A stretch of 64,000 bases of DNA from Cytophagaceae bacterium. GTDB taxonomy: Bacteria; Bacteroidota; Bacteroidia; Cytophagales; Spirosomataceae. Where the stretch lies: positions 62,001 to 126,000 of the forward strand of contig JAIXWQ010000013.1 in assembly GCA_027491195.1 (NCBI GenBank), read 5' to 3'. Numbering within the stretch: position 1 is the first letter of the stretch; every line of letters begins with the position of its first letter. The notes under the pieces were generated by a model. It made no database searches, had not been told where the DNA came from, and worked only from the letters and a program-made list of their open reading frames with translations. Below are positions 1-64,000 of the stretch, piece by piece. Position numbers and translations under genes: made by a program.

Positions 1-140
1 GTGTGATTTTTAAGCGCTTCATTAAAAGCCGAACGGTGGCCTGTTTTTACTTTGTAAAATTGAATGTTGGCTGTTTTGGCTTGTCCATAGCTGTTCGAAA
101 CAAATAAGGACAGGGCAAGAAGTAGAAGGATTTTTTTCAT
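1..140 (-). CDS. Partial secreted protein, N-terminus only
   Basis: An open frame starts with ATG at 140 and runs leftward off the window edge, so only about 46 residues are visible. The first 20 or so residues are a clear signal peptide: Lys-Lys, a Leu-rich core (ILLLLALSLFVS), then a small-residue cleavage region ending near Tyr-Gly-Gln. The mature part begins with a short stretch containing IQFYKVKTGH. I cannot assign a family from so little. It is exported from the cytoplasm, probably to the periplasm or the surface. Confidence 0.7.
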   Translation of the reverse strand, partial: MKKILLLLALSLFVSNSYGQAKTANIQFYKVKTGHRSAFNEALKNH

Positions 141-273
141 GATTTGATATTATTTTGATTAGGTGGGAAAATTAGCCTAATCAAATTCGAAGGCCTGATT
201 TTTTGTCTCTGTATTTGTCCACTTTTAGCTATTTTTTGTCTAAATTTCTGTATCTCATGTAGTAAAAGCCTTT

Positions 274-1416
274 ATGTTTGAATTTGTGCCCTATTTATCG
301 TTTCTGACTAGTGGAGTGGGAATACTTTTTATGGGGTTTCTTTTGCTTCGGTTTTATCGGCAGCCTAAGGTTTATGGATTACTCTACGTCATTTTTGCAC
401 TCGTCTTTTTAGAGTTTTACATTTATGCGCTGACCTCTAAGCATATTTACCAAATGCTTTTCTTATTACGAACCCCTAATATTATTCGGGCCTTTTTGCC
501 AATTGTGCTGTTTTTATATGTGCGATCCATGGTTCATCCACAGAAAAAAATCCAAGGATTCATGTGGTTTCATTTTATTTTTCCTGTCAGTATTTTGATT
601 GGATTGTTTCCTGATTTGATATTATCCGCTGCAGAAAAGACGGTGATTTTAGATCATTATTACCAAAAGAATAATTACTTCATTAACACACCATCTGGCT
701 GGATTCCTGCGGGTTACGTGCAGCCAGTTTCCATAGTAGTGGGTGTAATCTATGGCGCGCTAACGCTATTAACTATTGCACAAGCAAAGAAGATATATGG
801 CTTAAACTATGTATTAATGAATAAGCAATCTCTATTCTGGCTGAATTTATTGAGTGCTACCGTATTCCTATATTTCTTGCTTCAATTATATCAATACCTG
901 AATTTATTTGTCAATAATAGCTTCGATCCACCCTCACAAATAATCAAGTGTGTCATCGGGATTTTCTTGTTTTCTTATTTCATCAGTACGCCTAATGTGC
1001 AGGAGAATATGGATGGATGTATTTTGCCAAAAGAAAAGGGGATGCCATCCGTCGGAGAAATTCTTCCTACTTTACTAGAAAAAAGCCCAGAATCAAAGGC
1101 CCTGAGTACGTATTTGTCTGAATCGAAATGCTTTTTGGAGGAGGATTTAGATTTGGCAGCTTTGGCAAAAAGCCTAGAAATGAGTTCGGTCAAATTATCA
1201 AAACTCATTAAGCAAGCCTATGGAATGTCTTTTGCCGAATTAATTAATCGTTTCCGCATTCATCATTTTCTTTCGCAGAAGGAATCGTTTACACAGTATA
1301 CCTTAGAAACTTATATCTACCAAAGTGGCTTCGCGAATCGCTCTACTTTTTACGCTGCTTTTAAAAAGTATGTGGGAGTCAACCCGAGCTTTTATTTGAA
1401 AGAAATAAAGCGATAA
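274..1416 (+). CDS. Membrane-anchored AraC-family transcriptional regulator
   Basis: 380 residues. The first about 245 residues contain six or seven hydrophobic segments (about 5-25, 37-55, 68-85, 95-113, 143-165, 185-207, 222-240), so the N-terminus is a polytopic membrane sensor. The last about 90 residues (290-378) form an AraC-type double helix-turn-helix, with the second-helix signature YQSGFANRSTFYAAFKK followed by GVNPSFY. This 7TM-plus-AraC layout is common in Bacteroidota and is thought to couple an extracytoplasmic signal directly to DNA binding. The gene stands alone, so its targets are unknown. The product type is certain; the signal is not. Confidence 0.88.
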   Translation: MFEFVPYLSFLTSGVGILFMGFLLLRFYRQPKVYGLLYVIFALVFLEFYIYALTSKHIYQMLFLLRTPNIIRAFLPIVLFLYVRSMVHPQKKIQGFMWFHFIFPVSILIGLFPDLILSAAEKTVILDHYYQKNNYFINTPSGWIPAGYVQPVSIVVGVIYGALTLLTIAQAKKIYGLNYVLMNKQSLFWLNLLSATVFLYFLLQLYQYLNLFVNNSFDPPSQIIKCVIGIFLFSYFISTPNVQENMDGCILPKEKGMPSVGEILPTLLEKSPESKALSTYLSESKCFLEEDLDLAALAKSLEMSSVKLSKLIKQAYGMSFAELINRFRIHHFLSQKESFTQYTLETYIYQSGFANRSTFYAAFKKYVGVNPSFYLKEIKR

Positions 1417-1509
1417 TTGTATTCATAATCATTTAATAAAATGAAACCGTATTTAATTGACTAGATTTGCATCCGTTAACCTATATTGGTGAGTATTTAG
1501 TTACGACTC

Positions 1510-2163
1510 ATGTCTAAAAATGTAAAAATTTCCGTGTTGATGGCGGTCTACAATACGGAATTTTCTTTAACCAAAAGAGCCATTGATTCCGTTTTACAGC
1601 AAGATTTTCAAGATTTCGAACTGATCATTATTGATGATGGTAGTAAGGGAAATGACCGAAAAGAGTTATTAGCTTACGTCGAAAAATACGAGGATAAAAT
1701 CGTTTACATCCGCCATAGCAATCGTGGCCAAGCAGAATCCATTAATCGGGGTGTGTTGATCAGCACGGGTGAATTCATCACGATTTTAGATAGCGATGAT
1801 GAATACAAAGTCCATCATTTAAGTTCTTGTTTGCAGGAAATGGAGCATGTCGATTTGATTTGTTCTACTGCGGAAACGGTCGTGGATTCAGTCGAAGATT
1901 ATTATGTTCCTGATAAAAATGATTTGAGCAAGCCGATACATTTGGATGATGCGATTCTTTTTGGGACTTTATTTGGTCACCAAAAAGTGTTCAAGAGTAT
2001 CGATTTCAAAGGTGGATTCGCCGCTGATTCGGCCTTTTTTGAAAGAGCTGAAACTCTGTTCAAGACGAAAAAAGTCTTTAAAAGATCCTATATCTATTAC
2101 AGAAATAATCCGAACAGTACCTGCGCAGTTTTGAAAAAGCAATTAGCTTTAAACGAGAATTAA
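1510..2163 (+). CDS. Family 2 glycosyltransferase
   Basis: 217 residues with the GT-A fold signatures of family GT2: the start KISVLMAVYN, the nucleotide-binding IIIDDGSKG at about residues 40-48, and the DSDDE metal-binding motif near 96-100. A conserved NRGQAESINRG stretch lies between them. The enzyme would transfer a sugar from a nucleotide-sugar to a cell-surface acceptor in the cytoplasm. It is somewhat shorter than most GT2 enzymes (about 250-320 residues), with a small C-terminal part and no membrane helix. The next gene starts on its stop codon (TAATG), so the two are translationally coupled and probably act on the same glycan. Confidence 0.85.
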   Translation: MSKNVKISVLMAVYNTEFSLTKRAIDSVLQQDFQDFELIIIDDGSKGNDRKELLAYVEKYEDKIVYIRHSNRGQAESINRGVLISTGEFITILDSDDEYKVHHLSSCLQEMEHVDLICSTAETVVDSVEDYYVPDKNDLSKPIHLDDAILFGTLFGHQKVFKSIDFKGGFAADSAFFERAETLFKTKKVFKRSYIYYRNNPNSTCAVLKKQLALNEN

Positions 2164-2897
2164 TGAACCTCCTACTAGCTTGTCATATTACCGGTATTTA
2201 CGACGTAAACCGGAGTACAACCTTGCCGGATGATTCCTATGAATTAATACAGGCTTGGGCGGAATCGGTAGCTGCAGCGAAGCTGAAAGGCGTACTATTT
2301 CACAATAACTTTTCGGAAGAAACCTGTGCTCTTTACGCGAATGAATACATTTCATTCGTTCGTATTGACTATAACCCCACCTTTAATCCCAATGTATTTC
2401 GGTATTTAGTCTATCTGGATTATCTAGCAAAATGCACCGAGCCCATCGAGGGAGTATTTGTGACGGATGTGTCTGATGTGACTTTGGCCCAAAACCCCTT
2501 TACACATTCCCTCTATATCGAAAACCCTTCCTCCCTTTTCTGCGGGGATGAACCTAAGCTGTTGCGCAACGATTGGATGATGGCACATGGAGAACATCTT
2601 CGTTCGCAGATTCCCGATTATGCTGAATATGAGGAGCGATTTGCCTCGGAAACCTTATTGAATTGTGGGGTTTTTGGCGGGCATTATCCGTTGTTTATGG
2701 ATTTTTTGCAGCAGTTATGCGATCTGCATGCAACCTATAATCACAGTAATAAGACGGCTTACACGGGCGATATGGGCGCTTTTAATTACCTAGCTAGAAC
2801 TCGATTTAACGAGAATCTACAACATGGATTTCCCGTGAATACGGAATTTAAGGCCTACGAAAACGAGCGTACAGATTGCTGGTTTCGGCATAAATAG
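2163..2897 (+). CDS. Putative GT-A-type glycosyltransferase (unclassified)
   Basis: 244 residues, no signal peptide and no membrane helices. I do not recognise a named family with certainty. The segment VEGVFVTDVSDV-like (GVFVTDVSDVTLAQNPF, about residues 98-114) resembles the Asp-x-Asp metal-binding turn of nucleotide-diphospho-sugar transferases. A later ETLLNCGVFGG and TGDMGAFNYL pattern also fits glycosyltransferases that inspect an acceptor and donor. Its ATG overlaps the stop of the GT2 gene by one base, supporting a shared role in glycan assembly. The glycosyltransferase call is inference from motif and context. Confidence 0.55.
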   Translation: MNLLLACHITGIYDVNRSTTLPDDSYELIQAWAESVAAAKLKGVLFHNNFSEETCALYANEYISFVRIDYNPTFNPNVFRYLVYLDYLAKCTEPIEGVFVTDVSDVTLAQNPFTHSLYIENPSSLFCGDEPKLLRNDWMMAHGEHLRSQIPDYAEYEERFASETLLNCGVFGGHYPLFMDFLQQLCDLHATYNHSNKTAYTGDMGAFNYLARTRFNENLQHGFPVNTEFKAYENERTDCWFRHK

Positions 2898-2899
2898 GT

Positions 2900-4045
2900 T
2901 TAGTTATTCGCCTTGTATACCCGCAAGAAATTACCTCCTAATACTTTGCTGATATCTTTATCCGAATACCCGCGCGCGATTAATGCCTGCGTAAATAGAG
3001 GATAATCTAGCACCGTTTTTAACTGTTTAGGTGCAGAATTAATTCCGTCAAAATCCGATCCCAAGCCCACGTGATCTACACCGATTAAATCTACGATGTG
3101 GTCGAAATGCTTCATTAATTGCTCTAAGTCGGGTTTGATTGCATTGCTCTCTTCTGCATATTTATCTGAGATCACCGTGAATGCATACTCTGTTTGCATT
3201 CCGGAAGCGATGAGTGAATCAATTTCGGCGGTGTGTTTTTTACGAAAGGCTACATCTTTTTGCCAAAAATCAATATCTACAAATGCGGAATAAAAATTCA
3301 AATGGATGACACCTCCATTTTTGCCGATGGCTAAAATTTGCTCGTCCTTTAAGTTTCTAGACACTGGGCAAATGCTGTACGCGTTACTATGCGAAGCGAT
3401 GATTGGTTTAGTCGTCGTTTTGATTACATCCCAAAAAGTCGCTTCCCCTACGTGCGAAACATCTACGATCATTCCCAGCTGATTCATTCGCTGAACTATT
3501 TCTTTCCCAAAATCCGAAAGACCTTTTCTGCGCGCAAATGTAGGACTCTTCTCATCCGTGTGTGAACTTGCCCAGCTAGTTGAATTGTTATGAGTTAAGG
3601 TCATATAACGTACCCCACGCTCATAGAAGGTGTTTAATTTATTTAAATCATCTTCTATCATGTGACCACCCTCGACCCCGAACTGTGCCACTAATTTACC
3701 TTCTTTCAATGCTTTTTGAATTTCTTTCCAAGACTTTGCAATCACCATTTTATCCGGATTTCTAGCTGCCACCGCATATAAACTATCCATCTCCCGCATG
3801 GCCCACTCGTAGGGCTTCGCTTTTTCTCCATCGCACCAAACCGAAAATAACTGGTAATCCACTCCACCCTTTTTGAAACGCGCTAAATCCGAATGATTAA
3901 TGCCTGTTAAATCGGTATCCAGCGACACTTTTTTCTCAATGCATGCCGTTAAACAATCATTGTGGGTATCAACTAGAATGGATTTGAAGTGGATGTCTTG
4001 GGCGAATGTAGCCGTTGAGAGGAGAAGGAGGAATAGGTATTTCAT
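2900..4045 (-). CDS. Membrane dipeptidase, peptidase family M19
   Basis: 381 residues beginning with a 15-residue signal peptide (MKYLFLLLLSTATFAQ). The mature protein carries the zinc-site motifs of renal-type dipeptidases in order: DTHND near residue 26, GVEGGH near 122, DVSHVGE near 194, an ASHSN motif near 218 and GLGSDFDG near 325. The family hydrolyses dipeptides, including some D-amino-acid and dehydropeptide substrates, with a binuclear zinc centre. Here it would act in the periplasm. It is transcribed toward the glycosyltransferase pair and shares no operon with them; the two stop codons lie 2 bases apart. Confidence 0.92.
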   Translation of the reverse strand: MKYLFLLLLSTATFAQDIHFKSILVDTHNDCLTACIEKKVSLDTDLTGINHSDLARFKKGGVDYQLFSVWCDGEKAKPYEWAMREMDSLYAVAARNPDKMVIAKSWKEIQKALKEGKLVAQFGVEGGHMIEDDLNKLNTFYERGVRYMTLTHNNSTSWASSHTDEKSPTFARRKGLSDFGKEIVQRMNQLGMIVDVSHVGEATFWDVIKTTTKPIIASHSNAYSICPVSRNLKDEQILAIGKNGGVIHLNFYSAFVDIDFWQKDVAFRKKHTAEIDSLIASGMQTEYAFTVISDKYAEESNAIKPDLEQLMKHFDHIVDLIGVDHVGLGSDFDGINSAPKQLKTVLDYPLFTQALIARGYSDKDISKVLGGNFLRVYKANN

Positions 4046-4118
4046 AGGTTGAAGGAATTTATTGAAATTATCAGTTTTATTTCGTTAAAGCAATTTTTAT
4101 CCCGCTACCTTCACCTTT

Positions 4119-4691
4119 ATGGGGAAGAACTTATACATCATCGCGGGTTGTAATGGAGCCGGCAAAACGACGGCATCTCATACAATTCTCCCCTATGTTC
4201 TCAATTGCCAGGAATTTGTGAATGCGGATGAAATTGCAAAAGAGTTAGCGCCTTTTCATCCGGAGTCAGCTGCTTTCGAGGCGGGTCGAATCATGTTGAA
4301 TAAAATTGATGCTTTGATGGAAAAAGAGGAATCCTTTTCTTTTGAAACAACATTGTCAGCTAAATCATATCATTTGTTGATTAAGAGGGCCAAAGAACGA
4401 GGATTCACTATTACCCTGCTGTTTTTCTGGCTTAGGTCCATTGATCTTGCCAAAGTCCGCGTAGCCACACGCGTCCTCGAAGGCGGGCACAACATTCCAC
4501 CCGATGTAATAGAAAGGCGCTATAAATCAGGTATTACTAATTTGTTTCGTATATATTTGCCTTTAGTGGATGAGTGGTTCGTTTATGATAGTTCTGAGCC
4601 TGTCATCGAGTTGATTGCTGAGAATAATAAAGCTTCTTTCATTCATATTAAAAATCTGAAAAAATGGCGACAGCTAAACCCACTCAATTGA
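4119..4691 (+). CDS. Zeta-toxin-like P-loop kinase
   Basis: 190 residues. A Walker A loop AGCNGAGKTT occupies residues 9-18, and a zeta-type core follows: FVNADEIAKEL near 38, SFETTLSA near 73, and a basic lid region with RVATRVLEGGHNIP near 112. Zeta/PezT toxins phosphorylate UDP-N-acetylglucosamine and so block cell-wall synthesis; related small kinases of unknown substrate share this fold. The short gene 4664-4831 overlaps its 3' end by 28 bases in another frame and may be its partner. Which reaction it carries out here is not shown by the sequence. It is as long as other chromosomal zeta-like proteins of this phylum. Confidence 0.8.
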   Translation: MGKNLYIIAGCNGAGKTTASHTILPYVLNCQEFVNADEIAKELAPFHPESAAFEAGRIMLNKIDALMEKEESFSFETTLSAKSYHLLIKRAKERGFTITLLFFWLRSIDLAKVRVATRVLEGGHNIPPDVIERRYKSGITNLFRIYLPLVDEWFVYDSSEPVIELIAENNKASFIHIKNLKKWRQLNPLN

Positions 4692-4831
4692 AAAAAAACA
4701 GGACCACTTCTGAGAAATTAGAAGAAGGCATGAAACTCGTCAAAGCCGATTTAATGGCCTATAAAAAAGCAAAGAACTCGAAACTAGTCGTCCTAAAAGA
4801 CGACAAGATTGTGTTCCTTAACCCAGAGTAA
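4664..4831 (+). CDS. Small basic protein coupled to the zeta-like kinase
   Basis: 55 residues, too short for most gene callers. The ATG at 4664 lies inside the end of the zeta-like gene, and the stop at 4829-4831 is one base before the next gene. The product is rich in Lys with a C-terminal beta-like segment KLVVLKDDKIVFLNPE. The tight overlap and the same strand support a real, co-translated gene. I infer that it is an antitoxin-type partner of the kinase. The order toxin then partner is the reverse of epsilon-zeta operons, so this stays tentative. Confidence 0.6.
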   Translation: MATAKPTQLKKNRTTSEKLEEGMKLVKADLMAYKKAKNSKLVVLKDDKIVFLNPE

Positions 4832-4832
4832 C

Positions 4833-5075
4833 ATGTCCACTTGGAAAGAAGAAAATAAAGTCTTACTCAAGACTTTTACCTTTGCTAGCTTCGAAGAAGC
4901 CATGCAATTCATGCAAAAAGCAGCTCCATTCATTAGCGAAACGGATCATCATCCCACTTGGTCGAATACCTATAATCGGGTAGAGGTGAAGCTGACGACT
5001 CATGATGCGGGGAATAAAGTCACGGAGAAAGACCGAAAATTAGCAGCATATTTAGACAATTTATATAAGCGATGA
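4833..5075 (+). CDS. Pterin-4a-carbinolamine dehydratase
   Basis: 80 residues from the ATG at 4833, chosen because it follows the previous stop by one base and gives the family's usual start. The motif ETDHHPTWSNTYNRVEVKL (about 41-59) holds the catalytic His-His and the conserved NxVxxxL core of the DCoH/PCD family. The enzyme dehydrates 4a-hydroxytetrahydropterin to regenerate the cofactor used by aromatic amino acid hydroxylases. It is a cytoplasmic protein. It overlaps the next gene by four bases (ATGA), so it is in an operon with the secreted gene downstream. Confidence 0.88.
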   Translation: MSTWKEENKVLLKTFTFASFEEAMQFMQKAAPFISETDHHPTWSNTYNRVEVKLTTHDAGNKVTEKDRKLAAYLDNLYKR

Positions 5076-5515
5076 AAAAACTACTTTTATTCCTATTTTT
5101 ATGCCCTTTGCTGGCGATTGGTCAACAAAAAACATCAGACGAAGATCAAATCAAAGCCGTTATTCTTAAAACGTTTTCAGCTATGAAATCGGTCGATTCC
5201 GTGGCATTGAAGTCTTGTTTTACGGAGAAAGCGGTATTGCAAATCAGTCAAATTAGACCTGAGGGTAACATAGTCCGGGAAGTGCCCATCGCTAATTTTG
5301 TCAAGAATGTCATGACCAGAAAAGCAGGAGATATGGACGAGCGAGTTCTATCTTGGGGGCCTATTCTCGTCGATCATGAAATCGCGACAGCTTGGGTGCC
5401 CTACGAATTTTACCTAAATGGGAAGTTTACGCATAAAGGCGTCGATGCCTTTATATTGGTAAAAATAGGGGAGGAGTATAAGATCCAAACCCTGTTGTAT
5501 AACATGCAAAAGTAA
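5072..5515 (+). CDS. Secreted NTF2-like (SnoaL-type) protein
   Basis: 147 residues with a signal peptide (MKKLLLFLFLCPLLAIGQ) and a single domain of about 120 residues. The pattern DEDQIKAVILKTFSAMKSVD, then a middle LKSCFTEKAVLQ, then a late beta-strand region with ILVKIGEEYKIQTLLYN, matches the cone-shaped NTF2/DUF4440 fold. Members bind or alter small ligands, but no catalytic residue pattern is clear here. The start overlaps the stop of the upstream dehydratase gene. Function unknown beyond fold and export. Confidence 0.7.
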   Translation: MKKLLLFLFLCPLLAIGQQKTSDEDQIKAVILKTFSAMKSVDSVALKSCFTEKAVLQISQIRPEGNIVREVPIANFVKNVMTRKAGDMDERVLSWGPILVDHEIATAWVPYEFYLNGKFTHKGVDAFILVKIGEEYKIQTLLYNMQK

Positions 5516-5519
5516 TTTA

Positions 5520-6455
5520 ATGAAAAAATACTTACTCGGTTTATATACGTTGCTAATGATGAATGCTTGTACGACCTCTACTCCGCCTAAGGAAGGATTT
5601 ATTGAGGTAGAAGGGGGAAAAATATGGTATCGAATAGATGGCGAAGGCGATAAGACGCCTGTTCTTTTGTTGCATGGTGGGCCAGGTTCGTCGAGTTTTA
5701 ATTTAGAACCCTTAAAGGAATTAAGCCAGGACCGCCCGGTTATTTTCCTTGATCAATTAGGTTGTGGTCGTTCCACTCGGATTACGGATACCACGTTGAT
5801 GACCATCGAGAAAAATGTGGAGCAACTAGAGCAAGTCAGAAAAGCGCTGAAACTTGATAAATTTTATTTGTATGGGCATTCCTGGGGGACAATGTTAGGG
5901 ATGGATTATTATGTAAAATATCCCAAAGGCATTCAGGGTTTGATCTTTTCCAGTCCATTGTTTAGTACCAAAATTTGGACAGATGATGCCGATACCTTAA
6001 TAGCGACTTTACCTGAGGCAACTCAAAAGGCCATTAGAGAAAGTGAACAACAAAAAAATTACAAGAACGAAGCCTATAAAGAGGCGATGAAAGTGTATTA
6101 CAAAGCGTACGTAAGACGTAGTGATAAGTCTAAATCGCAGCAGGATACATCGGCCAAGTTTTTTGGCGAAAACGTCTACAACTTCATGTGGGGGCCAAGT
6201 GAATTTACGGCGACTGGAAATTTATTGAATTACAACCGCTTGAAAGATTTACCTAAAATCACCGTGCCCACGCTATTGACGGCTGGGGAGTATGATGAAG
6301 CCAGGCCTTCGAGCGTCCGCTACTATACCAGTTTAATTCCTGGAGCTCAGTTTAAGGAAATACCTCAAGCAGCACATAGCACGATGATGGATAATCCGAA
6401 AGAATACATCGGGATTTTGAGGGAGTTTTTAAAGAAAATGGATGTGGCTAAGTAG
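5520..6455 (+). CDS. Proline iminopeptidase-like alpha/beta hydrolase lipoprotein
   Basis: 311 residues. The N-terminus is a lipoprotein signal (LLMMNACTT, lipid-attachment Cys at residue 17). The hydrolase domain has the S33 oxyanion signature HGGPGSSS near residue 52, the nucleophile elbow GHSWGTMLG near 119 (Ser121), an acid in GEYDEAR near 258 and the catalytic His in AAHST near 286. Members of this family remove N-terminal proline or similar residues from peptides. The lipobox implies action at the membrane facing the periplasm. It lies 4 bases after the NTF2-like gene and is probably co-transcribed. Confidence 0.85.
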   Translation: MKKYLLGLYTLLMMNACTTSTPPKEGFIEVEGGKIWYRIDGEGDKTPVLLLHGGPGSSSFNLEPLKELSQDRPVIFLDQLGCGRSTRITDTTLMTIEKNVEQLEQVRKALKLDKFYLYGHSWGTMLGMDYYVKYPKGIQGLIFSSPLFSTKIWTDDADTLIATLPEATQKAIRESEQQKNYKNEAYKEAMKVYYKAYVRRSDKSKSQQDTSAKFFGENVYNFMWGPSEFTATGNLLNYNRLKDLPKITVPTLLTAGEYDEARPSSVRYYTSLIPGAQFKEIPQAAHSTMMDNPKEYIGILREFLKKMDVAK

Positions 6456-6501
6456 AATTAATTTTATAGAATACCATTCATACGCTAATTAATAAGCATT
6501 T

Positions 6502-7698
6502 ATGTCATCAGTGAGCATTACAAAAAGAATCGATTCCATCGATGTATTACGGGGTATTGTAATGGTCATTATGGCGATCGATCACGTTCGGGAATTTATT
6601 CATGTTCAAGCATTTACGGATGACCCTTTGAATGTATTGACTACGACTCCGGTTCTTTATTTTACGCGTTGGATAACGCATTTATGCGCGCCTACGTTTG
6701 TGTTTCTTTCAGGCCTTTCGATTTATCTCCAAAGCATTCGCAAGACGAAAGGGGAATTAAGTTCGTTTCTTTTTAAACGAGGAATTTGGTTGATTTTCGT
6801 TGAATTTGGCTTGATTTCTTTAGCTATGACCTTTAATCCGCTGTATAATTTGCTCATTATGCAGGTGATTTGGGCGATTGGGATAAGTATGATCATCTTG
6901 GGATTTCTGATTCGCTTTCCGTTTAAAGTAGTGCTAGCCATTGGATTAATAATCGTGCTGGGACATAATATTCTAGACTTTTATGAGGCAGAACCAGGGT
7001 TTAAGGCTGGTTTTTGGTGGGACTTGTTGCACCATGGCTCTTTTGCTATTTATCCAATAGGTGGTGAGCATTTCCTGGCCATTATGTATCCCTTTTTGCC
7101 TTGGACGGGTTTGATGATTTTGGGTTATTGTTTTGGCGTTTACTTTACCAATCAATTCAGTTCATCTCAAAGACAGAAAGTATTATTGACCTATGGATTA
7201 TCATTGCTTGTCTTTTTTGTTCTATTAAGGTCAATTAATCTTTATGGGGATCCACATCCGTGGACTCCTCAAGCTAGTGGTTTTCAAACCTTTTTGTCTT
7301 TTATGACGGTACACAAATACCCTCCTTCTTTGGCCTATATGTCTGTGATGATGGGGATAGCTATTTTAATGCTAGCATTTTTGGAAAATATCCAGAACAA
7401 AATTTCAGCTATGTTTCGTGTATTCGGTAGAACTGCATTTTTCTATTACATCATACACTTCTATTTAGCGCACCTGATATCCACGCTATTGTTTTTCTAT
7501 AATGGTCATTCCTTCGATGAAGCTATCAAAGGCATGCAAAAAATCCCTTTCCTCTTTTCGATTCCAGGTGAGGGAGTGGGTCTGGAGTTCGTGTACCTTT
7601 TCTGGATTTTTCTGATCATAAGTCTGTACCCTTTATGCAAATGGTATGATGCCTATAAAACGGCCCATAAGGAAAAATGGTGGCTGAGCTATTTGTAG
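6502..7698 (+). CDS. DUF1624-type membrane acyltransferase-like protein
   Basis: 398 residues with about ten hydrophobic segments. It opens with RIDSIDVLRGIVMVIMAIDH near residue 9, the conserved start of the DUF1624 / heparan-alpha-glucosaminide acetyltransferase-like family, and has a central membrane region with HLCAPTFVFLSG near 60. The related human enzyme transfers acetyl groups across a membrane to a glycan. The bacterial substrates are not established. It stands alone between a hydrolase and a toxin-antitoxin pair. Confidence 0.8.
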   Translation: MSSVSITKRIDSIDVLRGIVMVIMAIDHVREFIHVQAFTDDPLNVLTTTPVLYFTRWITHLCAPTFVFLSGLSIYLQSIRKTKGELSSFLFKRGIWLIFVEFGLISLAMTFNPLYNLLIMQVIWAIGISMIILGFLIRFPFKVVLAIGLIIVLGHNILDFYEAEPGFKAGFWWDLLHHGSFAIYPIGGEHFLAIMYPFLPWTGLMILGYCFGVYFTNQFSSSQRQKVLLTYGLSLLVFFVLLRSINLYGDPHPWTPQASGFQTFLSFMTVHKYPPSLAYMSVMMGIAILMLAFLENIQNKISAMFRVFGRTAFFYYIIHFYLAHLISTLLFFYNGHSFDEAIKGMQKIPFLFSIPGEGVGLEFVYLFWIFLIISLYPLCKWYDAYKTAHKEKWWLSYL

Positions 7699-7808
7699 AA
7701 GGGTGAGGTTTAATGGGCTAGTTCCTCTTTTATTTTAATTATCAATTTACTGGTTTCATTCCTGAAAAAGATTGTTTAAATTTGTATCCAAATGAAGACA
7801 ATTGTTGA

Positions 7809-8108
7809 ATGTATCTAATTGAAAAAACAGAGGAATTTGATAAATGGCTTCGAAAGCTTAAAGATCTAAGAGCGAAAGCAATTATTTTAGTTCGAATTCA
7901 GAAAATTGAAAATGATGGTCATTTTGGTGATTGTCAAACTGTGGGAGATGGAATTCGGGAATTTAAAATCGACTATGCTAAAGGCTATAGAATTTATTTC
8001 AAAGAGATAGGTAGCAAATTCGTTTTGCTTCTCATAGGAGGAGATAAATCAACTCAACAAAAGGATATCCAAAAAGCAAAGGATATTTTACATCGTTTAA
8101 ACAATTGA
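7809..8108 (+). CDS. HigB/Gp49-type toxin
   Basis: 99 residues of the RelE/HigB-like addiction killer family (Gp49-like): FDKWLRKLKD near residue 10, GIREFKIDYAKGYRIYF near 48-64, and LLIGGDKSTQQKDIQKAKDI near 74-93. These proteins are small endoribonucleases that cut mRNA in the ribosome. The stop overlaps a possible TTG start of the next gene, and the two genes are a toxin-then-antitoxin operon, the usual order for HigBA. No partner beyond the HigA-like gene is needed. Confidence 0.88.
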   Translation: MYLIEKTEEFDKWLRKLKDLRAKAIILVRIQKIENDGHFGDCQTVGDGIREFKIDYAKGYRIYFKEIGSKFVLLLIGGDKSTQQKDIQKAKDILHRLNN

Positions 8109-8113
8109 GAATT

Positions 8114-8422
8114 ATGGAAACTTCGAAATTTGATATAGCAGATTATATAGATAGTCCTGAAATGGTTACAGAATATCTAAATGTCATATTGGCTGAGGGG
8201 AATGAATCTGACTTTATTGTTGCACTTGGGAATATTGCAAAATCAATAGGAATGTCTAAAATCGCTAATGAAACGGGTTTAAGCAGACCTAGTTTATACA
8301 AAGCACTTTCGGATGGATCTAAGCCTCAATTTGAGACGATAATGAAAGTGTTAAGAGCGTTAGGTGGACAAATACAAATTAATCTAACTACCGAGGAAAA
8401 CTCGGCTGTTCATTCTCATTAA
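8114..8422 (+). CDS. HigA-type antitoxin with helix-turn-helix
   Basis: 102 residues from the ATG at 8114. A TTG at 8105 would add three residues (Met-Arg-Ile), but the ATG gives the family's usual start METSKFDIADYID. An Xre-like helix-turn-helix lies at about 56-83 (IGMSKIANETGLSRPSLYKALS), typical of the addiction antidote family paired with Gp49-like toxins. The protein should bind the toxin and repress the shared promoter. A strong hairpin terminator follows the stop immediately. Confidence 0.87.
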   Translation: METSKFDIADYIDSPEMVTEYLNVILAEGNESDFIVALGNIAKSIGMSKIANETGLSRPSLYKALSDGSKPQFETIMKVLRALGGQIQINLTTEENSAVHSH

Positions 8423-8457
8423 AAAAAGCAATTTGCGTTTTTTGCAAATTGCTTTTT
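8423..8457. terminator. Bidirectional rho-independent terminator
   Basis: Perfect arms AAAAAGCAATTTGC (8423-8436) and GCAAATTGCTTTTT (8444-8457) with a 7-base loop. A-run on one side and T-run on the other make it work both for the HigBA operon and for the leftward PH-domain gene. Confidence 0.85.
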
Positions 8458-8475
8458 TCTAAGAAAAAACCCTTC

Positions 8476-8856
8476 CTATTTCAACACATGGAACGCCAGC
8501 ACGTTCTGCACATCATAGACATTCACTGATTTGTTGAATTGCTTGATGATGCTCGGTTGTGCCTCTCCGGAGATCCAAATCTTCAATTCCGCATCTAGGT
8601 CAAAAGTTCCCGCCGTTTCAATGCTGAAGCGAGAAATGCTTTTGTAGTTGATGGATTTGTATTCTGTTTTAGAACCTGTGATACCTTGTTTGTCGACTAA
8701 AATGAGGCGCTTCGAGGTGAAGATGAAGGTATCTCTGATGAGCTTGAATCCTAATTCGATTTCTTCGCCTTCGATGAGTAGTTTGCCAAAATCTTTCAGT
8801 AGATCCTCCTTATTTACTGTACCTGCGTTGCCAAGGATGGCAGAAAAAAGTCCCAT
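8476..8856 (-). CDS. Bacterial PH-domain protein (DUF1696-like)
   Basis: 126 residues, almost all one bacterial pleckstrin-homology domain. The pattern is a short helical lead, GEEIELGFKLIRDTFIFTSKRLILVDKQG (about 29-57), a SIxYKSISRFSIETAG strand pair and a final helix. The FTSKRLIL stretch is the best family mark. Members form ring-like oligomers and their role is unknown. No signal peptide. It shares a terminator with the HigBA operon. Confidence 0.8.
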   Translation of the reverse strand: MGLFSAILGNAGTVNKEDLLKDFGKLLIEGEEIELGFKLIRDTFIFTSKRLILVDKQGITGSKTEYKSINYKSISRFSIETAGTFDLDAELKIWISGEAQPSIIKQFNKSVNVYDVQNVLAFHVLK

Positions 8857-8988
8857 AGTGAATGATATTTAAGGGTTTTGTATTTTTTAATTTTTTGTGG
8901 TGTAATTCTACATATAAATCCTGAAATATTTTGAACAAATTAGCACCTTAATTGCTTTATATCTCAAATTGCCCCTAACCCTCTACTA

Positions 8989-10200
8989 ATGAGAAAACTA
9001 CTGACCTTATTATGTTGGCTAGTAGCCATCAGTGCTACCGCGCAAAAAAACAATTACTATCCCTCAGCTAGAAATTGGGAACATAAATCGCCTTCTTTTT
9101 TCGCGATTGATACTAATAAAATCAAAGAGGCGGTTGATTTTGCGATAAGTCATGAGACGTCGCAGCCGAGGAATTTGTGGTTGTCGCAGGCGATGCAATT
9201 TGGGAAAGAACCCTTTTCGGATCCTGTAGGGCCTATGGCGGAGAGGGGGCCTGCGGGTGGAATCATCATTTACAAGGGCTATATTATTGCGGAGTGGGGG
9301 AATCCATCAGCGGTAGAGATGACGAATAGTGTGACAAAAAGTATGGTCTCTTCGGTGGTGGGATTAGCGTTTGATAAGGGTTTGATTAGTTCGTTGGATG
9401 ACAAAGTGTATACCTATTTGCCTCCGGTTGAAGTGGCGATGCAAGAAAAAGTAAGTGATAATCCGATTGCGAAAAAGTCGTTTATTTATCCGTTTGAGAC
9501 GGAACATAACCGCAAGATTTCTTGGGATCATTTGTTGAGACAAACGAGTGATTGGGAAGGGGTGCTTTGGGGAAAGCCGGACTGGGCGGATCGGCCGTCG
9601 GATAAGCCGGCGGAGTGGACGACGCGAAAGCGGTTTGAGCCAGGAACGGTGTATAAGTACAATGATACGCGGGTGAATGCGCTGGCTTTGGCGGCGACTT
9701 TGGTATTCAGAAAACCCTTGCCAGAAGTTTTGCGAGAAAATGTGATGAACCCTATTGGGGCTTCGAATACGTGGGCATGGACGGGTTACCAAAATGCGTG
9801 GATTGTGGTGGATGGTAAGATGGTGCAGTCGGTTAGTGGTGGTGGGCATTTTGGGGGAGGTCTGTTTATGAACGCCTATGATATGGGGAGGTTCGGGTTA
9901 TTGACCTTGCGGAAGGGTAATTGGAATGGCAAGCAGATTTTATCAGAGGAATGGATTCGCAAATCGACTACTCCCACGCTTGCGAATACGGGTTACGGTT
10001 TTATGAATTACTTTCTGAATACGGATCGAAAGATGTATCCGTCGGCCCCTGCGACTGCCTATGCGCACATCGGGAATGGGACGAATGCTATTTATGTGGA
10101 TCAGGAAAATGATTTAGTGGCTGTGGTAAGGTGGATTGATGATAAGTCGATGGATGGTTTTCTCCAAAGACTCTTAAGCGCCCTGCCTGCTAAGAAATAG
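8989..10200 (+). CDS. Secreted serine hydrolase, beta-lactamase class C-like
   Basis: 403 residues with a signal peptide ending near TAQ at residue 19. The Ser-x-x-Lys motif SVTK lies near 110, YKYND (the Tyr-x-Asn equivalent) near 222, and the third-motif region GGGHFGGG near 281. These are the signatures of the beta-lactamase/DD-peptidase-like serine hydrolase superfamily, which includes esterases and D-amino-acid peptidases. The substrate cannot be read from the motifs. It acts in the periplasm. The next gene begins 3 bases after its stop. Confidence 0.87.
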   Translation: MRKLLTLLCWLVAISATAQKNNYYPSARNWEHKSPSFFAIDTNKIKEAVDFAISHETSQPRNLWLSQAMQFGKEPFSDPVGPMAERGPAGGIIIYKGYIIAEWGNPSAVEMTNSVTKSMVSSVVGLAFDKGLISSLDDKVYTYLPPVEVAMQEKVSDNPIAKKSFIYPFETEHNRKISWDHLLRQTSDWEGVLWGKPDWADRPSDKPAEWTTRKRFEPGTVYKYNDTRVNALALAATLVFRKPLPEVLRENVMNPIGASNTWAWTGYQNAWIVVDGKMVQSVSGGGHFGGGLFMNAYDMGRFGLLTLRKGNWNGKQILSEEWIRKSTTPTLANTGYGFMNYFLNTDRKMYPSAPATAYAHIGNGTNAIYVDQENDLVAVVRWIDDKSMDGFLQRLLSALPAKK

Positions 10201-10203
10201 AAT

Positions 10204-11106
10204 ATGTTAAAAATAGCTCACAGTTCTATTTATGCACATCCTTTGCCGGAAGGACATCGGTTTCCTATGTTGAAATACGAGTTAATTCCGGAGCAATTGC
10301 TGTATGAAGGAAGTATTACCGAGAGTCATCTTTTTGCGCCGGAGAAATGTGCTGCCCAAGACATCTTGTTAACGCATGATGAGGCGTATTTTCAGCGACT
10401 TTTGGCGCAGCAATTGACGGCATCTGAGCAGCGAGTTATTGGTTTTCCGCAGTCTGAACAGTTAACAAATCGAGAGCTGGTTATCACGCAGGGAACGATC
10501 GATTGTGCGCTTTTTGCGCTGGAACACGGCTGTGCGTTGAATGTGGCGGGTGGGACCCACCACGCATTTGCGGATAGGGGGGAGGGATTTTGTCTAATAA
10601 ATGATATGGCTGTTGCGGCTAACTATTTGTTGCATCGGAATTTGGCCAAAAAAATACTCATCATCGACCTGGACGTACATCAGGGGAATGGGACGGCAAA
10701 ACTGATGGAAAATACCGCAGAGGTATTTACATTTAGTGTACATGGAAAGAATAATTATCCCTTTAGAAAAGAAACATCTGACTTGGATATCGGCTTAGAG
10801 GATGGAGCTGCTGGTCCAGAGTATTTGGAAATGCTGGAGACTACACTTCCAGGTCTAGTGGATAAAGTGCAGCCTGATTTTGTCTTTTATTTATCTGGGG
10901 TGGATGTGCTTGCGACAGATAAATTAGGGAAGTTTAAATTAAGTCTGGAAGACTGTAAGCTGCGGGATAAATTCGTGTTGGATTTAGTGCATAAACATAA
11001 AATACCTGTCACTGTGGCGCTAGGAGGTGGATACTCTCCGGATATTAAGGATATCGTGGAGGCGCATTGTAATACATTCAGGCTGGCCTTAGACTTATTT
11101 GACTAG
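10204..11106 (+). CDS. Histone-deacetylase-family zinc amidohydrolase
   Basis: 300 residues of the HDAC/acetoin-utilisation (AcuC/AphA-like) superfamily. The diagnostic motifs are present: GGTHHAFADRGEGFC near residue 116 (active-site His-His), LDVHQGNGTA near 155 (zinc-binding Asp/His) and SGVDVLATDKLG near 231 (second zinc Asp). Bacterial members deacetylate polyamines, acetylated proteins or acetylated small molecules. The specific substrate here is unknown. The spacing to the upstream hydrolase is 3 bases, so they are one operon. Confidence 0.92.
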   Translation: MLKIAHSSIYAHPLPEGHRFPMLKYELIPEQLLYEGSITESHLFAPEKCAAQDILLTHDEAYFQRLLAQQLTASEQRVIGFPQSEQLTNRELVITQGTIDCALFALEHGCALNVAGGTHHAFADRGEGFCLINDMAVAANYLLHRNLAKKILIIDLDVHQGNGTAKLMENTAEVFTFSVHGKNNYPFRKETSDLDIGLEDGAAGPEYLEMLETTLPGLVDKVQPDFVFYLSGVDVLATDKLGKFKLSLEDCKLRDKFVLDLVHKHKIPVTVALGGGYSPDIKDIVEAHCNTFRLALDLFD

Positions 11107-11186
11107 CGCAAACGAGTGTAACTTATTTATTTTCAAAACATTACGGATAGTCTCGTGTTTAGATTAGGAACTTAAACACAAGAACA

Positions 11187-11696
11187 ATGAAAATGAAATT
11201 TATTGCCGGAATTATCACCTTGTTTATCTCTGCCTTCTCAGTATCAGCCCAAACAACGGTAGTGGATGTAGCTATTAGCTCAAAAGACCACACGACATTA
11301 GTAGCTGCCGTAAAGGCTGCGGATTTAGTAGCTGTATTACAAAGTGCAGGTCCATTTACGGTTTTCGCACCTACGAATGCTGCTTTCGCAAAGTTACCTG
11401 CAGGCACAGTGGAGACACTTTTGAAGCCTGAAAACAAAGCAACTTTAGCTAAAATTTTGACCTACCACGTAGTAGCGGGTAATTTAGACGCAGCTGCTGT
11501 TATCAAAGCTATTACAGCTGCAAATGGATCATTGAGCGTAAAGACAGTAAGCGGAGGAACACTTATTGCTTCTATCGAGAATGGTAAAGTGGTTTTAACA
11601 GACGAAAAAGGAGCGAAAGCTACTGTCGTAGCTGCTGATTTAAAAGCAGGTAACGGGGTGGTACACGTTATTGACTCAGTTGTATTGCCTAAGTAA
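11187..11696 (+). CDS. Secreted fasciclin (FAS1) domain protein
   Basis: 169 residues: a signal peptide to about residue 22 and one FAS1 domain. The two conserved blocks are clear: FTVFAPTNAAFAKLP (H1, near 56-70) and LTYHVVAGNLDA near 91, with a final GVVHVIDSVVLPK. FAS1 domains mediate cell adhesion or matrix contacts, and in Bacteroidota they are usually exported or surface proteins. It is a single-gene unit with its own terminator. The 5' leader contains a short inverted repeat (GTGTTTA at 11155 and TAAACAC at 11173) of unknown role. Confidence 0.92.
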   Translation: MKMKFIAGIITLFISAFSVSAQTTVVDVAISSKDHTTLVAAVKAADLVAVLQSAGPFTVFAPTNAAFAKLPAGTVETLLKPENKATLAKILTYHVVAGNLDAAAVIKAITAANGSLSVKTVSGGTLIASIENGKVVLTDEKGAKATVVAADLKAGNGVVHVIDSVVLPK

Positions 11697-11722
11697 TACT
11701 TTCTATAAATGAGTTTTTGCTT

Positions 11723-11750
11723 AAGGGCCGCCTAATTTTAGGCGGTCCTT
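11723..11750 (+). terminator. Rho-independent terminator after the fasciclin gene
   Basis: Arms AAGGGCCGCCTAA (11723-11735) and TTAGGCGGTCCTT (11738-11750) pair fully with one G-U. A T-run follows on the plus strand, so it stops the fasciclin transcript. Confidence 0.85.
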
Positions 11751-11763
11751 TTTCATTTATATC

Positions 11764-13053
11764 CTACTCTCTCAAACCCTCCACCAGCGCTTTCTTCTGA
11801 ATCTTTCGGATGGCCGTTTCGATGGATTTCTCCGGTTCGATGATGTTGTAAGCTCCCCAAAAATCCGGGTCAGACAAGCTGGATACTTTGTCCGACATGA
11901 TCACATTCGAGTTCAATTTTTGTGTAGACCCAGGTTCTTTTTTATCCGATTTTTTCCAATCCGTCACGGCCATTTCTACGGTGGTGGTGTAGACCGTGTT
12001 GAATATTCTTTTGTCCCAGTTTAATTTAAAGGTCAAATCCGCGCGAGAATAGGCATAAATCCATTTGCCATTTTGTTCCCGGTAGTTGATCTGGTAGCGC
12101 ACTTCAGTAGGGTAGACATCTAATCCCAGCGGTTTTTTGCGCGTAAAGAGGCGACCCGCCTTGACTTTGTCTTCCACATTAAGTGCGAAGGAGGCACTTA
12201 CAACGGCAAGACTTTTAGCATCGATAAACAATTTGCCATAGTACAGTGGGAAGTCGTAGGCAGATTTTTGTTTGAAGGCTAAGACTAAGACCTGTTTGCC
12301 GTTTAATTGGGTGACTTCCTCCAGATTGAAATCATATAATTCGAAGGCATCTTCGGAGAATATGTTGCTCGGATATTTGACTAAATCGATGTACAAAGCG
12401 GAGAATGGACCACCTTGTAATTTGAAATTAACGGTGTCTAACTTCGTGTAGTCCGTGTTTTTTCTGCCCTTGAATAGGTCTATTAGGTCTTGTGAACCGT
12501 CGGTGAATGGCTCTTTTTGGATCTTCACGATGGATTCTGAAAGGGAAACGTAGGTCCGGCGTTTTTTGATGGTCTCGCGGTAAAAACCGGTCATTGCGAG
12601 TGGGTCATCTCCGTAGTTTTGGAGTCTATTATTTAATACCCCCAAAAACACCGTTTTCACATCCCTCGAATTCACCACCACCTCCTCTAGGACGGTATTA
12701 CTGGGCTCCAAGTACAGGATATTTTTCTCCGCTTTTAACTCGTTAATATATACGACTTTGTTTTTATAGCCTAAAAATGAAATGACCAGGCTAGCGTTCT
12801 GATTGTCTTTGGGAACCTTAATCGCAAACTTCCCCTCGCTATTGCTGATTGTCGAGATCGACGTTCCTGCGATCGAAATACTCGCATAAACAAGCTCATT
12901 CCTTGTTTTACTATCTAAAATCGATCCCTTGAATTGGTTGAAGGAAGTCGAATCTGCAGCCTTACTGCTCGAGAAACGAGCGTTTGCTGACCATGCACCC
13001 AGAAGTAGTACGAAGAACACTCCTAGGAAACGTACGCGTAGGTTAGTTTTCAT
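11764..13053 (-). CDS. Exported protein with carboxypeptidase-regulatory-like domain
   Basis: 429 residues from the ATG at 13053, chosen because it gives a good signal peptide (LGVFFVLLLGAWSANA). A longer in-frame reading to 13140 adds 29 residues without such a signal. Residues about 40-120 form a CarboxypepD_reg-like beta-sandwich (GSILDSKTRNELVYASISI, then SNSEGKFAIKVP and LVISFLGYK). The rest (about 130-420) is beta-rich and resembles the unnamed large C-terminal domain found with this module in Bacteroidota envelope proteins. It is expected in the outer membrane or periplasm. Function unknown. Confidence 0.78.
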   Translation of the reverse strand: MKTNLRVRFLGVFFVLLLGAWSANARFSSSKAADSTSFNQFKGSILDSKTRNELVYASISIAGTSISTISNSEGKFAIKVPKDNQNASLVISFLGYKNKVVYINELKAEKNILYLEPSNTVLEEVVVNSRDVKTVFLGVLNNRLQNYGDDPLAMTGFYRETIKKRRTYVSLSESIVKIQKEPFTDGSQDLIDLFKGRKNTDYTKLDTVNFKLQGGPFSALYIDLVKYPSNIFSEDAFELYDFNLEEVTQLNGKQVLVLAFKQKSAYDFPLYYGKLFIDAKSLAVVSASFALNVEDKVKAGRLFTRKKPLGLDVYPTEVRYQINYREQNGKWIYAYSRADLTFKLNWDKRIFNTVYTTTVEMAVTDWKKSDKKEPGSTQKLNSNVIMSDKVSSLSDPDFWGAYNIIEPEKSIETAIRKIQKKALVEGLRE

Positions 13054-13201
13054 GATGTGGTTTTTAGGTATGCCAAATATAGTCATCGGATTGATACCAT
13101 AACCGGAAATGGTGGGGAATTGTTGTTCGATTGATAGCATAACTAAAGTAAGATTATCAATTTGTTGATAATAAGGGCTTTAATTCAATAAATTCTTTGA
13201 A

Positions 13202-13227
13202 GTATATACTTTTAATATATACCTTTG
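13202..13227 (+). promoter_or_regulatory. Promoter and likely operator of the MazEF-type pair
   Basis: A -7 element TACCTTTG (13220-13227) follows a TTTG (13196-13199) by 20 bases, matching the Bacteroidota promoter form. An inverted repeat GTATATA (13203-13209) / TATATAC (13216-13222) overlaps it. This is a likely site for autorepression by the antitoxin, and the start codon lies only 5 bases downstream. Confidence 0.55.
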
Positions 13228-13231
13228 GTGT

Positions 13232-13462
13232 ATGAAAACATTATCATTAAAACTGGACGATGAAATCTTCAATGAAGCTGAAGAAATAACGGGTGCGTTG
13301 CAGGTGGCTAGAAATCGGTATATCAATGAAGCAGTTAGTATTTACAATCGTGTGAATAAAATGCGATTGTTGAAAAATCAGCTAGCAAAAGAATCTGCTA
13401 TAACCAGCCATGATTCTATGAACATTCTTCATGAGTTCGAAAAGCTGATCGATGAAAATTAA
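13232..13462 (+). CDS. Ribbon-helix-helix antitoxin of a MazEF-type pair
   Basis: 76 residues. The start KTLSLKLDDEIFNEAEEI fits a ribbon-helix-helix antitoxin, with the strand at about 3-8 and two helices after it. The C-terminal half is the toxin-binding part. The stop overlaps the downstream PemK/MazF-like start by 11 bases, a strong operon sign. It would neutralise the toxin and repress the palindromic promoter just upstream. Confidence 0.8.
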   Translation: MKTLSLKLDDEIFNEAEEITGALQVARNRYINEAVSIYNRVNKMRLLKNQLAKESAITSHDSMNILHEFEKLIDEN

Positions 13463-13787
13463 TCAATATGATATTTGGCTTGCTGATTTGAATCCTAGTC
13501 GTGGGACCGAACCTGGGAAGACGCGTCCTGTCGTTGTCTTGCAAACCGATTTATTGAATGAAGCTCATCTTTCCACTATTATTTGCCCCATTTCGACGAA
13601 TGTTCTTCCTGATGTTGATATACTTCGAGTACATTTAAATTGGAATCAGTTGGACAAATTGAGTGATATATTGGTAGACCAAATTCGTGCTATTGATAAC
13701 AAAAGGCTCCTTCAGAAACTTGGAGAGTTAACTAAAGATCAGCGATTGAAGTTGAAGGAAAATTTAAGAATTGTATTGGATGTTTAA
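13452..13787 (+). CDS. MazF/PemK-family mRNA interferase
   Basis: 111 residues with the family fold and signatures: QYDIWLADLNPSRGTEPGKTRPVVVLQ near residues 4-30 (written here in parts: DIWLADLNPSRG, then GKTRPVVVLQ), an ICPIST strand near 44, and LVDQIRAIDNKRL near 74. The family cuts single-stranded RNA at short motifs and arrests growth. It overlaps its antitoxin gene by 11 bases. Nothing in it looks truncated. Confidence 0.92.
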   Translation: MKINQYDIWLADLNPSRGTEPGKTRPVVVLQTDLLNEAHLSTIICPISTNVLPDVDILRVHLNWNQLDKLSDILVDQIRAIDNKRLLQKLGELTKDQRLKLKENLRIVLDV

Positions 13788-13876
13788 TTGAAGGTGCTAA
13801 ATCTCCCAGACAAATAAGGTCTTCTGCAATTTACAATCCTTTATTTGTAGATTTTTTTTATCAATTTCGATTTATC

Positions 13877-14362
13877 ATGTGCAACATCAACGGCCCCTTC
13901 AAATTGTGTACCTGTGCGGACAAAGTCGATAAGACAAAGCCGCATTGGATTTTGCATAGGTATCTACAGTCGAAGGAGAAGGATCCGAATTATGGTTTTG
14001 AGTTTAGGAAGGCCAAGTGGAAAATGTTAGAACCATTTGAAAGGTATAGTTACAGCCATAGTCTGAGGCATTTTGGGAAAATAATAGGGCTCAAAAAAAC
14101 TATAAAATTTCTTAAAAACATCTTACCCTTTCTGTTGCTGGCTTCTTTCCTTTTCGCCTGCGATTTAAAGCCAATCGATTATTCGAAGAAAAGGAGAAAA
14201 TCATCCTATGTGGGTGCAAGTACTACCCAGACCGGGAGACTTAGAAAGGCGCATGCACGTAAAAGTATCAGCACCTCTAAACGGGCTTTCAAGAATCGAC
14301 TTAATTCCCGGAGTTATTATAATCGGAATAAGAATCGTAGGAAGTTGAGAAAGGGGGATTGA
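13877..14362 (+). CDS. Hypothetical protein, possibly a fusion of two gene parts
   Basis: 161 residues with two unlike halves. Residues 1-70 begin with a Cys-rich start (MCNINGPFKLCTCADKVDK) and a KPHWILHRY segment that resembles a small Bacteroidota family of unknown function. Residues 75-95 form a strong hydrophobic segment ending in a lipobox-like LLASFLFAC, and the remainder is very basic (Arg/Lys/Ser/Tyr-rich). No start codon lies in the same frame just ahead of the lipobox. The gene may be a chimera from a deletion, or an unusual single-span membrane protein. I cannot assign a function. Confidence 0.5.
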   Translation: MCNINGPFKLCTCADKVDKTKPHWILHRYLQSKEKDPNYGFEFRKAKWKMLEPFERYSYSHSLRHFGKIIGLKKTIKFLKNILPFLLLASFLFACDLKPIDYSKKRRKSSYVGASTTQTGRLRKAHARKSISTSKRAFKNRLNSRSYYNRNKNRRKLRKGD

Positions 14363-14371
14363 TCCTATCTG

Positions 14372-15346
14372 TCAAACTATTTTACCCTTTCTGTTCAGCA
14401 CACTAATCAATAATTTCTTGACGGTTTCCATTTCCTCTGCTTTGCTGGATGCGACAAATAGAGTCAAGCTCGCTAATGCTTCGTTGCTAATGATAGAATG
14501 ATTTAAAGAGGTAAATAATAATTCGTTTTTGTCCAAAAATAGTAAAAAGCAGGCAGCAGCTATTCGCTTGTTTACATCCACGAATGCATGGTTTTTTACA
14601 ATTAAATACAATAACATGGCTGCTTTTTCCTCAATAGACGGATAGACTTCAACATCCCCAAAACCTTGCATTATCTGATGTAATGCACTGTCGAATCCTC
14701 CATCTTTTAATTTCCCGAATAGATTTGAATGGAATCCCAATTGCATTTCTTTAACCAATTTAGCATATTCAATTAGGGAAGGATAGGCGATGTTTTCTTT
14801 GTGATTACCTATTGAGTCTAATGTTTCGTGGTCGAAATCATCTAGCAATTTTAATCCTACACTAAACCGATGTAGCCATTCGTATCCAGAAGTAGTTAAC
14901 GCTTTCTCTTCGATGGCCCTACTAAGAATTCGGATACCATCATGTAACACTTCGATTTCTTTGTTCTTCTGATCTAGTCGTTTTTCGTTGATGGATATAC
15001 CCTCAATCAAGAAATCTTTTAGTCTTTTCGTCGCCTATTGTCGGAATTGGGTACCTCTTTTGGAGTTTACACGATAGCCTACAGATAAGATGGCGTTTAG
15101 ATTATAATATTCGACTTCATAGGTTTTACCATCTGTGGCAGTTGTTGCATTTTTTGCAACAACTGAATTTCGAATTAATTCCCCACTATTAAAAATGTTC
15201 GATAGGTGCCTAGAAATAACTGATTTATCCTTTTCGAATAAGGTCGATATTTCATTTAAGTTTAGCCAAAAAGTATCGCCAACAAAGTGAACTTCTATTT
15301 CTGTGCTCCCATCTGGAGAAGTGTAAATCTCTATCTGATTATCCAT
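14372..15346 (-). pseudogene. RhuM-Fic fusion gene broken by one amber codon
   Basis: Two leftward open frames in the same reading frame are parted only by a TAG codon at 15035-15037. The first part (15346 to 15038, 103 codons) is the RhuM N-terminal domain with GKTYEVEYYNLNAILSVGYRVNS and RGTQFRQ. The second part continues as ATKRLKDFLIEG and ends in a Doc/Fic domain with HAFVDVNKRIAAACF near residue 136 of that piece. In intact RhuM proteins a Trp (TGG) follows FRQ, so one G-to-A change explains the break. A downstream TTG (15010) could allow restart of the Fic half. The fused form is a RhuM/Doc-like protein of about 324 residues. Confidence 0.85.
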
Positions 15347-15486
15347 TGTCTATTTATTAGTGGTTATAATTTCTGCCTAAAACTAGACAGAATTAAAGTC
15401 ACTAAATAGCGATAGGATTCGATTATCAGGTAGTTGATAACAAACCTGGTTTTAGCAGAATCTGTTAATTAATCTTTTCAACTTTG

Positions 15487-15520
15487 CGTGAAAAGTTGTA
15501 TATTTATTATATATTTCACG
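15487..15520. promoter_or_regulatory. Inverted repeat upstream of the Fic gene
   Basis: CGTGAAA (15487-15493) and TTTCACG (15514-15520) flank an AT-rich core, ending 20 bases before the Fic start codon. The position suits an operator. No binding protein can be named. Confidence 0.4.
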
Positions 15521-15539
15521 GTAAGTTAATTAGAACTAC

Positions 15540-16424
15540 ATGATCAATCAAGCCACAAAAGATAGGATAGAAGCATTGCGTCAGCAATACATGGGCTTGA
15601 TAAAGGGGAATGAGCCATTGTTAAAAGAAATTGCACTGGCTGAAATTCCGGAAATGGTGTATAACTCAAATGCCATTGAAAATTCTACGCTTAGTTTAGA
15701 GGATACTGAAATCATTCTTTCGGGAGGTGTTTTAGGGCGTAATGTGCATGTTCGAGAGGTATATGAGGCTAAGAATTTGGCCATATTGACAGAAACGGTA
15801 GTAGAAAAAAGTAAAGCTAGTTTAGATCTCAAACTCATTCTAGGTTGGCATAAAACGTTGCTGAGTTACATCGATGACAAAATCGCCGGCAGATTTAGAA
15901 CAGGTAAAGAGTGGGTGCGTGTGGGCAATCATTTAGGAGCTAATCCAGCTTTTGTAGGGACGCTGATGCAGGAGTTAGTGGATAGGTACAAAAAAGATAA
16001 AACCAGTTATTTTTTAGATGCCATTGCAGACTTTCATGCAGAGTTTGAAACCATTCACCCTTTTATGGACGGGAACGGACGAATGGGGAGAGTACTCATC
16101 AATTTGCAGTTAGTGAAGGCAGGATTTCCGCCTATCATCATACCTAACAAAAGTAAGCACACGGAATACTATCCTCTATTTGCTCGGTATCAATCCACCA
16201 TGAAAGCTGATGGTTTTACGAAGCTGTTTGCGCTGCTTTTGTTAGAAACCTTGCACAAACGAATCACGATCCTGACTGCAAAAAAGATAATTCCGCTTTC
16301 TATTTGGGCGTCTCAAAATGCAGTTAAACTTAATGTAGCTGCTAATAAGGCCAAAAGGCAAACGATTCCTGCCTTTCGTCTGCGAGAAAAATGGATGATT
16401 GCGGAGGAGTATAAGTCAATTTAA
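15540..16424 (+). CDS. Fic-family AMP transferase, class II
   Basis: 294 residues with the full active-site motif HPFMDGNGRMGR near residue 179. An inhibitory-helix motif SNAIEN (Ser-x-x-x-Glu-Asn) near residue 43 lies N-terminal to the Fic core, making it a self-inhibited class II Fic. The C-terminal end, with AKRQTIPAFRLREKWMI, is the small winged-helix tail usual in this family, so the gene is complete. Such enzymes transfer AMP to target proteins. Targets are unknown. It lies divergent from the broken RhuM-Fic gene. Confidence 0.92.
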   Translation: MINQATKDRIEALRQQYMGLIKGNEPLLKEIALAEIPEMVYNSNAIENSTLSLEDTEIILSGGVLGRNVHVREVYEAKNLAILTETVVEKSKASLDLKLILGWHKTLLSYIDDKIAGRFRTGKEWVRVGNHLGANPAFVGTLMQELVDRYKKDKTSYFLDAIADFHAEFETIHPFMDGNGRMGRVLINLQLVKAGFPPIIIPNKSKHTEYYPLFARYQSTMKADGFTKLFALLLLETLHKRITILTAKKIIPLSIWASQNAVKLNVAANKAKRQTIPAFRLREKWMIAEEYKSI

Positions 16425-16483
16425 TTTTGAACTGTTGCATTTTTTGCAATGGTTGGTTTGCTTCTGGCCCTAATGGCAGAGAA

Positions 16484-16541
16484 ATTCGGAAATACCGAAT
16501 TTCAGCAGAAAGCCACTTTCAACTGTTCGGAAATTCCGAAC
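16484..16541. repeat. Two near-identical palindromes after the Fic gene
   Basis: ATTCGGAAATACCGAAT (16484-16500) and GTTCGGAAATTCCGAAC (16525-16541) are each self-complementary and 41 bases apart start to start. They share the TTCGGAAAT core. They may be a paired binding site or remnants of a decayed gene; nothing else in this 176-base gap is recognisable. Confidence 0.5.
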
Positions 16542-16600
16542 AATTCAAATAGAGAGGAATTGAGACGTTTATATTGTGCTTGAATAACAACTATCCATAA

Positions 16601-16765
16601 TTACTGTTGCCCGATAAGTTTAGCTTTATTATCAGCAAGTTGTTGTTTGATATAAGCTTTTAACTCTTCAAAAGTCATATTTTGAGTTTCAGAGCTTATT
16701 TTGTCTCTAATTTCTCTCATCATATTTACAGCATCAAACTGTTTTTCCTTTTTAATCGTTTCCAT
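16601..16765 (-). CDS. Small antitoxin-like protein, orphan
   Basis: 54 residues from the ATG at 16765, too short for standard gene calls. The sequence begins METIKKEKQFDAVNMMREI and continues MTFEELKAYIKQQ, a form seen in small VapB-type or unnamed antitoxins of Bacteroidota and cyanobacteria that sit upstream of PIN-type toxins. No toxin gene follows on this strand before the Fic gene: the first reading frame after its stop ends within ten codons. It may be the leftover half of a degraded pair. Confidence 0.6.
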   Translation of the reverse strand: METIKKEKQFDAVNMMREIRDKISSETQNMTFEELKAYIKQQLADNKAKLIGQQ

Positions 16766-16803
16766 AATTTACAAGGTCTTTAGGGCTTCTAATTATTGCG
16801 CAA

Positions 16804-16848
16804 AGCCTAGTCGTTAGCCTGGTCGTAACCTAGTCGTAGCCTAGTCGC
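16804..16848. repeat. Imperfect tandem repeat of an 11-12-base GACTAGG unit
   Basis: Read on the minus strand, four units begin CGACTAGG, CGACTAGG, CGACCAGG and CGACTAGG, with spacer bases CTA/TTA/CTAA. The first covers the stop codon of the ATP-binding protein gene. A shorter-unit array with the same GACTAG core lies at 51678-51705. Confidence 0.65.
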
Positions 16849-18319
16849 TTTCATTAATTAAATTCATTTTCTCAGAAAGAATATATAGGTGAATTTTTCC
16901 TTTCTCAGATATAAAATACTTTTGATTTGGGCTAGATGGAGTACCTGGGATGGATTTAGACAATAATCCATTTACTATCATAGGTTCTAAAATTCTTCTG
17001 AAGTTATCCGTGTGTTTTTTCAAATGTAAAAGATCTTCTTGTATTTCTCTATTAGACTTAGGCTGTCGAACAAATTTTAAAACTTCAATTTGCTCAGTTG
17101 TTAATGAATTAGTGTAGGAGATATATTTTTCTATTTGATTTTTTGATGAAATATTCCCTCCAAAATCGCTAAGTCCATTTACAGACTCTATTTGTTGAAG
17201 CAATTCTTTGAATTTTAAATTAAATAAAGGTCTTGAAGCAAAGTCTTTAATTAGTTTTGGGAAAGTCACCCTTATAGCATTTTCACTTATTAAAAAGCAT
17301 TCTTTTGGGTAGTGTTCTAAAATTCTAGAAATGCCGGAACCTAATTGTTCAACTAAATCTAAATCTGAAAAAATTCGGACAATCTCTGGACTTCGAGGAA
17401 CAGAATGTCCTTGAAAAAACTCATTTATATTAATTCCTTGTGGTAAACCTCCCCCTGATGAAATTTCAATTCGATCGTCAAAAATTTCGATTTTGGGTGA
17501 AGAATTTCGTGTGTAATCATTATGGACAATTGCATTAATAACTGCTTCTCTTATTGCAATGGGATTCCAAAGTGATACATCTTGTCTTTCGATAGGAGTA
17601 ATTAATGATTGGATGTTATTCTCTAATATTAATTTCTCTAGAATCAATTTTGCTGATTTAATTAGTGACTGTTTGCCAAAATCAACATTTTCTATTAATT
17701 CTACTCTAGTTGTTCCTGCATATCTAGCGAACTTTATTGAAGTAGAATTTTTATCCGACATTAAATATGCCAAAATATTATAATCACCTTCAGAAGTTCT
17801 AAATTTCAAAATTGATTCAAATTGATTATTTAATGATTTCCCTTTTTCGTCGTAATAAATTCGCAATTGTTCAAAGCTTAGGTTTGCGACACCGCATTTA
17901 ATTTCAATAAGTGAATTTCTAACTCTTTTGGAAAGTAATTCTTCAATTGTTGATTTAGGCATAGGAATAGTGGAAGAACCAACTCGAATGAAACAACCTT
18001 TTTCTGATAATCCGTATTTAGAAATATAATAAGGCTTTAAAAGCCCTCTTTGCACTTTTATGCATATAATGTTTTCTTTATCAATAATTTGAGTGGATAA
18101 TGAAACATTAGTTATACTAACAGGGGAAATTGATTCTCTTATTTGGCTGGTGATTTTTAAAAGAGTTTGATCTAAATTTTGAATTCCTCTTACGCTTCCA
18201 TCGTCATTTATCCCAATTTTGATTTCTCCACCAAAATCTGAATTTAAAAATGCGACAATCGACCTAAGGACATTCTCATCCCATTGCCTTTTCATCTCAA
18301 AATTTTCGTTTTCGTGCAT
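16841..18319 (-). CDS. AlbA/Schlafen-type ATP-binding protein
   Basis: 492 residues. The N-terminus is an AlbA_2/Schlafen-like nucleic-acid-binding domain (ENENFEMKRQWDENVLRSI, then FLNSDFGGEIKIGINDDGSV near residues 26-45). A GHKL-type ATPase region follows, with REAVINAIVHNDYTRNSS near 258 and a GSGISRILEHY near 328. The C-terminal 100 residues include a winged-helix-like region. Proteins of this kind are often found in defence and mobile islands and may act as regulators or RNA/DNA-sensing factors. It is notably AT-rich and is the first gene of the compositionally distinct part of the island. Confidence 0.82.
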   Translation of the reverse strand: MHENENFEMKRQWDENVLRSIVAFLNSDFGGEIKIGINDDGSVRGIQNLDQTLLKITSQIRESISPVSITNVSLSTQIIDKENIICIKVQRGLLKPYYISKYGLSEKGCFIRVGSSTIPMPKSTIEELLSKRVRNSLIEIKCGVANLSFEQLRIYYDEKGKSLNNQFESILKFRTSEGDYNILAYLMSDKNSTSIKFARYAGTTRVELIENVDFGKQSLIKSAKLILEKLILENNIQSLITPIERQDVSLWNPIAIREAVINAIVHNDYTRNSSPKIEIFDDRIEISSGGGLPQGININEFFQGHSVPRSPEIVRIFSDLDLVEQLGSGISRILEHYPKECFLISENAIRVTFPKLIKDFASRPLFNLKFKELLQQIESVNGLSDFGGNISSKNQIEKYISYTNSLTTEQIEVLKFVRQPKSNREIQEDLLHLKKHTDNFRRILEPMIVNGLLSKSIPGTPSSPNQKYFISEKGKIHLYILSEKMNLINESD

Positions 18320-18381
18320 AAAGATGAAAGTTATATTTGTGGTAGGTAATTATCCCTTAAATTAGGCATTAATTCGGAATA

Positions 18382-19452
18382 TTATAAATCTTGGGGAAAG
18401 CAAACCCCATAAAACTCCTCAAACTCCGCCGTATCCGCGAAGAAGCTCTCGTAGTTTTCGGCTTCTGTGGGATTGAGTTCTTGGGCCTTTTTTAGGTCTT
18501 CGCAGGCGCCCGCGTTGTCTTTTAGCTTTGCCTTCACCATGCTGCGGTAGAAGTAGACGATGGCGGAGGATGAGTCTAGCGAAATGCTCTTAGAAAAATT
18601 TTCAAGTGCCTCTTCCCACAGGAATACGCTGTTCAATGCGATTCCTAGCGCGAGGTAGCTGATGGCCTGGTATTCTTTGGATTCGCCTTGGGTGATCATG
18701 GCGGTGATGATGCGTTTGCGGACGGCCACCTCTTCATCGAATAATCCCAGTTCTTCTAGGCAATCAGCGGATCTGTTTAGGAGGATGAGGTCGTCTGGGG
18801 TGATGGCTAGTGCTCTGCTGAAGTCGCTGAGGGCTGCTTCGATGGACCCAAAATGTTGTTTAATATCGCCGCGGAATAGGAGCATTTCAGTGTCGAAGCG
18901 TTTAGCGAGGAAGAAGCTGTCGACTAGTGCTGAGGCTACGTCGAATTTTTTCAAACGTAGGAGGCAGCGGGTTTTGGAAATCAGGCTGGGTGTGTGGTAG
19001 GGCGCGACCTTGATGGCCTCGTCATACGCGTTGATCGCCAGGTCGTATTCCTTCTCGTATTGATAGGAGAGGCCTAGGTTATAGCGGAAGTTGATTTCTT
19101 TAGGGAGCAAAGCGATGGCTGAGCGCAGGTATTTTCTGGACTCTTCGTATTTTTCTAGCACCAGGTAATCGAAACCGATGGCTCCCAGTGTCTCGCCTGA
19201 TGGGTCTATCTTAGCAAGTTCCAGGTAGTCTTTCACGGACAGGTCGAATTTCTCCATTTTTTCGTAGCAGACCGCTCTATTGCGAAGGGCTTTCGCGTCT
19301 TTGGGATTTAGTTTTAATGCCAAAGTCAAAGTAGACGCCGCCTCCTTAAAACGACCGTTTTCAAAATGGGTTCCGGCTTTCGAACGGTAGGACTCAGCAG
19401 TCTGTGCAAACGCACTAAAAGACAGCAGTGCTAGTAGGAAGATTTTTTTCAT
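18382..19452 (-). CDS. Exported tetratricopeptide-repeat protein
   Basis: 356 residues from the ATG at 19452, selected because it begins a proper signal peptide (KKIFLLALLSFSAFAQ); an upstream in-frame start at 19509 only adds an implausible lead. About nine TPR units cover residues 20-340, for example ALKLNPKDAKALRNRAVCYEKM and INFRYNLGLSYQYEKEYDLAINAYDEA in outline. TPR proteins are scaffolds, and this one is in the periplasm or on the envelope. Base composition is ordinary (about host-like), so it separates the AT-rich ATP-binding gene from the defence operon. Confidence 0.85.
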   Translation of the reverse strand: MKKIFLLALLSFSAFAQTAESYRSKAGTHFENGRFKEAASTLTLALKLNPKDAKALRNRAVCYEKMEKFDLSVKDYLELAKIDPSGETLGAIGFDYLVLEKYEESRKYLRSAIALLPKEINFRYNLGLSYQYEKEYDLAINAYDEAIKVAPYHTPSLISKTRCLLRLKKFDVASALVDSFFLAKRFDTEMLLFRGDIKQHFGSIEAALSDFSRALAITPDDLILLNRSADCLEELGLFDEEVAVRKRIITAMITQGESKEYQAISYLALGIALNSVFLWEEALENFSKSISLDSSSAIVYFYRSMVKAKLKDNAGACEDLKKAQELNPTEAENYESFFADTAEFEEFYGVCFPQDL

Positions 19453-19624
19453 GCCGGCAATCTCAGAAAAGCCACAGACAAATAGGGTCAATCGCGAAAG
19501 AAAATACAAACTATTTATTTAGCGGTCATAAATCTGCAGAATGCATTAAATCTCTGCCAAATAAAGTCAATCCCTTGGATACGAAACGATTAAAATGCTA
19601 TGTTTAGGTTATAAACTGTTCATT

Positions 19625-20455
19625 ATGTTCAATCAGAATCGCATACTCCGAGTTTTTAAGTTGATTACGTTGTTGAAAACGTATCCGGCTAAATCCATTA
19701 AGCGGCTAGCTCAGTCTTTGGAAATATCAGAACGCAGCTGTTATCGCTATATGGATTTATTAGCGGAGTTAGGGTTCGAGGTGAAGAAGGATGATCACAA
19801 TAAGTTTTCTCTACCGGCGGATCAGGTGGTAGAACCATTCACGAAGGAAGAGTCTCATTTAATTCAGGAGGTATTAAGCGTTTCTGTGAAGAATAACCCG
19901 CTGGTGGCTTCCATTAGGTCTAAATTGCCTTCCTTAGAGGAGTCGAATATCCTCGCGACGAATATTGTGCATGGGCATTTAGCTAAGTTAGTTGCCAAAA
20001 TCAATGACGCCATCACCCATCAAACGCAGCTCCTGATACAGCGCTATCAGTCTGCGAATACAGAAAGCATTTCGGATCGATTAGTGGAACCCATCGGGTT
20101 TACGGCGAATTACCAGTATTTGTGTGCTTTCGAAGTGGAGTCAAAACAGAACAAGTATTTCAAATTGGAGCGGATGGGATCTATTGAAAATTTAACGGAA
20201 ATCGTTAAATTTAAAGAACTACACCAACTTTTAAACCCAGATGTCTTCGGTTTTAATGACTCAAGAGAGAAGTTTTCTGTCAAACTGAAATTAAGCATGC
20301 GCGCTATGCTCTTCCTAAAAGATGATTATCCGGCAACGGCTGATTTTCTGACTGAACAAAAAGACGGCTCTTGGTTGCTAAGTGTGGAAGTGAATAGTAT
20401 GGAGCCGGTGGATAGGATAGTTAGAGGAATGCCGGGGGAGGTTATTTTTATCTAA
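19625..20455 (+). CDS. WYL-domain transcriptional regulator
   Basis: 276 residues from the ATG at 19625 (MFNQNRILRVFKLI); a start at 19595 adds ten unsupported residues. Residues about 5-60 hold a DeoR/HTH_11-type helix-turn-helix (LAQSLEISERSCYRYMDLL). Residues 140-205 are a WYL-like domain with YQSANTESISDRLVEPIGF, YLCAFEVESKQNKYFKLERM, followed by a winged C-terminal part. WYL regulators such as BrxR and CapW control defence loci. The gene ends 122 bases before the NERD-helicase start, pointing the same way, with a perfect inverted repeat in the gap. I infer that it regulates the operon. Confidence 0.85.
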   Translation: MFNQNRILRVFKLITLLKTYPAKSIKRLAQSLEISERSCYRYMDLLAELGFEVKKDDHNKFSLPADQVVEPFTKEESHLIQEVLSVSVKNNPLVASIRSKLPSLEESNILATNIVHGHLAKLVAKINDAITHQTQLLIQRYQSANTESISDRLVEPIGFTANYQYLCAFEVESKQNKYFKLERMGSIENLTEIVKFKELHQLLNPDVFGFNDSREKFSVKLKLSMRAMLFLKDDYPATADFLTEQKDGSWLLSVEVNSMEPVDRIVRGMPGEVIFI

Positions 20456-20486
20456 TAAACCAATTTATAATAATTGAACGAGTAAT

Positions 20487-20527
20487 TAAGTGACCAAGTT
20501 TTGTCACTTAGATCTCTTATACATTTG
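20487..20527 (+). promoter_or_regulatory. Promoter and perfect inverted repeat before the defence operon
   Basis: TAAGTGAC (20487-20494) and GTCACTTA (20503-20510) form an 8-bp perfect inverted repeat with an 8-base spacer. A -7 element TACATTTG lies at 20520-20527, about 50 bases before the ATG at 20578. A TTTTG (20499-20503) in the spacer sits near the expected -33 place, though the 16-base spacing is short. The repeat has no T-run, so an operator is more likely than a terminator. Confidence 0.6.
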
Positions 20528-20577
20528 ACCTAAGTTTACACATATTTTATTTTCAAATATTTTCATTTTATGATTTT

Positions 20578-22245
20578 ATGCCAGTAGTTTTTATCGATAA
20601 TTATGCAAATCAGAATCTTGAAAAAATTATTGTCAATCAAGATGGCAAAACACTATATGGGGAACTTTGGGTTTATCAACAGTTTTTAGCAATTAATGAA
20701 AATAAGTATTTGGATGATGAAGTCTGGTATTTAAAACATAATTACAATCTTTCATCTCATTCAGGTAGTAAAAAGAAAATTGAGGGTCAAATCGATTTTA
20801 TTTTACTTTCAAAATATGGAATATTAATAATTGAGGTAAAGGGTGGAGGATTAAGAGTAGATGAAAATGATTGCTATTTTTCATCAGGTGATGGAAATGA
20901 ATATGAGAGTCAGAATCCTTTTGTACAAGCAAAAGAATATGTTTATACATTAAAAAATTATATTAATTCTTCAATTTTTGTTTACCGTGCTATAATATTA
21001 CCACATGAAGCAGGATTTGAATTAAAAGGGCCCCAATTAGAAGGATATAAAGATATTTTCTTTTCAAAGGCTGATATTACAGGTCTTGATACAAGAGGAA
21101 TTCAAAATAAGTTTTTTGGATTTATTATTTCGTTAAATAAAAAGGCTAGAATAAATTCATTAAAGAAATCATTCATATCTCTAAATAATGATGATATTCA
21201 AAAAAAAGCCCAAGAACTTTATCCTTTATTGAATTCCAAAGAAATAAAAAGATTAAAATCGGAGTTGTTTCCCGTTCAATCTACTTATGGTTATAATCCT
21301 GATAAGATTAACAGTGAACTAATTAGCAAAGAAAATTATGAGATTTTAAATGGCTTACGAAGAAATAGTAATATAATTGTTCAAGGTGGTCCTGGAACAG
21401 GTAAAACTTCTCTAGCAATTAAATATTTAGCAGAAAATCTTTTGAAGCAGCAAAAAGGAATCTTTTTTTGTGCCAATTTATTAATCAGATCAAAATTAGA
21501 GTATATCATCCTCAATGATTACAAACTAGACCCGAATTGTATTTCATTTAGAGTATATTCAAATCACGTTACTATTGACAGCTTCACAAATGATGTGGAT
21601 TTTATAATATTTGATGAAGCACAAGAATATTTTGAAAAAGGTTTATATGATTTAATTGAGAAGGTTAATGTTAAGTTAGAAAAACCCAAATTACTAGTCT
21701 TGTATGATGCAGACCAATCAGTGGTTTCTAATTTAAATGAGTTAGAATGGTATACAGACTTTTTTATTGAAATGGGGTATTCTCATTTTTATTTTGATGA
21801 GAAATTCCGATCTATTCAAAATAAAGCTATTGCTGAAGTATCACAATGTATATTATTTAATGAGTATAATAAGATAAATTCAAAATTTGGCAATTTTCTT
21901 GTTTCAGTTTGTGATTTAAAATCCAAATTAGAAATAATCAAAGCAATAATTTCAGAAAAAAAATACACAAATTCTGAGAAAGTCATTTTAGTACAAAGCC
22001 AAATAATTGAGGAATTTTCTGCGATTATCTATGATTTTTTCAAATCAGACATTGAAGAGTTGACTGAGGCTAATATCAATATTCCTTCACATAAAATCAG
22101 ATTTACAAGTCCAATTAAATATAGAGGATTAGAGAATGATTTTGTTTGTCTTATAACAAAGGAAATAAATGATTCCACTAAAGTTCAAAATTATGTAGGA
22201 GTTACCAGGGCAATGTTAGAACTAAATATTATTTTATGGAAGTAA
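20578..22245 (+). CDS. NERD-nuclease / SF1 helicase protein, first gene of the defence operon
   Basis: 555 residues in two parts. The N-terminus is a NERD (nuclease-related) domain with PD-(D/E)xK residues: GELWVYQQF near 28, GQIDFILL (Asp73), IIEVKGG (Glu86, Lys88) and FVQAKEY near 115. The C-terminal 300 residues are an SF1/UvrD-like helicase: Walker A QGGPGTGKTS at 269-278, Walker B IIFDEAQE at 343-350, LYDADQS at 375-381, YRGLEND near 515, and YVGVTRA at 539-545. It would bind and possibly cut DNA while moving on it with ATP. It overlaps the next gene by 10 bases. This subunit is not one of the standard DISARM proteins I know. Confidence 0.85.
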   Translation: MPVVFIDNYANQNLEKIIVNQDGKTLYGELWVYQQFLAINENKYLDDEVWYLKHNYNLSSHSGSKKKIEGQIDFILLSKYGILIIEVKGGGLRVDENDCYFSSGDGNEYESQNPFVQAKEYVYTLKNYINSSIFVYRAIILPHEAGFELKGPQLEGYKDIFFSKADITGLDTRGIQNKFFGFIISLNKKARINSLKKSFISLNNDDIQKKAQELYPLLNSKEIKRLKSELFPVQSTYGYNPDKINSELISKENYEILNGLRRNSNIIVQGGPGTGKTSLAIKYLAENLLKQQKGIFFCANLLIRSKLEYIILNDYKLDPNCISFRVYSNHVTIDSFTNDVDFIIFDEAQEYFEKGLYDLIEKVNVKLEKPKLLVLYDADQSVVSNLNELEWYTDFFIEMGYSHFYFDEKFRSIQNKAIAEVSQCILFNEYNKINSKFGNFLVSVCDLKSKLEIIKAIISEKKYTNSEKVILVQSQIIEEFSAIIYDFFKSDIEELTEANINIPSHKIRFTSPIKYRGLENDFVCLITKEINDSTKVQNYVGVTRAMLELNIILWK

Positions 22246-24596
22246 CGTTTTATGAAATACATGAAGTTGTAATTGAGGCAATTGGGTTTAATGCTGCTGA
22301 TTCTGCGATATTAAAAATTATTGGAAAATGGTATTATAAATTTTTAAATTCAGATGAAGAAAATCTAATAATTCATATTCCAGAATTCAAAATTGATACA
22401 ATACCAAGGACTTATGATTACACGCGTATTTTCTCATTGACATATAGGCTTATAAATAAGCCTGAATTGTTTTCTTTTGAAGATACATCTCTGTTCAATG
22501 TTTTTGATTTTGATAGAAAGAAATCGTGTTTTTCAAATCAAACCAAATCCACTTTTGATTATCTCAAACAAGAGGGTGATTTGATACATTGGACTGAAAA
22601 TGTGATTGTCTCTAAAAATAGATTTATTCCTGTTTTTATTAAGGATCAAATAGATGGCTCCAGTTGGAGTAATATCTATAATACATTTAAAATTTTCAGG
22701 ATTATAGAGAACAGAGGATTAATAAATCACCCTGTTTTGATAAACCTTAAAGAAGACTTATGCCTTTCTTTATGCTCAGGAGAACCAATTTCTTCAGAAC
22801 AAATTATCCAAACTCTAAATTTAAATTGGGATACAAAATTATTTACTCAAGAAGATGCTATAAAACTAGAAGATAATTTACTTTCTCAGGATTTTACTAA
22901 TCAAATTTCGATTAAATATCCATACCATAAAAATATCCACTCCTATTTGCTTAACATCGGAAATAAAAGGTTGAGCGTAGTTTTTAATAATAGATTCTAC
23001 TACCAAAATATACATGAAGATTCAATTTTATTATTGCCAAAAGAATTAAATGGCGATGAAACTATAATAACTGATTTTTCAGAAAAAATCAAAGTATTTT
23101 ACACTTCCCATTCTTTATCATTATTCACTGAATTAAGTGAATTTAGGTCTGCTTGGCAGGAATACGAATTTAATAAATTCACTACGCCATTCCCAAAACA
23201 TTGGTTTTTGTTTATTAATCAAAGTCTTGAGAAAGATGAATGGTTAGAAATGTTTAAGTCAGATTATCCAAGTTTATCTGATAGACCTATCATAAATTCA
23301 ATAAAAAGAATAATTGACCTTTTATACGAACTAAATTGGAGTAGGTCTTATTTTGAAGAAGCTGATAATCAGATGTTTTTGCTTCCTGAAATTAAAGGTT
23401 TTAAAAAGAAAAAATTGGAGAAAGCCTTAAATTCTTTTAAGAGCTATGTGTTGGATATAAATTCAAATATTTTGTTTGTAGAAACCAAAGAAGATAATGA
23501 TTATAGTCAGTTCAAAAATTTAATAGTATTTGATTGTTTTAACATTATCAATTTGATTAATGTATTTCAGAAAAATGAAAATTTACAAATTCTAATACCG
23601 GATTTTCTTTATTTTAATTATCAGCCTTGGATCAAGTATCAATTGTTCAATTATCAGTTTGATGCTTTACTGAATCATAAACGAGAATTATTAGATTCTA
23701 ATTATTTTAATTTTAAAGAAAGATTCATTAACGAGAGGTCAGAATTAATTAGAAGAATTAAGTTTGATATTAAGGAATATCAAACTTTGTATATTGTCAA
23801 AGAGGGTATAGTTGAGATTGACGATAATTTAACATTAAGTGATGAGGATATAATTTTTAGAAATGATGAGGAATTGGAGCTTAGTCAAAATTCTATTTGC
23901 GAAAGTATTGATTATGATATATTAATAGAAACAACAGAAAGTGCTCTTTATGAATTTAATAGCAGAACTCACGTTTTGATACAAAGATCTACATTGATAT
24001 CATGTCCAGCTTCTCAGCTAAAAATTGGCGATTTTTTCATTTCTATTAATGAAATTAATTCAATAATTGATAAAGATTCAATTGTAAACAAACTTAGTAG
24101 AATTCCAGAATCTGTTCTTAAGTTTCAAATTGAATTGGGGAAAAAAGTTAATCCATATCAAATATTAGAAAACCAAGGAATAGTTTACAAAAATGAAAAG
24201 TACTTCAATGATAAGTATGTTATAAATGATTTAGAGTATGAATCTGATATGTTTATTCTCCCTAGAAGAAAAGAGAATTTGAGAATGATATGTGAATATC
24301 TTGGAATTAGTAAAATTGACATGAATCAAGCATGGATTTCATATTATGGTAGAAAACATATTAATGAAATTAAAGAAATGTATAAACATATTTTAAATCT
24401 TTGTATCGATGGGCAATATTTGAGCGAGAGTGAGAATCCAAATTTAATTATTAAAGTCGTACAGTTTTTAGAGGAAAAAAAAGAAATATTCCAGGAAGTT
24501 GAGGGCACAAATACAACAGATTTAGCGAAATCTATTGTTTCAGCAATAATAAATGAACTTTCATTTCATCAGGTTAAGGAAAATATAAGAATTTGA
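22236..24596 (+). CDS. Large unknown protein in the DrmE position
   Basis: 786 residues with no signal peptide, no membrane helix and no enzyme motif that I can see. It overlaps the NERD helicase gene by 10 bases and ends one base before the DrmA-like gene. The C-terminal 200 residues contain SCPASQLKIGDFFISI near 588-602 and a run ending in AWISYYGRKHINEIKEMYKHI. Class 2 DISARM has a protein of unknown function called DrmE at a comparable place, and the length and C-terminal style agree with that. The DrmE call rests on context and weak resemblance, not on a search. Confidence 0.5.
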   Translation: MEVTFYEIHEVVIEAIGFNAADSAILKIIGKWYYKFLNSDEENLIIHIPEFKIDTIPRTYDYTRIFSLTYRLINKPELFSFEDTSLFNVFDFDRKKSCFSNQTKSTFDYLKQEGDLIHWTENVIVSKNRFIPVFIKDQIDGSSWSNIYNTFKIFRIIENRGLINHPVLINLKEDLCLSLCSGEPISSEQIIQTLNLNWDTKLFTQEDAIKLEDNLLSQDFTNQISIKYPYHKNIHSYLLNIGNKRLSVVFNNRFYYQNIHEDSILLLPKELNGDETIITDFSEKIKVFYTSHSLSLFTELSEFRSAWQEYEFNKFTTPFPKHWFLFINQSLEKDEWLEMFKSDYPSLSDRPIINSIKRIIDLLYELNWSRSYFEEADNQMFLLPEIKGFKKKKLEKALNSFKSYVLDINSNILFVETKEDNDYSQFKNLIVFDCFNIINLINVFQKNENLQILIPDFLYFNYQPWIKYQLFNYQFDALLNHKRELLDSNYFNFKERFINERSELIRRIKFDIKEYQTLYIVKEGIVEIDDNLTLSDEDIIFRNDEELELSQNSICESIDYDILIETTESALYEFNSRTHVLIQRSTLISCPASQLKIGDFFISINEINSIIDKDSIVNKLSRIPESVLKFQIELGKKVNPYQILENQGIVYKNEKYFNDKYVINDLEYESDMFILPRRKENLRMICEYLGISKIDMNQAWISYYGRKHINEIKEMYKHILNLCIDGQYLSESENPNLIIKVVQFLEEKKEIFQEVEGTNTTDLAKSIVSAIINELSFHQVKENIRI

Positions 24597-24597
24597 T

Positions 24598-27500
24598 ATG
24601 AGCGGTTATAAAAAGAAGAGAGACAGTCTTGAATTGTTTGTAAGAGAACAAATAATAGGTCCTGGTGCATTCAATAAAAAATATTTTTTTTTAGAAAAAT
24701 TTGATAATTCTGAATTTAATGACCTTGATATAAAAGATATTGAGGTTAAAGCCTTAAATAACAAAAGTGAAATCATAACAGAGGCACCTGCTTATCAATA
24801 TAGTTCTGCGATATTATTTCCTGAGACTAGAACAAAGTTGCATAATGGAATTGTTGATAAGACCTCTAATATTTCTGATAATGAAGATATTCAATATTTA
24901 GAGGAAAATAATGCCGGTGCGGATGATGAAAATATTAAAGATGAAACCCGCGAAAGTTTAGTTAGTAAACAGCAAAATTATCCTAATTCTTTTGGTTTAT
25001 CATTTGTTGTAAATAGTAAGACTGATTTACAAAATGATTTGAATGTTGGAATTTCATTTAGGAAATACAAAAACATACCTAAAATAAATTGTTTTAATGA
25101 TAAATTGTCATGTTTAGTTTCAGAAAATACAGTTGAAATAGAACAAGCTATTTCAAGTTTTTTCTTTCCTTTATTTACAACAACTCGAATCAAAAAAAAT
25201 CTTTTTCTTCATTTAAATCAAGAAATAAATGTTGATAACATTTATGACGTAGATTATTTTCATTTAAATAATTATTTGCAATCTAAATTGTTGCAGTCTG
25301 TTAGATATGTGTTTGGCGAAGAATTAGTAGAATTGAAAAAAAATAACGGCTTTACATATTTTGGAATTAAAGCTAAAATTGATTTGCAGTTCTACTCAAT
25401 TAGGGATTCGGTAATCTTAAAGAGTGGCACTGAATATAATAATATAGTATCTGTTTATGATAAAAATCTTATACAATTCATTAAGGATAAGTTAAGAGAG
25501 GATATAGGTAATTACGCAAAGTATAAATCTCTAATTAATGAATTAGAAATATTTAATCAGTTAAAAGATTATGTGGCAGATTTAAAATCAATCTTCAAGT
25601 CGTCAAATGCAACCCCAGTTTGGGAGTGTAAATCCTTTGATGATATTAAATTATCCTTACCTCTATTTGAGGGTGGCCGAAATGTATATAGATCGAAGGA
25701 ATTAACTCTTGATTTTGAAAATAGTGAAATTTCTGATTTAAAATATTGCGTTCAATATATTCGGAAATATGATGATATATATATCAAGATTATTGTTTTA
25801 AACAAAGCTTATATTCTTCTCGAAGAAAATGAACCACCACAGTTAAATAAAAAGGATGAAGCCAATAAATTGGCATATTTTGGAGTTAAACTTAAAATAG
25901 AAGAGAACGTCAAGAATCAACTTCAACATTATAATCCACCTCAATTTTTAGCTTTTGATGAAGAAGATAATTTCAATAAACTACTTTATAGAAATTTTCA
26001 CGATTTTGGGGAAGGTTATAATACTTCTGTGGACTGGGGTAAAAATGTTAATGGATTAAATTTTATTTCTACTGAGTTTTTACCGGAACAAGAAACACCT
26101 AAAGTCGATTTTAAACCAAGTAAAATTGTAGATGGTAAAATTACGTCTCGATTAAATTTAATAAGCGAAGGAATTTTATCAATGAGGTATATTTCGTCAT
26201 TATCTGATGCAAGTGACGAAGATATTCTAGATGGGTTAACAGAATTTGTCAATGAATACAAATTATGGATAGATGAAAAGAAAAATGAAATTGAACTTCA
26301 AGATAATCTTCATGAAAGTCAGATTGATTTATTGTCTAAGCAATTGTTGGCATGTGAAAATGATTATAATAGGCTAGTTAGAAATATTAGTTTATTGCGG
26401 CGTGATCGAAAAGCAATTACAGCTTTTCGAATGATGAATACTGCAATGTTTATGCAATTGCATCACAATATTTTGAAAAATCAAAAAAATGAAGATTTAA
26501 CTAATGAATTATCGGAAAGTTATTACAGTAATGTTAGAATTCTAGATGAAAATGGAATTGAAACCGATTATAAATGGCGGTCATTCCAAATTGCTTTTAT
26601 CTTATTAAATATTGATTCATTTGTAAAACCTGACATTGATGATAATACGGTTACAAACGTTTTTTCTGAAGGGTGGCCAGAAAGAAATGAAATTGCCGAT
26701 TTGGTATGGTTTCCTACTGGTGGAGGTAAAACGGAAGCCTATTTGGGAATAATTGCGTTTTTAATTGGATACAGGCGTTTTACAAAGGGTGAGTCTGGTA
26801 ATGGCACTACAGTTTTAATGAGGTATACATTACGATTGTTGACGTTACAGCAATTTCAAAGAGCGACATTACTTATTTGTGCCTTAGAAGTTATTCGAAA
26901 AGAAAATTATAAGTTATCTCACAATTGCACTTTAGGTGGAGAGCGAATTTCAATAGGATTATTTGTAGGTGGTGATTCTTTGCCAAACTCCTGGAAGGAA
27001 ACAGGTTTTTCTACAGGAAGTATGGAGAAAGAACTTGATAAGATTAAAGGGTATATTTCATCTAGAGAAGAAATTAGTACAAATCTACCTTTTACAGACT
27101 GCCCTTGGTGCGGTCATGGATTGTTTGTTTATAAGGATCTAAATAATATTTCTCATAAGTCTGGTGGTGAAGTTTATGGGATCAATAGTCAATTAAATAT
27201 TTGTTGTAATAATATTTCTTGTTCCTTCAGTGGAATTGGGCGTAATAATAGACCTACTAATGATTATAGTTTGCCATTTAGATTATTTGATGAAGATATT
27301 TACAAATTCCCACCTACTTTACTTTTTGGTACAGTCGATAAATTTGCAGCATTAGCAAATAATGTTTCTTCAATTCCAGCAGAAAGAAACAAAGATTCAA
27401 GACGCTTTTTTGGTGCAGGACATAATCACAAAACTTTGCCTCCTGAATTAATTATTCAAGACGAGTTGCATTTGTTATTAGGGCCTTTAGGGTCTGCGGT

Positions 27501-28914
27501 TGGGTTGTTTGAAAAAAGTATTGATTATTTATGTACTTATGAAGAAAATGGACTCAAGATTAAACCTAAAATTGTTACTTCCACAGCTACTACTAGAAAT
27601 ACTGACAAGCAAATATTTGCATTATTTAACAGAAGGTCAGAGATTTTTCCAAAGCAAGGAATACTGGCAGATGACTCTTTTTTTGCCTATTATGAAAGAA
27701 ATCAAAATAAAATTCAAGAGTATATAGCTAATAGGAAATATATTGGAGTATTGCCAGTTGGTAAAACCCAAGTATGGATGCAACTTAGGATAGCTTCTAT
27801 ATCTTTAGCTCATAGAGTAAAATATCTAACAGAGATTTTTCCAAAAAATGAAATTTTAGAAAAGCCAGAATCCTTAGTTGCCTATTTGAATATTTTTGAT
27901 TTTTATCATACTGTATTAACCTATTTTAATAGTTTAAAGGATGTTGGAAAAACTCAATCTCAATTAAGTCATTATTTACCTGGGGATGTAAATTTTGTAG
28001 TAAAGAACACATTGGCCTGGAGTTTTCTGGACAAATTAATTAGAGATGAAAGCAAAATTGATTATTCAGAATTAACGGGGAGGCTTAATGGTGAAGAAGT
28101 TAAATCAAATTTATCAATTATTGAAAGAAAGTGGAATCTGTTAAATAATGATAATGGCAATTTAATCCTTAATTCAAAAAATCCACCTGAATTTGTAATA
28201 TCTACAAACATGATTTCAGTTGGAATTGACGTTTCAAGATTTAATACTATGATTATAAGTTCAATGCCAAGAAATATTGCTGAGTATATACAAGCATCCA
28301 GTAGGGTTGCTCGAAGTGTAGAAGGCATTGTATTTACTGTTCATCATCCATTTAAATCAAGAGATATTTCGCATTATCAAAAATTCAAAGAATTTCATGA
28401 GAAGTTTTATAGTTATGTAGAGCCAATATCTGTAACACCTTTTGCAAGCAAATCCATGGAAAGATATTTAGCCATGTATCTTTCTGTTTTAGTTAGGCAT
28501 AATACAACCTTAGGACTGATGAATAATTCTGATGCTTCTTTTATTAATGACGACAAAATTAAAATCATAAAAAAAATAATAGAAGATGAAATTATTGAAG
28601 TCATGAATAATGCATCAAAACTAGATGAACATTTAAAAAGCAGGTTAGCAGGTGTTTTTTCCAGTGTAGATGGTATTATCTCAACAGATGAACTCATTGA
28701 TTTAAATAATAATATTGAAAATTTGTTACAACGTTGGATTTTCAGATTAACGGGTAGTGAACCATATATAGACCTTTGTTACAGAAATAAAGATAATATT
28801 AATGAATCTCTCTTTATTACATCAAGTGATAACAATTATTCTGACCATTGGAAGGTTGGGCATTCTTTGCGTGATATAGATCCATCTGTAGTTATTAAAA
28901 CCGTTCAACAATAG
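24598..28914 (+). CDS. drmA: DrmA-like DISARM helicase
   Basis: 1438 residues, the length and order of a DISARM DrmA. Helicase motifs: Walker A PTGGGKT at 706-712, RYTLRLLTLQQFQRA near 742-756, DEXH-type QDELH at 954-958, TSTATTR near 999, NMISVGIDVSRF near 1204 and QASSRVARS at 1232-1240. A zinc-ribbon insert has Cys835, Cys838, Cys869/870 and Cys875. The N-terminal 650 residues are the long DrmA-specific part without known motifs. DrmA with DrmB is the shared core of DISARM and is thought to load on and trap or degrade foreign DNA. Gaps to its neighbours are one and four bases. AT-rich compared with host genes. Confidence 0.9.
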   Translation: MSGYKKKRDSLELFVREQIIGPGAFNKKYFFLEKFDNSEFNDLDIKDIEVKALNNKSEIITEAPAYQYSSAILFPETRTKLHNGIVDKTSNISDNEDIQYLEENNAGADDENIKDETRESLVSKQQNYPNSFGLSFVVNSKTDLQNDLNVGISFRKYKNIPKINCFNDKLSCLVSENTVEIEQAISSFFFPLFTTTRIKKNLFLHLNQEINVDNIYDVDYFHLNNYLQSKLLQSVRYVFGEELVELKKNNGFTYFGIKAKIDLQFYSIRDSVILKSGTEYNNIVSVYDKNLIQFIKDKLREDIGNYAKYKSLINELEIFNQLKDYVADLKSIFKSSNATPVWECKSFDDIKLSLPLFEGGRNVYRSKELTLDFENSEISDLKYCVQYIRKYDDIYIKIIVLNKAYILLEENEPPQLNKKDEANKLAYFGVKLKIEENVKNQLQHYNPPQFLAFDEEDNFNKLLYRNFHDFGEGYNTSVDWGKNVNGLNFISTEFLPEQETPKVDFKPSKIVDGKITSRLNLISEGILSMRYISSLSDASDEDILDGLTEFVNEYKLWIDEKKNEIELQDNLHESQIDLLSKQLLACENDYNRLVRNISLLRRDRKAITAFRMMNTAMFMQLHHNILKNQKNEDLTNELSESYYSNVRILDENGIETDYKWRSFQIAFILLNIDSFVKPDIDDNTVTNVFSEGWPERNEIADLVWFPTGGGKTEAYLGIIAFLIGYRRFTKGESGNGTTVLMRYTLRLLTLQQFQRATLLICALEVIRKENYKLSHNCTLGGERISIGLFVGGDSLPNSWKETGFSTGSMEKELDKIKGYISSREEISTNLPFTDCPWCGHGLFVYKDLNNISHKSGGEVYGINSQLNICCNNISCSFSGIGRNNRPTNDYSLPFRLFDEDIYKFPPTLLFGTVDKFAALANNVSSIPAERNKDSRRFFGAGHNHKTLPPELIIQDELHLLLGPLGSAVGLFEKSIDYLCTYEENGLKIKPKIVTSTATTRNTDKQIFALFNRRSEIFPKQGILADDSFFAYYERNQNKIQEYIANRKYIGVLPVGKTQVWMQLRIASISLAHRVKYLTEIFPKNEILEKPESLVAYLNIFDFYHTVLTYFNSLKDVGKTQSQLSHYLPGDVNFVVKNTLAWSFLDKLIRDESKIDYSELTGRLNGEEVKSNLSIIERKWNLLNNDNGNLILNSKNPPEFVISTNMISVGIDVSRFNTMIISSMPRNIAEYIQASSRVARSVEGIVFTVHHPFKSRDISHYQKFKEFHEKFYSYVEPISVTPFASKSMERYLAMYLSVLVRHNTTLGLMNNSDASFINDDKIKIIKKIIEDEIIEVMNNASKLDEHLKSRLAGVFSSVDGIISTDELIDLNNNIENLLQRWIFRLTGSEPYIDLCYRNKDNINESLFITSSDNNYSDHWKVGHSLRDIDPSVVIKTVQQ

Positions 28915-28918
28915 GAAC

Positions 28919-31036
28919 ATGGCCTTAAAGAAATATTTTGAGTATAATCAAGCTAATGAATCTATTAGTAAATATAAACTTCTTTCTGCCTATGGCGGTC
29001 CAGGCTCTATTCTTCATACTTCATATGGCAGTATAATTATTTCATGTATTGAAGAATGGGGGTTTCTTAAAAAAGTTCTAGATATTCAAAAAGAAGCAAT
29101 TGAAGCCGGTAAAAGAGATAAAGAGATTAATAACTATGTTAAAGAACAAGCAAACCTTGAACGTAATGGGTCAATAGGAATTTCAAATGATTCTCGTTTG
29201 TTGGAGATGTTAAAACAAAGAAAAGGATTAATGGAACTTAAATATTTAGTATTAATCCCTGATATAGAAGTTCAAACTTTTTCAAACAAAATCAAATCTG
29301 ATGGAAATACACTAGCTATTAACAGTTCTTATATGCCTAAAGTATTTGCTGATGAGAGCAATCACTATAGAACATATAAAGAATGGTATAAAGATTGGCT
29401 TGATAAGGATAAAAAACAAGGAGAAAGAGAATCAGAAACTACAAATAGATTTTTTCCGCCAAAATTTAAAAAACAAAATGGTTTTGTAGGAAATCTAATT
29501 CAAGATAACATCGTATTGATTTGTGAACATGGTCACATAAGTGACTTTCCTTGGGCTAAATTTTTAAGATGGAGGAATGATTCTCCAGGCGAAATTTATT
29601 CAGACCTACCTGTTGATTTGTTTAGTTCGTTGCCTTGTTGTGGAAGTGATGATAAAATTACAGCTAATATAAAAATCTCATCAAGTACTGCTAATGCCTC
29701 CGGCTTTGACGGGAAGTGGATAAAGTGTGAAAATTGCGGTAGGCAAACATCTTTAAAAGGATTAATGACTGTTAAAATTAAATGTTCAGGTCATAAACCT
29801 TGGGAAGCATCAACTTCTCATAATGGAGAACTAAAATATCATTCTGGAAATAAAGATTCAAGAAATCAAACACCTCCATTGGAAAATTGTGCTTCTAATA
29901 AACCAATGAAGGTAGCATTAACAACGGGAAATAACCTTTATTATGCCAGATCTGTTTCAAGTATTTATATGCCAGATGAGTTGTTTTTAAGTGATGCTTT
30001 ATTAAAGAAAAAAGAACTTGAAATGGAGATGGAACTTGCAAAAGAAGAAAATAGATTTGATGATTGTATTAGAATTAATAATGAGATTAGGTTGATTGAT
30101 AATGAAATCGAAAAGCAGAGTTTTGATGAAACCACGGATGTAGAAAAAGATATTATTTATAGATACGAGGAGTTCAAAGTTCTATCTATTAAAAGTGAGG
30201 ACCTAATCAATATAGATAAGGTTAATGAAGATTTAAAAGTAAAAGATGTTACAAAGAATCTTGATGGGACTAAATTTTCTAAATATTTCTCAAGAATACT
30301 TAGGATTGATAATATGAAATTAACCACTGCTCAATTAGATTTTTCTAGAGTTGTCCCTGTTGATTCTGATGCTGATGGAATTATTTCAAAGAATATATTT
30401 CGAAGTAAGGCGGAAAGCATTCGAGTTTACCCAGTAGTGGAAAATTATGGCGAAGGTATTTTTTTTGCATTTGATATTGAATTAATTAATGATTTTTCAA
30501 AAAATAATTCCGCAATAGATTCTATTAATGAAAAATTAAGTACACTTAAAAGAAATAGTGATACATTTTCGGAAGGGGCGATTCAATTTGGTTTAGATAA
30601 TAATTGGCAACTTTATTTAGTGCATTCATTTGCTCATTTAATTATGAGAGAATTGGAGTTTAAATGTGGATATCCAACTTCTTCGTTATCTGAAAGGATT
30701 TATGTTTCTAATGATTTGAGAAATAATATGTATGGCTTTATGATTTATACAGCAGAAGGTGCTGAAGGAAGTATGGGAGGTCTTATAGCTCAAACAAGAC
30801 CAGATAATTTGAATAAATTAATTACTAATGCACTTGAGAGGGCGAAAATATGCAATAGTGACCCATTATGTTGGGAATCAGATGGTCAAGGACTTTTTGA
30901 ATTAAATTTCGCATCTTGTTTTTCATGTAGTTTAGTGAGTGAAACATCTTGTGAACATCGAAATATTTATTTAGATAGAAGAATTTTAGTTGATGAAGAA
31001 AGTGGTTTTTTTAAGGACGCATTAAATAATGTTTAA
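28919..31036 (+). CDS. drmB: DrmB-like DUF1998 protein
   Basis: 705 residues. The C-terminal 170 residues are a DUF1998 domain with HSFAHLIMRELEFKCGY near 565, GFMIYTAEGAEGSMGGL near 610 and a late Cys cluster (CWESDGQG, then FASCFSCSLVSETSCEHR near 665-682). Earlier Cys/His motifs (CEHGHISDFPW near 203, CCGSDDK near 241, CENCGRQTS near 272) suggest zinc binding. DrmB is the constant partner of DrmA in DISARM. The start lies 5 bases after the drmA stop, and the end overlaps the next gene by 8 bases. Confident family call. Confidence 0.9.
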   Translation: MALKKYFEYNQANESISKYKLLSAYGGPGSILHTSYGSIIISCIEEWGFLKKVLDIQKEAIEAGKRDKEINNYVKEQANLERNGSIGISNDSRLLEMLKQRKGLMELKYLVLIPDIEVQTFSNKIKSDGNTLAINSSYMPKVFADESNHYRTYKEWYKDWLDKDKKQGERESETTNRFFPPKFKKQNGFVGNLIQDNIVLICEHGHISDFPWAKFLRWRNDSPGEIYSDLPVDLFSSLPCCGSDDKITANIKISSSTANASGFDGKWIKCENCGRQTSLKGLMTVKIKCSGHKPWEASTSHNGELKYHSGNKDSRNQTPPLENCASNKPMKVALTTGNNLYYARSVSSIYMPDELFLSDALLKKKELEMEMELAKEENRFDDCIRINNEIRLIDNEIEKQSFDETTDVEKDIIYRYEEFKVLSIKSEDLINIDKVNEDLKVKDVTKNLDGTKFSKYFSRILRIDNMKLTTAQLDFSRVVPVDSDADGIISKNIFRSKAESIRVYPVVENYGEGIFFAFDIELINDFSKNNSAIDSINEKLSTLKRNSDTFSEGAIQFGLDNNWQLYLVHSFAHLIMRELEFKCGYPTSSLSERIYVSNDLRNNMYGFMIYTAEGAEGSMGGLIAQTRPDNLNKLITNALERAKICNSDPLCWESDGQGLFELNFASCFSCSLVSETSCEHRNIYLDRRILVDEESGFFKDALNNV

Positions 31037-32096
31037 AGAAGAAAACAAATATTGGTTAAATTCATTGTTTAGCGATACCAGGTTATTAGGTAATAGCGAT
31101 AAAATTCAATTATTTGAATCAAAATATAAAGAAGAATTCCGTTTAAGAGTTTTTGCTGACTTAAAGACAGGGAAATTTAAAGATGTTTTAGAAGTAATCA
31201 GTTGGCGTGATTCAAATAATATTATCCACTTTTTTGACGAAGATTTTATTTTTTTCTATTTAATGCTAAATGAAAATTTGTATTTGATACAAAAGCATTT
31301 AAAAAGTTTATTTCCTGCTTGTCAATTTTCTGATTTTGAAATTTCAAAAAAATATAATTTCCTAAGATTTGTTTTCTTCAATTTGAATGATTTCAACGAT
31401 TCTTTTGTTAATCTTGACTTCAAAATCTTTAAGCGTTATTGTATTGATGAATTAAAAATTATTACAGAAAATGAAATTAATGATAGTATAAATCGTGATA
31501 GTAGGATTAATACTTTGGAAAATAAAATAATTGAAAAATTATGGCAACTAGTTTTTCAATTTGAATTTCGAGAAGCAATGGAATTATTACTATTGTTTAC
31601 CAAATCGTTTAATGCTCATTATGCGATTGATCGGTGGGAAACAGTCTTTAATTTGAAATCAATTATTCTTTTAAATAAATCAATCGATATTAATAAATCA
31701 GCCACTAAAGATGATACGTCAAATTCAATGAATTTCATTTTTACCTTTTGTAAAGATTTGTTTGAAGTTGGCAACATGTTTAATATAAACATTCCAGTGA
31801 TAAATTTCTTGAATTTGAATTATAGCAAAGGATTTGAAATCAAGCTAAATGAATTTGATGAACTTATTCATAAACTAAAAAGTTTAGAAGTAATTAATTC
31901 ATCTTTGAAATTTTATCAATTAATTGATTTGCTAAATGTTGAGAATTCAAATTTGAGTAAAACGAGGATAAATCAAATTTTAACTGAAAAAGTAATGAGA
32001 GGGGATTATTTAGAGGATGTATCCTGGAAAGAAAATTCTAATTACGATATATATGGTTTGATAATTAGGAATGGATATTACTTTAATCTAATGTGA
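31029..32096 (+). CDS. Unknown protein at the usual drmC position
   Basis: 355 residues, rich in Lys, Asn, Phe and Ile, with no signal peptide or membrane helix. DISARM loci normally carry drmC, a phospholipase-D-fold nuclease, after drmB. No HxK(x4)D motif, the PLD mark, is present. The C-terminal third is mostly predicted helix (SLKFYQLIDLLNVENSN) and ends in a short hydrophobic piece (YGLIIRNGYYFNL) that resembles a winged-helix wing. It overlaps drmB by 8 bases, so it belongs to the operon. Function unknown; it ends 14 bases from the stop of the convergent endonuclease gene. Confidence 0.75.
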   Translation: MFKEENKYWLNSLFSDTRLLGNSDKIQLFESKYKEEFRLRVFADLKTGKFKDVLEVISWRDSNNIIHFFDEDFIFFYLMLNENLYLIQKHLKSLFPACQFSDFEISKKYNFLRFVFFNLNDFNDSFVNLDFKIFKRYCIDELKIITENEINDSINRDSRINTLENKIIEKLWQLVFQFEFREAMELLLLFTKSFNAHYAIDRWETVFNLKSIILLNKSIDINKSATKDDTSNSMNFIFTFCKDLFEVGNMFNINIPVINFLNLNYSKGFEIKLNEFDELIHKLKSLEVINSSLKFYQLIDLLNVENSNLSKTRINQILTEKVMRGDYLEDVSWKENSNYDIYGLIIRNGYYFNLM

Positions 32097-32110
32097 GAAA
32101 TCAAACTTGG

Positions 32111-33493
32111 TTAGTTGTTATATATTTCGTCCCTTATATATGTTTTGTTTAGCCAAAAACATTGCTTAGTGAATCTATTTAGACCGCTAATTTTATCAAT
32201 TACAGGTAAGGGAAAAGTATCTTCTGCATTTTGAGCATGTGGTCGGACATGTGCAATAGAGTTAAAGTTGTTGTTTGGGAAATTTGTTTTTCTGGTACCA
32301 TTCTCTAAAATTTTCTTTACTATATTTCCATTTGATACTATTTCCCTAGTTTTTTCCCAAACTTGTTTTGCTATTTCTATATCTGAAAAAGGCATATTCC
32401 AGAATTTTGCTTTTTTTAGAATGAGCTTTTTTTCATTTAACTGATAAAATACAAATAAAAATTTGTGTTCAAGGACATCTTTAAATGATGAATCCTCCCA
32501 TTCTTCATTGACGATTTCCTCAAACTTAAAGTTAGGGAAAGATATACTTTCTTTGGGTAGCTCATTTTCATTCAAGCGAACTGACTTAATAATTATATCA
32601 GCTTTTTCAAATTCTTCTATTTCTGCTTTAATATCAACCCCGAGTATTTTTTTGGATAATGACGCAAAGTAGCTTTTGGCTTTGTTATTTAATTGAATTC
32701 CAAGGTTTTCTTCAATGTCACATGTGGACTTATTATAGAATTTTTCAAATTTTGAAATAACTAATTCTTCAAAATTTAAATCCAGAATAGGTTTTTCAAT
32801 TATTTTCCCAAAATTGGCACCATTTTTATGGCTCAGCTTTCCTATAACATGGTTTAAATATCCTTGTTTTAAGGAAAAAGCTCGTTGTTTAGCAAGTATA
32901 ACACTTCTAGGTTGTTGTCTAGGGTTACCTCCTTTTCCACCCTTTGTACAAGCTCCTAAATATAAAGTATCTCCCTCTGACAATTCGTGAGCTCGACCTT
33001 CTCTGACTTTATTTTGTATTTTCTCCCAATCAGATTTAATAATTGCCAAATCGTCATCAGGAATTTTCCAATCGCCAACTAACTTAATTACAAAATCAAT
33101 TACATCGACTCCACTTTCATGCAGATATAGGATTAACAATAAATGATTGTTCTTGATTAAGAAAGATGATGTTTCAAAGTCCTGGTCAATGATTTCATTA
33201 TAATTAATGATGCTGAGGACTAACCTTTCTTTTGCAGATAAATGATTCTTTTTGCTTTTTTTTAATGGGGAAGATTTAAGCTCTATACCCACTTCGTTGA
33301 AGTCTGGTTCAGAAACAGAGTTTGGATTATAATCGAAATAATACTTTTCTAAAATCTGGCCAAAATTTCCTTTACCGGTATAACCGTTGTTTATAACATC
33401 TTCTCCGCATACCTGCCGAAGGGATTTCTCTTTTAATTTGGAAGCATATTCCAATATTGAGTTTATATCTCTTCTAGAATAGCTAAAACTCAT
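32111..33493 (-). CDS. Sau3AI/MutH-type restriction endonuclease
   Basis: 460 residues. The N-terminal domain has the MutH/Sau3AI active site: Asp64 in EPDFNEVG, Glu71 and Lys73 in IELKS, with Asp-to-Glu spacing 7 as in MutH (Asp70/Glu77/Lys79). The C-terminal half repeats this fold without the catalytic residues, and both halves end in a similar region: GDWKIPDDDLAIIKSDWEK near 139 and WNMPFSDIEIAKQVWEK near 369. This duplicated layout is that of Sau3AI, which cuts GATC. It is transcribed after the methyltransferase (4-base gap). The recognition site is inferred from the family only. Confidence 0.85.
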   Translation of the reverse strand: MSFSYSRRDINSILEYASKLKEKSLRQVCGEDVINNGYTGKGNFGQILEKYYFDYNPNSVSEPDFNEVGIELKSSPLKKSKKNHLSAKERLVLSIINYNEIIDQDFETSSFLIKNNHLLLILYLHESGVDVIDFVIKLVGDWKIPDDDLAIIKSDWEKIQNKVREGRAHELSEGDTLYLGACTKGGKGGNPRQQPRSVILAKQRAFSLKQGYLNHVIGKLSHKNGANFGKIIEKPILDLNFEELVISKFEKFYNKSTCDIEENLGIQLNNKAKSYFASLSKKILGVDIKAEIEEFEKADIIIKSVRLNENELPKESISFPNFKFEEIVNEEWEDSSFKDVLEHKFLFVFYQLNEKKLILKKAKFWNMPFSDIEIAKQVWEKTREIVSNGNIVKKILENGTRKTNFPNNNFNSIAHVRPHAQNAEDTFPLPVIDKISGLNRFTKQCFWLNKTYIRDEIYNN

Positions 33494-33497
33494 TATA

Positions 33498-34772
33498 TTA
33501 TATATTTTCGGCGAGTACTTTACCTATTCGTTCAATTACACCAACAACTAAAGCATTGCCCATAAAAAATGCACGTTTTGTAGCTGAGACACCTTCCAAT
33601 TCAGTATGGTAATCAGGGAACATATTCAAACGCTCAAGCTCAACAGGCGTTAATCTTCTCATTCCCATTGAAGTATTAATTACATGCTTAAATCGAGATG
33701 GCGAACTCCCTCCTTCACCGGTAATTATTGTCCTTGAAGGTTTATTAATATCATCAGGGAAAACCATACCTCCCTCACTATAATTATAAGCAAATCCATC
33801 TGTTTTAGTTCTTATCTCTTTTTTTGCCCCTTTCAGATAACTCCATTTATCAATCATTTCCGAATCGATATAAAATTCATCCGAAACTTTGCCCTTCTCC
33901 AAAACATCCTTCAATAAAACAGCTTCTCCATCAAAATTTGGAGATGTTTTTACTGTTGTAACCTTTCCATCAATCATAACGCCGGAATTCAAGAAAGGAC
34001 TAGCTAGTTTGTTTTTATTAAATTCATTTGAGATTTCAACAATATCACCCGATAATTCAAATGACTTAAAATCTAATTCCGATGGTTTATTAACTGGAAA
34101 TGCTTCAGCGATAATTCCATCCTCATATATCCATTCATTAGGTGAAACTTTCAAAAGATTCTTAAACAGGGTAGTAGATTTATGGTAAGCCAAAATAAAA
34201 GTCCTTCTTCTTCGCTGAGGAAAACCAAAATCTGCGGCATTAATAATACGCCATTCTACTGCGTAACCCAAATCGTTTAAACTTTTTAGGATAATAGCAA
34301 AGTCTCTACCACGTTGCTGAGCAGGGGAATTTATTAAACGGTCAACATTCTCCAAAAACAAGTACTTTGCGGGTTTCTTTTGACTACTTAGAATATTATG
34401 AATTGACCACCAAAGCACCCCTTTCTTACCAATCAAACCTTTGGAGTTTTTTAATGTGGTGGCCACAGAATAGTCTTGGCAAGGGAATCCGCCAACTAAT
34501 AAATCATGCGCTGGAATCTCCTCTACTTGTACCGTTGAAATATCAACATTTGAATGACATTCATCTCCCCATTTGCTTGCATAAACATCTGATGCATGTT
34601 GGGTTTTTGTGGAAGGCTCCCATTGATTACTCCAAACAACCTCATAGTTCGAGTTTAATTTCTTTTTATATCCAGAGGTAGCAGAAAAGCCTTCCCATCC
34701 TTCTAATCCCAATCTAAACCCACCTACACCGGCAAATAATTCAGCAACTCTTATTTTGTCCTTCATATTCAA
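33498..34772 (-). CDS. C5-cytosine DNA methyltransferase
   Basis: 424 residues with the ordered C5-MTase motifs: motif I LFAGVGGFRLGL at 12-23, motif IV GGFPCQDYS with the catalytic Cys98, motif VI LENVDRLINS near 138, motif VIII RRRRTFILAY near 188, and motifs IX/X RRLTPVELERLN and FFMGNALVVGVIE near 377-416. The target-recognition region lies about 230-340. It is the first gene of a two-gene unit with the Sau3AI-like enzyme, so it protects host DNA. It may also serve as the DrmMII-type partner of the neighbouring DISARM-like operon, which has no methyltransferase of its own. A start at 34766 is also possible. Confidence 0.93.
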   Translation of the reverse strand: MNMKDKIRVAELFAGVGGFRLGLEGWEGFSATSGYKKKLNSNYEVVWSNQWEPSTKTQHASDVYASKWGDECHSNVDISTVQVEEIPAHDLLVGGFPCQDYSVATTLKNSKGLIGKKGVLWWSIHNILSSQKKPAKYLFLENVDRLINSPAQQRGRDFAIILKSLNDLGYAVEWRIINAADFGFPQRRRRTFILAYHKSTTLFKNLLKVSPNEWIYEDGIIAEAFPVNKPSELDFKSFELSGDIVEISNEFNKNKLASPFLNSGVMIDGKVTTVKTSPNFDGEAVLLKDVLEKGKVSDEFYIDSEMIDKWSYLKGAKKEIRTKTDGFAYNYSEGGMVFPDDINKPSRTIITGEGGSSPSRFKHVINTSMGMRRLTPVELERLNMFPDYHTELEGVSATKRAFFMGNALVVGVIERIGKVLAENI

Positions 34773-34778
34773 TTATTT

Positions 34779-34795
34779 TTAACCTGAATGGTTAA
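34779..34795 (-). promoter_or_regulatory. Short inverted repeat at the methyltransferase start
   Basis: TTAACC (34779-34784) and GGTTAA (34790-34795) lie 7-23 bases before the methyltransferase start. In the transcript this makes a small hairpin close to the start codon. It could be an operator for autoregulation or a translation control. The remaining 170 bases to the next gene are AT-rich with no clear signal. Confidence 0.35.
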
Positions 34796-34964
34796 CATAA
34801 AATTAATCTTTTTCTAGATTATAATTGTGAATGGATCTTCTATTTATTCGCTTGGTCACAATTACTGTTAGTTTTTCTCCGCCATTTCAGCTCAATTAGT
34901 AATAATCAAATAGTTCAAATTAGTAAATAACGTTACTTTGTGTTATCACGACAAACCGGTAGAA

Positions 34965-35864
34965 ATGGCAAGCATTATTGATGTATTCACTAAACAAAGT
35001 CAAGCACTAATTCATTACAACTTTCCTGAGTTATCTAATGGCTTTGAAACGTGCTGGTATCCCTCGGCTTGCCATGATTTTCTTCCTGTCAATAAATTCA
35101 AAAAGGACAAAAATGTAATTTTCGTCTATAATGATATGTTGGCAATCAACGATATGTTTGCCTATGAAAGGCCGAATCCATTATTCTTTCCTGGGAAATT
35201 TATTTCAAGAGAATTATACAAAGGGGATATTGAAGTCCTTTGGTATTGGGAGCTAAATCTGGAGGAAATATGTTGGAATCCGAATAGAACTATATGGTAT
35301 TCAAGTATAACCATGAAGGCACCTAAAGTCTATTTATTTAAAATTAGATCTAATACAGATGTGAAAATCATCCCATTGATATATCTCTCTTTTGAGAATA
35401 CGAATTTTTTTTATGACTATCTACTTCATTATGATGTTCAAATTGATACGCTTATTCATATAAATGACGGTGGAATGTCCTTGGGCTGTAGTAGATACAA
35501 AATGGACTATATCTATTTGAATTTAGATAAAATTGGAACGAAAGAAATTTGGGTAGACTATACTTTTAAAGATAAGAAAAAGCATATTTTAGATTTTTCT
35601 CGATTTGAACATTATACACCTAAATCTTTGCGGGTGAAGTATTTAGAAGAAGTTGAATCCGATTACCGAAGAGAAGAACTAGAAAGAAGATCTCGTCAAA
35701 TAGAATACGAAATGGGAAGATGGAATAGATTTGAAGAGCCGCCTTTTGAGAACTCCATAGTTGAAAGGTTATTTACCGAGTGGGAATTAATGCCTATCTC
35801 GCCAAGCATCCAGGGATACCATTATGTGAAAAAATCATGTATGGCTAACTTAAATTTACTCTAG
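34965..35864 (+). CDS. Hypothetical protein, first of a two-gene unit
   Basis: 299 residues from the ATG at 34965; an upstream TTG at 34938 would add nine residues. I recognise no family. It is rich in Tyr and Trp, has several short beta-strand patterns (YLFKIRSNTDVKIIPLIYL near 122) and a charged helix near 230-255 (EEVESDYRREELERRS). No signal peptide or membrane helix. It is divergent from the methyltransferase and 13 bases from the next gene, so it is likely a two-gene operon at the defence island's edge. Confidence 0.6.
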   Translation: MASIIDVFTKQSQALIHYNFPELSNGFETCWYPSACHDFLPVNKFKKDKNVIFVYNDMLAINDMFAYERPNPLFFPGKFISRELYKGDIEVLWYWELNLEEICWNPNRTIWYSSITMKAPKVYLFKIRSNTDVKIIPLIYLSFENTNFFYDYLLHYDVQIDTLIHINDGGMSLGCSRYKMDYIYLNLDKIGTKEIWVDYTFKDKKKHILDFSRFEHYTPKSLRVKYLEEVESDYRREELERRSRQIEYEMGRWNRFEEPPFENSIVERLFTEWELMPISPSIQGYHYVKKSCMANLNLL

Positions 35865-35877
35865 ATACAACTACACA

Positions 35878-36414
35878 ATGCAAAGGATAATAAACTTCAT
35901 CCAAAACCTAAGCACTGAAGGTGTAGACGTAATTGTCATCACGGAAAATCCGGAAGTCTTCTATGGTATGAATAGGGTTTCAGTAGTAGGCGATTGGAAT
36001 GATTCTTGGAAATTAGTAGATGAGAAAGTAGGGGAGAATCGCCGTATTCTTCACCTAGATAATCCTTCTGATGGTTTGCAAGAGTTAGATGGTGTAGAAA
36101 CCTATGTACAAGCTGGCATTTTAGGCGACAGTCTACTTTGGTTTAATTCAATCGAGGATAAGTTACCTAGGCAGGAAGCACATGAAGTCTTCAATCAACT
36201 TAAGCACTTAGTTGTTATCTTAAATGGAAAGGATTTCTACACTTCTTTGGAGACATTGAAAAGCAAGCTTCCAGATTATAAACACCAAGACTTTATCGTG
36301 GGCCCTCTTTCAAATAAGCAGGATTCTGATGAATTGTTTTATTATCGCCCTCAAGCTTTAACTCTCATAATTGAGTGGCCTAGGATGGTTGATAGGGAGG
36401 GTGTCCCTAAATAA
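35878..36414 (+). CDS. Hypothetical protein, second of a two-gene unit
   Basis: 178 residues, cytoplasmic. The pattern VDVIVITENPEVFYG, then GVETYVQAGILGDSLLWF, has alternating strands and helices but no motif that I can name. The C-terminus HQDFIVGPLSNKQDSDELFYYRPQALTLIIEW is not typical of a secreted protein. It follows its upstream partner after 13 bases, so the two are expressed together. Function unknown. Confidence 0.6.
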   Translation: MQRIINFIQNLSTEGVDVIVITENPEVFYGMNRVSVVGDWNDSWKLVDEKVGENRRILHLDNPSDGLQELDGVETYVQAGILGDSLLWFNSIEDKLPRQEAHEVFNQLKHLVVILNGKDFYTSLETLKSKLPDYKHQDFIVGPLSNKQDSDELFYYRPQALTLIIEWPRMVDREGVPK

Positions 36415-36449
36415 CAAGCTGGTTAGAATGGAAGAAGAATTCCTCTACT

Positions 36450-37115
36450 TTAGTTGATTTTATTATTAAATCCATCCCAGTCGCTGATTTTTGCTGGTCT
36501 AGTGAATGGGTCAATCAAACCTAATTGTTCAATTGTGTAGCCATCTTTTCCATAATTACAGGGAGCGCAGGAGGATACCAAATTGTCTAAACTAGTTCGG
36601 CCACCTTTATTCCATGGAATTACGTGATCAGCCACTGGCCAGGTGAGATGAATAATTCCATGTGTATTGAGATTGGTCTCGCCTCTAGAAAATAGGGGAG
36701 ACTTTAGGCTCTTGATGAACGTTTTGAGAAATTCTTGTGTGATTAGCTTTCCTCCGCAATATCTACAATGATAAGAATCTCGTTCAAATACTTGTTTTTG
36801 TAACTTGGCAGGCGATCGTACAGGATCACGAAGGTCAATATCTATGGTTTCAGGAGGAGGAATATTTAATTGTAGTTTGCGGTGTCTACCTGACATTTGG
36901 CCATGTTCTATATACCATTCAGTAATCTCAGCTGTTCGTATTTGACCGATTATCTCTAAGCATAAGTTTTTATTTCCAGCAATAAATGCTTCTACAGCTT
37001 TAATAAATAAATCAACTTCGTAATTCATCCACTCAGGCTTAGGTAAAGGGCTTTCTTTACTCCAGGTATTTGAATCAGTTCCTAATTCAGAACAAATGTT
37101 CTTGCCTCTGCACAT
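36450..37115 (-). CDS. HNH endonuclease-domain protein
   Basis: 221 residues. The C-terminal half holds the HNH core: CRYCGGKL near 115, DHVIPWNKGGRTSLDNLV near 165-182, then SCAPCNYGK. The four Cys form a zinc site and the DH dyad is catalytic. The N-terminal half is helical with no clear domain (FIKAVEAFIAGNKNLCLEII near 31-50). It is complete and has its own gap on each side. Its role as a restriction, homing or repair nuclease cannot be decided from the sequence; the position inside the island favours a defence role. Confidence 0.85.
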   Translation of the reverse strand: MCRGKNICSELGTDSNTWSKESPLPKPEWMNYEVDLFIKAVEAFIAGNKNLCLEIIGQIRTAEITEWYIEHGQMSGRHRKLQLNIPPPETIDIDLRDPVRSPAKLQKQVFERDSYHCRYCGGKLITQEFLKTFIKSLKSPLFSRGETNLNTHGIIHLTWPVADHVIPWNKGGRTSLDNLVSSCAPCNYGKDGYTIEQLGLIDPFTRPAKISDWDGFNNKIN

Positions 37116-37182
37116 AGAATGGTAATTTTTAAATTAATTTACTTTTCATGGCTAATAAACTACTTTTTTTATAAATATAGCT

Positions 37183-37250
37183 TGCGTCGATTAATTTTCC
37201 TATTCGACGCATATTTGCGTAGAATAATCGATATATTTACCGCATCGAAT
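37183..37250. promoter_or_regulatory. Clustered TGCGTCGA-type repeats between HNH and Fic genes
   Basis: TGCGTCGA (37183) and TCGACGCA (37204) form an inverted repeat, and related TGCGTAGAATA (37216) and GCATCGAAT (37242) follow. Four copies of one core in 70 bases just before the Fic start suggest a multimeric operator. Confidence 0.5.
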
Positions 37251-37260
37251 TTAATGTAAC

Positions 37261-38355
37261 ATGGCGAAATATATCTATCAATCACCCACTTGGCCTAATT
37301 TCACTTGGAAAGAGGCAGAACTAAATCTGCTTTTAGGAGAAGTGCGTCAATTGCAGGGAAAAATGGCTGGACAAATGTCTACGATTGGATTTCTGCCCAG
37401 ACAAGATGCCCAGCTGAACTCCTTGACTTTGGACGTGGTGAAATCGTCTGAAATTGAAGGGGAACACCTGAACTATGATCAGGTTCGTTCTTCGGTGGCC
37501 ATTCGATTAGGAATCGAAGCGGGTGGATTAGCCACGGAGGACAGGAGAGTGGATGGGGTAGTCGATATGGTTTTAGATGCAACGGTGAATTTTCTAAGCC
37601 CCATCACGAAAGAACGTCTATGCGGATGGCATGCCGCGCTCTTTCCTACGGGTTATAGTGGTCCCTACAAAATAGATGTGGGCCGCTACCGGTCAGGAGA
37701 AATGCAAATCGTATCGGGTGCCATGGGTAAAGAGAAGGTGCATTATGAGGCGGTGGAAGCCGCGAGGGTCCCACAGGAAATGGGCATTTTCATCGATTGG
37801 CTTAACAGCGATGCACCTATGGATCCTGTGCTAAAAGCGGCCGTCGCCCACTTTTGGTTTATTATCATACACCCGTTTGACGATGGAAATGGACGTATCG
37901 CCCGGGCGATTAGTGACCTATTTTTAGCCAGATCTGAAAAATCAGCTGAACGATTTTACAGTATGTCCAGTCAAATGCTGATCCAGAAAAAAAACTATTA
38001 TGCCACCTTGCAAAAGGTCCAACACAGCGACGGAGACATCACGGATTGGATGCAGTGGTTTCTAGACTGTGTGCACTTAGCGCTAGTAGACACGGAATCA
38101 CAGCTCCGCTCGTTGATGGTGAAAACAGAATTTTGGCATAAAATGGACAAAACCCCTATTAATGAACGCCAAAGAATCCTTTTAAACAAATTGTTTGACC
38201 ACTTCGATGGCCACCTAAGCACCTCTAAATGGGCTAAAATCGCTAAATGCTCCCACGACACCGCCTTGCGCGACATAAAAGACCTAATCGAAAAAGGAAT
38301 CCTAAGGGAGGATCTAGCCGGCGGCCGTAGTAAGAATTATGTGTTAGTCGAGTAA
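37261..38355 (+). CDS. Fic-family protein with DUF4172 N-terminus
   Basis: 364 residues. An N-terminal DUF4172-type part (YIYQSPTWPNFTWKEAEL and QLQGKMAGQMSTIGF) is followed by a Fic core with the complete motif HPFDDGNGRIAR near residue 205 and an inhibitory SSEIEG (Ser-x-x-x-Glu-Gly) near 61. The C-terminal 70 residues are a winged helix (STSKWAKIAKCSHDTALRDIKDL). It is thus a self-inhibited AMP transferase that may also bind DNA. The repeated TGCGTCGA sites upstream could be its own operator. This is the second intact Fic protein in the window. Confidence 0.92.
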   Translation: MAKYIYQSPTWPNFTWKEAELNLLLGEVRQLQGKMAGQMSTIGFLPRQDAQLNSLTLDVVKSSEIEGEHLNYDQVRSSVAIRLGIEAGGLATEDRRVDGVVDMVLDATVNFLSPITKERLCGWHAALFPTGYSGPYKIDVGRYRSGEMQIVSGAMGKEKVHYEAVEAARVPQEMGIFIDWLNSDAPMDPVLKAAVAHFWFIIIHPFDDGNGRIARAISDLFLARSEKSAERFYSMSSQMLIQKKNYYATLQKVQHSDGDITDWMQWFLDCVHLALVDTESQLRSLMVKTEFWHKMDKTPINERQRILLNKLFDHFDGHLSTSKWAKIAKCSHDTALRDIKDLIEKGILREDLAGGRSKNYVLVE

Positions 38356-38375
38356 AGAATTGGATTAAAATAAAA

Positions 38376-38399
38376 AAACCACCTCGTTTGAGGTGGTTT
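38376..38399. terminator. Terminator shared by the Fic gene and tRNA-Val
   Basis: Arms AAACCACCTC (38376-38385) and GAGGTGGTTT (38390-38399) with a 4-base loop. The T-run is better on the minus strand, so it mainly ends the tRNA transcript, but the A/T flanks allow both. Confidence 0.8.
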
Positions 38400-38402
38400 C
38401 TG

Positions 38403-38477
38403 TGGTCCCACTAGGATTCGAACCTAGGACCCCCTGCTTGTAAGGCAGGTGCTCTGAACCAGCTGAGCTATAAGACC
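38403..38477 (-). tRNA. tRNA-Val with anticodon TAC
   Basis: 75 bases forming a full cloverleaf. The acceptor GGTCTTA pairs with TGGGACC (two G-U pairs); the D stem is GCTC/GAGC, the anticodon stem CCTGC/GCAGG with loop CTTACAA, and the T stem CTAGG/CCTAG with TTCGAAT. Anticodon TAC reads GTA and other valine codons. The 3' CCA is not encoded. Its 3' end faces the accessory island. Confidence 0.97.
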
Positions 38478-38625
38478 ATTCCGTTGAATTGGTTTGCAAA
38501 TATCTTATTTTAATTTAAAATATGCAAGTCAGGGTTTGAAAAAAGTTGATATTTTTTGACCTAGAGGCCCTTTTCGTTGATTATCTGCCTGAAACACACC
38601 ATCTTTACAGTTGAAAAATATTTTT

Positions 38626-39438
38626 ATGGAATCATTGCTTTCAGTAGATAGTATTGTCAGTTTATTGACATTGACGTTTTTGGAGATCGTATTAGGGATC
38701 GATAACATCATCTTTATTTCGATTACGGCCTCTCGCTTACCTAAAGAGGAGCAAGGCAAGGCGCGCAATATAGGCCTACTGCTGGCGATGGTATTCCGGA
38801 TTATCCTGTTGTTCGGGATTTCGGTCCTGATTTCCTTGCAGCAGCCCTTCATGCACATCGAGACGACCTTGCTGAAGGCGGCGCCGTCAGGTCAGGCGAT
38901 CATCCTGTTCGTGGGTGGTTTGTTCCTATTATACAAGGCGACGAATGAAATTTTTCAGAAACTGGAAGGAGAGGAGCACGAGATCTCAGGCACAAAGAAA
39001 GCCGTTAATTCGATTGCCAAAGTCGTAACGCAGATCGCCTTGATTAACTTAGTTTTCTCAATTGATTCTATATTAACCGCTATCGGTTTAAGCAACGACA
39101 TGTCCGTGATGATCATCGCCGTAGTTGTATCAGCCCTCATCATGATGGGATTCTCTGGCCCAGTAGGCCGCTTTGTGAACAATCACCCGTCCTTACAGGT
39201 TTTGGGACTATCCTTCTTAATCATGATCGGTTTCATGCTCATCGCTGAAGCGAGCCACGACTCCGAACTAGTGATCCTAGGAAACTCCATAGGCACCATC
39301 CCTAAGGGTTATTTATATTTCTCCATCGCCTTCTCCCTTTTCGTTGAATTCATCAACATCCAGATGCGCAAGCGCTCTACGAAGAAAGTGGAAATTAACG
39401 ATATGAAGAACCAGGCGGAGAAAGAAGGGATTATTTAA
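38626..39438 (+). CDS. TerC-family integral membrane protein
   Basis: 270 residues from the ATG at 38626; an upstream TTG at 38611 is less likely. Seven to eight membrane segments, with family motifs TLTFLEIVLGIDNIIFISI near 16-34 and NLVFSIDSILTAIGLSND near 145-162, which carry the conserved Asp residues. TerC/Alx-type proteins move metal ions, manganese in well-studied cases. A host gene rather than an island gene; base composition is normal. Its stop overlaps the opposite-strand gene by 4 bases. Confidence 0.9.
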   Translation: MESLLSVDSIVSLLTLTFLEIVLGIDNIIFISITASRLPKEEQGKARNIGLLLAMVFRIILLFGISVLISLQQPFMHIETTLLKAAPSGQAIILFVGGLFLLYKATNEIFQKLEGEEHEISGTKKAVNSIAKVVTQIALINLVFSIDSILTAIGLSNDMSVMIIAVVVSALIMMGFSGPVGRFVNNHPSLQVLGLSFLIMIGFMLIAEASHDSELVILGNSIGTIPKGYLYFSIAFSLFVEFINIQMRKRSTKKVEINDMKNQAEKEGII

Positions 39439-39737
39439 AATCCATAAACAAGTTGCTTAGTTTGATTAACAACTTGTTTAAAATATGGATTCTTGATGGC
39501 TTGCGCTTCCAATAAATCTACTGGACGGTTAAATATCTCTTGAAGCGAGAACTTGAAATCGAAATAATTATCAGCGTATTCATTGACGTCTACATTGTCG
39601 AAATCAACGAGTAGGTCAATATCACTATGAGAGTTGAATTGAGGCGTTAGAACAGAACCAAAGGCATACAAACTCCTTACTTTGTGGTTCGCACAAAGGG
39701 CATTGATTTCATTTTTGTATGCTGTAAGCGTGTTCAT
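39435..39737 (-). CDS. MNT-type minimal nucleotidyltransferase
   Basis: 100 residues with the MNT signature FGSVLTPQFNSHSDIDLLVDF (given in parts: GSVLTPQF, then DIDLLVDF, with the two Asp metal ligands). MNT proteins are usually paired with a HEPN-domain toxin and modify it by adding nucleotides. No HEPN gene is next to it: on one side is terC, on the other a thioredoxin-like gene. It is therefore an orphan, or acts on a distant partner. Confidence 0.85.
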   Translation of the reverse strand: MNTLTAYKNEINALCANHKVRSLYAFGSVLTPQFNSHSDIDLLVDFDNVDVNEYADNYFDFKFSLQEIFNRPVDLLEAQAIKNPYFKQVVNQTKQLVYGF

Positions 39738-39784
39738 AATACGAATTAGAACGTAAACTTAACGTAAATCAATGCCGAAGCAAA

Positions 39785-40198
39785 CTATTTAATGCTTTTC
39801 GCAATCGCTAGCAGCTCTTTCGCGCCACCCTGCGGAAGTCCTAAGACCTTCTTCTTTACTTTGCCTGAAGCATCTAAAAAGAACACAGTAGGATAACCTT
39901 CTAGCGGATACATATTTGCTAAAGCTGGGCCTTCACCCGCTTCCATGTCTACACCGATAGAAACGAAGTGTTCGTTAATGTAAGCGCCTAATTCTGGATT
40001 AGGGAATACCTTCGACTTTAATACCTTGCAAGGTCCACACCACGTCGTATACGCATCGAACATGATGCCTTTGTTCTCCTTCTTCGCTTTCGCCATCGCT
40101 TGTCTGAAGGTGCCTTCAAAGAAACGTACGCCAGCTGGCTCGTCTTGCGCGATTGTGGTTAATGAGATGGATAGTAGGGCAATTAGTAAGTATTTCAT
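39785..40198 (-). CDS. Exported thioredoxin-like protein
   Basis: 137 residues with a signal peptide to about residue 17 and one thioredoxin fold with the redox motif WCGPCK at about 53-58 (TTWCGPCKVLKSKVF) and a cis-Pro near GYPTVFF at 101. This is a periplasmic disulfide reductase or oxidase. The nearby dispersed repeat lies between it and dnaN. Confidence 0.9.
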   Translation of the reverse strand: MKYLLIALLSISLTTIAQDEPAGVRFFEGTFRQAMAKAKKENKGIMFDAYTTWCGPCKVLKSKVFPNPELGAYINEHFVSIGVDMEAGEGPALANMYPLEGYPTVFFLDASGKVKKKVLGLPQGGAKELLAIAKSIK

Positions 40199-40212
40199 AA
40201 CATTTTTGTTTT

Positions 40213-40362
40213 AAAGAATAAAGCACAAAGCACAAAGAATAAAGATGGAATCCCCTTAGGGGATGAGTTTTCTGAAGTATTTATTACTAAAGTCTAAAAA
40301 ATGAAGCCGTAGGCACATTTTTTAACCAACTCTATGCTTTATTCTTTGTGCTTTATGCTTTC
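40213..40362. repeat. Dispersed intergenic element, copy 1
   Basis: Left end AAAGAATAAAGCACAAAG and right end CTTTATTCTTTGTGCTTT form an inverted pair. Inside are a hairpin ATCCCC-TTA-GGGGAT (40250-40264) and a second one framed by AAAAAATG and CATTTTTT with GCC/GGC inner arms (40296-40323). Compare copy 2 at 46665-46805 and the half copy at 51562-51634. Confidence 0.8.
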
Positions 40363-40363
40363 T

Positions 40364-40378
40364 AAAACCGAAGGTTTT
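40364..40378 (-). terminator. Small hairpin at the end of dnaN
   Basis: AAAACC (40364-40369) / GGTTTT (40373-40378) with a 3-base loop. It overlaps the dnaN stop codon region and could help end that transcript. Confidence 0.5.
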
Positions 40379-41501
40379 AATTATATGAATTTAACATCAC
40401 CGGCATCACAAGCAAAAGAATATCCTCATTCTCATCTTGATCCGACGGGATAATCAAACCAGCCTTGTTAGGCTCGCTCAATTTTATGTCCACGAATTTT
40501 GCTGATAAGTTGCTTAGTAATTCAGAAACTAATTTCGCGTTGAAACCGATCTCCATGTCTTTTCCAGCGTAGTCGCAAGCAAGAACCTCGTTCGCCTCGT
40601 TCGAGTAATCTAAATCCTCTGCTGAAAGCGTTAGCTTGTTCGCGGATAGCTTTAAGCGGATTTGGTGAGTTGTTTTGTTTGAGTAGATCGAGATACGTTT
40701 TACTGAGCTCAAGAACTCAAGACGGTTGATCGTTAAGATCTCGTTGTTTTCTTTCGGGATCGCGTTCTCGTATTCTGGGAATCGCTCGTCGATGATGCGG
40801 CAGATTAATGAGAAGCTTTGGAAGCTAAAGAATGCATTCGACTGGCTGAATTCTACGGTAACGTTTGTGTCATCAGCAGGAAGAGTGGATTTTAATAGGG
40901 CCAAAGCCTTCTTTGGCAAAATTAAACTACTCTGCGCATCCGGACGGATATCGTTACGACGGTAACGCACTAGACGGTGACCGTCTGTCGCTACGAAGTT
41001 CGTGTGATCGCCCATCATCTGGATTAAAACACCGGTCATCGCTGGACGCATATCGTCGTTCGAAACCGCTAATAAGGTATTTGCGATCGCTTCGCCTAAT
41101 ACCATCGAAGTAAGAGAGATAGATTGATTCTTCGCTACTTCTGGGATACGTGGGAAGTCGATTGGATTTTCGCCTGAAAGCTTGAAACGACCGTTTTGGG
41201 TAGAGATTTCTGCACCGAAAGTCGCTTGATCTGCAGAGATCGTTACCGGTTGCTCTGGTAAGCTACGTAGGGTTTCTAACAATAAACGCGCTGGTAAAGC
41301 GATCGATCCATTCTCGAATCCTTCTACTTCTAAACGCGTCGTCATCACCGTTTGCAAGTCTGATGCCGTTAAAATCAAGGTATTGCCCTCTAATTCCACT
41401 AAGATGTTCTCTAAGATAGGGATGATCGGGTTCGAAGCAACGACACCATTGATGGCTGATAATTGCTTTAATAAGATATTAGAGGCTACAAGAAACTTCA
41501 T
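40377..41501 (-). CDS. dnaN: DNA polymerase III beta subunit (sliding clamp)
   Basis: 374 residues, the family's usual length. It forms the DNA-encircling clamp that gives polymerase III its processivity. The three-domain repeat is visible, with FLVASNILLKQLSAINGVVASNPIIPILEN near the start, FEVALPARLLLETLRSL-type first domain features, VATDGHRLVRYRR near 164-176 and the C-terminal LLLVMPVMLNSYN that seals the last strand. It lies directly after gldG-like on the same strand, as is common in Bacteroidota. Clear assignment. Confidence 0.96.
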   Translation of the reverse strand: MKFLVASNILLKQLSAINGVVASNPIIPILENILVELEGNTLILTASDLQTVMTTRLEVEGFENGSIALPARLLLETLRSLPEQPVTISADQATFGAEISTQNGRFKLSGENPIDFPRIPEVAKNQSISLTSMVLGEAIANTLLAVSNDDMRPAMTGVLIQMMGDHTNFVATDGHRLVRYRRNDIRPDAQSSLILPKKALALLKSTLPADDTNVTVEFSQSNAFFSFQSFSLICRIIDERFPEYENAIPKENNEILTINRLEFLSSVKRISIYSNKTTHQIRLKLSANKLTLSAEDLDYSNEANEVLACDYAGKDMEIGFNAKLVSELLSNLSAKFVDIKLSEPNKAGLIIPSDQDENEDILLLVMPVMLNSYN

Positions 41502-41595
41502 TATAATTTAGCTTTAAGATACGTGTAAAAGGGTTTTCGACAGGCTGTCGTTCAAACCTTGAAGTTAAAATAATTTAGGCTTTCTACCAAAGCTT

Positions 41596-43251
41596 TTAGC
41601 GATTGTATTTCCGCTTTCTGTAAAAGACCACGGCTAAACTGATCAGCGTCGCGAAAAGAAGCGGCACCGCAATGTTGATGACTTGGTAGAAGGTGCCGTC
41701 TGCTTGGATTTTGGCCTTATCTAAAGGACGCAATTGAATCGATTTCGATCGAGCTAAGAGCGGCGAATTCTCATCCAGCAAGTAGCTGAAGCTATTTAAC
41801 AGGAAGTCCTTGTTCGCGAAGGTGTTCTTCATGAAGGGGTCAAAACCCAGCGGCATCGCCTGCTGCAATTTATAATCCACCCCATTCACTGCCACATCTC
41901 CATCAGAAACGACGATGATCGCGGACTCTGCTGTGCCTTTGGCCACAAAATTCGTGTCCTCCGTCACATAAGGGAACGCAGTTTCAAAGGTGCCCTCGAC
42001 TAAATAAGCAGCCGTTTGAACACCCGCCTTGTAGGCTTCCGGGTCAAAATCCTTGCCCGCAGAACTGAACGAAAGTAGGGAAGGAGCCTTCGCCACCTGA
42101 GTATAAGGACTCGTTCTAAGTAGTGGCGTCTTGCGCAAACGAACCCCAGAAATGGTATCGATGCTGGAAACGAAGCGACCATAAATGGCATCCAGATTCT
42201 TCGTGATCAAATTAGTAGGATTCCCATTTAATAAAGGGAATGCCGGCCAAGGCATCAGCTGAATGTTCGCCTGATTTCCCAGGTTACCCACCTTCAAAGG
42301 AATCATCCCAGATAGCTGGGCATCCTTCACCAGGTTTGCATTAATCCGAAGGCCGTAATGAAATAAGATATTCTCTAATCCCGTCTTAGGTGCGCTGATG
42401 GCTAGGCCTTGCGTCTCCAAGGTATCGATTTTCACACCGTCCACCAGGAAGAGGGCCTTACCGCCTTTGACAATAAACTGATCTATTTTATAAGCGTCCG
42501 ACTCGCTAAAAGTCTTCGTAGGCTGAAGCACACAGATGGCATCGAGGCCATCCAACGTAGGAGAGGCCGCCAAGTCCACCGGGAACAGGTCATATTTGCG
42601 TTTTAAGCTATTGATCAGATCGATCTGGGCAATCGCTGGGGTCGATGAATATTCGACAAAGAAACCGATCTTCTTGCGCTCCTGGGGTAGCAACGTTTGG
42701 ATGGCCTGCACGATCTCGAATTCCAAACCTTCCACCGACTGGTTAATGATCTCCTCTGGGCTCGCTAATTTGTTCCCCTTTAACAATAGAACGCCTGTCT
42801 TCAAGGCGCCTTTCGTCAATACTAAGCCTGGGAAAACCAATTCCTGCACTTGCTTGCCATTGTCCTTGTGAACTAGGTTTGTGGGAGGAATGCCTAAAGA
42901 ATCTAATTGACGTGTCAAAGCAGCACGTGATTCCTCTGTCGGATAGGCATCATAGACATCGATGACCCGAACCTCCAGCTGCCTGCCGCTCTGCATCTCC
43001 ATATCGGATAGCAGATCCAGGGTTTCTTTTTTCAAACGCTTAAATCCGCCGGGTAAATCATCCCCACCTAAATAAACGTCCACCGTGATGGGCGCGTCGA
43101 TGCTGTTTAAAATCAGCTCACTCGATTCGCTTAAGGTATACTTGCCATCTTCACTTAGATCGAAACGCCCGCGCACATAGGGACTGATCGCTATCAGGAG
43201 TAGTCCGATACCGATGAAATAATACGCGCTAAAACGTTTCCAGTGTTTCAT
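41596..43251 (-). CDS. gldG: GldG-type gliding motility protein
   Basis: 551 residues from the ATG at 43251 (MKHWKRFSAYYF); a longer reading to 43275 adds eight residues. The N-terminus has one membrane helix, and a second near the C-terminus (IAVPLLFATLISLAVVFYRKRK). The middle is the ABC_transp_aux domain with DVYLGGDDLPGGFKRLKKETLDLL and a LVEYSST-like region (FFVEYSSTPAIAQI). GldG acts with GldF and GldA in an ABC-like complex needed for gliding and T9SS function. GldF is not adjacent here. It is 94 bases from dnaN. Confidence 0.85.
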   Translation of the reverse strand: MKHWKRFSAYYFIGIGLLLIAISPYVRGRFDLSEDGKYTLSESSELILNSIDAPITVDVYLGGDDLPGGFKRLKKETLDLLSDMEMQSGRQLEVRVIDVYDAYPTEESRAALTRQLDSLGIPPTNLVHKDNGKQVQELVFPGLVLTKGALKTGVLLLKGNKLASPEEIINQSVEGLEFEIVQAIQTLLPQERKKIGFFVEYSSTPAIAQIDLINSLKRKYDLFPVDLAASPTLDGLDAICVLQPTKTFSESDAYKIDQFIVKGGKALFLVDGVKIDTLETQGLAISAPKTGLENILFHYGLRINANLVKDAQLSGMIPLKVGNLGNQANIQLMPWPAFPLLNGNPTNLITKNLDAIYGRFVSSIDTISGVRLRKTPLLRTSPYTQVAKAPSLLSFSSAGKDFDPEAYKAGVQTAAYLVEGTFETAFPYVTEDTNFVAKGTAESAIIVVSDGDVAVNGVDYKLQQAMPLGFDPFMKNTFANKDFLLNSFSYLLDENSPLLARSKSIQLRPLDKAKIQADGTFYQVINIAVPLLFATLISLAVVFYRKRKYNR

Positions 43252-43265
43252 TATTCTGTTAAACA

Positions 43266-43295
43266 AGAAAAGCATCCCTTGCAGAATGCTTTTCT
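43266..43295 (-). terminator. Hairpin between the ppiD and gldG genes
   Basis: AGAAAAGCAT (43266-43275) and ATGCTTTTCT (43286-43295) pair perfectly with a 10-base loop. The second arm runs into the T-rich region read leftward, so this likely limits transcription from ppiD into gldG. Confidence 0.6.
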
Positions 43296-43313
43296 AATCG
43301 AATTTTATAAATC

Positions 43314-45431
43314 TTAATAGAACTTGTAACGCTTGTCTACAATGTTCGCATTTTCTTTAATTGCTTCGTTGATGTAGAATGAAGAACGTTGTGTGTTCAT
43401 CATTTGGATCTGGTTCTTGTATGGAGAGTAATCCGCTAAAGCTGGAGCAGGAGCACCGCTTAATTTCTCTGCGATAAACACGCCGTTATCTCCTACGAAT
43501 ACTTTCGAACGCTTTCCGTTTTTCAAACCAGCGATACGACCTAAAGCAATCGCATCTGGACCTGCTGTATTCAACATACCGCTAGCCAAAGTCACATCTT
43601 GAACCGTCTCTACTAAAGCACCTGCACCGTAAGCCTGAGCGATTTGCTCTAATGAACCTTTCTTGTTCTCTAATTTCTTAGCGATCATTTCGCCTTTTAA
43701 TTGATTGCGAACTAAAGCCGTTAACTCTAAACGGAAGTCTTCTACTTTCACATTGTCCTTATCTGACTTTCCAGTTACATAAGCCACGATGTATTGAGAA
43801 TCTTGCTCGAATACTTTCTTAGAACCATCACCTACAGCGGTGTTGTCATCGAATGCCCAACGTACGATCTCACGAGCGTTTGTTAAGTTATTCACAGATG
43901 CCGCGTTTTCAGTTAAACGATCTGCACGCATCATGATTAAGTTACGGTCTTTTTTCAAGGCTACTTCGAACGAAGCTAAGTTGCCATTTGCATTGGCAAA
44001 CGCATCAGCCGTCGTGAACACTTTGTCCATCGTTGCTTGAGAAGGAGCGATGTTCTTGTTGATCGCTGCTAACTTATAGCTCGTGTTTGTCTTAGCTTCA
44101 GTCACTTTCACTACGTGGAAACCAAATTCAGTTTCAACCACACCTGGCATTAAACCAGCGCCATTATAACCAAATAATGCTTTTTCGAATGACTTAGCCA
44201 TTCCGCCGTTGTTTTTGAAATAACCTAAGTCACCACCTTGTTGTGCAGTGCCGTCCATTCCATTCATTTGGGCCAAAGTCTCGAAGCTCGCGCCTCCTTT
44301 AATTTGTGCCAAAATTCCTTCCGCACGAGTTCTCGCTTGCGCCTTCGCCGAATCCGACTTGTTCGCTGGTGCGATTAAGATGTGGCTAGCACGCATGGTG
44401 AATAAGGTATCTTTCTTCACGCCGCCGTATTTGTAGATCGAATACGTCAAGCCGTTTTTGAAAGGTCCGTAGATACCACCTACTTGGAATGTAGCTAATT
44501 GTGGTTTCACTGACTCAGGAATCTCAGAATAAGAAACTAAGTACGGAGTACGTACGTCAGAGTTCAACATCGCAAAAGCTGAATCATTTTGCGCTACCGC
44601 TAAATCCTTTGCTAATTTCTTGATCGAGTTATAGAACTCAACTGTATCTTGTTTCGTAGGGATTACTGGGAAAGTTACGTATTGAATCGAACGTGTGTTT
44701 GTTCCTTTGAACTCATCCTTGTGCTTCGCTAAATACTCTTCTAATTGAGAATCTTGCACCTTAATGCTTGAATCTGCGATAGAGAAGAATGGAACAAATA
44801 AGAATTTCGAATTGAACTTCGCTGTTTGAGCTTGGTAATCCTTCGCTGCTTCCGCTTGCGTCACGTAGTTAGACATACGCAGTAAGTTCTCGTATTTTGC
44901 ACGGATACGATCTTGAGAAATAGATTTCTCAAAACGGTCCCAAGCTTGTTGTTGCTCTACTGGCAATGTCTTCAAGTTCTTTAAGAACTGAACGACGAAC
45001 ATCTTGTCGAATTGACCCGTTTGTGGGTTAGTGAATTGCTGACGAACAGATGGGTGGATGTTGTTTCCTTGCACCATGTCGATTAATTCTTCGTCAGAAA
45101 CCTTGAGACCTAACGCGTCGAATTCTTTTTTATAGGCGATGTCTAAGATTAATTGGTTCCAAACTTGGTCACGAATCATGCTCGCCTCTTGCTCAGATGG
45201 ACCTTTGCCCGTTTGAGCCGTATAATTTTGAGTCGCCTCTTCTACTTTCTTTTGGAAATCTTGGATCATAATGCTCTCTCCAGCAATCTCACCCACTTCT
45301 TGCGAGTTAGACCCGAACAAAGATGATTTACCTTGGAAAATATCACTTCCCACCAGGAACAATACTAAACTGATAGCAATCGCCGCCGCCGCTACTCCTG
45401 ACTTCTCTCTAATTTTTGTAATTAATGCCAT
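43314..45431 (-). CDS. PpiD/SurA-type periplasmic peptidyl-prolyl isomerase
   Basis: 705 residues from the ATG at 45431; a start at 45506 adds 25 residues and is less likely. A single N-terminal anchor (VAAAAIAISLVLFLVGSDIF) is followed by a SurA_N-like region and a parvulin domain: TMRASHILIAPANKSDSAKAQ near 344 and GGDLGYFKNNGGMAKSFEKALF near 393. It is a periplasmic chaperone and prolyl isomerase, tethered to the inner membrane, that folds outer-membrane proteins with BamA. Clear assignment. Confidence 0.9.
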   Translation of the reverse strand: MALITKIREKSGVAAAAIAISLVLFLVGSDIFQGKSSLFGSNSQEVGEIAGESIMIQDFQKKVEEATQNYTAQTGKGPSEQEASMIRDQVWNQLILDIAYKKEFDALGLKVSDEELIDMVQGNNIHPSVRQQFTNPQTGQFDKMFVVQFLKNLKTLPVEQQQAWDRFEKSISQDRIRAKYENLLRMSNYVTQAEAAKDYQAQTAKFNSKFLFVPFFSIADSSIKVQDSQLEEYLAKHKDEFKGTNTRSIQYVTFPVIPTKQDTVEFYNSIKKLAKDLAVAQNDSAFAMLNSDVRTPYLVSYSEIPESVKPQLATFQVGGIYGPFKNGLTYSIYKYGGVKKDTLFTMRASHILIAPANKSDSAKAQARTRAEGILAQIKGGASFETLAQMNGMDGTAQQGGDLGYFKNNGGMAKSFEKALFGYNGAGLMPGVVETEFGFHVVKVTEAKTNTSYKLAAINKNIAPSQATMDKVFTTADAFANANGNLASFEVALKKDRNLIMMRADRLTENAASVNNLTNAREIVRWAFDDNTAVGDGSKKVFEQDSQYIVAYVTGKSDKDNVKVEDFRLELTALVRNQLKGEMIAKKLENKKGSLEQIAQAYGAGALVETVQDVTLASGMLNTAGPDAIALGRIAGLKNGKRSKVFVGDNGVFIAEKLSGAPAPALADYSPYKNQIQMMNTQRSSFYINEAIKENANIVDKRYKFY

Positions 45432-45528
45432 TATAAAGGATAAATAATTGTTTTTACGCTTTGATTTTGCTCTTGTGTTTTGAACAAAGAAACGCAAAAT
45501 AATCACATTTCTAGTTCAAAAGCAAGGG

Positions 45529-46653
45529 TTAGTTGGCTAAAACCGTTTTTAAACTTTGTAAAAATTGATCCGCCATTTTTTGATCGATCGCTAAGCTCGG
45601 TAAAAGGCGCAACGTATGCTTGCCAGAATAACCGCAGAAGATGTGTTCTTTAACTAATAAAGCATCTCTCACGGTCCCCACAGGCTGTTCTACCTCAATT
45701 CCGATCATCAATCCGCGACCTCTCACTTCCGTGATGCCGTTAATGCCTTTCAATTCTTTTTGAATATAGTCACCCATTTTCGACGCGTTCTCCATCAACT
45801 TTTCTTCTTGAATCACATCCAGCACCACATTCGCTGCCGTACACGCCAGGTGATTTCCCCCAAAAGTCGTCCCCAGCAAGCCATAACTCGCCTGAATATG
45901 CGGTGCAATTAACACTCCACCGATAGGGAAACCATTCCCCATACCTTTGGCAGTCGTCATCATATCCGGATGAATACCCGCAAACTGATGCGAGAAGAAA
46001 TGCCCAGAACGGCCATAACCACACTGAACCGAATCCAAAATCAACTGAGCTCCCGTCTCATCACAACGCTTTCTAAGCGCTTTCAAAAACGCATCACTCG
46101 CCACTTGAATTCCACCCACACCCTGAATTCCTTCCACAATCACCGCCGCCGTCTCTTCCGTAATCCCCGCTTCCAAGCCCTCCAAGCCATTAAATGGCAA
46201 GAAAGTCACATGCGAGGTATCATTAATAGGCGCCACAATGCTCGGATTATCCGTCACCGCAACCGCCCCAGCCGTTCTCCCGTGGAATGCCTTCGAGAAA
46301 GCCACCACCTTCTTACGACCCGTATGAAACGACGCTAATTTAAGCGCGTTCTCATTCGATTCCGCTCCTGAATTCGTCAAAAACACGGTATAATCCTCAT
46401 AGCCAGACACTTTACCCAGCTTCTCAGCCAGCTCTTGCTGACCCGAAATGATGATCGAATTCGAGTAGAAGCCAATGTTGTTCAGCTGCTCCGTCATTCG
46501 CTTCACATAAGTAGGATGCGAGTGTCCGATGGAAATCACCGCGTGACCACCATATAAATCCAGGTATTCCTGTCCATTTTTGTCCCAAACCGTACTTCCC
46601 TTGGCTTTCACAAGCTCAATGTCGTAGAGGGGGTAAACGTTGAATAAGTTCAT
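45529..46653 (-). CDS. argD: Acetylornithine/succinylornithine aminotransferase
   Basis: 374 residues from the ATG at 46653 (MNLFNVYPLYDIEL), the normal family start; an earlier in-frame start at 46767 runs through the dispersed repeat and is rejected. Signatures: LYGGHAVISIGHSHP near 33, LTNSGAESNENALKLA near 87-102, GRTAGAVAVTDNP near 125 and the PLP lysine in TTAKGMGNGFPIGG near 240. It makes acyl-ornithine from the argC product semialdehyde. It is the last gene of the arginine operon, separated from argC by the dispersed repeat. Confidence 0.92.
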   Translation of the reverse strand: MNLFNVYPLYDIELVKAKGSTVWDKNGQEYLDLYGGHAVISIGHSHPTYVKRMTEQLNNIGFYSNSIIISGQQELAEKLGKVSGYEDYTVFLTNSGAESNENALKLASFHTGRKKVVAFSKAFHGRTAGAVAVTDNPSIVAPINDTSHVTFLPFNGLEGLEAGITEETAAVIVEGIQGVGGIQVASDAFLKALRKRCDETGAQLILDSVQCGYGRSGHFFSHQFAGIHPDMMTTAKGMGNGFPIGGVLIAPHIQASYGLLGTTFGGNHLACTAANVVLDVIQEEKLMENASKMGDYIQKELKGINGITEVRGRGLMIGIEVEQPVGTVRDALLVKEHIFCGYSGKHTLRLLPSLAIDQKMADQFLQSLKTVLAN

Positions 46654-46664
46654 ATTTCTGTTTG

Positions 46665-46805
46665 AAAGAATAAAGCATAAAGCACAAAGCATAAAGAATA
46701 AAGATGGTATCCGCTGCGCGGATGAATTCATGAAGAATTTTTTCTGAAACCTAAAAAATAGAGCCATAGGCTCATTTTTTATCGTACTTTATTCTTTGTG
46801 CTTTC
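46665..46805. repeat. Dispersed intergenic element, copy 2
   Basis: Same plan as copy 1 in the gap between argC and argD: left AAAGAATAAAGCATAAAGCAC, right CTTTATTCTTTGTGCTTT. The first internal hairpin is ATCCGC-TGC-GCGGAT (46709-46723), differing from copy 1 by paired changes. The second is GAGCC-ATA-GGCTC framed by A6 and T6 (46754-46780). Confidence 0.8.
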
Positions 46806-46825
46806 CGGAAGATTTAGGTTTAAAG

Positions 46826-47767
46826 CTAAAATCCGATGGATTTAAGTTTTAAACCTAAATCTTCCTGCCACCCCAGCATCAAATTCATATTCTGAACCGC
46901 TTGGCCGGAAGCACCTTTAATTAAATTATCGATGACAGAGCTGATGAGGATTTGGCCCTCATGAACCTGTAAATGAAGAAAACACTTGTTCGTATTGACC
47001 ACTTGTTTTACGTCCACCGCCTCTGGGCTAAGGAAAACGAAGGGCGAATTCGCGTAGAAATCTTCGTATAGTTTTTCGGCCTGTTCCTGCGTCCCGCTGT
47101 AAGGCGTGTACACATTCGCCATAATCCCACGCGAGAAATTGCCGCGGTAGGGGATGAAATGGATGGCCTTTTTTGTACCTAAAGTCTGTTTAATCTCTGC
47201 CAAATGCTGGTGCGTAAACGTCTTATACACACTCACATTGTTATTTCTCCAAGAGAAATGGCTCGTAGTAGAAAGGGATTGTCCCGCGCCAGTCGAACCA
47301 GTGATAGCTGAAACGTGCACGTCTTCAGTGATCAAACCTGCGTTTGCGAGGGGCAAAAGGGCTAATTCAATAGAAGTGGCAAAGCAACCTGGGTTCGCGA
47401 TTTTGGTCGCGGATTTGATCTTTTCTTTTTGGAACTCGGCTAAACCATAGACGAAGCCTTCGGATTCATCGCGGAAGTCCGTGCTTAAATCAATGATTTT
47501 CGTGTGCCAAGGAATATCGTTTGCGGCTAAGAATTTTTTGGATTCGCCGTGTCCTGAACAAAGGAAAAGGACGTCAACGGGTGTTAGGTCTTTAACAAAA
47601 CGTAAATGCGTAGATCCCAATAAATCGGTATGCACGTCTGAAATCAACTTTCCAGCCTGTGAATTCGATAAAATGCAGGTCAAATGCACGTCCGGGTGAT
47701 TCACCAAAATTCTCAGTAATTCACCACCCGTGTAGCCTGCGGCCCCTACGATTCCGATCTTTGCCAT
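46826..47767 (-). CDS. argC: N-acetyl-gamma-glutamyl-phosphate reductase
   Basis: 313 residues with a nucleotide-binding start GIVGAAGYTGGELLRIL and the catalytic Cys in KIANPGCFATSIELALLPL near 131. A late HQHLAEIKQTL and FIPYRGNFSRGI match the family. It reduces acetylglutamyl phosphate with NADPH in arginine synthesis. The start is one base after the argG stop, so the two are tightly linked. Confidence 0.95.
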   Translation of the reverse strand: MAKIGIVGAAGYTGGELLRILVNHPDVHLTCILSNSQAGKLISDVHTDLLGSTHLRFVKDLTPVDVLFLCSGHGESKKFLAANDIPWHTKIIDLSTDFRDESEGFVYGLAEFQKEKIKSATKIANPGCFATSIELALLPLANAGLITEDVHVSAITGSTGAGQSLSTTSHFSWRNNNVSVYKTFTHQHLAEIKQTLGTKKAIHFIPYRGNFSRGIMANVYTPYSGTQEQAEKLYEDFYANSPFVFLSPEAVDVKQVVNTNKCFLHLQVHEGQILISSVIDNLIKGASGQAVQNMNLMLGWQEDLGLKLKSIGF

Positions 47768-47768
47768 G

Positions 47769-48962
47769 TTATTGTTCGTTAACTTTCCGGTGGATCATGG
47801 TTTGGTTCGAAGCGATTTTCGAGAATCCTCTCACATCGTCTCCTGTCCATGCTTTATTCATTTCGCCATACGCCCCAAAAACCGACGACATCAAATCGTA
47901 TTTCGATTCAATTCCCGTCACCATGAACTGGTAAGGAGATAAGGTCACGTAAACCGTACCCGTCACATTGCCTTGCGTATCCGCTAAGAATGTTTCGAAA
48001 TTACGCATCACAGGCTCTAAGAATTGGCCTTCATGTAATAAGGTGCCGTACATATCACCGATGTTTTGTTTCCAATACAATTGGTGCTTCGTTAACACGT
48101 GTTTCTCTAATAAATGGTGTGCTTTGATAATGATCAAAGGTGCCGGAGCCTCAAAGCCCACACGACCTTTAATCCCGATGATCGTATCACCCACGTGGAT
48201 GTCACGACCGATCGCAAAAGCACCCGCTCTTTCCGTTAATTCGCGGATAGCGGCCACTGTTGTTGGGAATTTCTTTCCGTCGATGCCCACCAGCTGACCT
48301 GCTTCGAATTGCAAGCTAATCTTCTCAGGAGTTGTCTTCGTTAATTGCGTAGGCCAAGCCTCTTCTGGTAAATAACCGTCCGAAGTCAAGGTCTCTTTTC
48401 CTCCTACGGATGTTCCCCAAAGACCTTTATTGATCGAATAAGTCGACTTGTGCCATTCTTGAACCACACCTTTTGACTTTAAGAATTCGATTTCGGCTTC
48501 TCTAGATAATTGCAAGTCGCGGATAGGTGTAATTACTTCGCACTCTGGTGCAAGGATTCTGAACACCACGTCGAAACGAACTTGGTCGTTTCCTGCGCCT
48601 GTACTTCCGTGCGCGATGGCTTTCGCTCCTAATTTCGCAGCATACTTAGCGACTGCCGTAGCTTGAAAAACGCGCTCAGCAGACACAGATAGGGGATAGG
48701 TATTGTTTTTTAAGACGTTTCCGTACACTAAATACTTCAAACAATCCTGGTAGTATTCCTCCACCACGTCCAAAGTCACGTGCGAAGTCACCCCTAACGA
48801 ATAGGCTTTCTCCTCGATGGTTTTCAATTCCGCTGGAGAAAATCCTCCGGTATCCACTAGGGCCGAGTGCACTTCCATGCCGCGCTCTTCCGTTAAATAT
48901 TTCACACAAAAGGAGGTGTCTAAACCACCACTAAACGCTAGAATTACTTTAGGCTTGCTCAT
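47769..48962 (-). CDS. argG: Argininosuccinate synthase
   Basis: 397 residues, full length, with the ATP pyrophosphatase loop AFSGGLDTSFCVKYL at 9-23, HGSTGAGNDQVRFDV near 118 and the substrate region SLQFEAGQLVG near 218. It joins citrulline and aspartate to make argininosuccinate. It lies between the GNAT gene and argC in one operon; gaps are 7 bases upstream and one base downstream. Confidence 0.96.
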   Translation of the reverse strand: MSKPKVILAFSGGLDTSFCVKYLTEERGMEVHSALVDTGGFSPAELKTIEEKAYSLGVTSHVTLDVVEEYYQDCLKYLVYGNVLKNNTYPLSVSAERVFQATAVAKYAAKLGAKAIAHGSTGAGNDQVRFDVVFRILAPECEVITPIRDLQLSREAEIEFLKSKGVVQEWHKSTYSINKGLWGTSVGGKETLTSDGYLPEEAWPTQLTKTTPEKISLQFEAGQLVGIDGKKFPTTVAAIRELTERAGAFAIGRDIHVGDTIIGIKGRVGFEAPAPLIIIKAHHLLEKHVLTKHQLYWKQNIGDMYGTLLHEGQFLEPVMRNFETFLADTQGNVTGTVYVTLSPYQFMVTGIESKYDLMSSVFGAYGEMNKAWTGDDVRGFSKIASNQTMIHRKVNEQ

Positions 48963-48969
48963 ATTTGAT

Positions 48970-49632
48970 CTATTTTACCTTCTTTTTGAAAGGCATTAAT
49001 AATTTTTCTTTAAACTTCTTTAGACGGGTAAAATCCGCGATATTCTTCAAGAATAACCACTTTTCGTCTTTTTCCTCCGGTGTTTTCTTATCTGGATTCT
49101 CCGGATCATATATCATTCCAGTACACAAACAGATCTTGCGTTCTGTTCTTGTTAAAATATCAAAATTCACACAAGACTCACATCCTTTCCAGAAATTATC
49201 GTCTACCGGTAATTCTGCAAAGGTTGTAGGCTCGTATCCGAGGTCAGAATTAATCTTCATGACCGCTAATGAGGTCGTAATACCAATGATTTTAGCGTCT
49301 GGATACCGGGCACGTGATAATTTAAAGGCGCGTTCCTTTACGGCTTTAGCCACCCCAAACTGGCGGTAACTCGGTTTTACAATTAAGCCAGAGTTAGCCA
49401 CAAACTTTCCGTGTTGCCACGTTTCGATATAACAAAAACCCACGAAAGAGCCATCTACGTCATCTGTTGCTATGATCGCTTTGCCTTCTGACATTTTTTC
49501 TTGCAGGTATTCGGGGGTACGCTTGGCAATTCCGGTTCCGCGAGCTTTGGCTGATTCAGCCATCTCGTGGCAGATGGATTCGGCTAGGGCGAAATGTTGC
49601 TCGCTAGCCACTTGAACGGTATATTTATGCAT
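48970..49632 (-). CDS. GNAT acetyltransferase, probably N-acetylglutamate synthase-like
   Basis: 220 residues. The GNAT acetyl-CoA motif is VKPSYRQFGVAKAVKERAFKL near 87-107, and a four-Cys region near the C-terminus (NFWKGCESCVNFDIL, then KICLCTGMIYDP) is unusual for a GNAT. It is the first gene of the arginine operon in front of argG. In Bacteroidota this position is commonly held by the enzyme making N-acetylglutamate, so I infer that role. The reaction is not proven by the sequence. Confidence 0.75.
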   Translation of the reverse strand: MHKYTVQVASEQHFALAESICHEMAESAKARGTGIAKRTPEYLQEKMSEGKAIIATDDVDGSFVGFCYIETWQHGKFVANSGLIVKPSYRQFGVAKAVKERAFKLSRARYPDAKIIGITTSLAVMKINSDLGYEPTTFAELPVDDNFWKGCESCVNFDILTRTERKICLCTGMIYDPENPDKKTPEEKDEKWLFLKNIADFTRLKKFKEKLLMPFKKKVK

Positions 49633-49856
49633 GAATGGACGAAAATTGAAGAATGAATTAAATTAAAACACAGCCTCAGCGTATTACACGCGGAAGATGA
49701 ATCGTCGCTTTCGTCGGAGCGGAGATGTAGAGTAATAATTTGAATTAGTAAACGTCATTCTTTAGTTTTGCCAAAGGTTCTGTCACGTGTTTCCACGTTT
49801 AAACGTCGAATTTCGGCAAATCCTAGTTTAAATCCCAATAATCAACAAATTATTTG

Positions 49857-50465
49857 ATGGAAGAGTCCACACCGCTCACCGCTGAAACTCTGGTCTATGC
49901 TTATGCATCGGGTGTGTTTCCGATGGCGGAGGAGACGGGTGAGATTTTTTGGTACAGCCCGGATCCGCGTGCGATCATTCCGATTCAGAGTTATAAGCCT
50001 GCCAAATCCCTTAAGCCCATCATCAACCAAAAGCGCTTCGAAATCCGCGTAGACACCTGTTTCGAACAGGTCATGCGAAATTGTGCCTTGCCTCGTCCCA
50101 CGGAGCCCGAAACCTGGATTTCAGAAGAAATAGTTCAAGCCTACACGGAATTGCACAAAATGGGTTTAGCCCATTCCGTCGAAGCCTGGCAGGACGACAA
50201 GCTGGTGGGAGGCCTCTATGGCGTTTCCCTAGGAGCCGCCTTTTTCGGCGAATCCATGTTCTCTTTTGTCTCCAATTCCTCGAAAGTCGCTTTTCATTAT
50301 TTGATCCAAATTCTGCGTGAGCAGAAGTACGAGCTTCTCGATTCCCAGTTCATGAACGATAACGTTCAACGCTACGGAGCCATCAATATTCCGCGAACTG
50401 CCTACATAAAAAGACTCGCCAAAGCCTTAAAAAGCACTTGCCACTTTCAGAAACCCATTATTTAA
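49857..50465 (+). CDS. aat: Leucyl/phenylalanyl-tRNA-protein transferase
   Basis: 202 residues from the ATG at 49857; the TTG just before it would add one residue. Diagnostic motifs: AYASGVFPMAEETGEIFWYSP near 17, RPTEPETWI near 81, GGLYGVSLGAAFFGESMFS near 122 and LLDSQFMNDNVQRYGA near 161. It adds Leu or Phe to proteins with N-terminal basic residues, marking them for ClpAP degradation. It is followed by proB after 13 bases. Clear assignment. Confidence 0.94.
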   Translation: MEESTPLTAETLVYAYASGVFPMAEETGEIFWYSPDPRAIIPIQSYKPAKSLKPIINQKRFEIRVDTCFEQVMRNCALPRPTEPETWISEEIVQAYTELHKMGLAHSVEAWQDDKLVGGLYGVSLGAAFFGESMFSFVSNSSKVAFHYLIQILREQKYELLDSQFMNDNVQRYGAINIPRTAYIKRLAKALKSTCHFQKPII

Positions 50466-50478
50466 ACTAAATTGCGGC

Positions 50479-51507
50479 ATGTCTAAGCCCATTCTAGTCA
50501 TTAAATTCGGTTCGTCATCCATCACCCACAAGAACGGGGAGGTGAACGAGCAGACTTTGGAAAAGATCGCAGCTCAAGTTTCCAGCCTCACAAAAGACTA
50601 CCACATCGTCCTCGTCTCCTCTGGAGCCGTGGCCGCTGGAAAAGCCTTTTTATCGAATTACAAAGGCTCCCTGTCTGAGCGCAAAGCCGCCGCAGCCATC
50701 GGAAACCCCATTCTTATCGCGAAATACAACCACTATTTCTCGAAATACGGCATCGCCATCGCTCAATCGCTTTGCGAACGCCACCATTTCTCGAACCGCG
50801 AATCTTTCCTTCAGTTGAAGGAAACTTATACCGAACTTTGGAAAAGCAACGTCATTCCCATCGCAAACGAAAATGACGTCGTTTCAAACACTGAACTTAA
50901 ATTCTCCGACAACGACGAACTCGCGACCTTAATCGCGACCGGCTTTGGCGCAGAAAAGCTCTTAATATCTACTTCAGTTGGTGGCCTTTTGGACGCGAAT
51001 GGAGAAATCATCCGCTACGTTCCCAAAATCGACGCCTCCACCTTATCAGTCGTTTCCTCTGACACCTCATCCACCGGTTTAGGCGGAATGATCTCGAAAC
51101 TCACCTTCACCCGCCTAGCCATGCGCTTAGGTATCAAGGTCGTGATTTTCGGGTTAGATCAAGCCGGAGGAATCGTCGATGCATTACATGAAAAAATAGG
51201 CACGGTCTTCGAAGCAGGCAAAGCCAGCCTTACAGCCCGCCAAAAATGGCTCGCCGCCGGCAGCCTCATCACCAGCAAAGTTGTCCTAGACAAAGGAGCC
51301 GTCAAAGCCATCAATTCCCGCAAGTCTCTTTTATCCGTCGGCATCACAGAAATCCTCGGCGACTTCATGAAAGGTGAAGTGATCGAACTATTAGATGCTT
51401 CTAAAACTCCATTCGCGATTGCCAGGGCTAGATGCTCGAAGGCGGAGTTGGAGGAGGCCGGGAAAGGGGTTGAGGTAGCTAATGCTGACGACATAGTTTT
51501 GATTTAA
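50479..51507 (+). CDS. proB: Glutamate 5-kinase
   Basis: 342 residues. The amino acid kinase part has KFGSSSITHKNGEV near 9, LVSSGAVAAGKAFL near 44 and FSDNDELATLIATGFGAEKLLI near 141. The C-terminus is a PUA-like domain (WLAAGSLITSKVVLDKGAVKAI near 254). It makes gamma-glutamyl phosphate, the first step of proline synthesis. The gene stop lies inside a 20-base perfect inverted repeat. Clear assignment. Confidence 0.94.
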   Translation: MSKPILVIKFGSSSITHKNGEVNEQTLEKIAAQVSSLTKDYHIVLVSSGAVAAGKAFLSNYKGSLSERKAAAAIGNPILIAKYNHYFSKYGIAIAQSLCERHHFSNRESFLQLKETYTELWKSNVIPIANENDVVSNTELKFSDNDELATLIATGFGAEKLLISTSVGGLLDANGEIIRYVPKIDASTLSVVSSDTSSTGLGGMISKLTFTRLAMRLGIKVVIFGLDQAGGIVDALHEKIGTVFEAGKASLTARQKWLAAGSLITSKVVLDKGAVKAINSRKSLLSVGITEILGDFMKGEVIELLDASKTPFAIARARCSKAELEEAGKGVEVANADDIVLI

Positions 51508-51557
51508 TATTCGAAAATGGCCTACGTCATATTTTCTGAATATTAAATCAAAACTAT
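51493..51557. repeat. Long perfect inverted repeat over the proB stop
   Basis: Arms of 20 bases at 51493-51512 and 51538-51557 are fully complementary, and the inner GAAAAT/ATTTTC adds more pairing. The left arm includes the last codons and stop of proB. It lacks a T-run of its own, but the next hairpin (51576-51602) supplies one. Confidence 0.9.
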
Positions 51558-51561
51558 TCTC

Positions 51562-51634
51562 TTTCTGAATACATCAAAAAAGGCGCCATCGGCGCCTTTT
51601 TTGTAATCCAACTTTATTCTTTGTGCTTTATGCT
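51562..51634. terminator. Terminator hairpin and half copy of the dispersed element
   Basis: A6-GGCGCC (51576-51587), loop ATC, then GGCGCC-T6 (51591-51602) is a strong bidirectional terminator between proB and secA. It is followed by TTTATTCTTTGTGCTTTATGCT-like bases (51613-51634), the right end of the dispersed element, and preceded by a shared TTTCTGAA. Confidence 0.8.
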
Positions 51635-51677
51635 CTATAATCTATTCTCTCTAATCTCTATTCTAATAAAAACTGTC

Positions 51678-51705
51678 GACTAGCGACTAGTGACTAGCGA
51701 CTAGC
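51678..51705. repeat. Four 7-base tandem units GACTAGC/T
   Basis: GACTAGC, GACTAGT, GACTAGC, GACTAGC in exact series, 20 bases before the secA stop. The same GACTAG core appears in the tandem array at 16804-16848. Confidence 0.85.
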
Positions 51706-51724
51706 TTAGCAGCGCAAAAGCGCA

Positions 51725-54700
51725 CTAAGCAATTACCACCGCTCTCCCACTTTCCACATCCTGTTCCACCGTCTTGTACTTCACATCTTCTTTGATGCTT
51801 CCGTCCGCGTATTGAACAGTGACACGTTGGTTACGGTCTGCGATCTTGATCGCTTGGCGAGGTGCCGCGCGTTCTACCGATGGGGTAGATGGATCGTGGT
51901 ATTCTTCTTGAGCGCCCGCTAGGCCACCTAACAGAGAAGAAATCGCGTCGTCTTTGCTCATCTGCAATTTAGGTGCTTTCTCTTTCGGAGCTTTGGCTGC
52001 GGATTGGTTCGTTTGTTGCACTGCTGGAATTTCAGCCTTGATCACAAAGCTGATGGTATCCATGTTTACGCGGGAAACGAAACGTTGGAATAGGTTCACA
52101 GATTCGAATTTGTAGATCAATAAAGGATCTTTTTGTTCGAATACGGCGTTTTGAACGGATTGTTTCAAGTCGTCCATCTCGCGTAAATGCTCTTTCCACT
52201 CTTGGTCGATGAGCGATAAGGTGATGAATTTCTCCATCTCTTTTACCACCTCTTTACCTTGAGTTGAAATCGTTTTGTCTGCGTCCACGACGATTCCTGT
52301 CGTCATTTGGCCATTGCTAATCGGCACCTGGATGCCTGAATAGCCTTGTTGTTTCGCTTCTTGAGCTACCTGAATAACTTGAGAGGCGATGACCTCGTTT
52401 TTCGACTTATAATGTTGCTCAGCCGCTAGGAATAATTGTTCCGTTCTTTGGTCTGCATTCAATTTATTAAACGCTGACGCATTGAATGGTGGCTCCATTC
52501 CTAATAATTCGATTGTCTTCAATTCGAAATCATCGTAGCTCGTGTAGCCAGTCGCGATGTCGCGGCACACGTCGAACAAGATGTTGATGATGTCTAACGA
52601 TAAACGCTCGCCTAAAAGGGCGTTTTGACGACGCTTATAGATGGCGTTACGTTGGTAGTTCATCACGTCATCATATTCTAATAGACGTTTACGAATGCCA
52701 AAGTTATTCTCCTCCACCTTCTTTTGCGCTCTCTCAATTGATGAGGTAATCATCGAGTGTTGGATCACTTCGCCTTCTTCCATTCCCAGGCGGTCCATCA
52801 CTTTTGCGATACGGTCTGAACCGAATAAACGCATCAAGTTGTCCTCTAGGGAAACAAAGAATTGAGATGAACCCACGTCACCTTGACGTCCCGCACGACC
52901 ACGTAACTGGCGATCGACGCGACGAGACTCGTGGCGTTCCGTACCGATGATCGCTAGACCACCCGCTGCCTTCGACTCTGGGCTTAATTTAATATCGGTT
53001 CCACGACCCGCCATGTTTGTGGCGATCGTTACCTTGCCTGATTGACCTGCTTCAGCGACGATTTCCGCCTCGCGAGCGTGTTGTTTGGCATTTAATACAT
53101 TGTGTTGAATCTTGCGAATCGTCAATAGACGGCTCAATAATTCTGAGTTCTCTACCGAAGTCGTACCTACTAAGACGGGACGTCCACTAGCCACTAATTC
53201 TTGAATTTCCTCCGCTACAGCATTGTACTTCTCGCGAACGGTGCGGTATACTTTGTCCTCGTGGTCTTTACGTTGAATCACGCGATTCGTCGGAATCGAA
53301 ACCACATCTAATTTATAGATTGTCCAAAACTCACCCGCTTCCGTCTCCGCCGTTCCTGTCATACCCCCTAATTTGTGGTACATACGGAAATAGTTTTGAA
53401 GGGTAACCGTGGCATAGGTTTGGGAAGCATCTTCTACATTCACTCCCTCTTTCGCCTCAATCGCCTGGTGCAATCCGTCTGAATACCGACGTCCTTCCAT
53501 CACACGCCCCGTTTGCTCATCGACGATCTTCACCTTGCCATCTACTAAGATATATTCCGTATCCTTTTCGAATAGGGTATAGGCCTTTAATAACTGGCTC
53601 ACCGTGTGAATACGCGATGCTTTCTCGTTATATTCTTGGATCAATTGCTCTTTCGCAGATAAACGATCAGCATCCGATAAATCGGCTGTTTTTTCGATGC
53701 GGTTTAAGTCAATCGAAAGATCAGGTAAAACGAAGAAGTCTGGATTTTCGGTGTTGCCACTCATGAATTCCAAACCTTTCTCGGTCATCTCCACCTGGTT
53801 GTTCTTCTCTTCGATCGTGAATAAAAGCGGCGCCACCGCCTCAGGCATCATCTTTTGGTTGTCCGCCAGGTAAATGCTCTCCGTCTCATTCATCAATTGC
53901 TTCATGCCGTTTTCAGACAAGAATTTGATCAATGGCTTCGACTTAGGTAAACCTTTGTAAGCGCGATACAGGGCTAAACCACCCTCTTTTTTATCCCCAG
54001 CGGCGATCAATTTCTTCGCTTCTACTAGGAAGTTTTGAACGATCTGCTTCTGTGCTTCGACTAATTTGTGAATGCGAGGTTGGAAGGTTTCGAACTCTTG
54101 CTCATCGCCTTTTGGAATCGGTCCAGAGATAATTAAAGGCGTTCTCGCGTCATCAATTAACACCGAATCGACCTCATCGACCATCGCGAAATGGTGCGGT
54201 CTTTGGACTTGATCTTCTAAACTACGCGCCATATTATCGCGCAAGTAATCAAAGCCAAACTCATTATTCGTTCCGTAAGTAATATCTGCCCAATAAGCCG
54301 CGCGACGCTCTTCTGTATTAGGCTCGTGTTTATCAATACAATCTACTTTCAATCCGTGGAATTCGAACAACGGCGCATTCCACTCGGAGTCGCGTTTCGC
54401 TAAGTAATCATTCACCGTTACTAAGTGAACTCCGCGTCCTGCTAAGGCATTTAAATAGGTAGGAAGGGTAGAAACGAGTGTTTTTCCTTCACCCGTACCC
54501 ATTTCTGAAATCTTTCCTTGGTGTAATACGATACCCCCGATCAGCTGCACATCATAGTGCACCATGTCCCAGGTAATCTCGTTTCCAGCAGCTAACCATT
54601 GATTTTTCCACACGGCTTTGTCCCCCTCAATCACCACATTCTTCTTCTTAGAAGCGATGAATTTATCCTCTACCGTCGCCGAAACGACTAATTGCTTATT

Positions 54701-55078
54701 CTCTGTAAAACGACGCGCTGTTTCTTTTACCACCGCGAAGGCTTCTGGTAAAATCTCCATCAATACCACTTCTAAACGGCTATTGCGCTCGAGTTGCAAA
54801 GCATCAATTTGTTGGAAGAAACGGTCTTTTGCATCCACATCTTCTGTTTCTTCCGCAGAGGTATGTAAGGCCGTGATTTGATCATCTATATCCGCTAAAA
54901 AAGCGCCAATGCGAGACTTGAATTCTGCTGTTTTACCGCGCAATTCGTCATCTGATAAGCTAGCTAACTTAGCGTACTCACTCTTTATATTCTCAACGAT
55001 AGGCATCAACGCTTTAATGTCGCGCTCTGATTTCGTGCCAAAAATTTTCGTTACCGATTTACTGATGAATGAAATCAT
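51725..55078 (-). CDS. secA: Preprotein translocase ATPase SecA
   Basis: 1117 residues, long for SecA (E. coli about 900) but usual in Bacteroidota because of insertions. Nucleotide motifs: MGTGEGKTLVSTL near 192, VDEVDSVLIDDARTPLIISG near 290, and TNMAGRGTDIKLSP near 690 with RRVDRQLRGRAGRQGD after it. It drives Sec-dependent export of precursors through SecYEG. The C-terminus ends without the SEC-C zinc tail. Single gene, with convergent proB downstream. Clear assignment. Confidence 0.96.
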   Translation of the reverse strand: MISFISKSVTKIFGTKSERDIKALMPIVENIKSEYAKLASLSDDELRGKTAEFKSRIGAFLADIDDQITALHTSAEETEDVDAKDRFFQQIDALQLERNSRLEVVLMEILPEAFAVVKETARRFTENKQLVVSATVEDKFIASKKKNVVIEGDKAVWKNQWLAAGNEITWDMVHYDVQLIGGIVLHQGKISEMGTGEGKTLVSTLPTYLNALAGRGVHLVTVNDYLAKRDSEWNAPLFEFHGLKVDCIDKHEPNTEERRAAYWADITYGTNNEFGFDYLRDNMARSLEDQVQRPHHFAMVDEVDSVLIDDARTPLIISGPIPKGDEQEFETFQPRIHKLVEAQKQIVQNFLVEAKKLIAAGDKKEGGLALYRAYKGLPKSKPLIKFLSENGMKQLMNETESIYLADNQKMMPEAVAPLLFTIEEKNNQVEMTEKGLEFMSGNTENPDFFVLPDLSIDLNRIEKTADLSDADRLSAKEQLIQEYNEKASRIHTVSQLLKAYTLFEKDTEYILVDGKVKIVDEQTGRVMEGRRYSDGLHQAIEAKEGVNVEDASQTYATVTLQNYFRMYHKLGGMTGTAETEAGEFWTIYKLDVVSIPTNRVIQRKDHEDKVYRTVREKYNAVAEEIQELVASGRPVLVGTTSVENSELLSRLLTIRKIQHNVLNAKQHAREAEIVAEAGQSGKVTIATNMAGRGTDIKLSPESKAAGGLAIIGTERHESRRVDRQLRGRAGRQGDVGSSQFFVSLEDNLMRLFGSDRIAKVMDRLGMEEGEVIQHSMITSSIERAQKKVEENNFGIRKRLLEYDDVMNYQRNAIYKRRQNALLGERLSLDIINILFDVCRDIATGYTSYDDFELKTIELLGMEPPFNASAFNKLNADQRTEQLFLAAEQHYKSKNEVIASQVIQVAQEAKQQGYSGIQVPISNGQMTTGIVVDADKTISTQGKEVVKEMEKFITLSLIDQEWKEHLREMDDLKQSVQNAVFEQKDPLLIYKFESVNLFQRFVSRVNMDTISFVIKAEIPAVQQTNQSAAKAPKEKAPKLQMSKDDAISSLLGGLAGAQEEYHDPSTPSVERAAPRQAIKIADRNQRVTVQYADGSIKEDVKYKTVEQDVESGRAVVIA

Positions 55079-55230
55079 TATAATATTCTGTGCTTGTTAG
55101 GCGTTTGGAAAAATGAAAAGGCAATTTACCAATTTGAATTTTTATCCTAACTATAATCGATAAATTAATCCGAAAAAATGTTAGAATCCACTCAAAATTA
55201 CTTGATTTGTAAATTAATCTACTCAACAAA

Positions 55231-55701
55231 ATGTCAGAGCTTCCAGTTCCACCGCGCAGAGCACCCCGCAAAAAATTGAAAATGCCTTTATTTGGCGGCG
55301 GCAGTGGTTCTTCAGCACATAAGGATGATGTGTTTGGGAAGAATTTCGGTTCTATTTTGATTGCGATGACGGGGATTGCTTTTGCAGCCCAAATTTTCTT
55401 GCCTAACCTTTGGGCACAAAAAGTATATAACGATGCCGATGAGATTAAGGAGATGAGTTGGAAGGGAAGCATTCGAAAAAAATACACAGACGCTAAATCA
55501 AAGAGCAATATTCATTATTACCTCTTAATTAAAGGAGAGAAAGGTGGGAAACAATTAGTGGATCTAGTTGATGCTGATCCCGTATTTTTCGACCAAGTAG
55601 CCGTGCCTCAGCGTGTGGAGAAAACCGCGAATTCCCTGAATGTTCGGGTGCAGCGTTTTTCAAAACCGGATACGACCTTAACGATCAAATTCTTAGAATA
55701 A
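55231..55701 (+). CDS. Hypothetical single-span membrane protein
   Basis: 156 residues. A Pro/Gly/Lys-rich N-terminus (PVPPRRAPRKKLKMP) precedes one membrane helix (ILIAMTGIAFAAQIFLPNLW near 49-68), and about 85 residues follow outside the membrane. No family is recognised. It is immediately upstream of the DUF1800 gene (1-base gap after its stop), so it may be part of that unit. Confidence 0.6.
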   Translation: MSELPVPPRRAPRKKLKMPLFGGGSGSSAHKDDVFGKNFGSILIAMTGIAFAAQIFLPNLWAQKVYNDADEIKEMSWKGSIRKKYTDAKSKSNIHYYLLIKGEKGGKQLVDLVDADPVFFDQVAVPQRVEKTANSLNVRVQRFSKPDTTLTIKFLE

Positions 55702-55702
55702 A

Positions 55703-57073
55703 ATGCCAGCTTGGAATACGAAAAATATCGCTCATCTATTATCTAGAACGCTTTTTGGCTATTCTAAGCAAAACTTGCAGGCTGCTCAGGGCTATTCCTC
55801 TTTTGCTGATTTGATCGATTTAGTGATTTTACAAGACGCACCCCAGCCTTCAGCGCCTAATGCCTGGGTGAATACGGTGCCTGCTGCTTCCCAAACGACT
55901 TCCGGAGAAACGGGAACTTGGTACCGGGAATTCAATTATTGGTGGTTTAATTTAATGCACAAAGAGGGGCTAGCGATGCGCGAAAAAATGGTGCTCTTTT
56001 TGCACAACCATTTTGCGAACGAACGAGATAAAGTAGTCTATCCCCAAAACATGTACGCCCAGAATGCCCTTTTTCGCAAATATGCGCTAGGCAATTTCAA
56101 GCAGCTGGTGAAGGATATTTCCAAAGATCCTGCCATGCTCATCTACTTAGATGGAAACAATTCGCGCGGCTCAGTTCCGAACGAAAACTATGCCCGAGAG
56201 CTTTTGGAATTATTCACGATGGGTATAGGGAACTATACCGAAACCGATGTGAAGCAAGCGGCCAAAGTGCTCTCTGGGTGGCAGGTGAGTGGATTGAAAG
56301 CCACTTTTGTTCCTGCACGCTGGTATACAGAAGCCTCTGTTACGGTATTAGGCAAAACGGCGAAATTCGACATGGATACCCTAGTGGATCATATTTTCAC
56401 TCAAAAAGCCACCGCCGAATTCATTTGTCGTAAACTCTACAAGGAATTTGTCTATTACAAGCCCAACGAGGCTTTTATCTCCGAAATGGCAACGGTATTC
56501 CGTGCTAACAACTTCGAGATGAAGCCGCTTTTGAAGTTTTTATTCTCATCAGAGGAGTTTTATACAGCCGCCTATATAGGTGCGAAGATCAAAAACCCTA
56601 CCGAGCTTATGGTAGGTGCCTCTAAACTCTTAGAATTAGCCGCGCCGGATTACATCAATATGTATGAGTTGTCTAAAGTGCTTCAAATGCAATTATTCCA
56701 GCCACCCGATGTGGCCGGCTGGCCGGGTCAACGCGAATGGATTTCCTCAACGACCTATTCTTATCGAGGTGGTTTCACGGATTCCTTGATCACAGGGAAA
56801 CGCTATAATGGGGTAAATGTCACCGGAAAGCTTTCCGCTGTGGCCTATGCCCAGACTTTTCAGAACTCTGAAAATGCGGTTGAATTTGTGGACGATGTGT
56901 TAGCCTTGTTCTTACAATTCCCCGTTACTCCTAAAAAGAAAGCGTTCTTGTTAGAAACTCTCTTAGGTGGAACAATCGTAAAAAACTGGTCTACCTACAC
57001 GCCTGGTGCAAACGTTAGTTTGCAGCAATTTTTTAAAGCCGTGATGCGTTTACCTGAATTTCAACTCTGCTAA
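55703..57073 (+). CDS. DUF1800 family protein
   Basis: 456 residues with HLLSRTLFGYSKQNL near 12, HNHFANERDKVVYPQNMYAQN near 99, and NENYARELLELFTMG near 160, all features of DUF1800. No obvious signal peptide in the visible start, although the protein is expected to be exported. It is 2 bases from the DUF1501 partner, a pairing seen throughout Bacteroidota. The biochemical role is unknown. Confidence 0.85.
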   Translation: MPAWNTKNIAHLLSRTLFGYSKQNLQAAQGYSSFADLIDLVILQDAPQPSAPNAWVNTVPAASQTTSGETGTWYREFNYWWFNLMHKEGLAMREKMVLFLHNHFANERDKVVYPQNMYAQNALFRKYALGNFKQLVKDISKDPAMLIYLDGNNSRGSVPNENYARELLELFTMGIGNYTETDVKQAAKVLSGWQVSGLKATFVPARWYTEASVTVLGKTAKFDMDTLVDHIFTQKATAEFICRKLYKEFVYYKPNEAFISEMATVFRANNFEMKPLLKFLFSSEEFYTAAYIGAKIKNPTELMVGASKLLELAAPDYINMYELSKVLQMQLFQPPDVAGWPGQREWISSTTYSYRGGFTDSLITGKRYNGVNVTGKLSAVAYAQTFQNSENAVEFVDDVLALFLQFPVTPKKKAFLLETLLGGTIVKNWSTYTPGANVSLQQFFKAVMRLPEFQLC

Positions 57074-57075
57074 TC

Positions 57076-58614
57076 ATGAAAAAGGAGCTATCTAGATCGG
57101 AGTTTTTAAGGAGAATGGCGCTACTTTCAGGGGGTGTCGGATTAGGTATTTCGGGTATCCCGGGTCAGGCCTATGCCCAATTGCCAGCCGGGCTTGCCGC
57201 TTCCGTGCCTGCAGGAAATGCTTTGGTGATCATTCAATTAGTGGGAGGAAACGATGGTTTAAATACTGTCATTCCGGCCGAAAATGATATTTACATTGCT
57301 AAGCGACCAGACATCGCCATTAAAAAAGTCGATGCGCTAGCCTTGAAAAATGGGATGTATTTGCATCCCTCGATGTCGGGCATTAAGTCTTTGTATGATC
57401 AAGGAAATGTGTCTATCATCCAAAACGTCGGCTACGCAAACCCGAACCGTTCTCACTTCCGTGCCACCGATATTTGGAATACGGGTTCGGATGCGAATGT
57501 GGTTTGGGAGGAAGGCTGGGCGGCCCGTTTTTTGGCAGAAAAATACCCTGCCTATCCCATAGCGATGCCTTCGCATCCCATGGCCATCCAATTAGGTTCC
57601 GTCGAATCCTTGTTATTTCAATCTGACCTAGGTCGTTTCGGCACCGTTTTCGAAGATCCTAACCTCTTCTATCAATTAGTTTCAGGTACTTTAACCGACG
57701 ACGAAATTCCGCCGGCCACGCTAGCTGGAGATGAATTAGCCTTTTTGAAGCAAATTTCAAGCACTTCCTTACAGTACTCGACGGTTATTCGTGATAAGGC
57801 CTTATTGGGTAAAAACGCGCTCAGCTATCCAGCCACTAACCTAGCTAAACAACTAGGAATCGTTGCGAAATTGATCACCGGTGGCTTAGAAACGCCTGTT
57901 TATTTATGTACCATCGGGGGATTCGACACGCATGCGAATCAATTAAATCAACACGCGAACTTGTGGAAACAAATTTCAGATGCCGTAACGGCCTTCCAAA
58001 AAGATTTGAAAACCCAAAATAAAGCGAAAAATGTCACGGTGATGACCTTCTCCGAATTCGGTCGACGCGTGAACCAAAATGGCACGACTGGAACCGACCA
58101 CGGAACAGCTGCGCCGATGTTTGTAATCGGAGATACCGTGAGAGGAGGCTTAGTAGGAGAGAACCCGAACTTGACAAATCTCGATTCGAACGGGGATATC
58201 AAAGCCGTTTTTGATTACCGCCAAATCTACTCCACCGTCCTGATGGACCATTTAGGCATGACGGCTGGAAGCACTTCGGCGATTTTTAATAAATCTTTCG
58301 AGCGTCTGCCTATCTTCTTGAGCTCGCCATTGCTGGCTGAAAAAGGTGTGCGTATGGTATTGATGGATCCAGCTCCTAATCCTGCCTCCGGAAATGTGCG
58401 CATTCAGTTTGCGGCCTTCGAGGCGATGCGGGTGGAATTAGCACTTTATAATTTGGTAGGAGAGAAGGTAAGCCAACTATTTGCCGGCGAAGTGCAGAGC
58501 GAATCCTATACCTATGGATACGATGTCAGCTCATTTGCATCGGGTACCTACTTGTTAAGTTTGTCCTCTTCTACGGGTGAAAGAATAACGAAGCGATTAA
58601 TCCTTTTAAATTAG
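57076..58614 (+). CDS. DUF1501 protein with T9SS sorting domain
   Basis: 512 residues. A twin-Arg-like start (SRSEFLRRMALLSGG) leads into a long DUF1501 domain with LVGGNDGLNTVIP near 55 and a TFSEFGRRVNQNGTTGTDHG stretch near 325. The last about 80 residues (APNPASGNVRIQF, then GTYLLSLSS and ITKRLIL) form a type A C-terminal domain used by the type IX secretion system. It is therefore exported and probably attached at the surface. It works with the DUF1800 protein beside it. Confidence 0.88.
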   Translation: MKKELSRSEFLRRMALLSGGVGLGISGIPGQAYAQLPAGLAASVPAGNALVIIQLVGGNDGLNTVIPAENDIYIAKRPDIAIKKVDALALKNGMYLHPSMSGIKSLYDQGNVSIIQNVGYANPNRSHFRATDIWNTGSDANVVWEEGWAARFLAEKYPAYPIAMPSHPMAIQLGSVESLLFQSDLGRFGTVFEDPNLFYQLVSGTLTDDEIPPATLAGDELAFLKQISSTSLQYSTVIRDKALLGKNALSYPATNLAKQLGIVAKLITGGLETPVYLCTIGGFDTHANQLNQHANLWKQISDAVTAFQKDLKTQNKAKNVTVMTFSEFGRRVNQNGTTGTDHGTAAPMFVIGDTVRGGLVGENPNLTNLDSNGDIKAVFDYRQIYSTVLMDHLGMTAGSTSAIFNKSFERLPIFLSSPLLAEKGVRMVLMDPAPNPASGNVRIQFAAFEAMRVELALYNLVGEKVSQLFAGEVQSESYTYGYDVSSFASGTYLLSLSSSTGERITKRLILLN

Positions 58615-58640
58615 ATTCAGATGCTTATCTTTGTAGATTG

Positions 58641-59333
58641 ATGAAAAAGAACTTCTATTTTGTTTGTTTATTCACGTTGATAAGCCTCTCTGCGAGTGCA
58701 CAACGTTGGTCCTATGGAGCAGGCCTAGGAGGCTCGCTCTACCACGGAACATTTGCTAACTGGCATGTGCTTCCGAACGATAAGGAATTAGCGATGACAC
58801 GTCCAGCCTTGAATTTACAAGTTCGCTATCAGAATAATCCCACCTTTGCCTACCGAATTCAAACTGTTTTTACAGATCTTCGTGGAGGCACGGGAAACCG
58901 GGTTTCACCAGTGACGGTTGCGCTTCCCGTAACGAATTTTGCTACGTCCATCTTCGGTATTGATGCCTTAGTGGAATATAATTTTTTGAACTACCAAAAC
59001 TCAGTCAGACGCGTAAATAACTGGACGCCTTACTTTTACCTAGGGGCCTCTACTGTTTTTGCCAAAGTTTCAGGCACTCAAGATGCCGTCGCTTTTAAGA
59101 CCAATACGAAGATGAATTATGCGCTTCCTTTTGGGATTGGGTTTAAATACCAACTGAGCCCGAGCTGGGGAATTCAATGGGATTTAGGTGCGAGAAAAAC
59201 ATTTACAGATGCTTTGGATAGACCATTAATGGAGGGTGAAGCTGCGTTTAATTTATCGAAAGGCGATCAATATCTGAATTCTTCCTTAACCGTAACCTAC
59301 ACGATTCAATCCGTTTTTTGTCCTACCTATTAA
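58641..59333 (+). CDS. DUF6089/PorG-like outer membrane beta-barrel protein
   Basis: 230 residues from the ATG at 58641; the TTG before it adds one residue. Signal peptide to about 20, then beta-strand pairs typical of a small barrel (SYGAGLGGSLYHG near 24, ALNLQVRYQNNPTFAYRI near 52, and YALPFGIGFKYQLSPSWGI). PorG-type proteins are linked to T9SS assembly. The TATCTTTG at 58626-58633 has a -7 look but no clear -33. Confidence 0.7.
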   Translation: MKKNFYFVCLFTLISLSASAQRWSYGAGLGGSLYHGTFANWHVLPNDKELAMTRPALNLQVRYQNNPTFAYRIQTVFTDLRGGTGNRVSPVTVALPVTNFATSIFGIDALVEYNFLNYQNSVRRVNNWTPYFYLGASTVFAKVSGTQDAVAFKTNTKMNYALPFGIGFKYQLSPSWGIQWDLGARKTFTDALDRPLMEGEAAFNLSKGDQYLNSSLTVTYTIQSVFCPTY

Positions 59334-59343
59334 CAAGTTTTAA

Positions 59344-59374
59344 TTGGATAGGGCGGCCGTTTTAACTACATTTG
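59344..59374 (+). promoter_or_regulatory. Promoter of the uppS-bamA-skp cluster
   Basis: TTG at 59344-59346, a 20-base spacer, then TACATTTG at 59367-59374: the Bacteroidota -33/-7 form. Start would be near 59380, before the TTG start codon at 59407. Confidence 0.55.
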
Positions 59375-59406
59375 CCACCTTATTGTTTTGAAAATCCTGA
59401 ATTAAA

Positions 59407-60147
59407 TTGAAAGCGTCGATTGATCTACATAATGTTCCTGTACACATTGCCGTTATTATGGACGGGAACGGTCGTTGGGCAAAGCAGCAGGGGATGATGG
59501 ACCGGGTTTTTGGTCATCGTTCGGCTTTGAAAGCAGTGAGAGAAACGATCGAAGGTTGCGGAGAGCTAGGGGTGAAGTTTTTAAGTTTATATGCCTTTTC
59601 AACCGAGAATTGGAACCGTCCGAAAGCGGAAGTAACGGCTTTAATGAGTCTTTTAGTGAGTGCGATTAAGGATGAATTGCCGGGGATGATCGAGAAAGAT
59701 ATTCGATTAAAAGCCATCGGCGACCTAAGCAAATTGCCCGCCTCTTCCAGAGCTGAATTAGAAAAAGCGATGGCGAAGACGGCAGATAATAAAGGTTTGA
59801 CGCTGAATTTAGCCCTTTCTTACTCAGGTAAGTGGGATTTAGTGCAGGCAACTCAGCAAATTGCTGAGAAAGTAAAAAATGGAGAATTAAACGCTGAATC
59901 CATTGATTCAGACACGATACAATCACATTTGGCGACGGCAGAGATGCCGGATCCAGATTTGATGATTCGAACCGGTGGAGATCACCGAATTAGTAACTTT
60001 ATGCTGTGGCAATTAGCCTATGCAGAATTGTATATTTTTGAAGATTTGTTTTGGCCAGATTTTAGAAAAGAACATCTAAATGAAGCGATTATAGACTTTC
60101 AAATGCGTGAAAGACGTTTTGGAAAGATAAGTGAACAATTAAATTAA
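59407..60147 (+). CDS. uppS: Isoprenyl (undecaprenyl) diphosphate synthase
   Basis: 246 residues starting with TTG at 59407, chosen because the first ATG in this frame falls inside the conserved AVIMDGNGRWA motif (19-29). Other marks: FGHRSALKAVRE near 36, SLYAFSTENWNRPK near 61 and PDLMIRTGGDHRISNFMLWQL near 183. It makes the C55 lipid carrier for peptidoglycan and surface glycans. It is the first gene of a cluster that continues to bamA (16-base gap). Confidence 0.92.
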   Translation: MKASIDLHNVPVHIAVIMDGNGRWAKQQGMMDRVFGHRSALKAVRETIEGCGELGVKFLSLYAFSTENWNRPKAEVTALMSLLVSAIKDELPGMIEKDIRLKAIGDLSKLPASSRAELEKAMAKTADNKGLTLNLALSYSGKWDLVQATQQIAEKVKNGELNAESIDSDTIQSHLATAEMPDPDLMIRTGGDHRISNFMLWQLAYAELYIFEDLFWPDFRKEHLNEAIIDFQMRERRFGKISEQLN

Positions 60148-60163
60148 GGGCTGAGGCCCCCGT

Positions 60164-62809
60164 ATGAAAAAAGCAATTGCCATCCGATTAATCAATAGCC
60201 GTAGCCTGTTTTTAGGACTACTTATTTTTACGTTAGGAATTCAACAAGTCTCTGCCCAAATCCTGGGTAGCCGTACTCGTAGCTCTGCCTTACCAGAGAC
60301 GAGTTTTTCTTATTCAGATCCTAAGGAATACACGATTGCAGATATTCAAGTAACCGGTTCTCAATTCTATGATGGTACTTCTATGATCAATATCTCTGGC
60401 CTTCAGGTGGGTGATGTGATCAAAGTACCTGGTGATGCGATTGCCTCAGCGATTCGTAAAATTATGAATCAGGGTATCTTGGATGAAGTATTAATCTATG
60501 CGACGAAGGCGGAGGAAGGAAAGATTTGGTTAACCATCGAATTAAAAGAGCGTCCTCGTTTATTCTCCATCCAATACACAGGCATCAGAAAAGGAGAGCA
60601 AGAGGCTTTAAACGAAAAGATGAAGACCTATAAAGGCAAGATCATCACGGAAACGCTTCGTAAAAACTTAGAATTAACGATTCGCAAATACTACCAAGAA
60701 AAAGGTCGTTTGAACGCGAAGACTAAGTCAACCATTAAAACAGATTCTATCCGAGGAAACAATGCCATTTTACAAGTGGTAGTGGACAAAGGGGAGAAAG
60801 TGAAAGTGAATAAGATCATCTTGAACGGGGTCGATGAGAAGTACCGTTCGTTGGTTTTACGCAAGATTAAGAATACGAAGCAGATGCGTTTTGGACGTAT
60901 TTTCAAGCCATCTAAATTCGTTCCTAAAAAGTGGGATGAGGATAAAGAGAAGTTGCTAGCAGCCATGAATAAATTAGGCTACCGTGACTTCCAATTAAAG
61001 TCAGATTCGATCGGAAACTTTAATAAAGAGTCGATTAACCTGGTTCTAAACATCGTTCAAGGGGCAAAGTATTACTACCGAAACATTCGTTTCGAAGGGA
61101 ATTACATCTATCCTGATTCCGTTTTAAGGGATGTGTTAGGTGTGAAGAAGGGTGATGTGTACAATACAGAAGAATTAGACAAGAAGATGAACTCGAATCC
61201 AGGTGAGGATTTAAGTTCTGTTTATATGGATAATGGGTATTTGTACTACCGCGCAGAACCCGTTGAAACGGCTATTGAAGGAGACTCGATCGATTTGACG
61301 ATTCGTATTTCGGAAGGGAAACAAGCGACGATTAATAAAGTAACATTGAACGGTAATACGAAGACCTCGGATCACGTGGTGATGCGAGAGATTCGTACCT
61401 TACCAGGTCAAAAGTTTAACAAATCAGCCATCATTCGTACGGTGCGTGAACTTTCCACGATTGGTTATTTTAACCCAGAAAAAATTAGTCCTAACCCAAT
61501 ACCACGTCCTGATGGAACGGTAGATATCGAATACAATGTGGAGGAAAAACCTTCTGACCAGATTGAGCTCTCTGGAGGTTGGGGTGGCTACATCGGTTTC
61601 GTAGGAACCCTGGGTATTGTCTTTAACAACTTCTCAGCGAAGAATATATTTAACACGAAGTCTTACCATCCACTGCCAGCAGGTGATGGCCAAAAACTTG
61701 CTGTCAGATTCCAAGCCAATGGGGCTTCCTTCCAGAACTATAGCCTTACGTTCACCGAGCCTTGGTTAGGTGGTAAAAAGCCGAATTCCTTATCAATTTC
61801 ATTAAATAGCAGTATTTCTTATCCTTACAAGTTCCGTCAATCGGGTTATAATAGCTATGGTGCAGGTGGACTTGGTGGAAGTTATGGTGGCTATGGTGGC
61901 TATGGCGGCTACGGCAGCGGCTACGGAGGTTATGGTGGTCTTGGTGGATATAACTCTTTCTCTGTTCCTGACTCTTTAGTAGATGCACACTTTAACGTAA
62001 CGAGTTTATCGATCAGTTTAGGTAAAAGATTGAAATGGCCAGATGATTATTTCTCTTTAAGTCATTCACTTTCTTTCTCTCGTTTCGATGTAGACCGTTA
62101 TTATACGTGGGCTTATCCTCAGGGAATTTCGACGTCGGTTACTTTTATGACGAACTTATCTCGTAATAGTATTGATAACCCGACCTTCCCTCGTTCAGGA
62201 TCTAGCTTCTCTTTATCAGGTAGTTTAACGCCTCCATTTAGCCTTTTAGGGTTGAATAAAGATAACCTCTTAATCGAATACCATAAGTGGATGATGGATG
62301 CTAGCTGGTTCAGTCCACTAGTGGGTAAGTTTATCTTACACACCAGAGCTCACTTAGGATTCTTAGGGTCTTATGGTGGCAAAGAAACGACACGTTTTGA
62401 GCGCTTTGACTTAGGTGGTTCAGGTATGGTGCAAGGATTCTCCTTTAACCGCGATATCGTAGGTCTAAGAGGTTACAAAGATCGTGTGATCGGACCATCA
62501 GGTTCGTATGGTAACGGTGGTGTTGCTTACAACAAGTTTGTGATGGAAGTTCGTTATCCAGTTTCTTTGAATCCATCAGCAACGATCTTCTTGTTAGGAT
62601 TCGCAGAAGGCGGGAATAACTTCTCGTCATTGTCAGAATACAGTCCGTTTAATTTATATAAAGCAGCTGGTTTTGGGGCGCGTATCTTTATGCCTGCCTT
62701 CGGTATGATCGGTATTGATTATGGTATGGGCTTTGATAAACCACGTCCGGGAGATTCTGATTTTGGTCGTCAGGCCTTTACGTTCTCTATCGGTCAGCAA
62801 TTGAGATAA
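60164..62809 (+). CDS. bamA: Outer membrane protein assembly factor BamA
   Basis: 881 residues: a signal peptide to about residue 32, five POTRA domains (about 45-450, with IADIQVTGSQF, VNKIILNGVDEK and INKVTLNGNTK), and an Omp85 barrel. The RGF-type lid motif lies in VRGYKDR-like GLRGYKDRVIGPSG near 767. A Gly-Tyr-rich insert (about 566-596) interrupts a surface loop of the barrel. BamA inserts barrel proteins into the outer membrane. It is followed by skp/ompH with a 2-base gap. Confidence 0.93.
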   Translation: MKKAIAIRLINSRSLFLGLLIFTLGIQQVSAQILGSRTRSSALPETSFSYSDPKEYTIADIQVTGSQFYDGTSMINISGLQVGDVIKVPGDAIASAIRKIMNQGILDEVLIYATKAEEGKIWLTIELKERPRLFSIQYTGIRKGEQEALNEKMKTYKGKIITETLRKNLELTIRKYYQEKGRLNAKTKSTIKTDSIRGNNAILQVVVDKGEKVKVNKIILNGVDEKYRSLVLRKIKNTKQMRFGRIFKPSKFVPKKWDEDKEKLLAAMNKLGYRDFQLKSDSIGNFNKESINLVLNIVQGAKYYYRNIRFEGNYIYPDSVLRDVLGVKKGDVYNTEELDKKMNSNPGEDLSSVYMDNGYLYYRAEPVETAIEGDSIDLTIRISEGKQATINKVTLNGNTKTSDHVVMREIRTLPGQKFNKSAIIRTVRELSTIGYFNPEKISPNPIPRPDGTVDIEYNVEEKPSDQIELSGGWGGYIGFVGTLGIVFNNFSAKNIFNTKSYHPLPAGDGQKLAVRFQANGASFQNYSLTFTEPWLGGKKPNSLSISLNSSISYPYKFRQSGYNSYGAGGLGGSYGGYGGYGGYGSGYGGYGGLGGYNSFSVPDSLVDAHFNVTSLSISLGKRLKWPDDYFSLSHSLSFSRFDVDRYYTWAYPQGISTSVTFMTNLSRNSIDNPTFPRSGSSFSLSGSLTPPFSLLGLNKDNLLIEYHKWMMDASWFSPLVGKFILHTRAHLGFLGSYGGKETTRFERFDLGGSGMVQGFSFNRDIVGLRGYKDRVIGPSGSYGNGGVAYNKFVMEVRYPVSLNPSATIFLLGFAEGGNNFSSLSEYSPFNLYKAAGFGARIFMPAFGMIGIDYGMGFDKPRPGDSDFGRQAFTFSIGQQLR
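61859..61951 (+). repeat. Gly-Gly-Tyr tandem repeat inside bamA
   Basis: About eight copies of the codon pattern for Gly-Gly-Tyr (GGTGGCTAT and variants) encode residues 566-596 of BamA. Synonymous codons vary between units. The place corresponds to the extracellular loop after the first barrel hairpins. Confidence 0.8.
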
Positions 62810-62811
62810 TT

Positions 62812-63393
62812 ATGCGCCTTATATTCGCATTTCTTGGAGTTCTGTTGTTTGCCCAGGTGGCCTGTGCACAGAAGTTCGGTTATGTGGATACGGAGTTTAT
62901 TACCTCTAAGATGCCGGAGTATGCGAAAGTGCAGAAGCAGATTGAGCAAAACACGGCTACGTGGTTAGCGGAGGTAGAGAAGAAGAAAGGGGAGCTGGAG
63001 AAGTTAGAAAAAGAGTACAAGCTAGAAGAGCTCTTGTTAACAGAAGATTTAAAGCAGCAACGCTTAGCGGCGATTCAAGCGAAGAATAAGGAGGCCAAAG
63101 CCTTTGAAAATCAGGTTTTCGGGACAGAAGGCGAGTTATTCAAATTAAAACAAGCAGCCTACAAATCCATCCTTGATCAAATCTCGAAGGCCATCGAAAA
63201 AGTGGTGCGAGCGAAACGACTGGACTTTATCTTTGACAAGGCAAATGATGGCTTAGTCTTATTGTATACAAATCCGGTACACGACTATTCAGACTATGTT
63301 TTAGAAGAGCTAGGTTTAGAGTTAGATCCGAATTTGGTAGAAAAAACAAAGAAAGAGGTAGTGCAAGAGCCAAAAAGTCCTAAAAAGAATTAA
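62812..63393 (+). CDS. OmpH/Skp-family periplasmic chaperone, first copy
   Basis: 193 residues: signal peptide to about 20, KFGYVDTEFITSKMPEYAKVQKQ, then a long Lys/Glu-rich coiled coil (about 45-130) and a C-terminal beta piece. The family holds unfolded outer membrane proteins for BamA. Stop of bamA is 2 bases upstream, so they are one operon. The tail is extended by a Lys/Pro-rich stretch (PKSPKKN). Confidence 0.9.
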   Translation: MRLIFAFLGVLLFAQVACAQKFGYVDTEFITSKMPEYAKVQKQIEQNTATWLAEVEKKKGELEKLEKEYKLEELLLTEDLKQQRLAAIQAKNKEAKAFENQVFGTEGELFKLKQAAYKSILDQISKAIEKVVRAKRLDFIFDKANDGLVLLYTNPVHDYSDYVLEELGLELDPNLVEKTKKEVVQEPKSPKKN

Positions 63394-63440
63394 TTTTACC
63401 CTATAATAATACAGAGAACACAAACAAATTATTAATACAC

Positions 63441-64000
63441 ATGAAAAACAAGTTTATTTTGGCCGCAGGCCTACTTTTCGGATTAGCTGCTTTGCCTGCT
63501 ACGGCTCAAGTAAAAATCGGATTCATCTATCAAGAGAAAATCTACAGCCAAATGCCAGAGGCTAAGCAAGTAGAAGAAGATTTGAAGAATACAGAGAAGC
63601 AATACCAAACATTGATTCAAGCGAAAATCAAGGATTTCCAAGATAAGGCAGCTGTATACGAGAAATTACCAGCGAACACTTCTGATATCATCAAACAAGA
63701 TAAAGAGAAGGAATTACAAAACTTACAAACTTCAATTCAAGAGTTCCAACAAAACGCTCAGACTTCTATCCAAAAGAAGCAAGCACAATTGTTACAACCT
63801 ATCGTAAAGAAAATTGAAGAGAACATGCACGCAGTAGCGAACGAAAACGCTTACACGTTTGTGTTTAATAACTACGAGCCAGGAACAGGTGCTAACCCAG
63901 TTTTATTACACTTCCCTGCTGAAGCAGATATCTCTGATTTAGTATTGAAGAAAATGGGAATCACGCCACGTCCAGCAGGTGCAGCAGCTCCAGCAACAGC
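63441..64000 (+). CDS. OmpH/Skp-family chaperone, second copy, cut by the window end
   Basis: An open frame starts with ATG at 63441 and is still open at the last base, so at least 186 residues are visible. Signal peptide LAAGLLFGLAALPATAQ, then KIGFIYQEKIYSQMPEAK, a coiled coil, and a late VFNNYEPGTGANPVL region with an Ala/Pro-rich tail. It is a second Skp-like protein that follows the first after about 47 bases. Two Skp genes after bamA are a common arrangement in this phylum. Confidence 0.9.
   Translation, partial: MKNKFILAAGLLFGLAALPATAQVKIGFIYQEKIYSQMPEAKQVEEDLKNTEKQYQTLIQAKIKDFQDKAAVYEKLPANTSDIIKQDKEKELQNLQTSIQEFQQNAQTSIQKKQAQLLQPIVKKIEENMHAVANENAYTFVFNNYEPGTGANPVLLHFPAEADISDLVLKKMGITPRPAGAAAPAT

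Follow-up and report, generated by a model that had tools for sequence, protein, structure and literature searches.

DISARM class 1 consists of DrmA, DrmB, DrmC, DrmD and DrmMI. Nhi and the RT-associated NERD-helicases are single-gene or reverse-transcriptase-linked systems. DISARM class 2 (PADLOC type II) is described as DrmA, DrmB, DrmC, DrmE and DrmMII (PMC9252829). In the account given in PMC9142583, DISARM can do without DrmC and its operons often lack it, the route of DNA degradation is unexplained, and the ATPase activity of Serratia DrmAB is lower on 5mC DNA. ARMADA and TALON are presented in PMC12458937 as YprA helicases with a fused OB-CON-DUF1998 module and, at the C-terminus, a nuclease or RNase H domain; in TALON the helicase resembles that of ARMADA, carries a fused module at its C-terminal end, and is accompanied by TOTE genes, a NERD nuclease, TPR-CSD and TBP.

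Here we analyzed an operon in a window of 64,000 nucleotides (the whole stretch of Cytophagaceae bacterium DNA that was studied), whose features are collected in Table 1. With class 2 it shares the split DrmA/DrmB, a best match to the short DrmA model and a gene, X, directly before drmA, where DrmE-like genes are found elsewhere; the operons of its relatives also start with a C5 methyltransferase. It differs from class 2 by the added NERD-SF1 helicase and by protein Y after drmB, the DrmE model is not matched, DrmC was not found, and the window copy is without an operon methyltransferase. The split DrmA/DrmB is also that of class 1, but DrmD, DrmMI and DrmC were not found and the six DrmAs of class 1 cluster apart in a quick tree. 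As in TALON, a YprA-family helicase is associated with a NERD nuclease; yet the NERD domain of the window is fused to an SF1 helicase, family scans did not find TPR-CSD or TBP in the operon, and DrmA and DrmB are separate genes, unlike the fusion that defines ARMADA and TALON. The NERD-helicase architecture itself resembles Nhi and the RT-associated proteins, whereas here it belongs to the first gene of a DrmAB operon. It is probable, in our view, that the operon encodes an antiviral system that is related to DISARM and class-2-like, the NERD-helicase being its effector; complex formation, the nuclease role, self-marking and anti-phage activity are features that we infer from the sequences.

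Table 1. Features of the operon, its upstream flank and the neighbouring restriction-modification pair.
Feature	Coordinates	Strand	Evidence
HTH-WYL regulator at head of cargo site	19595..20455	+	PF13280, PF08279
Perfect inverted repeat TAAGTGAC-N8-GTCACTTA between WYL gene and operon; candidate operator or terminator	20487..20510	.	
NERD nuclease - SF1 (Schlafen-g3/UvrD-like) helicase fusion, P0001, 555 aa; proposed effector	20578..22245	+	PF08378, PF09848
Protein X, P0002, 786 aa, fast-evolving; C-terminal ~130 aa weakly DrmE-like	22236..24596	+	profile-profile match
DrmA, YprA/DISARM-type SF2 helicase, P0003, 1438 aa	24598..28914	+	NF038325, PADLOC, PDB 7s9v
DrmB, DUF1998/MZB protein, P0004, 705 aa	28919..31036	+	NF038324, PF09369
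Protein Y, P0005, 355 aa, fastest evolving; predicted all-helical at low confidence	31029..32096	+	position conserved
Sau3AI family restriction endonuclease, 460 aa; neighbour, outside the conserved unit	32111..33493	-	NF040973 515 bits, cut-off 300
C5-cytosine methyltransferase of the Sau3AI pair, 424 aa; possible self-marker	33498..34772	-	PF00145 3.9e-59

The operon and its site

Five genes on the + strand (20578-32096) follow each other in the order NERD-SF1 helicase, X, DrmA, DrmB and Y, with intergenic spacings of -10, +1, +4 and -8 bases; across the window and six relatives, the measured spacing ranges from -31 to +10 bases. The family matches and this spacing bear out the original prediction of a DrmA-like helicase and a DrmB-like DUF1998 protein in a tight five-gene operon. 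A NERD-SF1 helicase at the operon head was likewise confirmed (NERD, PF08378 6e-14), as was a 355-residue protein after drmB that shows no family match over cut-off and no DrmC similarity. The gene list was right about the core genes and had left the second gene, X (22236-24596), undescribed.

As far as the contigs reach, the gene order was found again in eight loci, the output of scanning 84,980 species genomes with two patterns, and in G778; one of the eight, L015, coincides with the contig stretch of G198 (L003), which was itself among the rows of the DrmA query for that scan. X is in place in all eight scan loci and in G778, Y in the seven scan loci that reach its position and in G778, and the NERD helicase in the seven that show its position. 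Judged from the loci compared, this recurrence is more than chance, and among relatives the genes stay together as a unit. These counts bear on the idea that the locus is an ordinary class 2 DISARM minus drmC and the methyltransferase, with the NERD helicase, X and Y as unrelated passengers, which we find improbable. Annotated DISARM operons often lack DrmC, as PMC9142583 has it, the relatives have a C5-type methyltransferase and X may be a remote DrmE, all of which would suit such a locus; but the three supposed passengers keep their places as counted above, the operon genes overlap, and the NERD-SF1 catalytic site is intact throughout its homologues (19/19).

The WYL gene upstream is retained in same-genus genomes with different genes behind it. 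Because it stays while the cargo changes, we rejected it as a dedicated regulator, and by this comparison it belongs to the site and not to the system. The inverted repeat that follows it may be an operator or a terminator, and no counterpart was found at five related sites. In sister species this island site carries other defence genes, and R-M genes are among the other cargo. Such a variable defence site argues against a non-antiviral role, in which the genes would be a helicase set based on the YprA/MrfA family that serves DNA repair or plasmid control. The YprA family does include repair members (MrfA; PMC12458937), but a consistently split helicase and DUF1998 protein is, in the account of the same source, described for DISARM only, and the distribution is patchy, with X matched only in G000, G198 and G778 of overlapping genome samples; we therefore consider this role very unlikely.

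The helicase core and the class of the system

DrmA reaches 710 bits (E 5e-213) with the short model NF038325 (NCBIfam DrmAS), which is below the cut-off of 950 and is still its best DrmA model, DrmAL giving 448 bits. It also matches the PADLOC DrmA (1e-174) and the DrmA of PDB 7s9v (E 1.9e-111), and contains the motifs PTGGGKT (706), QDELH (954) and QASSRVAR (1232). DrmB is a separate gene with 290.9 bits against NF038324, over the cut-off of 240 (DrmB_fam 2e-86; PF09369 3.6e-6). On these matches, the DrmA/DrmB core appears to be real, although the score of DrmA under its cut-off counts against the DISARM reading. Pattern-based scans of viral contigs found no DrmA relative.

DrmD and DrmMI gave no match among the seven proteins in PADLOC and NCBIfam, nor in positions 14001-42000 of the window with our own profiles. 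The best E among the window ORFs against a profile from three plasmid DrmCs was 0.27, and a check for a hidden drmC elsewhere, as had been proposed, returned a sole PLDc_2 match in the genome, which looks like polyphosphate kinase. DISARM loci often lack DrmC, so that its absence by itself is compatible with a loosely defined DISARM. With DrmC, DrmD and DrmMI not found and a weak match to DrmE, the locus belongs to neither class 1 nor class 2 by the PADLOC definitions; on its gene content it is class-2-like. This, together with a unit kept in relatives, supports the suggestion of a new DISARM variant that fits neither class fully.

The NERD-SF1 helicase and proteins X and Y

In Pfam, P0001 matches PF08378 at residues 36-142 (6.3e-14) and PF09848 at 265-421 (1e-9), and its PADLOC matches are RTasNERD-Hel (E 1.2e-19) and Nhi (E 1.6e-10). 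The motifs E..DF..E(V/I)K, Walker A and DE(A/G/M)Q are intact in each of the 19 aligned homologues that hold the region; Pfam detects NERD in 18 of them, and the exception, L052, is recognised by alignment only. We searched 395 genomes sampled from the phylum, 20 of which have a strong DrmA (best E<1e-100). In 12 of these 20 a NERD-SF1 helicase adjoins DrmA/DrmB or is one gene off, against DrmC in 2; Rhodococcus opacus pROB02 also has a NERD-SF1 helicase so placed. The eight strong-DrmA genomes with no NERD helicase counted as adjacent comprise two of class 1, two that are cut by contig ends (G778 and G886), G793 with a NERD helicase seen only 2 kb upstream, G707 (3e-8) and G385 (7e-5) with weak profile matches left uncounted, and G634, where the profile search gave no NERD helicase match. 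The NERD helicase is thus not required by all DrmAB systems.

A single clade of NERD-bearing DrmAs was rejected (AU p 2e-70) on a quick tree with several long branches, from which L098, L011, L013 and L093 had been dropped beforehand; L046 was labelled NERD in this tree and not in the later single-clade and paired analysis, and both L046 and L087 were omitted from the paired test. The NERD-carrying DrmAs are scattered across the DrmA tree, which would mean that the association arose repeatedly or is very old. We raise tentatively, as a possibility, a third broad kind of DISARM, 'NERD-DISARM', in which DrmAB would be joined by a NERD-SF1 nuclease-helicase that replaces DrmC, near a C5 methyltransferase of its own or one borrowed from a neighbouring type II R-M system; among the strong-DrmA genomes of the sampled phylum the association is commoner than DrmC.

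In the mechanism that we propose, DrmA and DrmB would together make up the split YprA helicase and load onto incoming phage DNA that is single-stranded or has 5' overhangs. X and Y would be sensor or adaptor subunits in the class 2 places of DrmE and DrmC, and the NERD-SF1 helicase would be the resident nuclease in place of DrmC, unwinding and cutting the DNA engaged by DrmAB. Self DNA would be marked by C5 methylation, through a dedicated ~570-aa methyltransferase in relatives and possibly through the neighbouring Sau3AI-type methyltransferase in the window. A NERD nuclease-helicase in a DISARM variant operon points to a way, open to testing, in which such systems might cut viral DNA, and its conservation beside DrmAB with intact catalytic residues offers a direct genetic test.

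Protein X has no Pfam or NCBIfam match and gives only DrmMII in PADLOC, at E 0.047. The DrmE models were matched neither by P0002 (PADLOC, NCBIfam) nor by the G198 homologue or the L008 and L012 homologues (PADLOC). Its C-terminal ~130 aa aligned to a DrmE set in hhalign with a score of 35.8-46.4 and a probability of 9-52%, the null maximum in 30 column shuffles being 18.7. A search with the X profile found no DrmE, single DrmE candidates gave no match (scores 11-22), and adding the remote X candidates L084 and L085, both of which match X weakly (25.8), lowered the DrmE score to 25.7-32.4. X as a full DrmE is unsupported by these three comparisons; it may be a remote DrmE. The AlphaFold model of X has a mean pLDDT of 63.7, and Foldseek found nothing in the PDB at E<=0.001, with a short partial mini-intein likeness of about 45 columns. 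X gave no tblastn match in plasmids, and pattern-based scans found no relative in viral contigs. Protein Y is 21-23% identical to six relatives and its model has a mean pLDDT of 56.4; its best Pfam E is 0.067, and neither PADLOC nor NCBIfam gave a match at E<=0.1. The idea that Y is a degenerate DrmC gained no support from hhalign against the DrmC set (score 13.6).

C5 methyltransferases and the Sau3AI pair

The match of the neighbouring endonuclease to NF040973 over its cut-off, together with PF00145, places the pair among Sau3AI type II R-M systems. In PADLOC the methyltransferase fits MTase_II (PDLC03329, 3e-171) far better than DrmMII (PDLC02653, 8.5e-35). It had been described as convergent with the endonuclease; both genes are present, but both are on the minus strand, 4 bp apart, and the pair is convergent with the operon. 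A ~570-aa C5 methyltransferase is the first operon gene in all six relatives with upstream sequence, and neither this protein nor DrmMII was found in the window operon.

Of 20 NERD loci, 17 have a C5 methyltransferase within or close to them, versus 1 of 18 others, although the NERD set includes six loci of one genus and the near-duplicates L009/L010, L013/L015 and L092/L093, and the association amounts to 4-5 independent contrasts with a median p of 0.125. Sixteen of the 17 were found by HMM and L024 was counted on annotation, because the ORF set missed the gene; the three misses (L013, L087 and L093) all have contigs that are short or cut. Two plasmid loci, L006 and L023, were flagged by the helicase profile but have no NERD domain in Pfam; for that reason they stand among the 18 non-NERD loci, and counting them as NERD gives 17/22 versus 1/16. 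For L011 and L046 the contig stops short of the NERD position, so neither was counted. Among the named plasmid loci other than L024, an annotated cytosine methyltransferase was seen only in L007.

One could suppose that DISARM and the adjacent Sau3AI R-M are one unit, in which the methyltransferase would give the DrmAB self mark and the endonuclease would make ends for DrmAB loading. The methyltransferase of the pair is the sole PF00145 match in the genome, the ~570-aa enzyme of the relatives is absent from the window, and seven other NERD-DrmA loci without an upstream operon C5 methyltransferase have one nearby (L051, L090, L092, L094, L095, L096 and L024), so that methylation may be borrowed. 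However, tblastn with the Sau3AI endonuclease found nothing in the 11 loci of the window's DrmA clade, the pair runs on the strand opposite to the operon, a type II R-M system should be self-sufficient, and R-M genes are frequent in defence islands, including other cargo at this same site. We consider a single unit unlikely, and the composite of DISARM and type II R-M that had been put forward is weakly supported, the first-gene methyltransferase of the relatives also speaking against it. For the DISARM-related system that we prefer, the methyltransferase pattern provides a way to test the reliance of a defence system on a neighbouring R-M self mark. Among the three of these loci inspected for R-M partners, L092 has a REase and Vsr, L024 has an annotated NaeI and Vsr, and L090 gave a weak REase match. 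In 37 other genomes of the genus, a 57% homologue of the Sau3AI endonuclease was seen in G030, and G037 gave a weak match.

Composition of the operon and its relation to DISARM

Judged from its genes, the locus is a DISARM-related, class-2-like variant. Family scans agree with the original prediction on DrmA, DrmB, the NERD-SF1 helicase, the Sau3AI family endonuclease and the C5 methyltransferase. The operon holds five tightly packed genes, spaced by -10, +1, +4 and -8 bases; the second of them, X, which encodes 786 amino acids, was missing from that prediction. The restriction-modification (R-M) pair is convergent with the operon. The GC content is 27-34% across positions 20001-36000 and 34-48% in the rest of the window (2-kb windows).

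Features of the window and of compared loci (L numbers)
Feature	Coordinates	Strand
HTH-WYL gene	19595-20455	
Inverted repeat	20487-20510	
Five-gene operon	20578-32096	+
X	22236-24596	+
Y	31029-32096	+
Sau3AI family endonuclease	32111-33493	-
C5 methyltransferase	33498-34772	-
DUF7663 gene and 178-aa gene	34938-36414	
C5 methyltransferase of a related operon	L008:4261-5982	
495-aa and 394-aa genes behind a related operon	L008:17749-20429	
HNH endonuclease after DrmB	L084:5052-5768	
NOV_C protein after DrmB	L051:1097-1873	

Under the DISARM class definitions as set out in PMC9252829, the locus falls short at DrmC and DrmE. A profile built from three plasmid DrmCs found no DrmC-like ORF in the window, and DrmC was found in two of 20 genomes with a strong DrmA match, both class 1 loci. 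The possibility of a drmC hidden elsewhere was not borne out: PLDc_2 matched the genome only once, in a protein of 758 aa whose signature suggests a polyphosphate kinase. The locus most likely works like DISARM, with the NERD nuclease-helicase as its predicted effector and a putative antiviral role. The structure of DISARM and the problem of its missing nuclease are treated in PMC9142583, while PMC12458937 covers YprA-family classes and mentions many uncharacterised DISARM-like ones. In the domain table of one review, NERD stands under Mokosh type I and Nhi-like rather than under DISARM (PMC10952713), and in the literature searched, which did not include the founding DISARM paper, no NERD-SF1 helicase was seen described as part of DISARM.

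NERD-SF1 helicases and conservation of the gene order

Among 395 sampled genomes of the phylum, 44 match the DrmA model at E<=0.001, of which 20 reach E<1e-100. Twelve of the latter, spanning seven genera with six genomes in one genus, have a NERD-SF1 helicase that adjoins DrmA or DrmB or lies one gene off, as in the window. The remaining eight comprise two class 1 loci (G706 and G743), two cut by contig ends (G886 and G778, the latter with X, DrmA, DrmB and Y present and the cut before the NERD position), one with just 2 kb visible upstream (G793), two with weak NERD hits that were left out of the count (G707 and G385), and G634. NERD catalytic positions and helicase motifs are intact in all 19 aligned homologues covering the region, and Pfam detects the domain in 18 of them. 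The NERD loci do not group together in a quick DrmA tree. On Rhodococcus opacus plasmid pROB02, a DrmE-like gene is found with a NERD helicase, DrmA and DrmB. Two Photobacterium plasmids (L006 and L023) carry DrmA and DrmB, then an SF1 helicase in which Pfam shows no NERD domain and a gene of ~470 aa.

Relatives of the whole unit were sought with two short DrmA peptide patterns in 84,980 species genomes, with tblastn confirmation. This gave eight loci, all in records titled Bacteroidota or its members, one of which (L015, the G198 locus) was already part of the query. All eight keep the order NERD-SF1 helicase, X, DrmA, DrmB, Y to the contig limits: the NERD gene is in place in 7/7 loci showing that position, X in 8/8 (one seen by its end only) and Y in 7/7. 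L084 and L085 share the first two genes and DrmA-DrmB with the relatives and have, in the place of X, a gene of ~830 aa that matches X weakly. The genes after DrmB vary by lineage, including an HNH endonuclease and a NOV_C protein. In L008 the operon is followed by two genes, one of 495 aa that has no PADLOC hit and one of 394 aa that is DpdB/DndB-like.

Divergence of X and Y and a possible DrmE likeness of X

Neither X nor Y (355 aa) has a Pfam or NCBIfam match above cut-off, and the sole PADLOC match of X is DrmMII (E 0.047). The NERD helicase, DrmA and DrmB have a mean pairwise identity of 69-71% across the window and six relatives, while X reaches 50% and Y 36%; this ranking, with the three core proteins above X and X above Y, holds in 18/21 pairs. 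Such quick divergence would be consistent with X and Y contacting phage or complex partners that themselves change. At its C-terminal part, X aligned with that of a DrmE set at scores of 35.8-46.4 (probability 9-52%); 30 column shuffles scored no higher than 18.7. With two remote X candidates in the profile the score dropped to 25.7-32.4, and X matched no single DrmE candidate. We regard this possible likeness to DrmE as a weak lead.

Methyltransferases and the cargo site

Of 20 NERD loci, 17 have a C5 methyltransferase within them or close by (16 by HMM, L024 by annotation), versus one of 18 other DrmA loci; the three NERD loci lacking it are all on short or cut contigs. After allowing for descent, only 4-5 contrasts remain, each of which is tied or points the same way (median p 0.125), and with so few the association is a pattern and not a proof. 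Nine of the 17 loci have the methyltransferase upstream within the operon; in the other eight, including the window, it is outside or downstream. R-M partners were identified in only some of those eight: Sau3AI in the window, NaeI and Vsr (annotated) in L024, and a REase and Vsr in L092; L090 has a weak REase hit.

In all six related loci with upstream sequence, the first gene is a C5 methyltransferase of ~570 aa. No trace of it was seen upstream of the window's operon, nor was a homologue found in a search of the genome that had no positive control. The sole PF00145 match in this genome (98% complete) is the methyltransferase of the Sau3AI pair, and the Sau3AI endonuclease has no match in the 11 loci of the window's DrmA clade. 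The operon methyltransferases of the relatives share a C-terminal extension of ~190 aa, which was not found in that of the window.

An HTH-WYL gene precedes the operon, and in the sister species (L039, L041-L043) it precedes other, differing cargo. The ten cargo proteins scanned there include R-M enzymes of types I and IIG, as well as an SNF2 helicase together with a methyltransferase and a dGTPase. In our reading the site is a defence hotspot, and the WYL gene is part of it. The WYL gene matches in two pieces in G019 and has an in-frame stop in G031. For the perfect inverted repeat ahead of the operon (8-bp arms, 8-base spacer), no counterpart was seen at five related sites. In L045, from another species of the genus, counterparts of the DUF7663 gene (47% identity) and the 178-aa gene (36%) lie near a WYL fragment.
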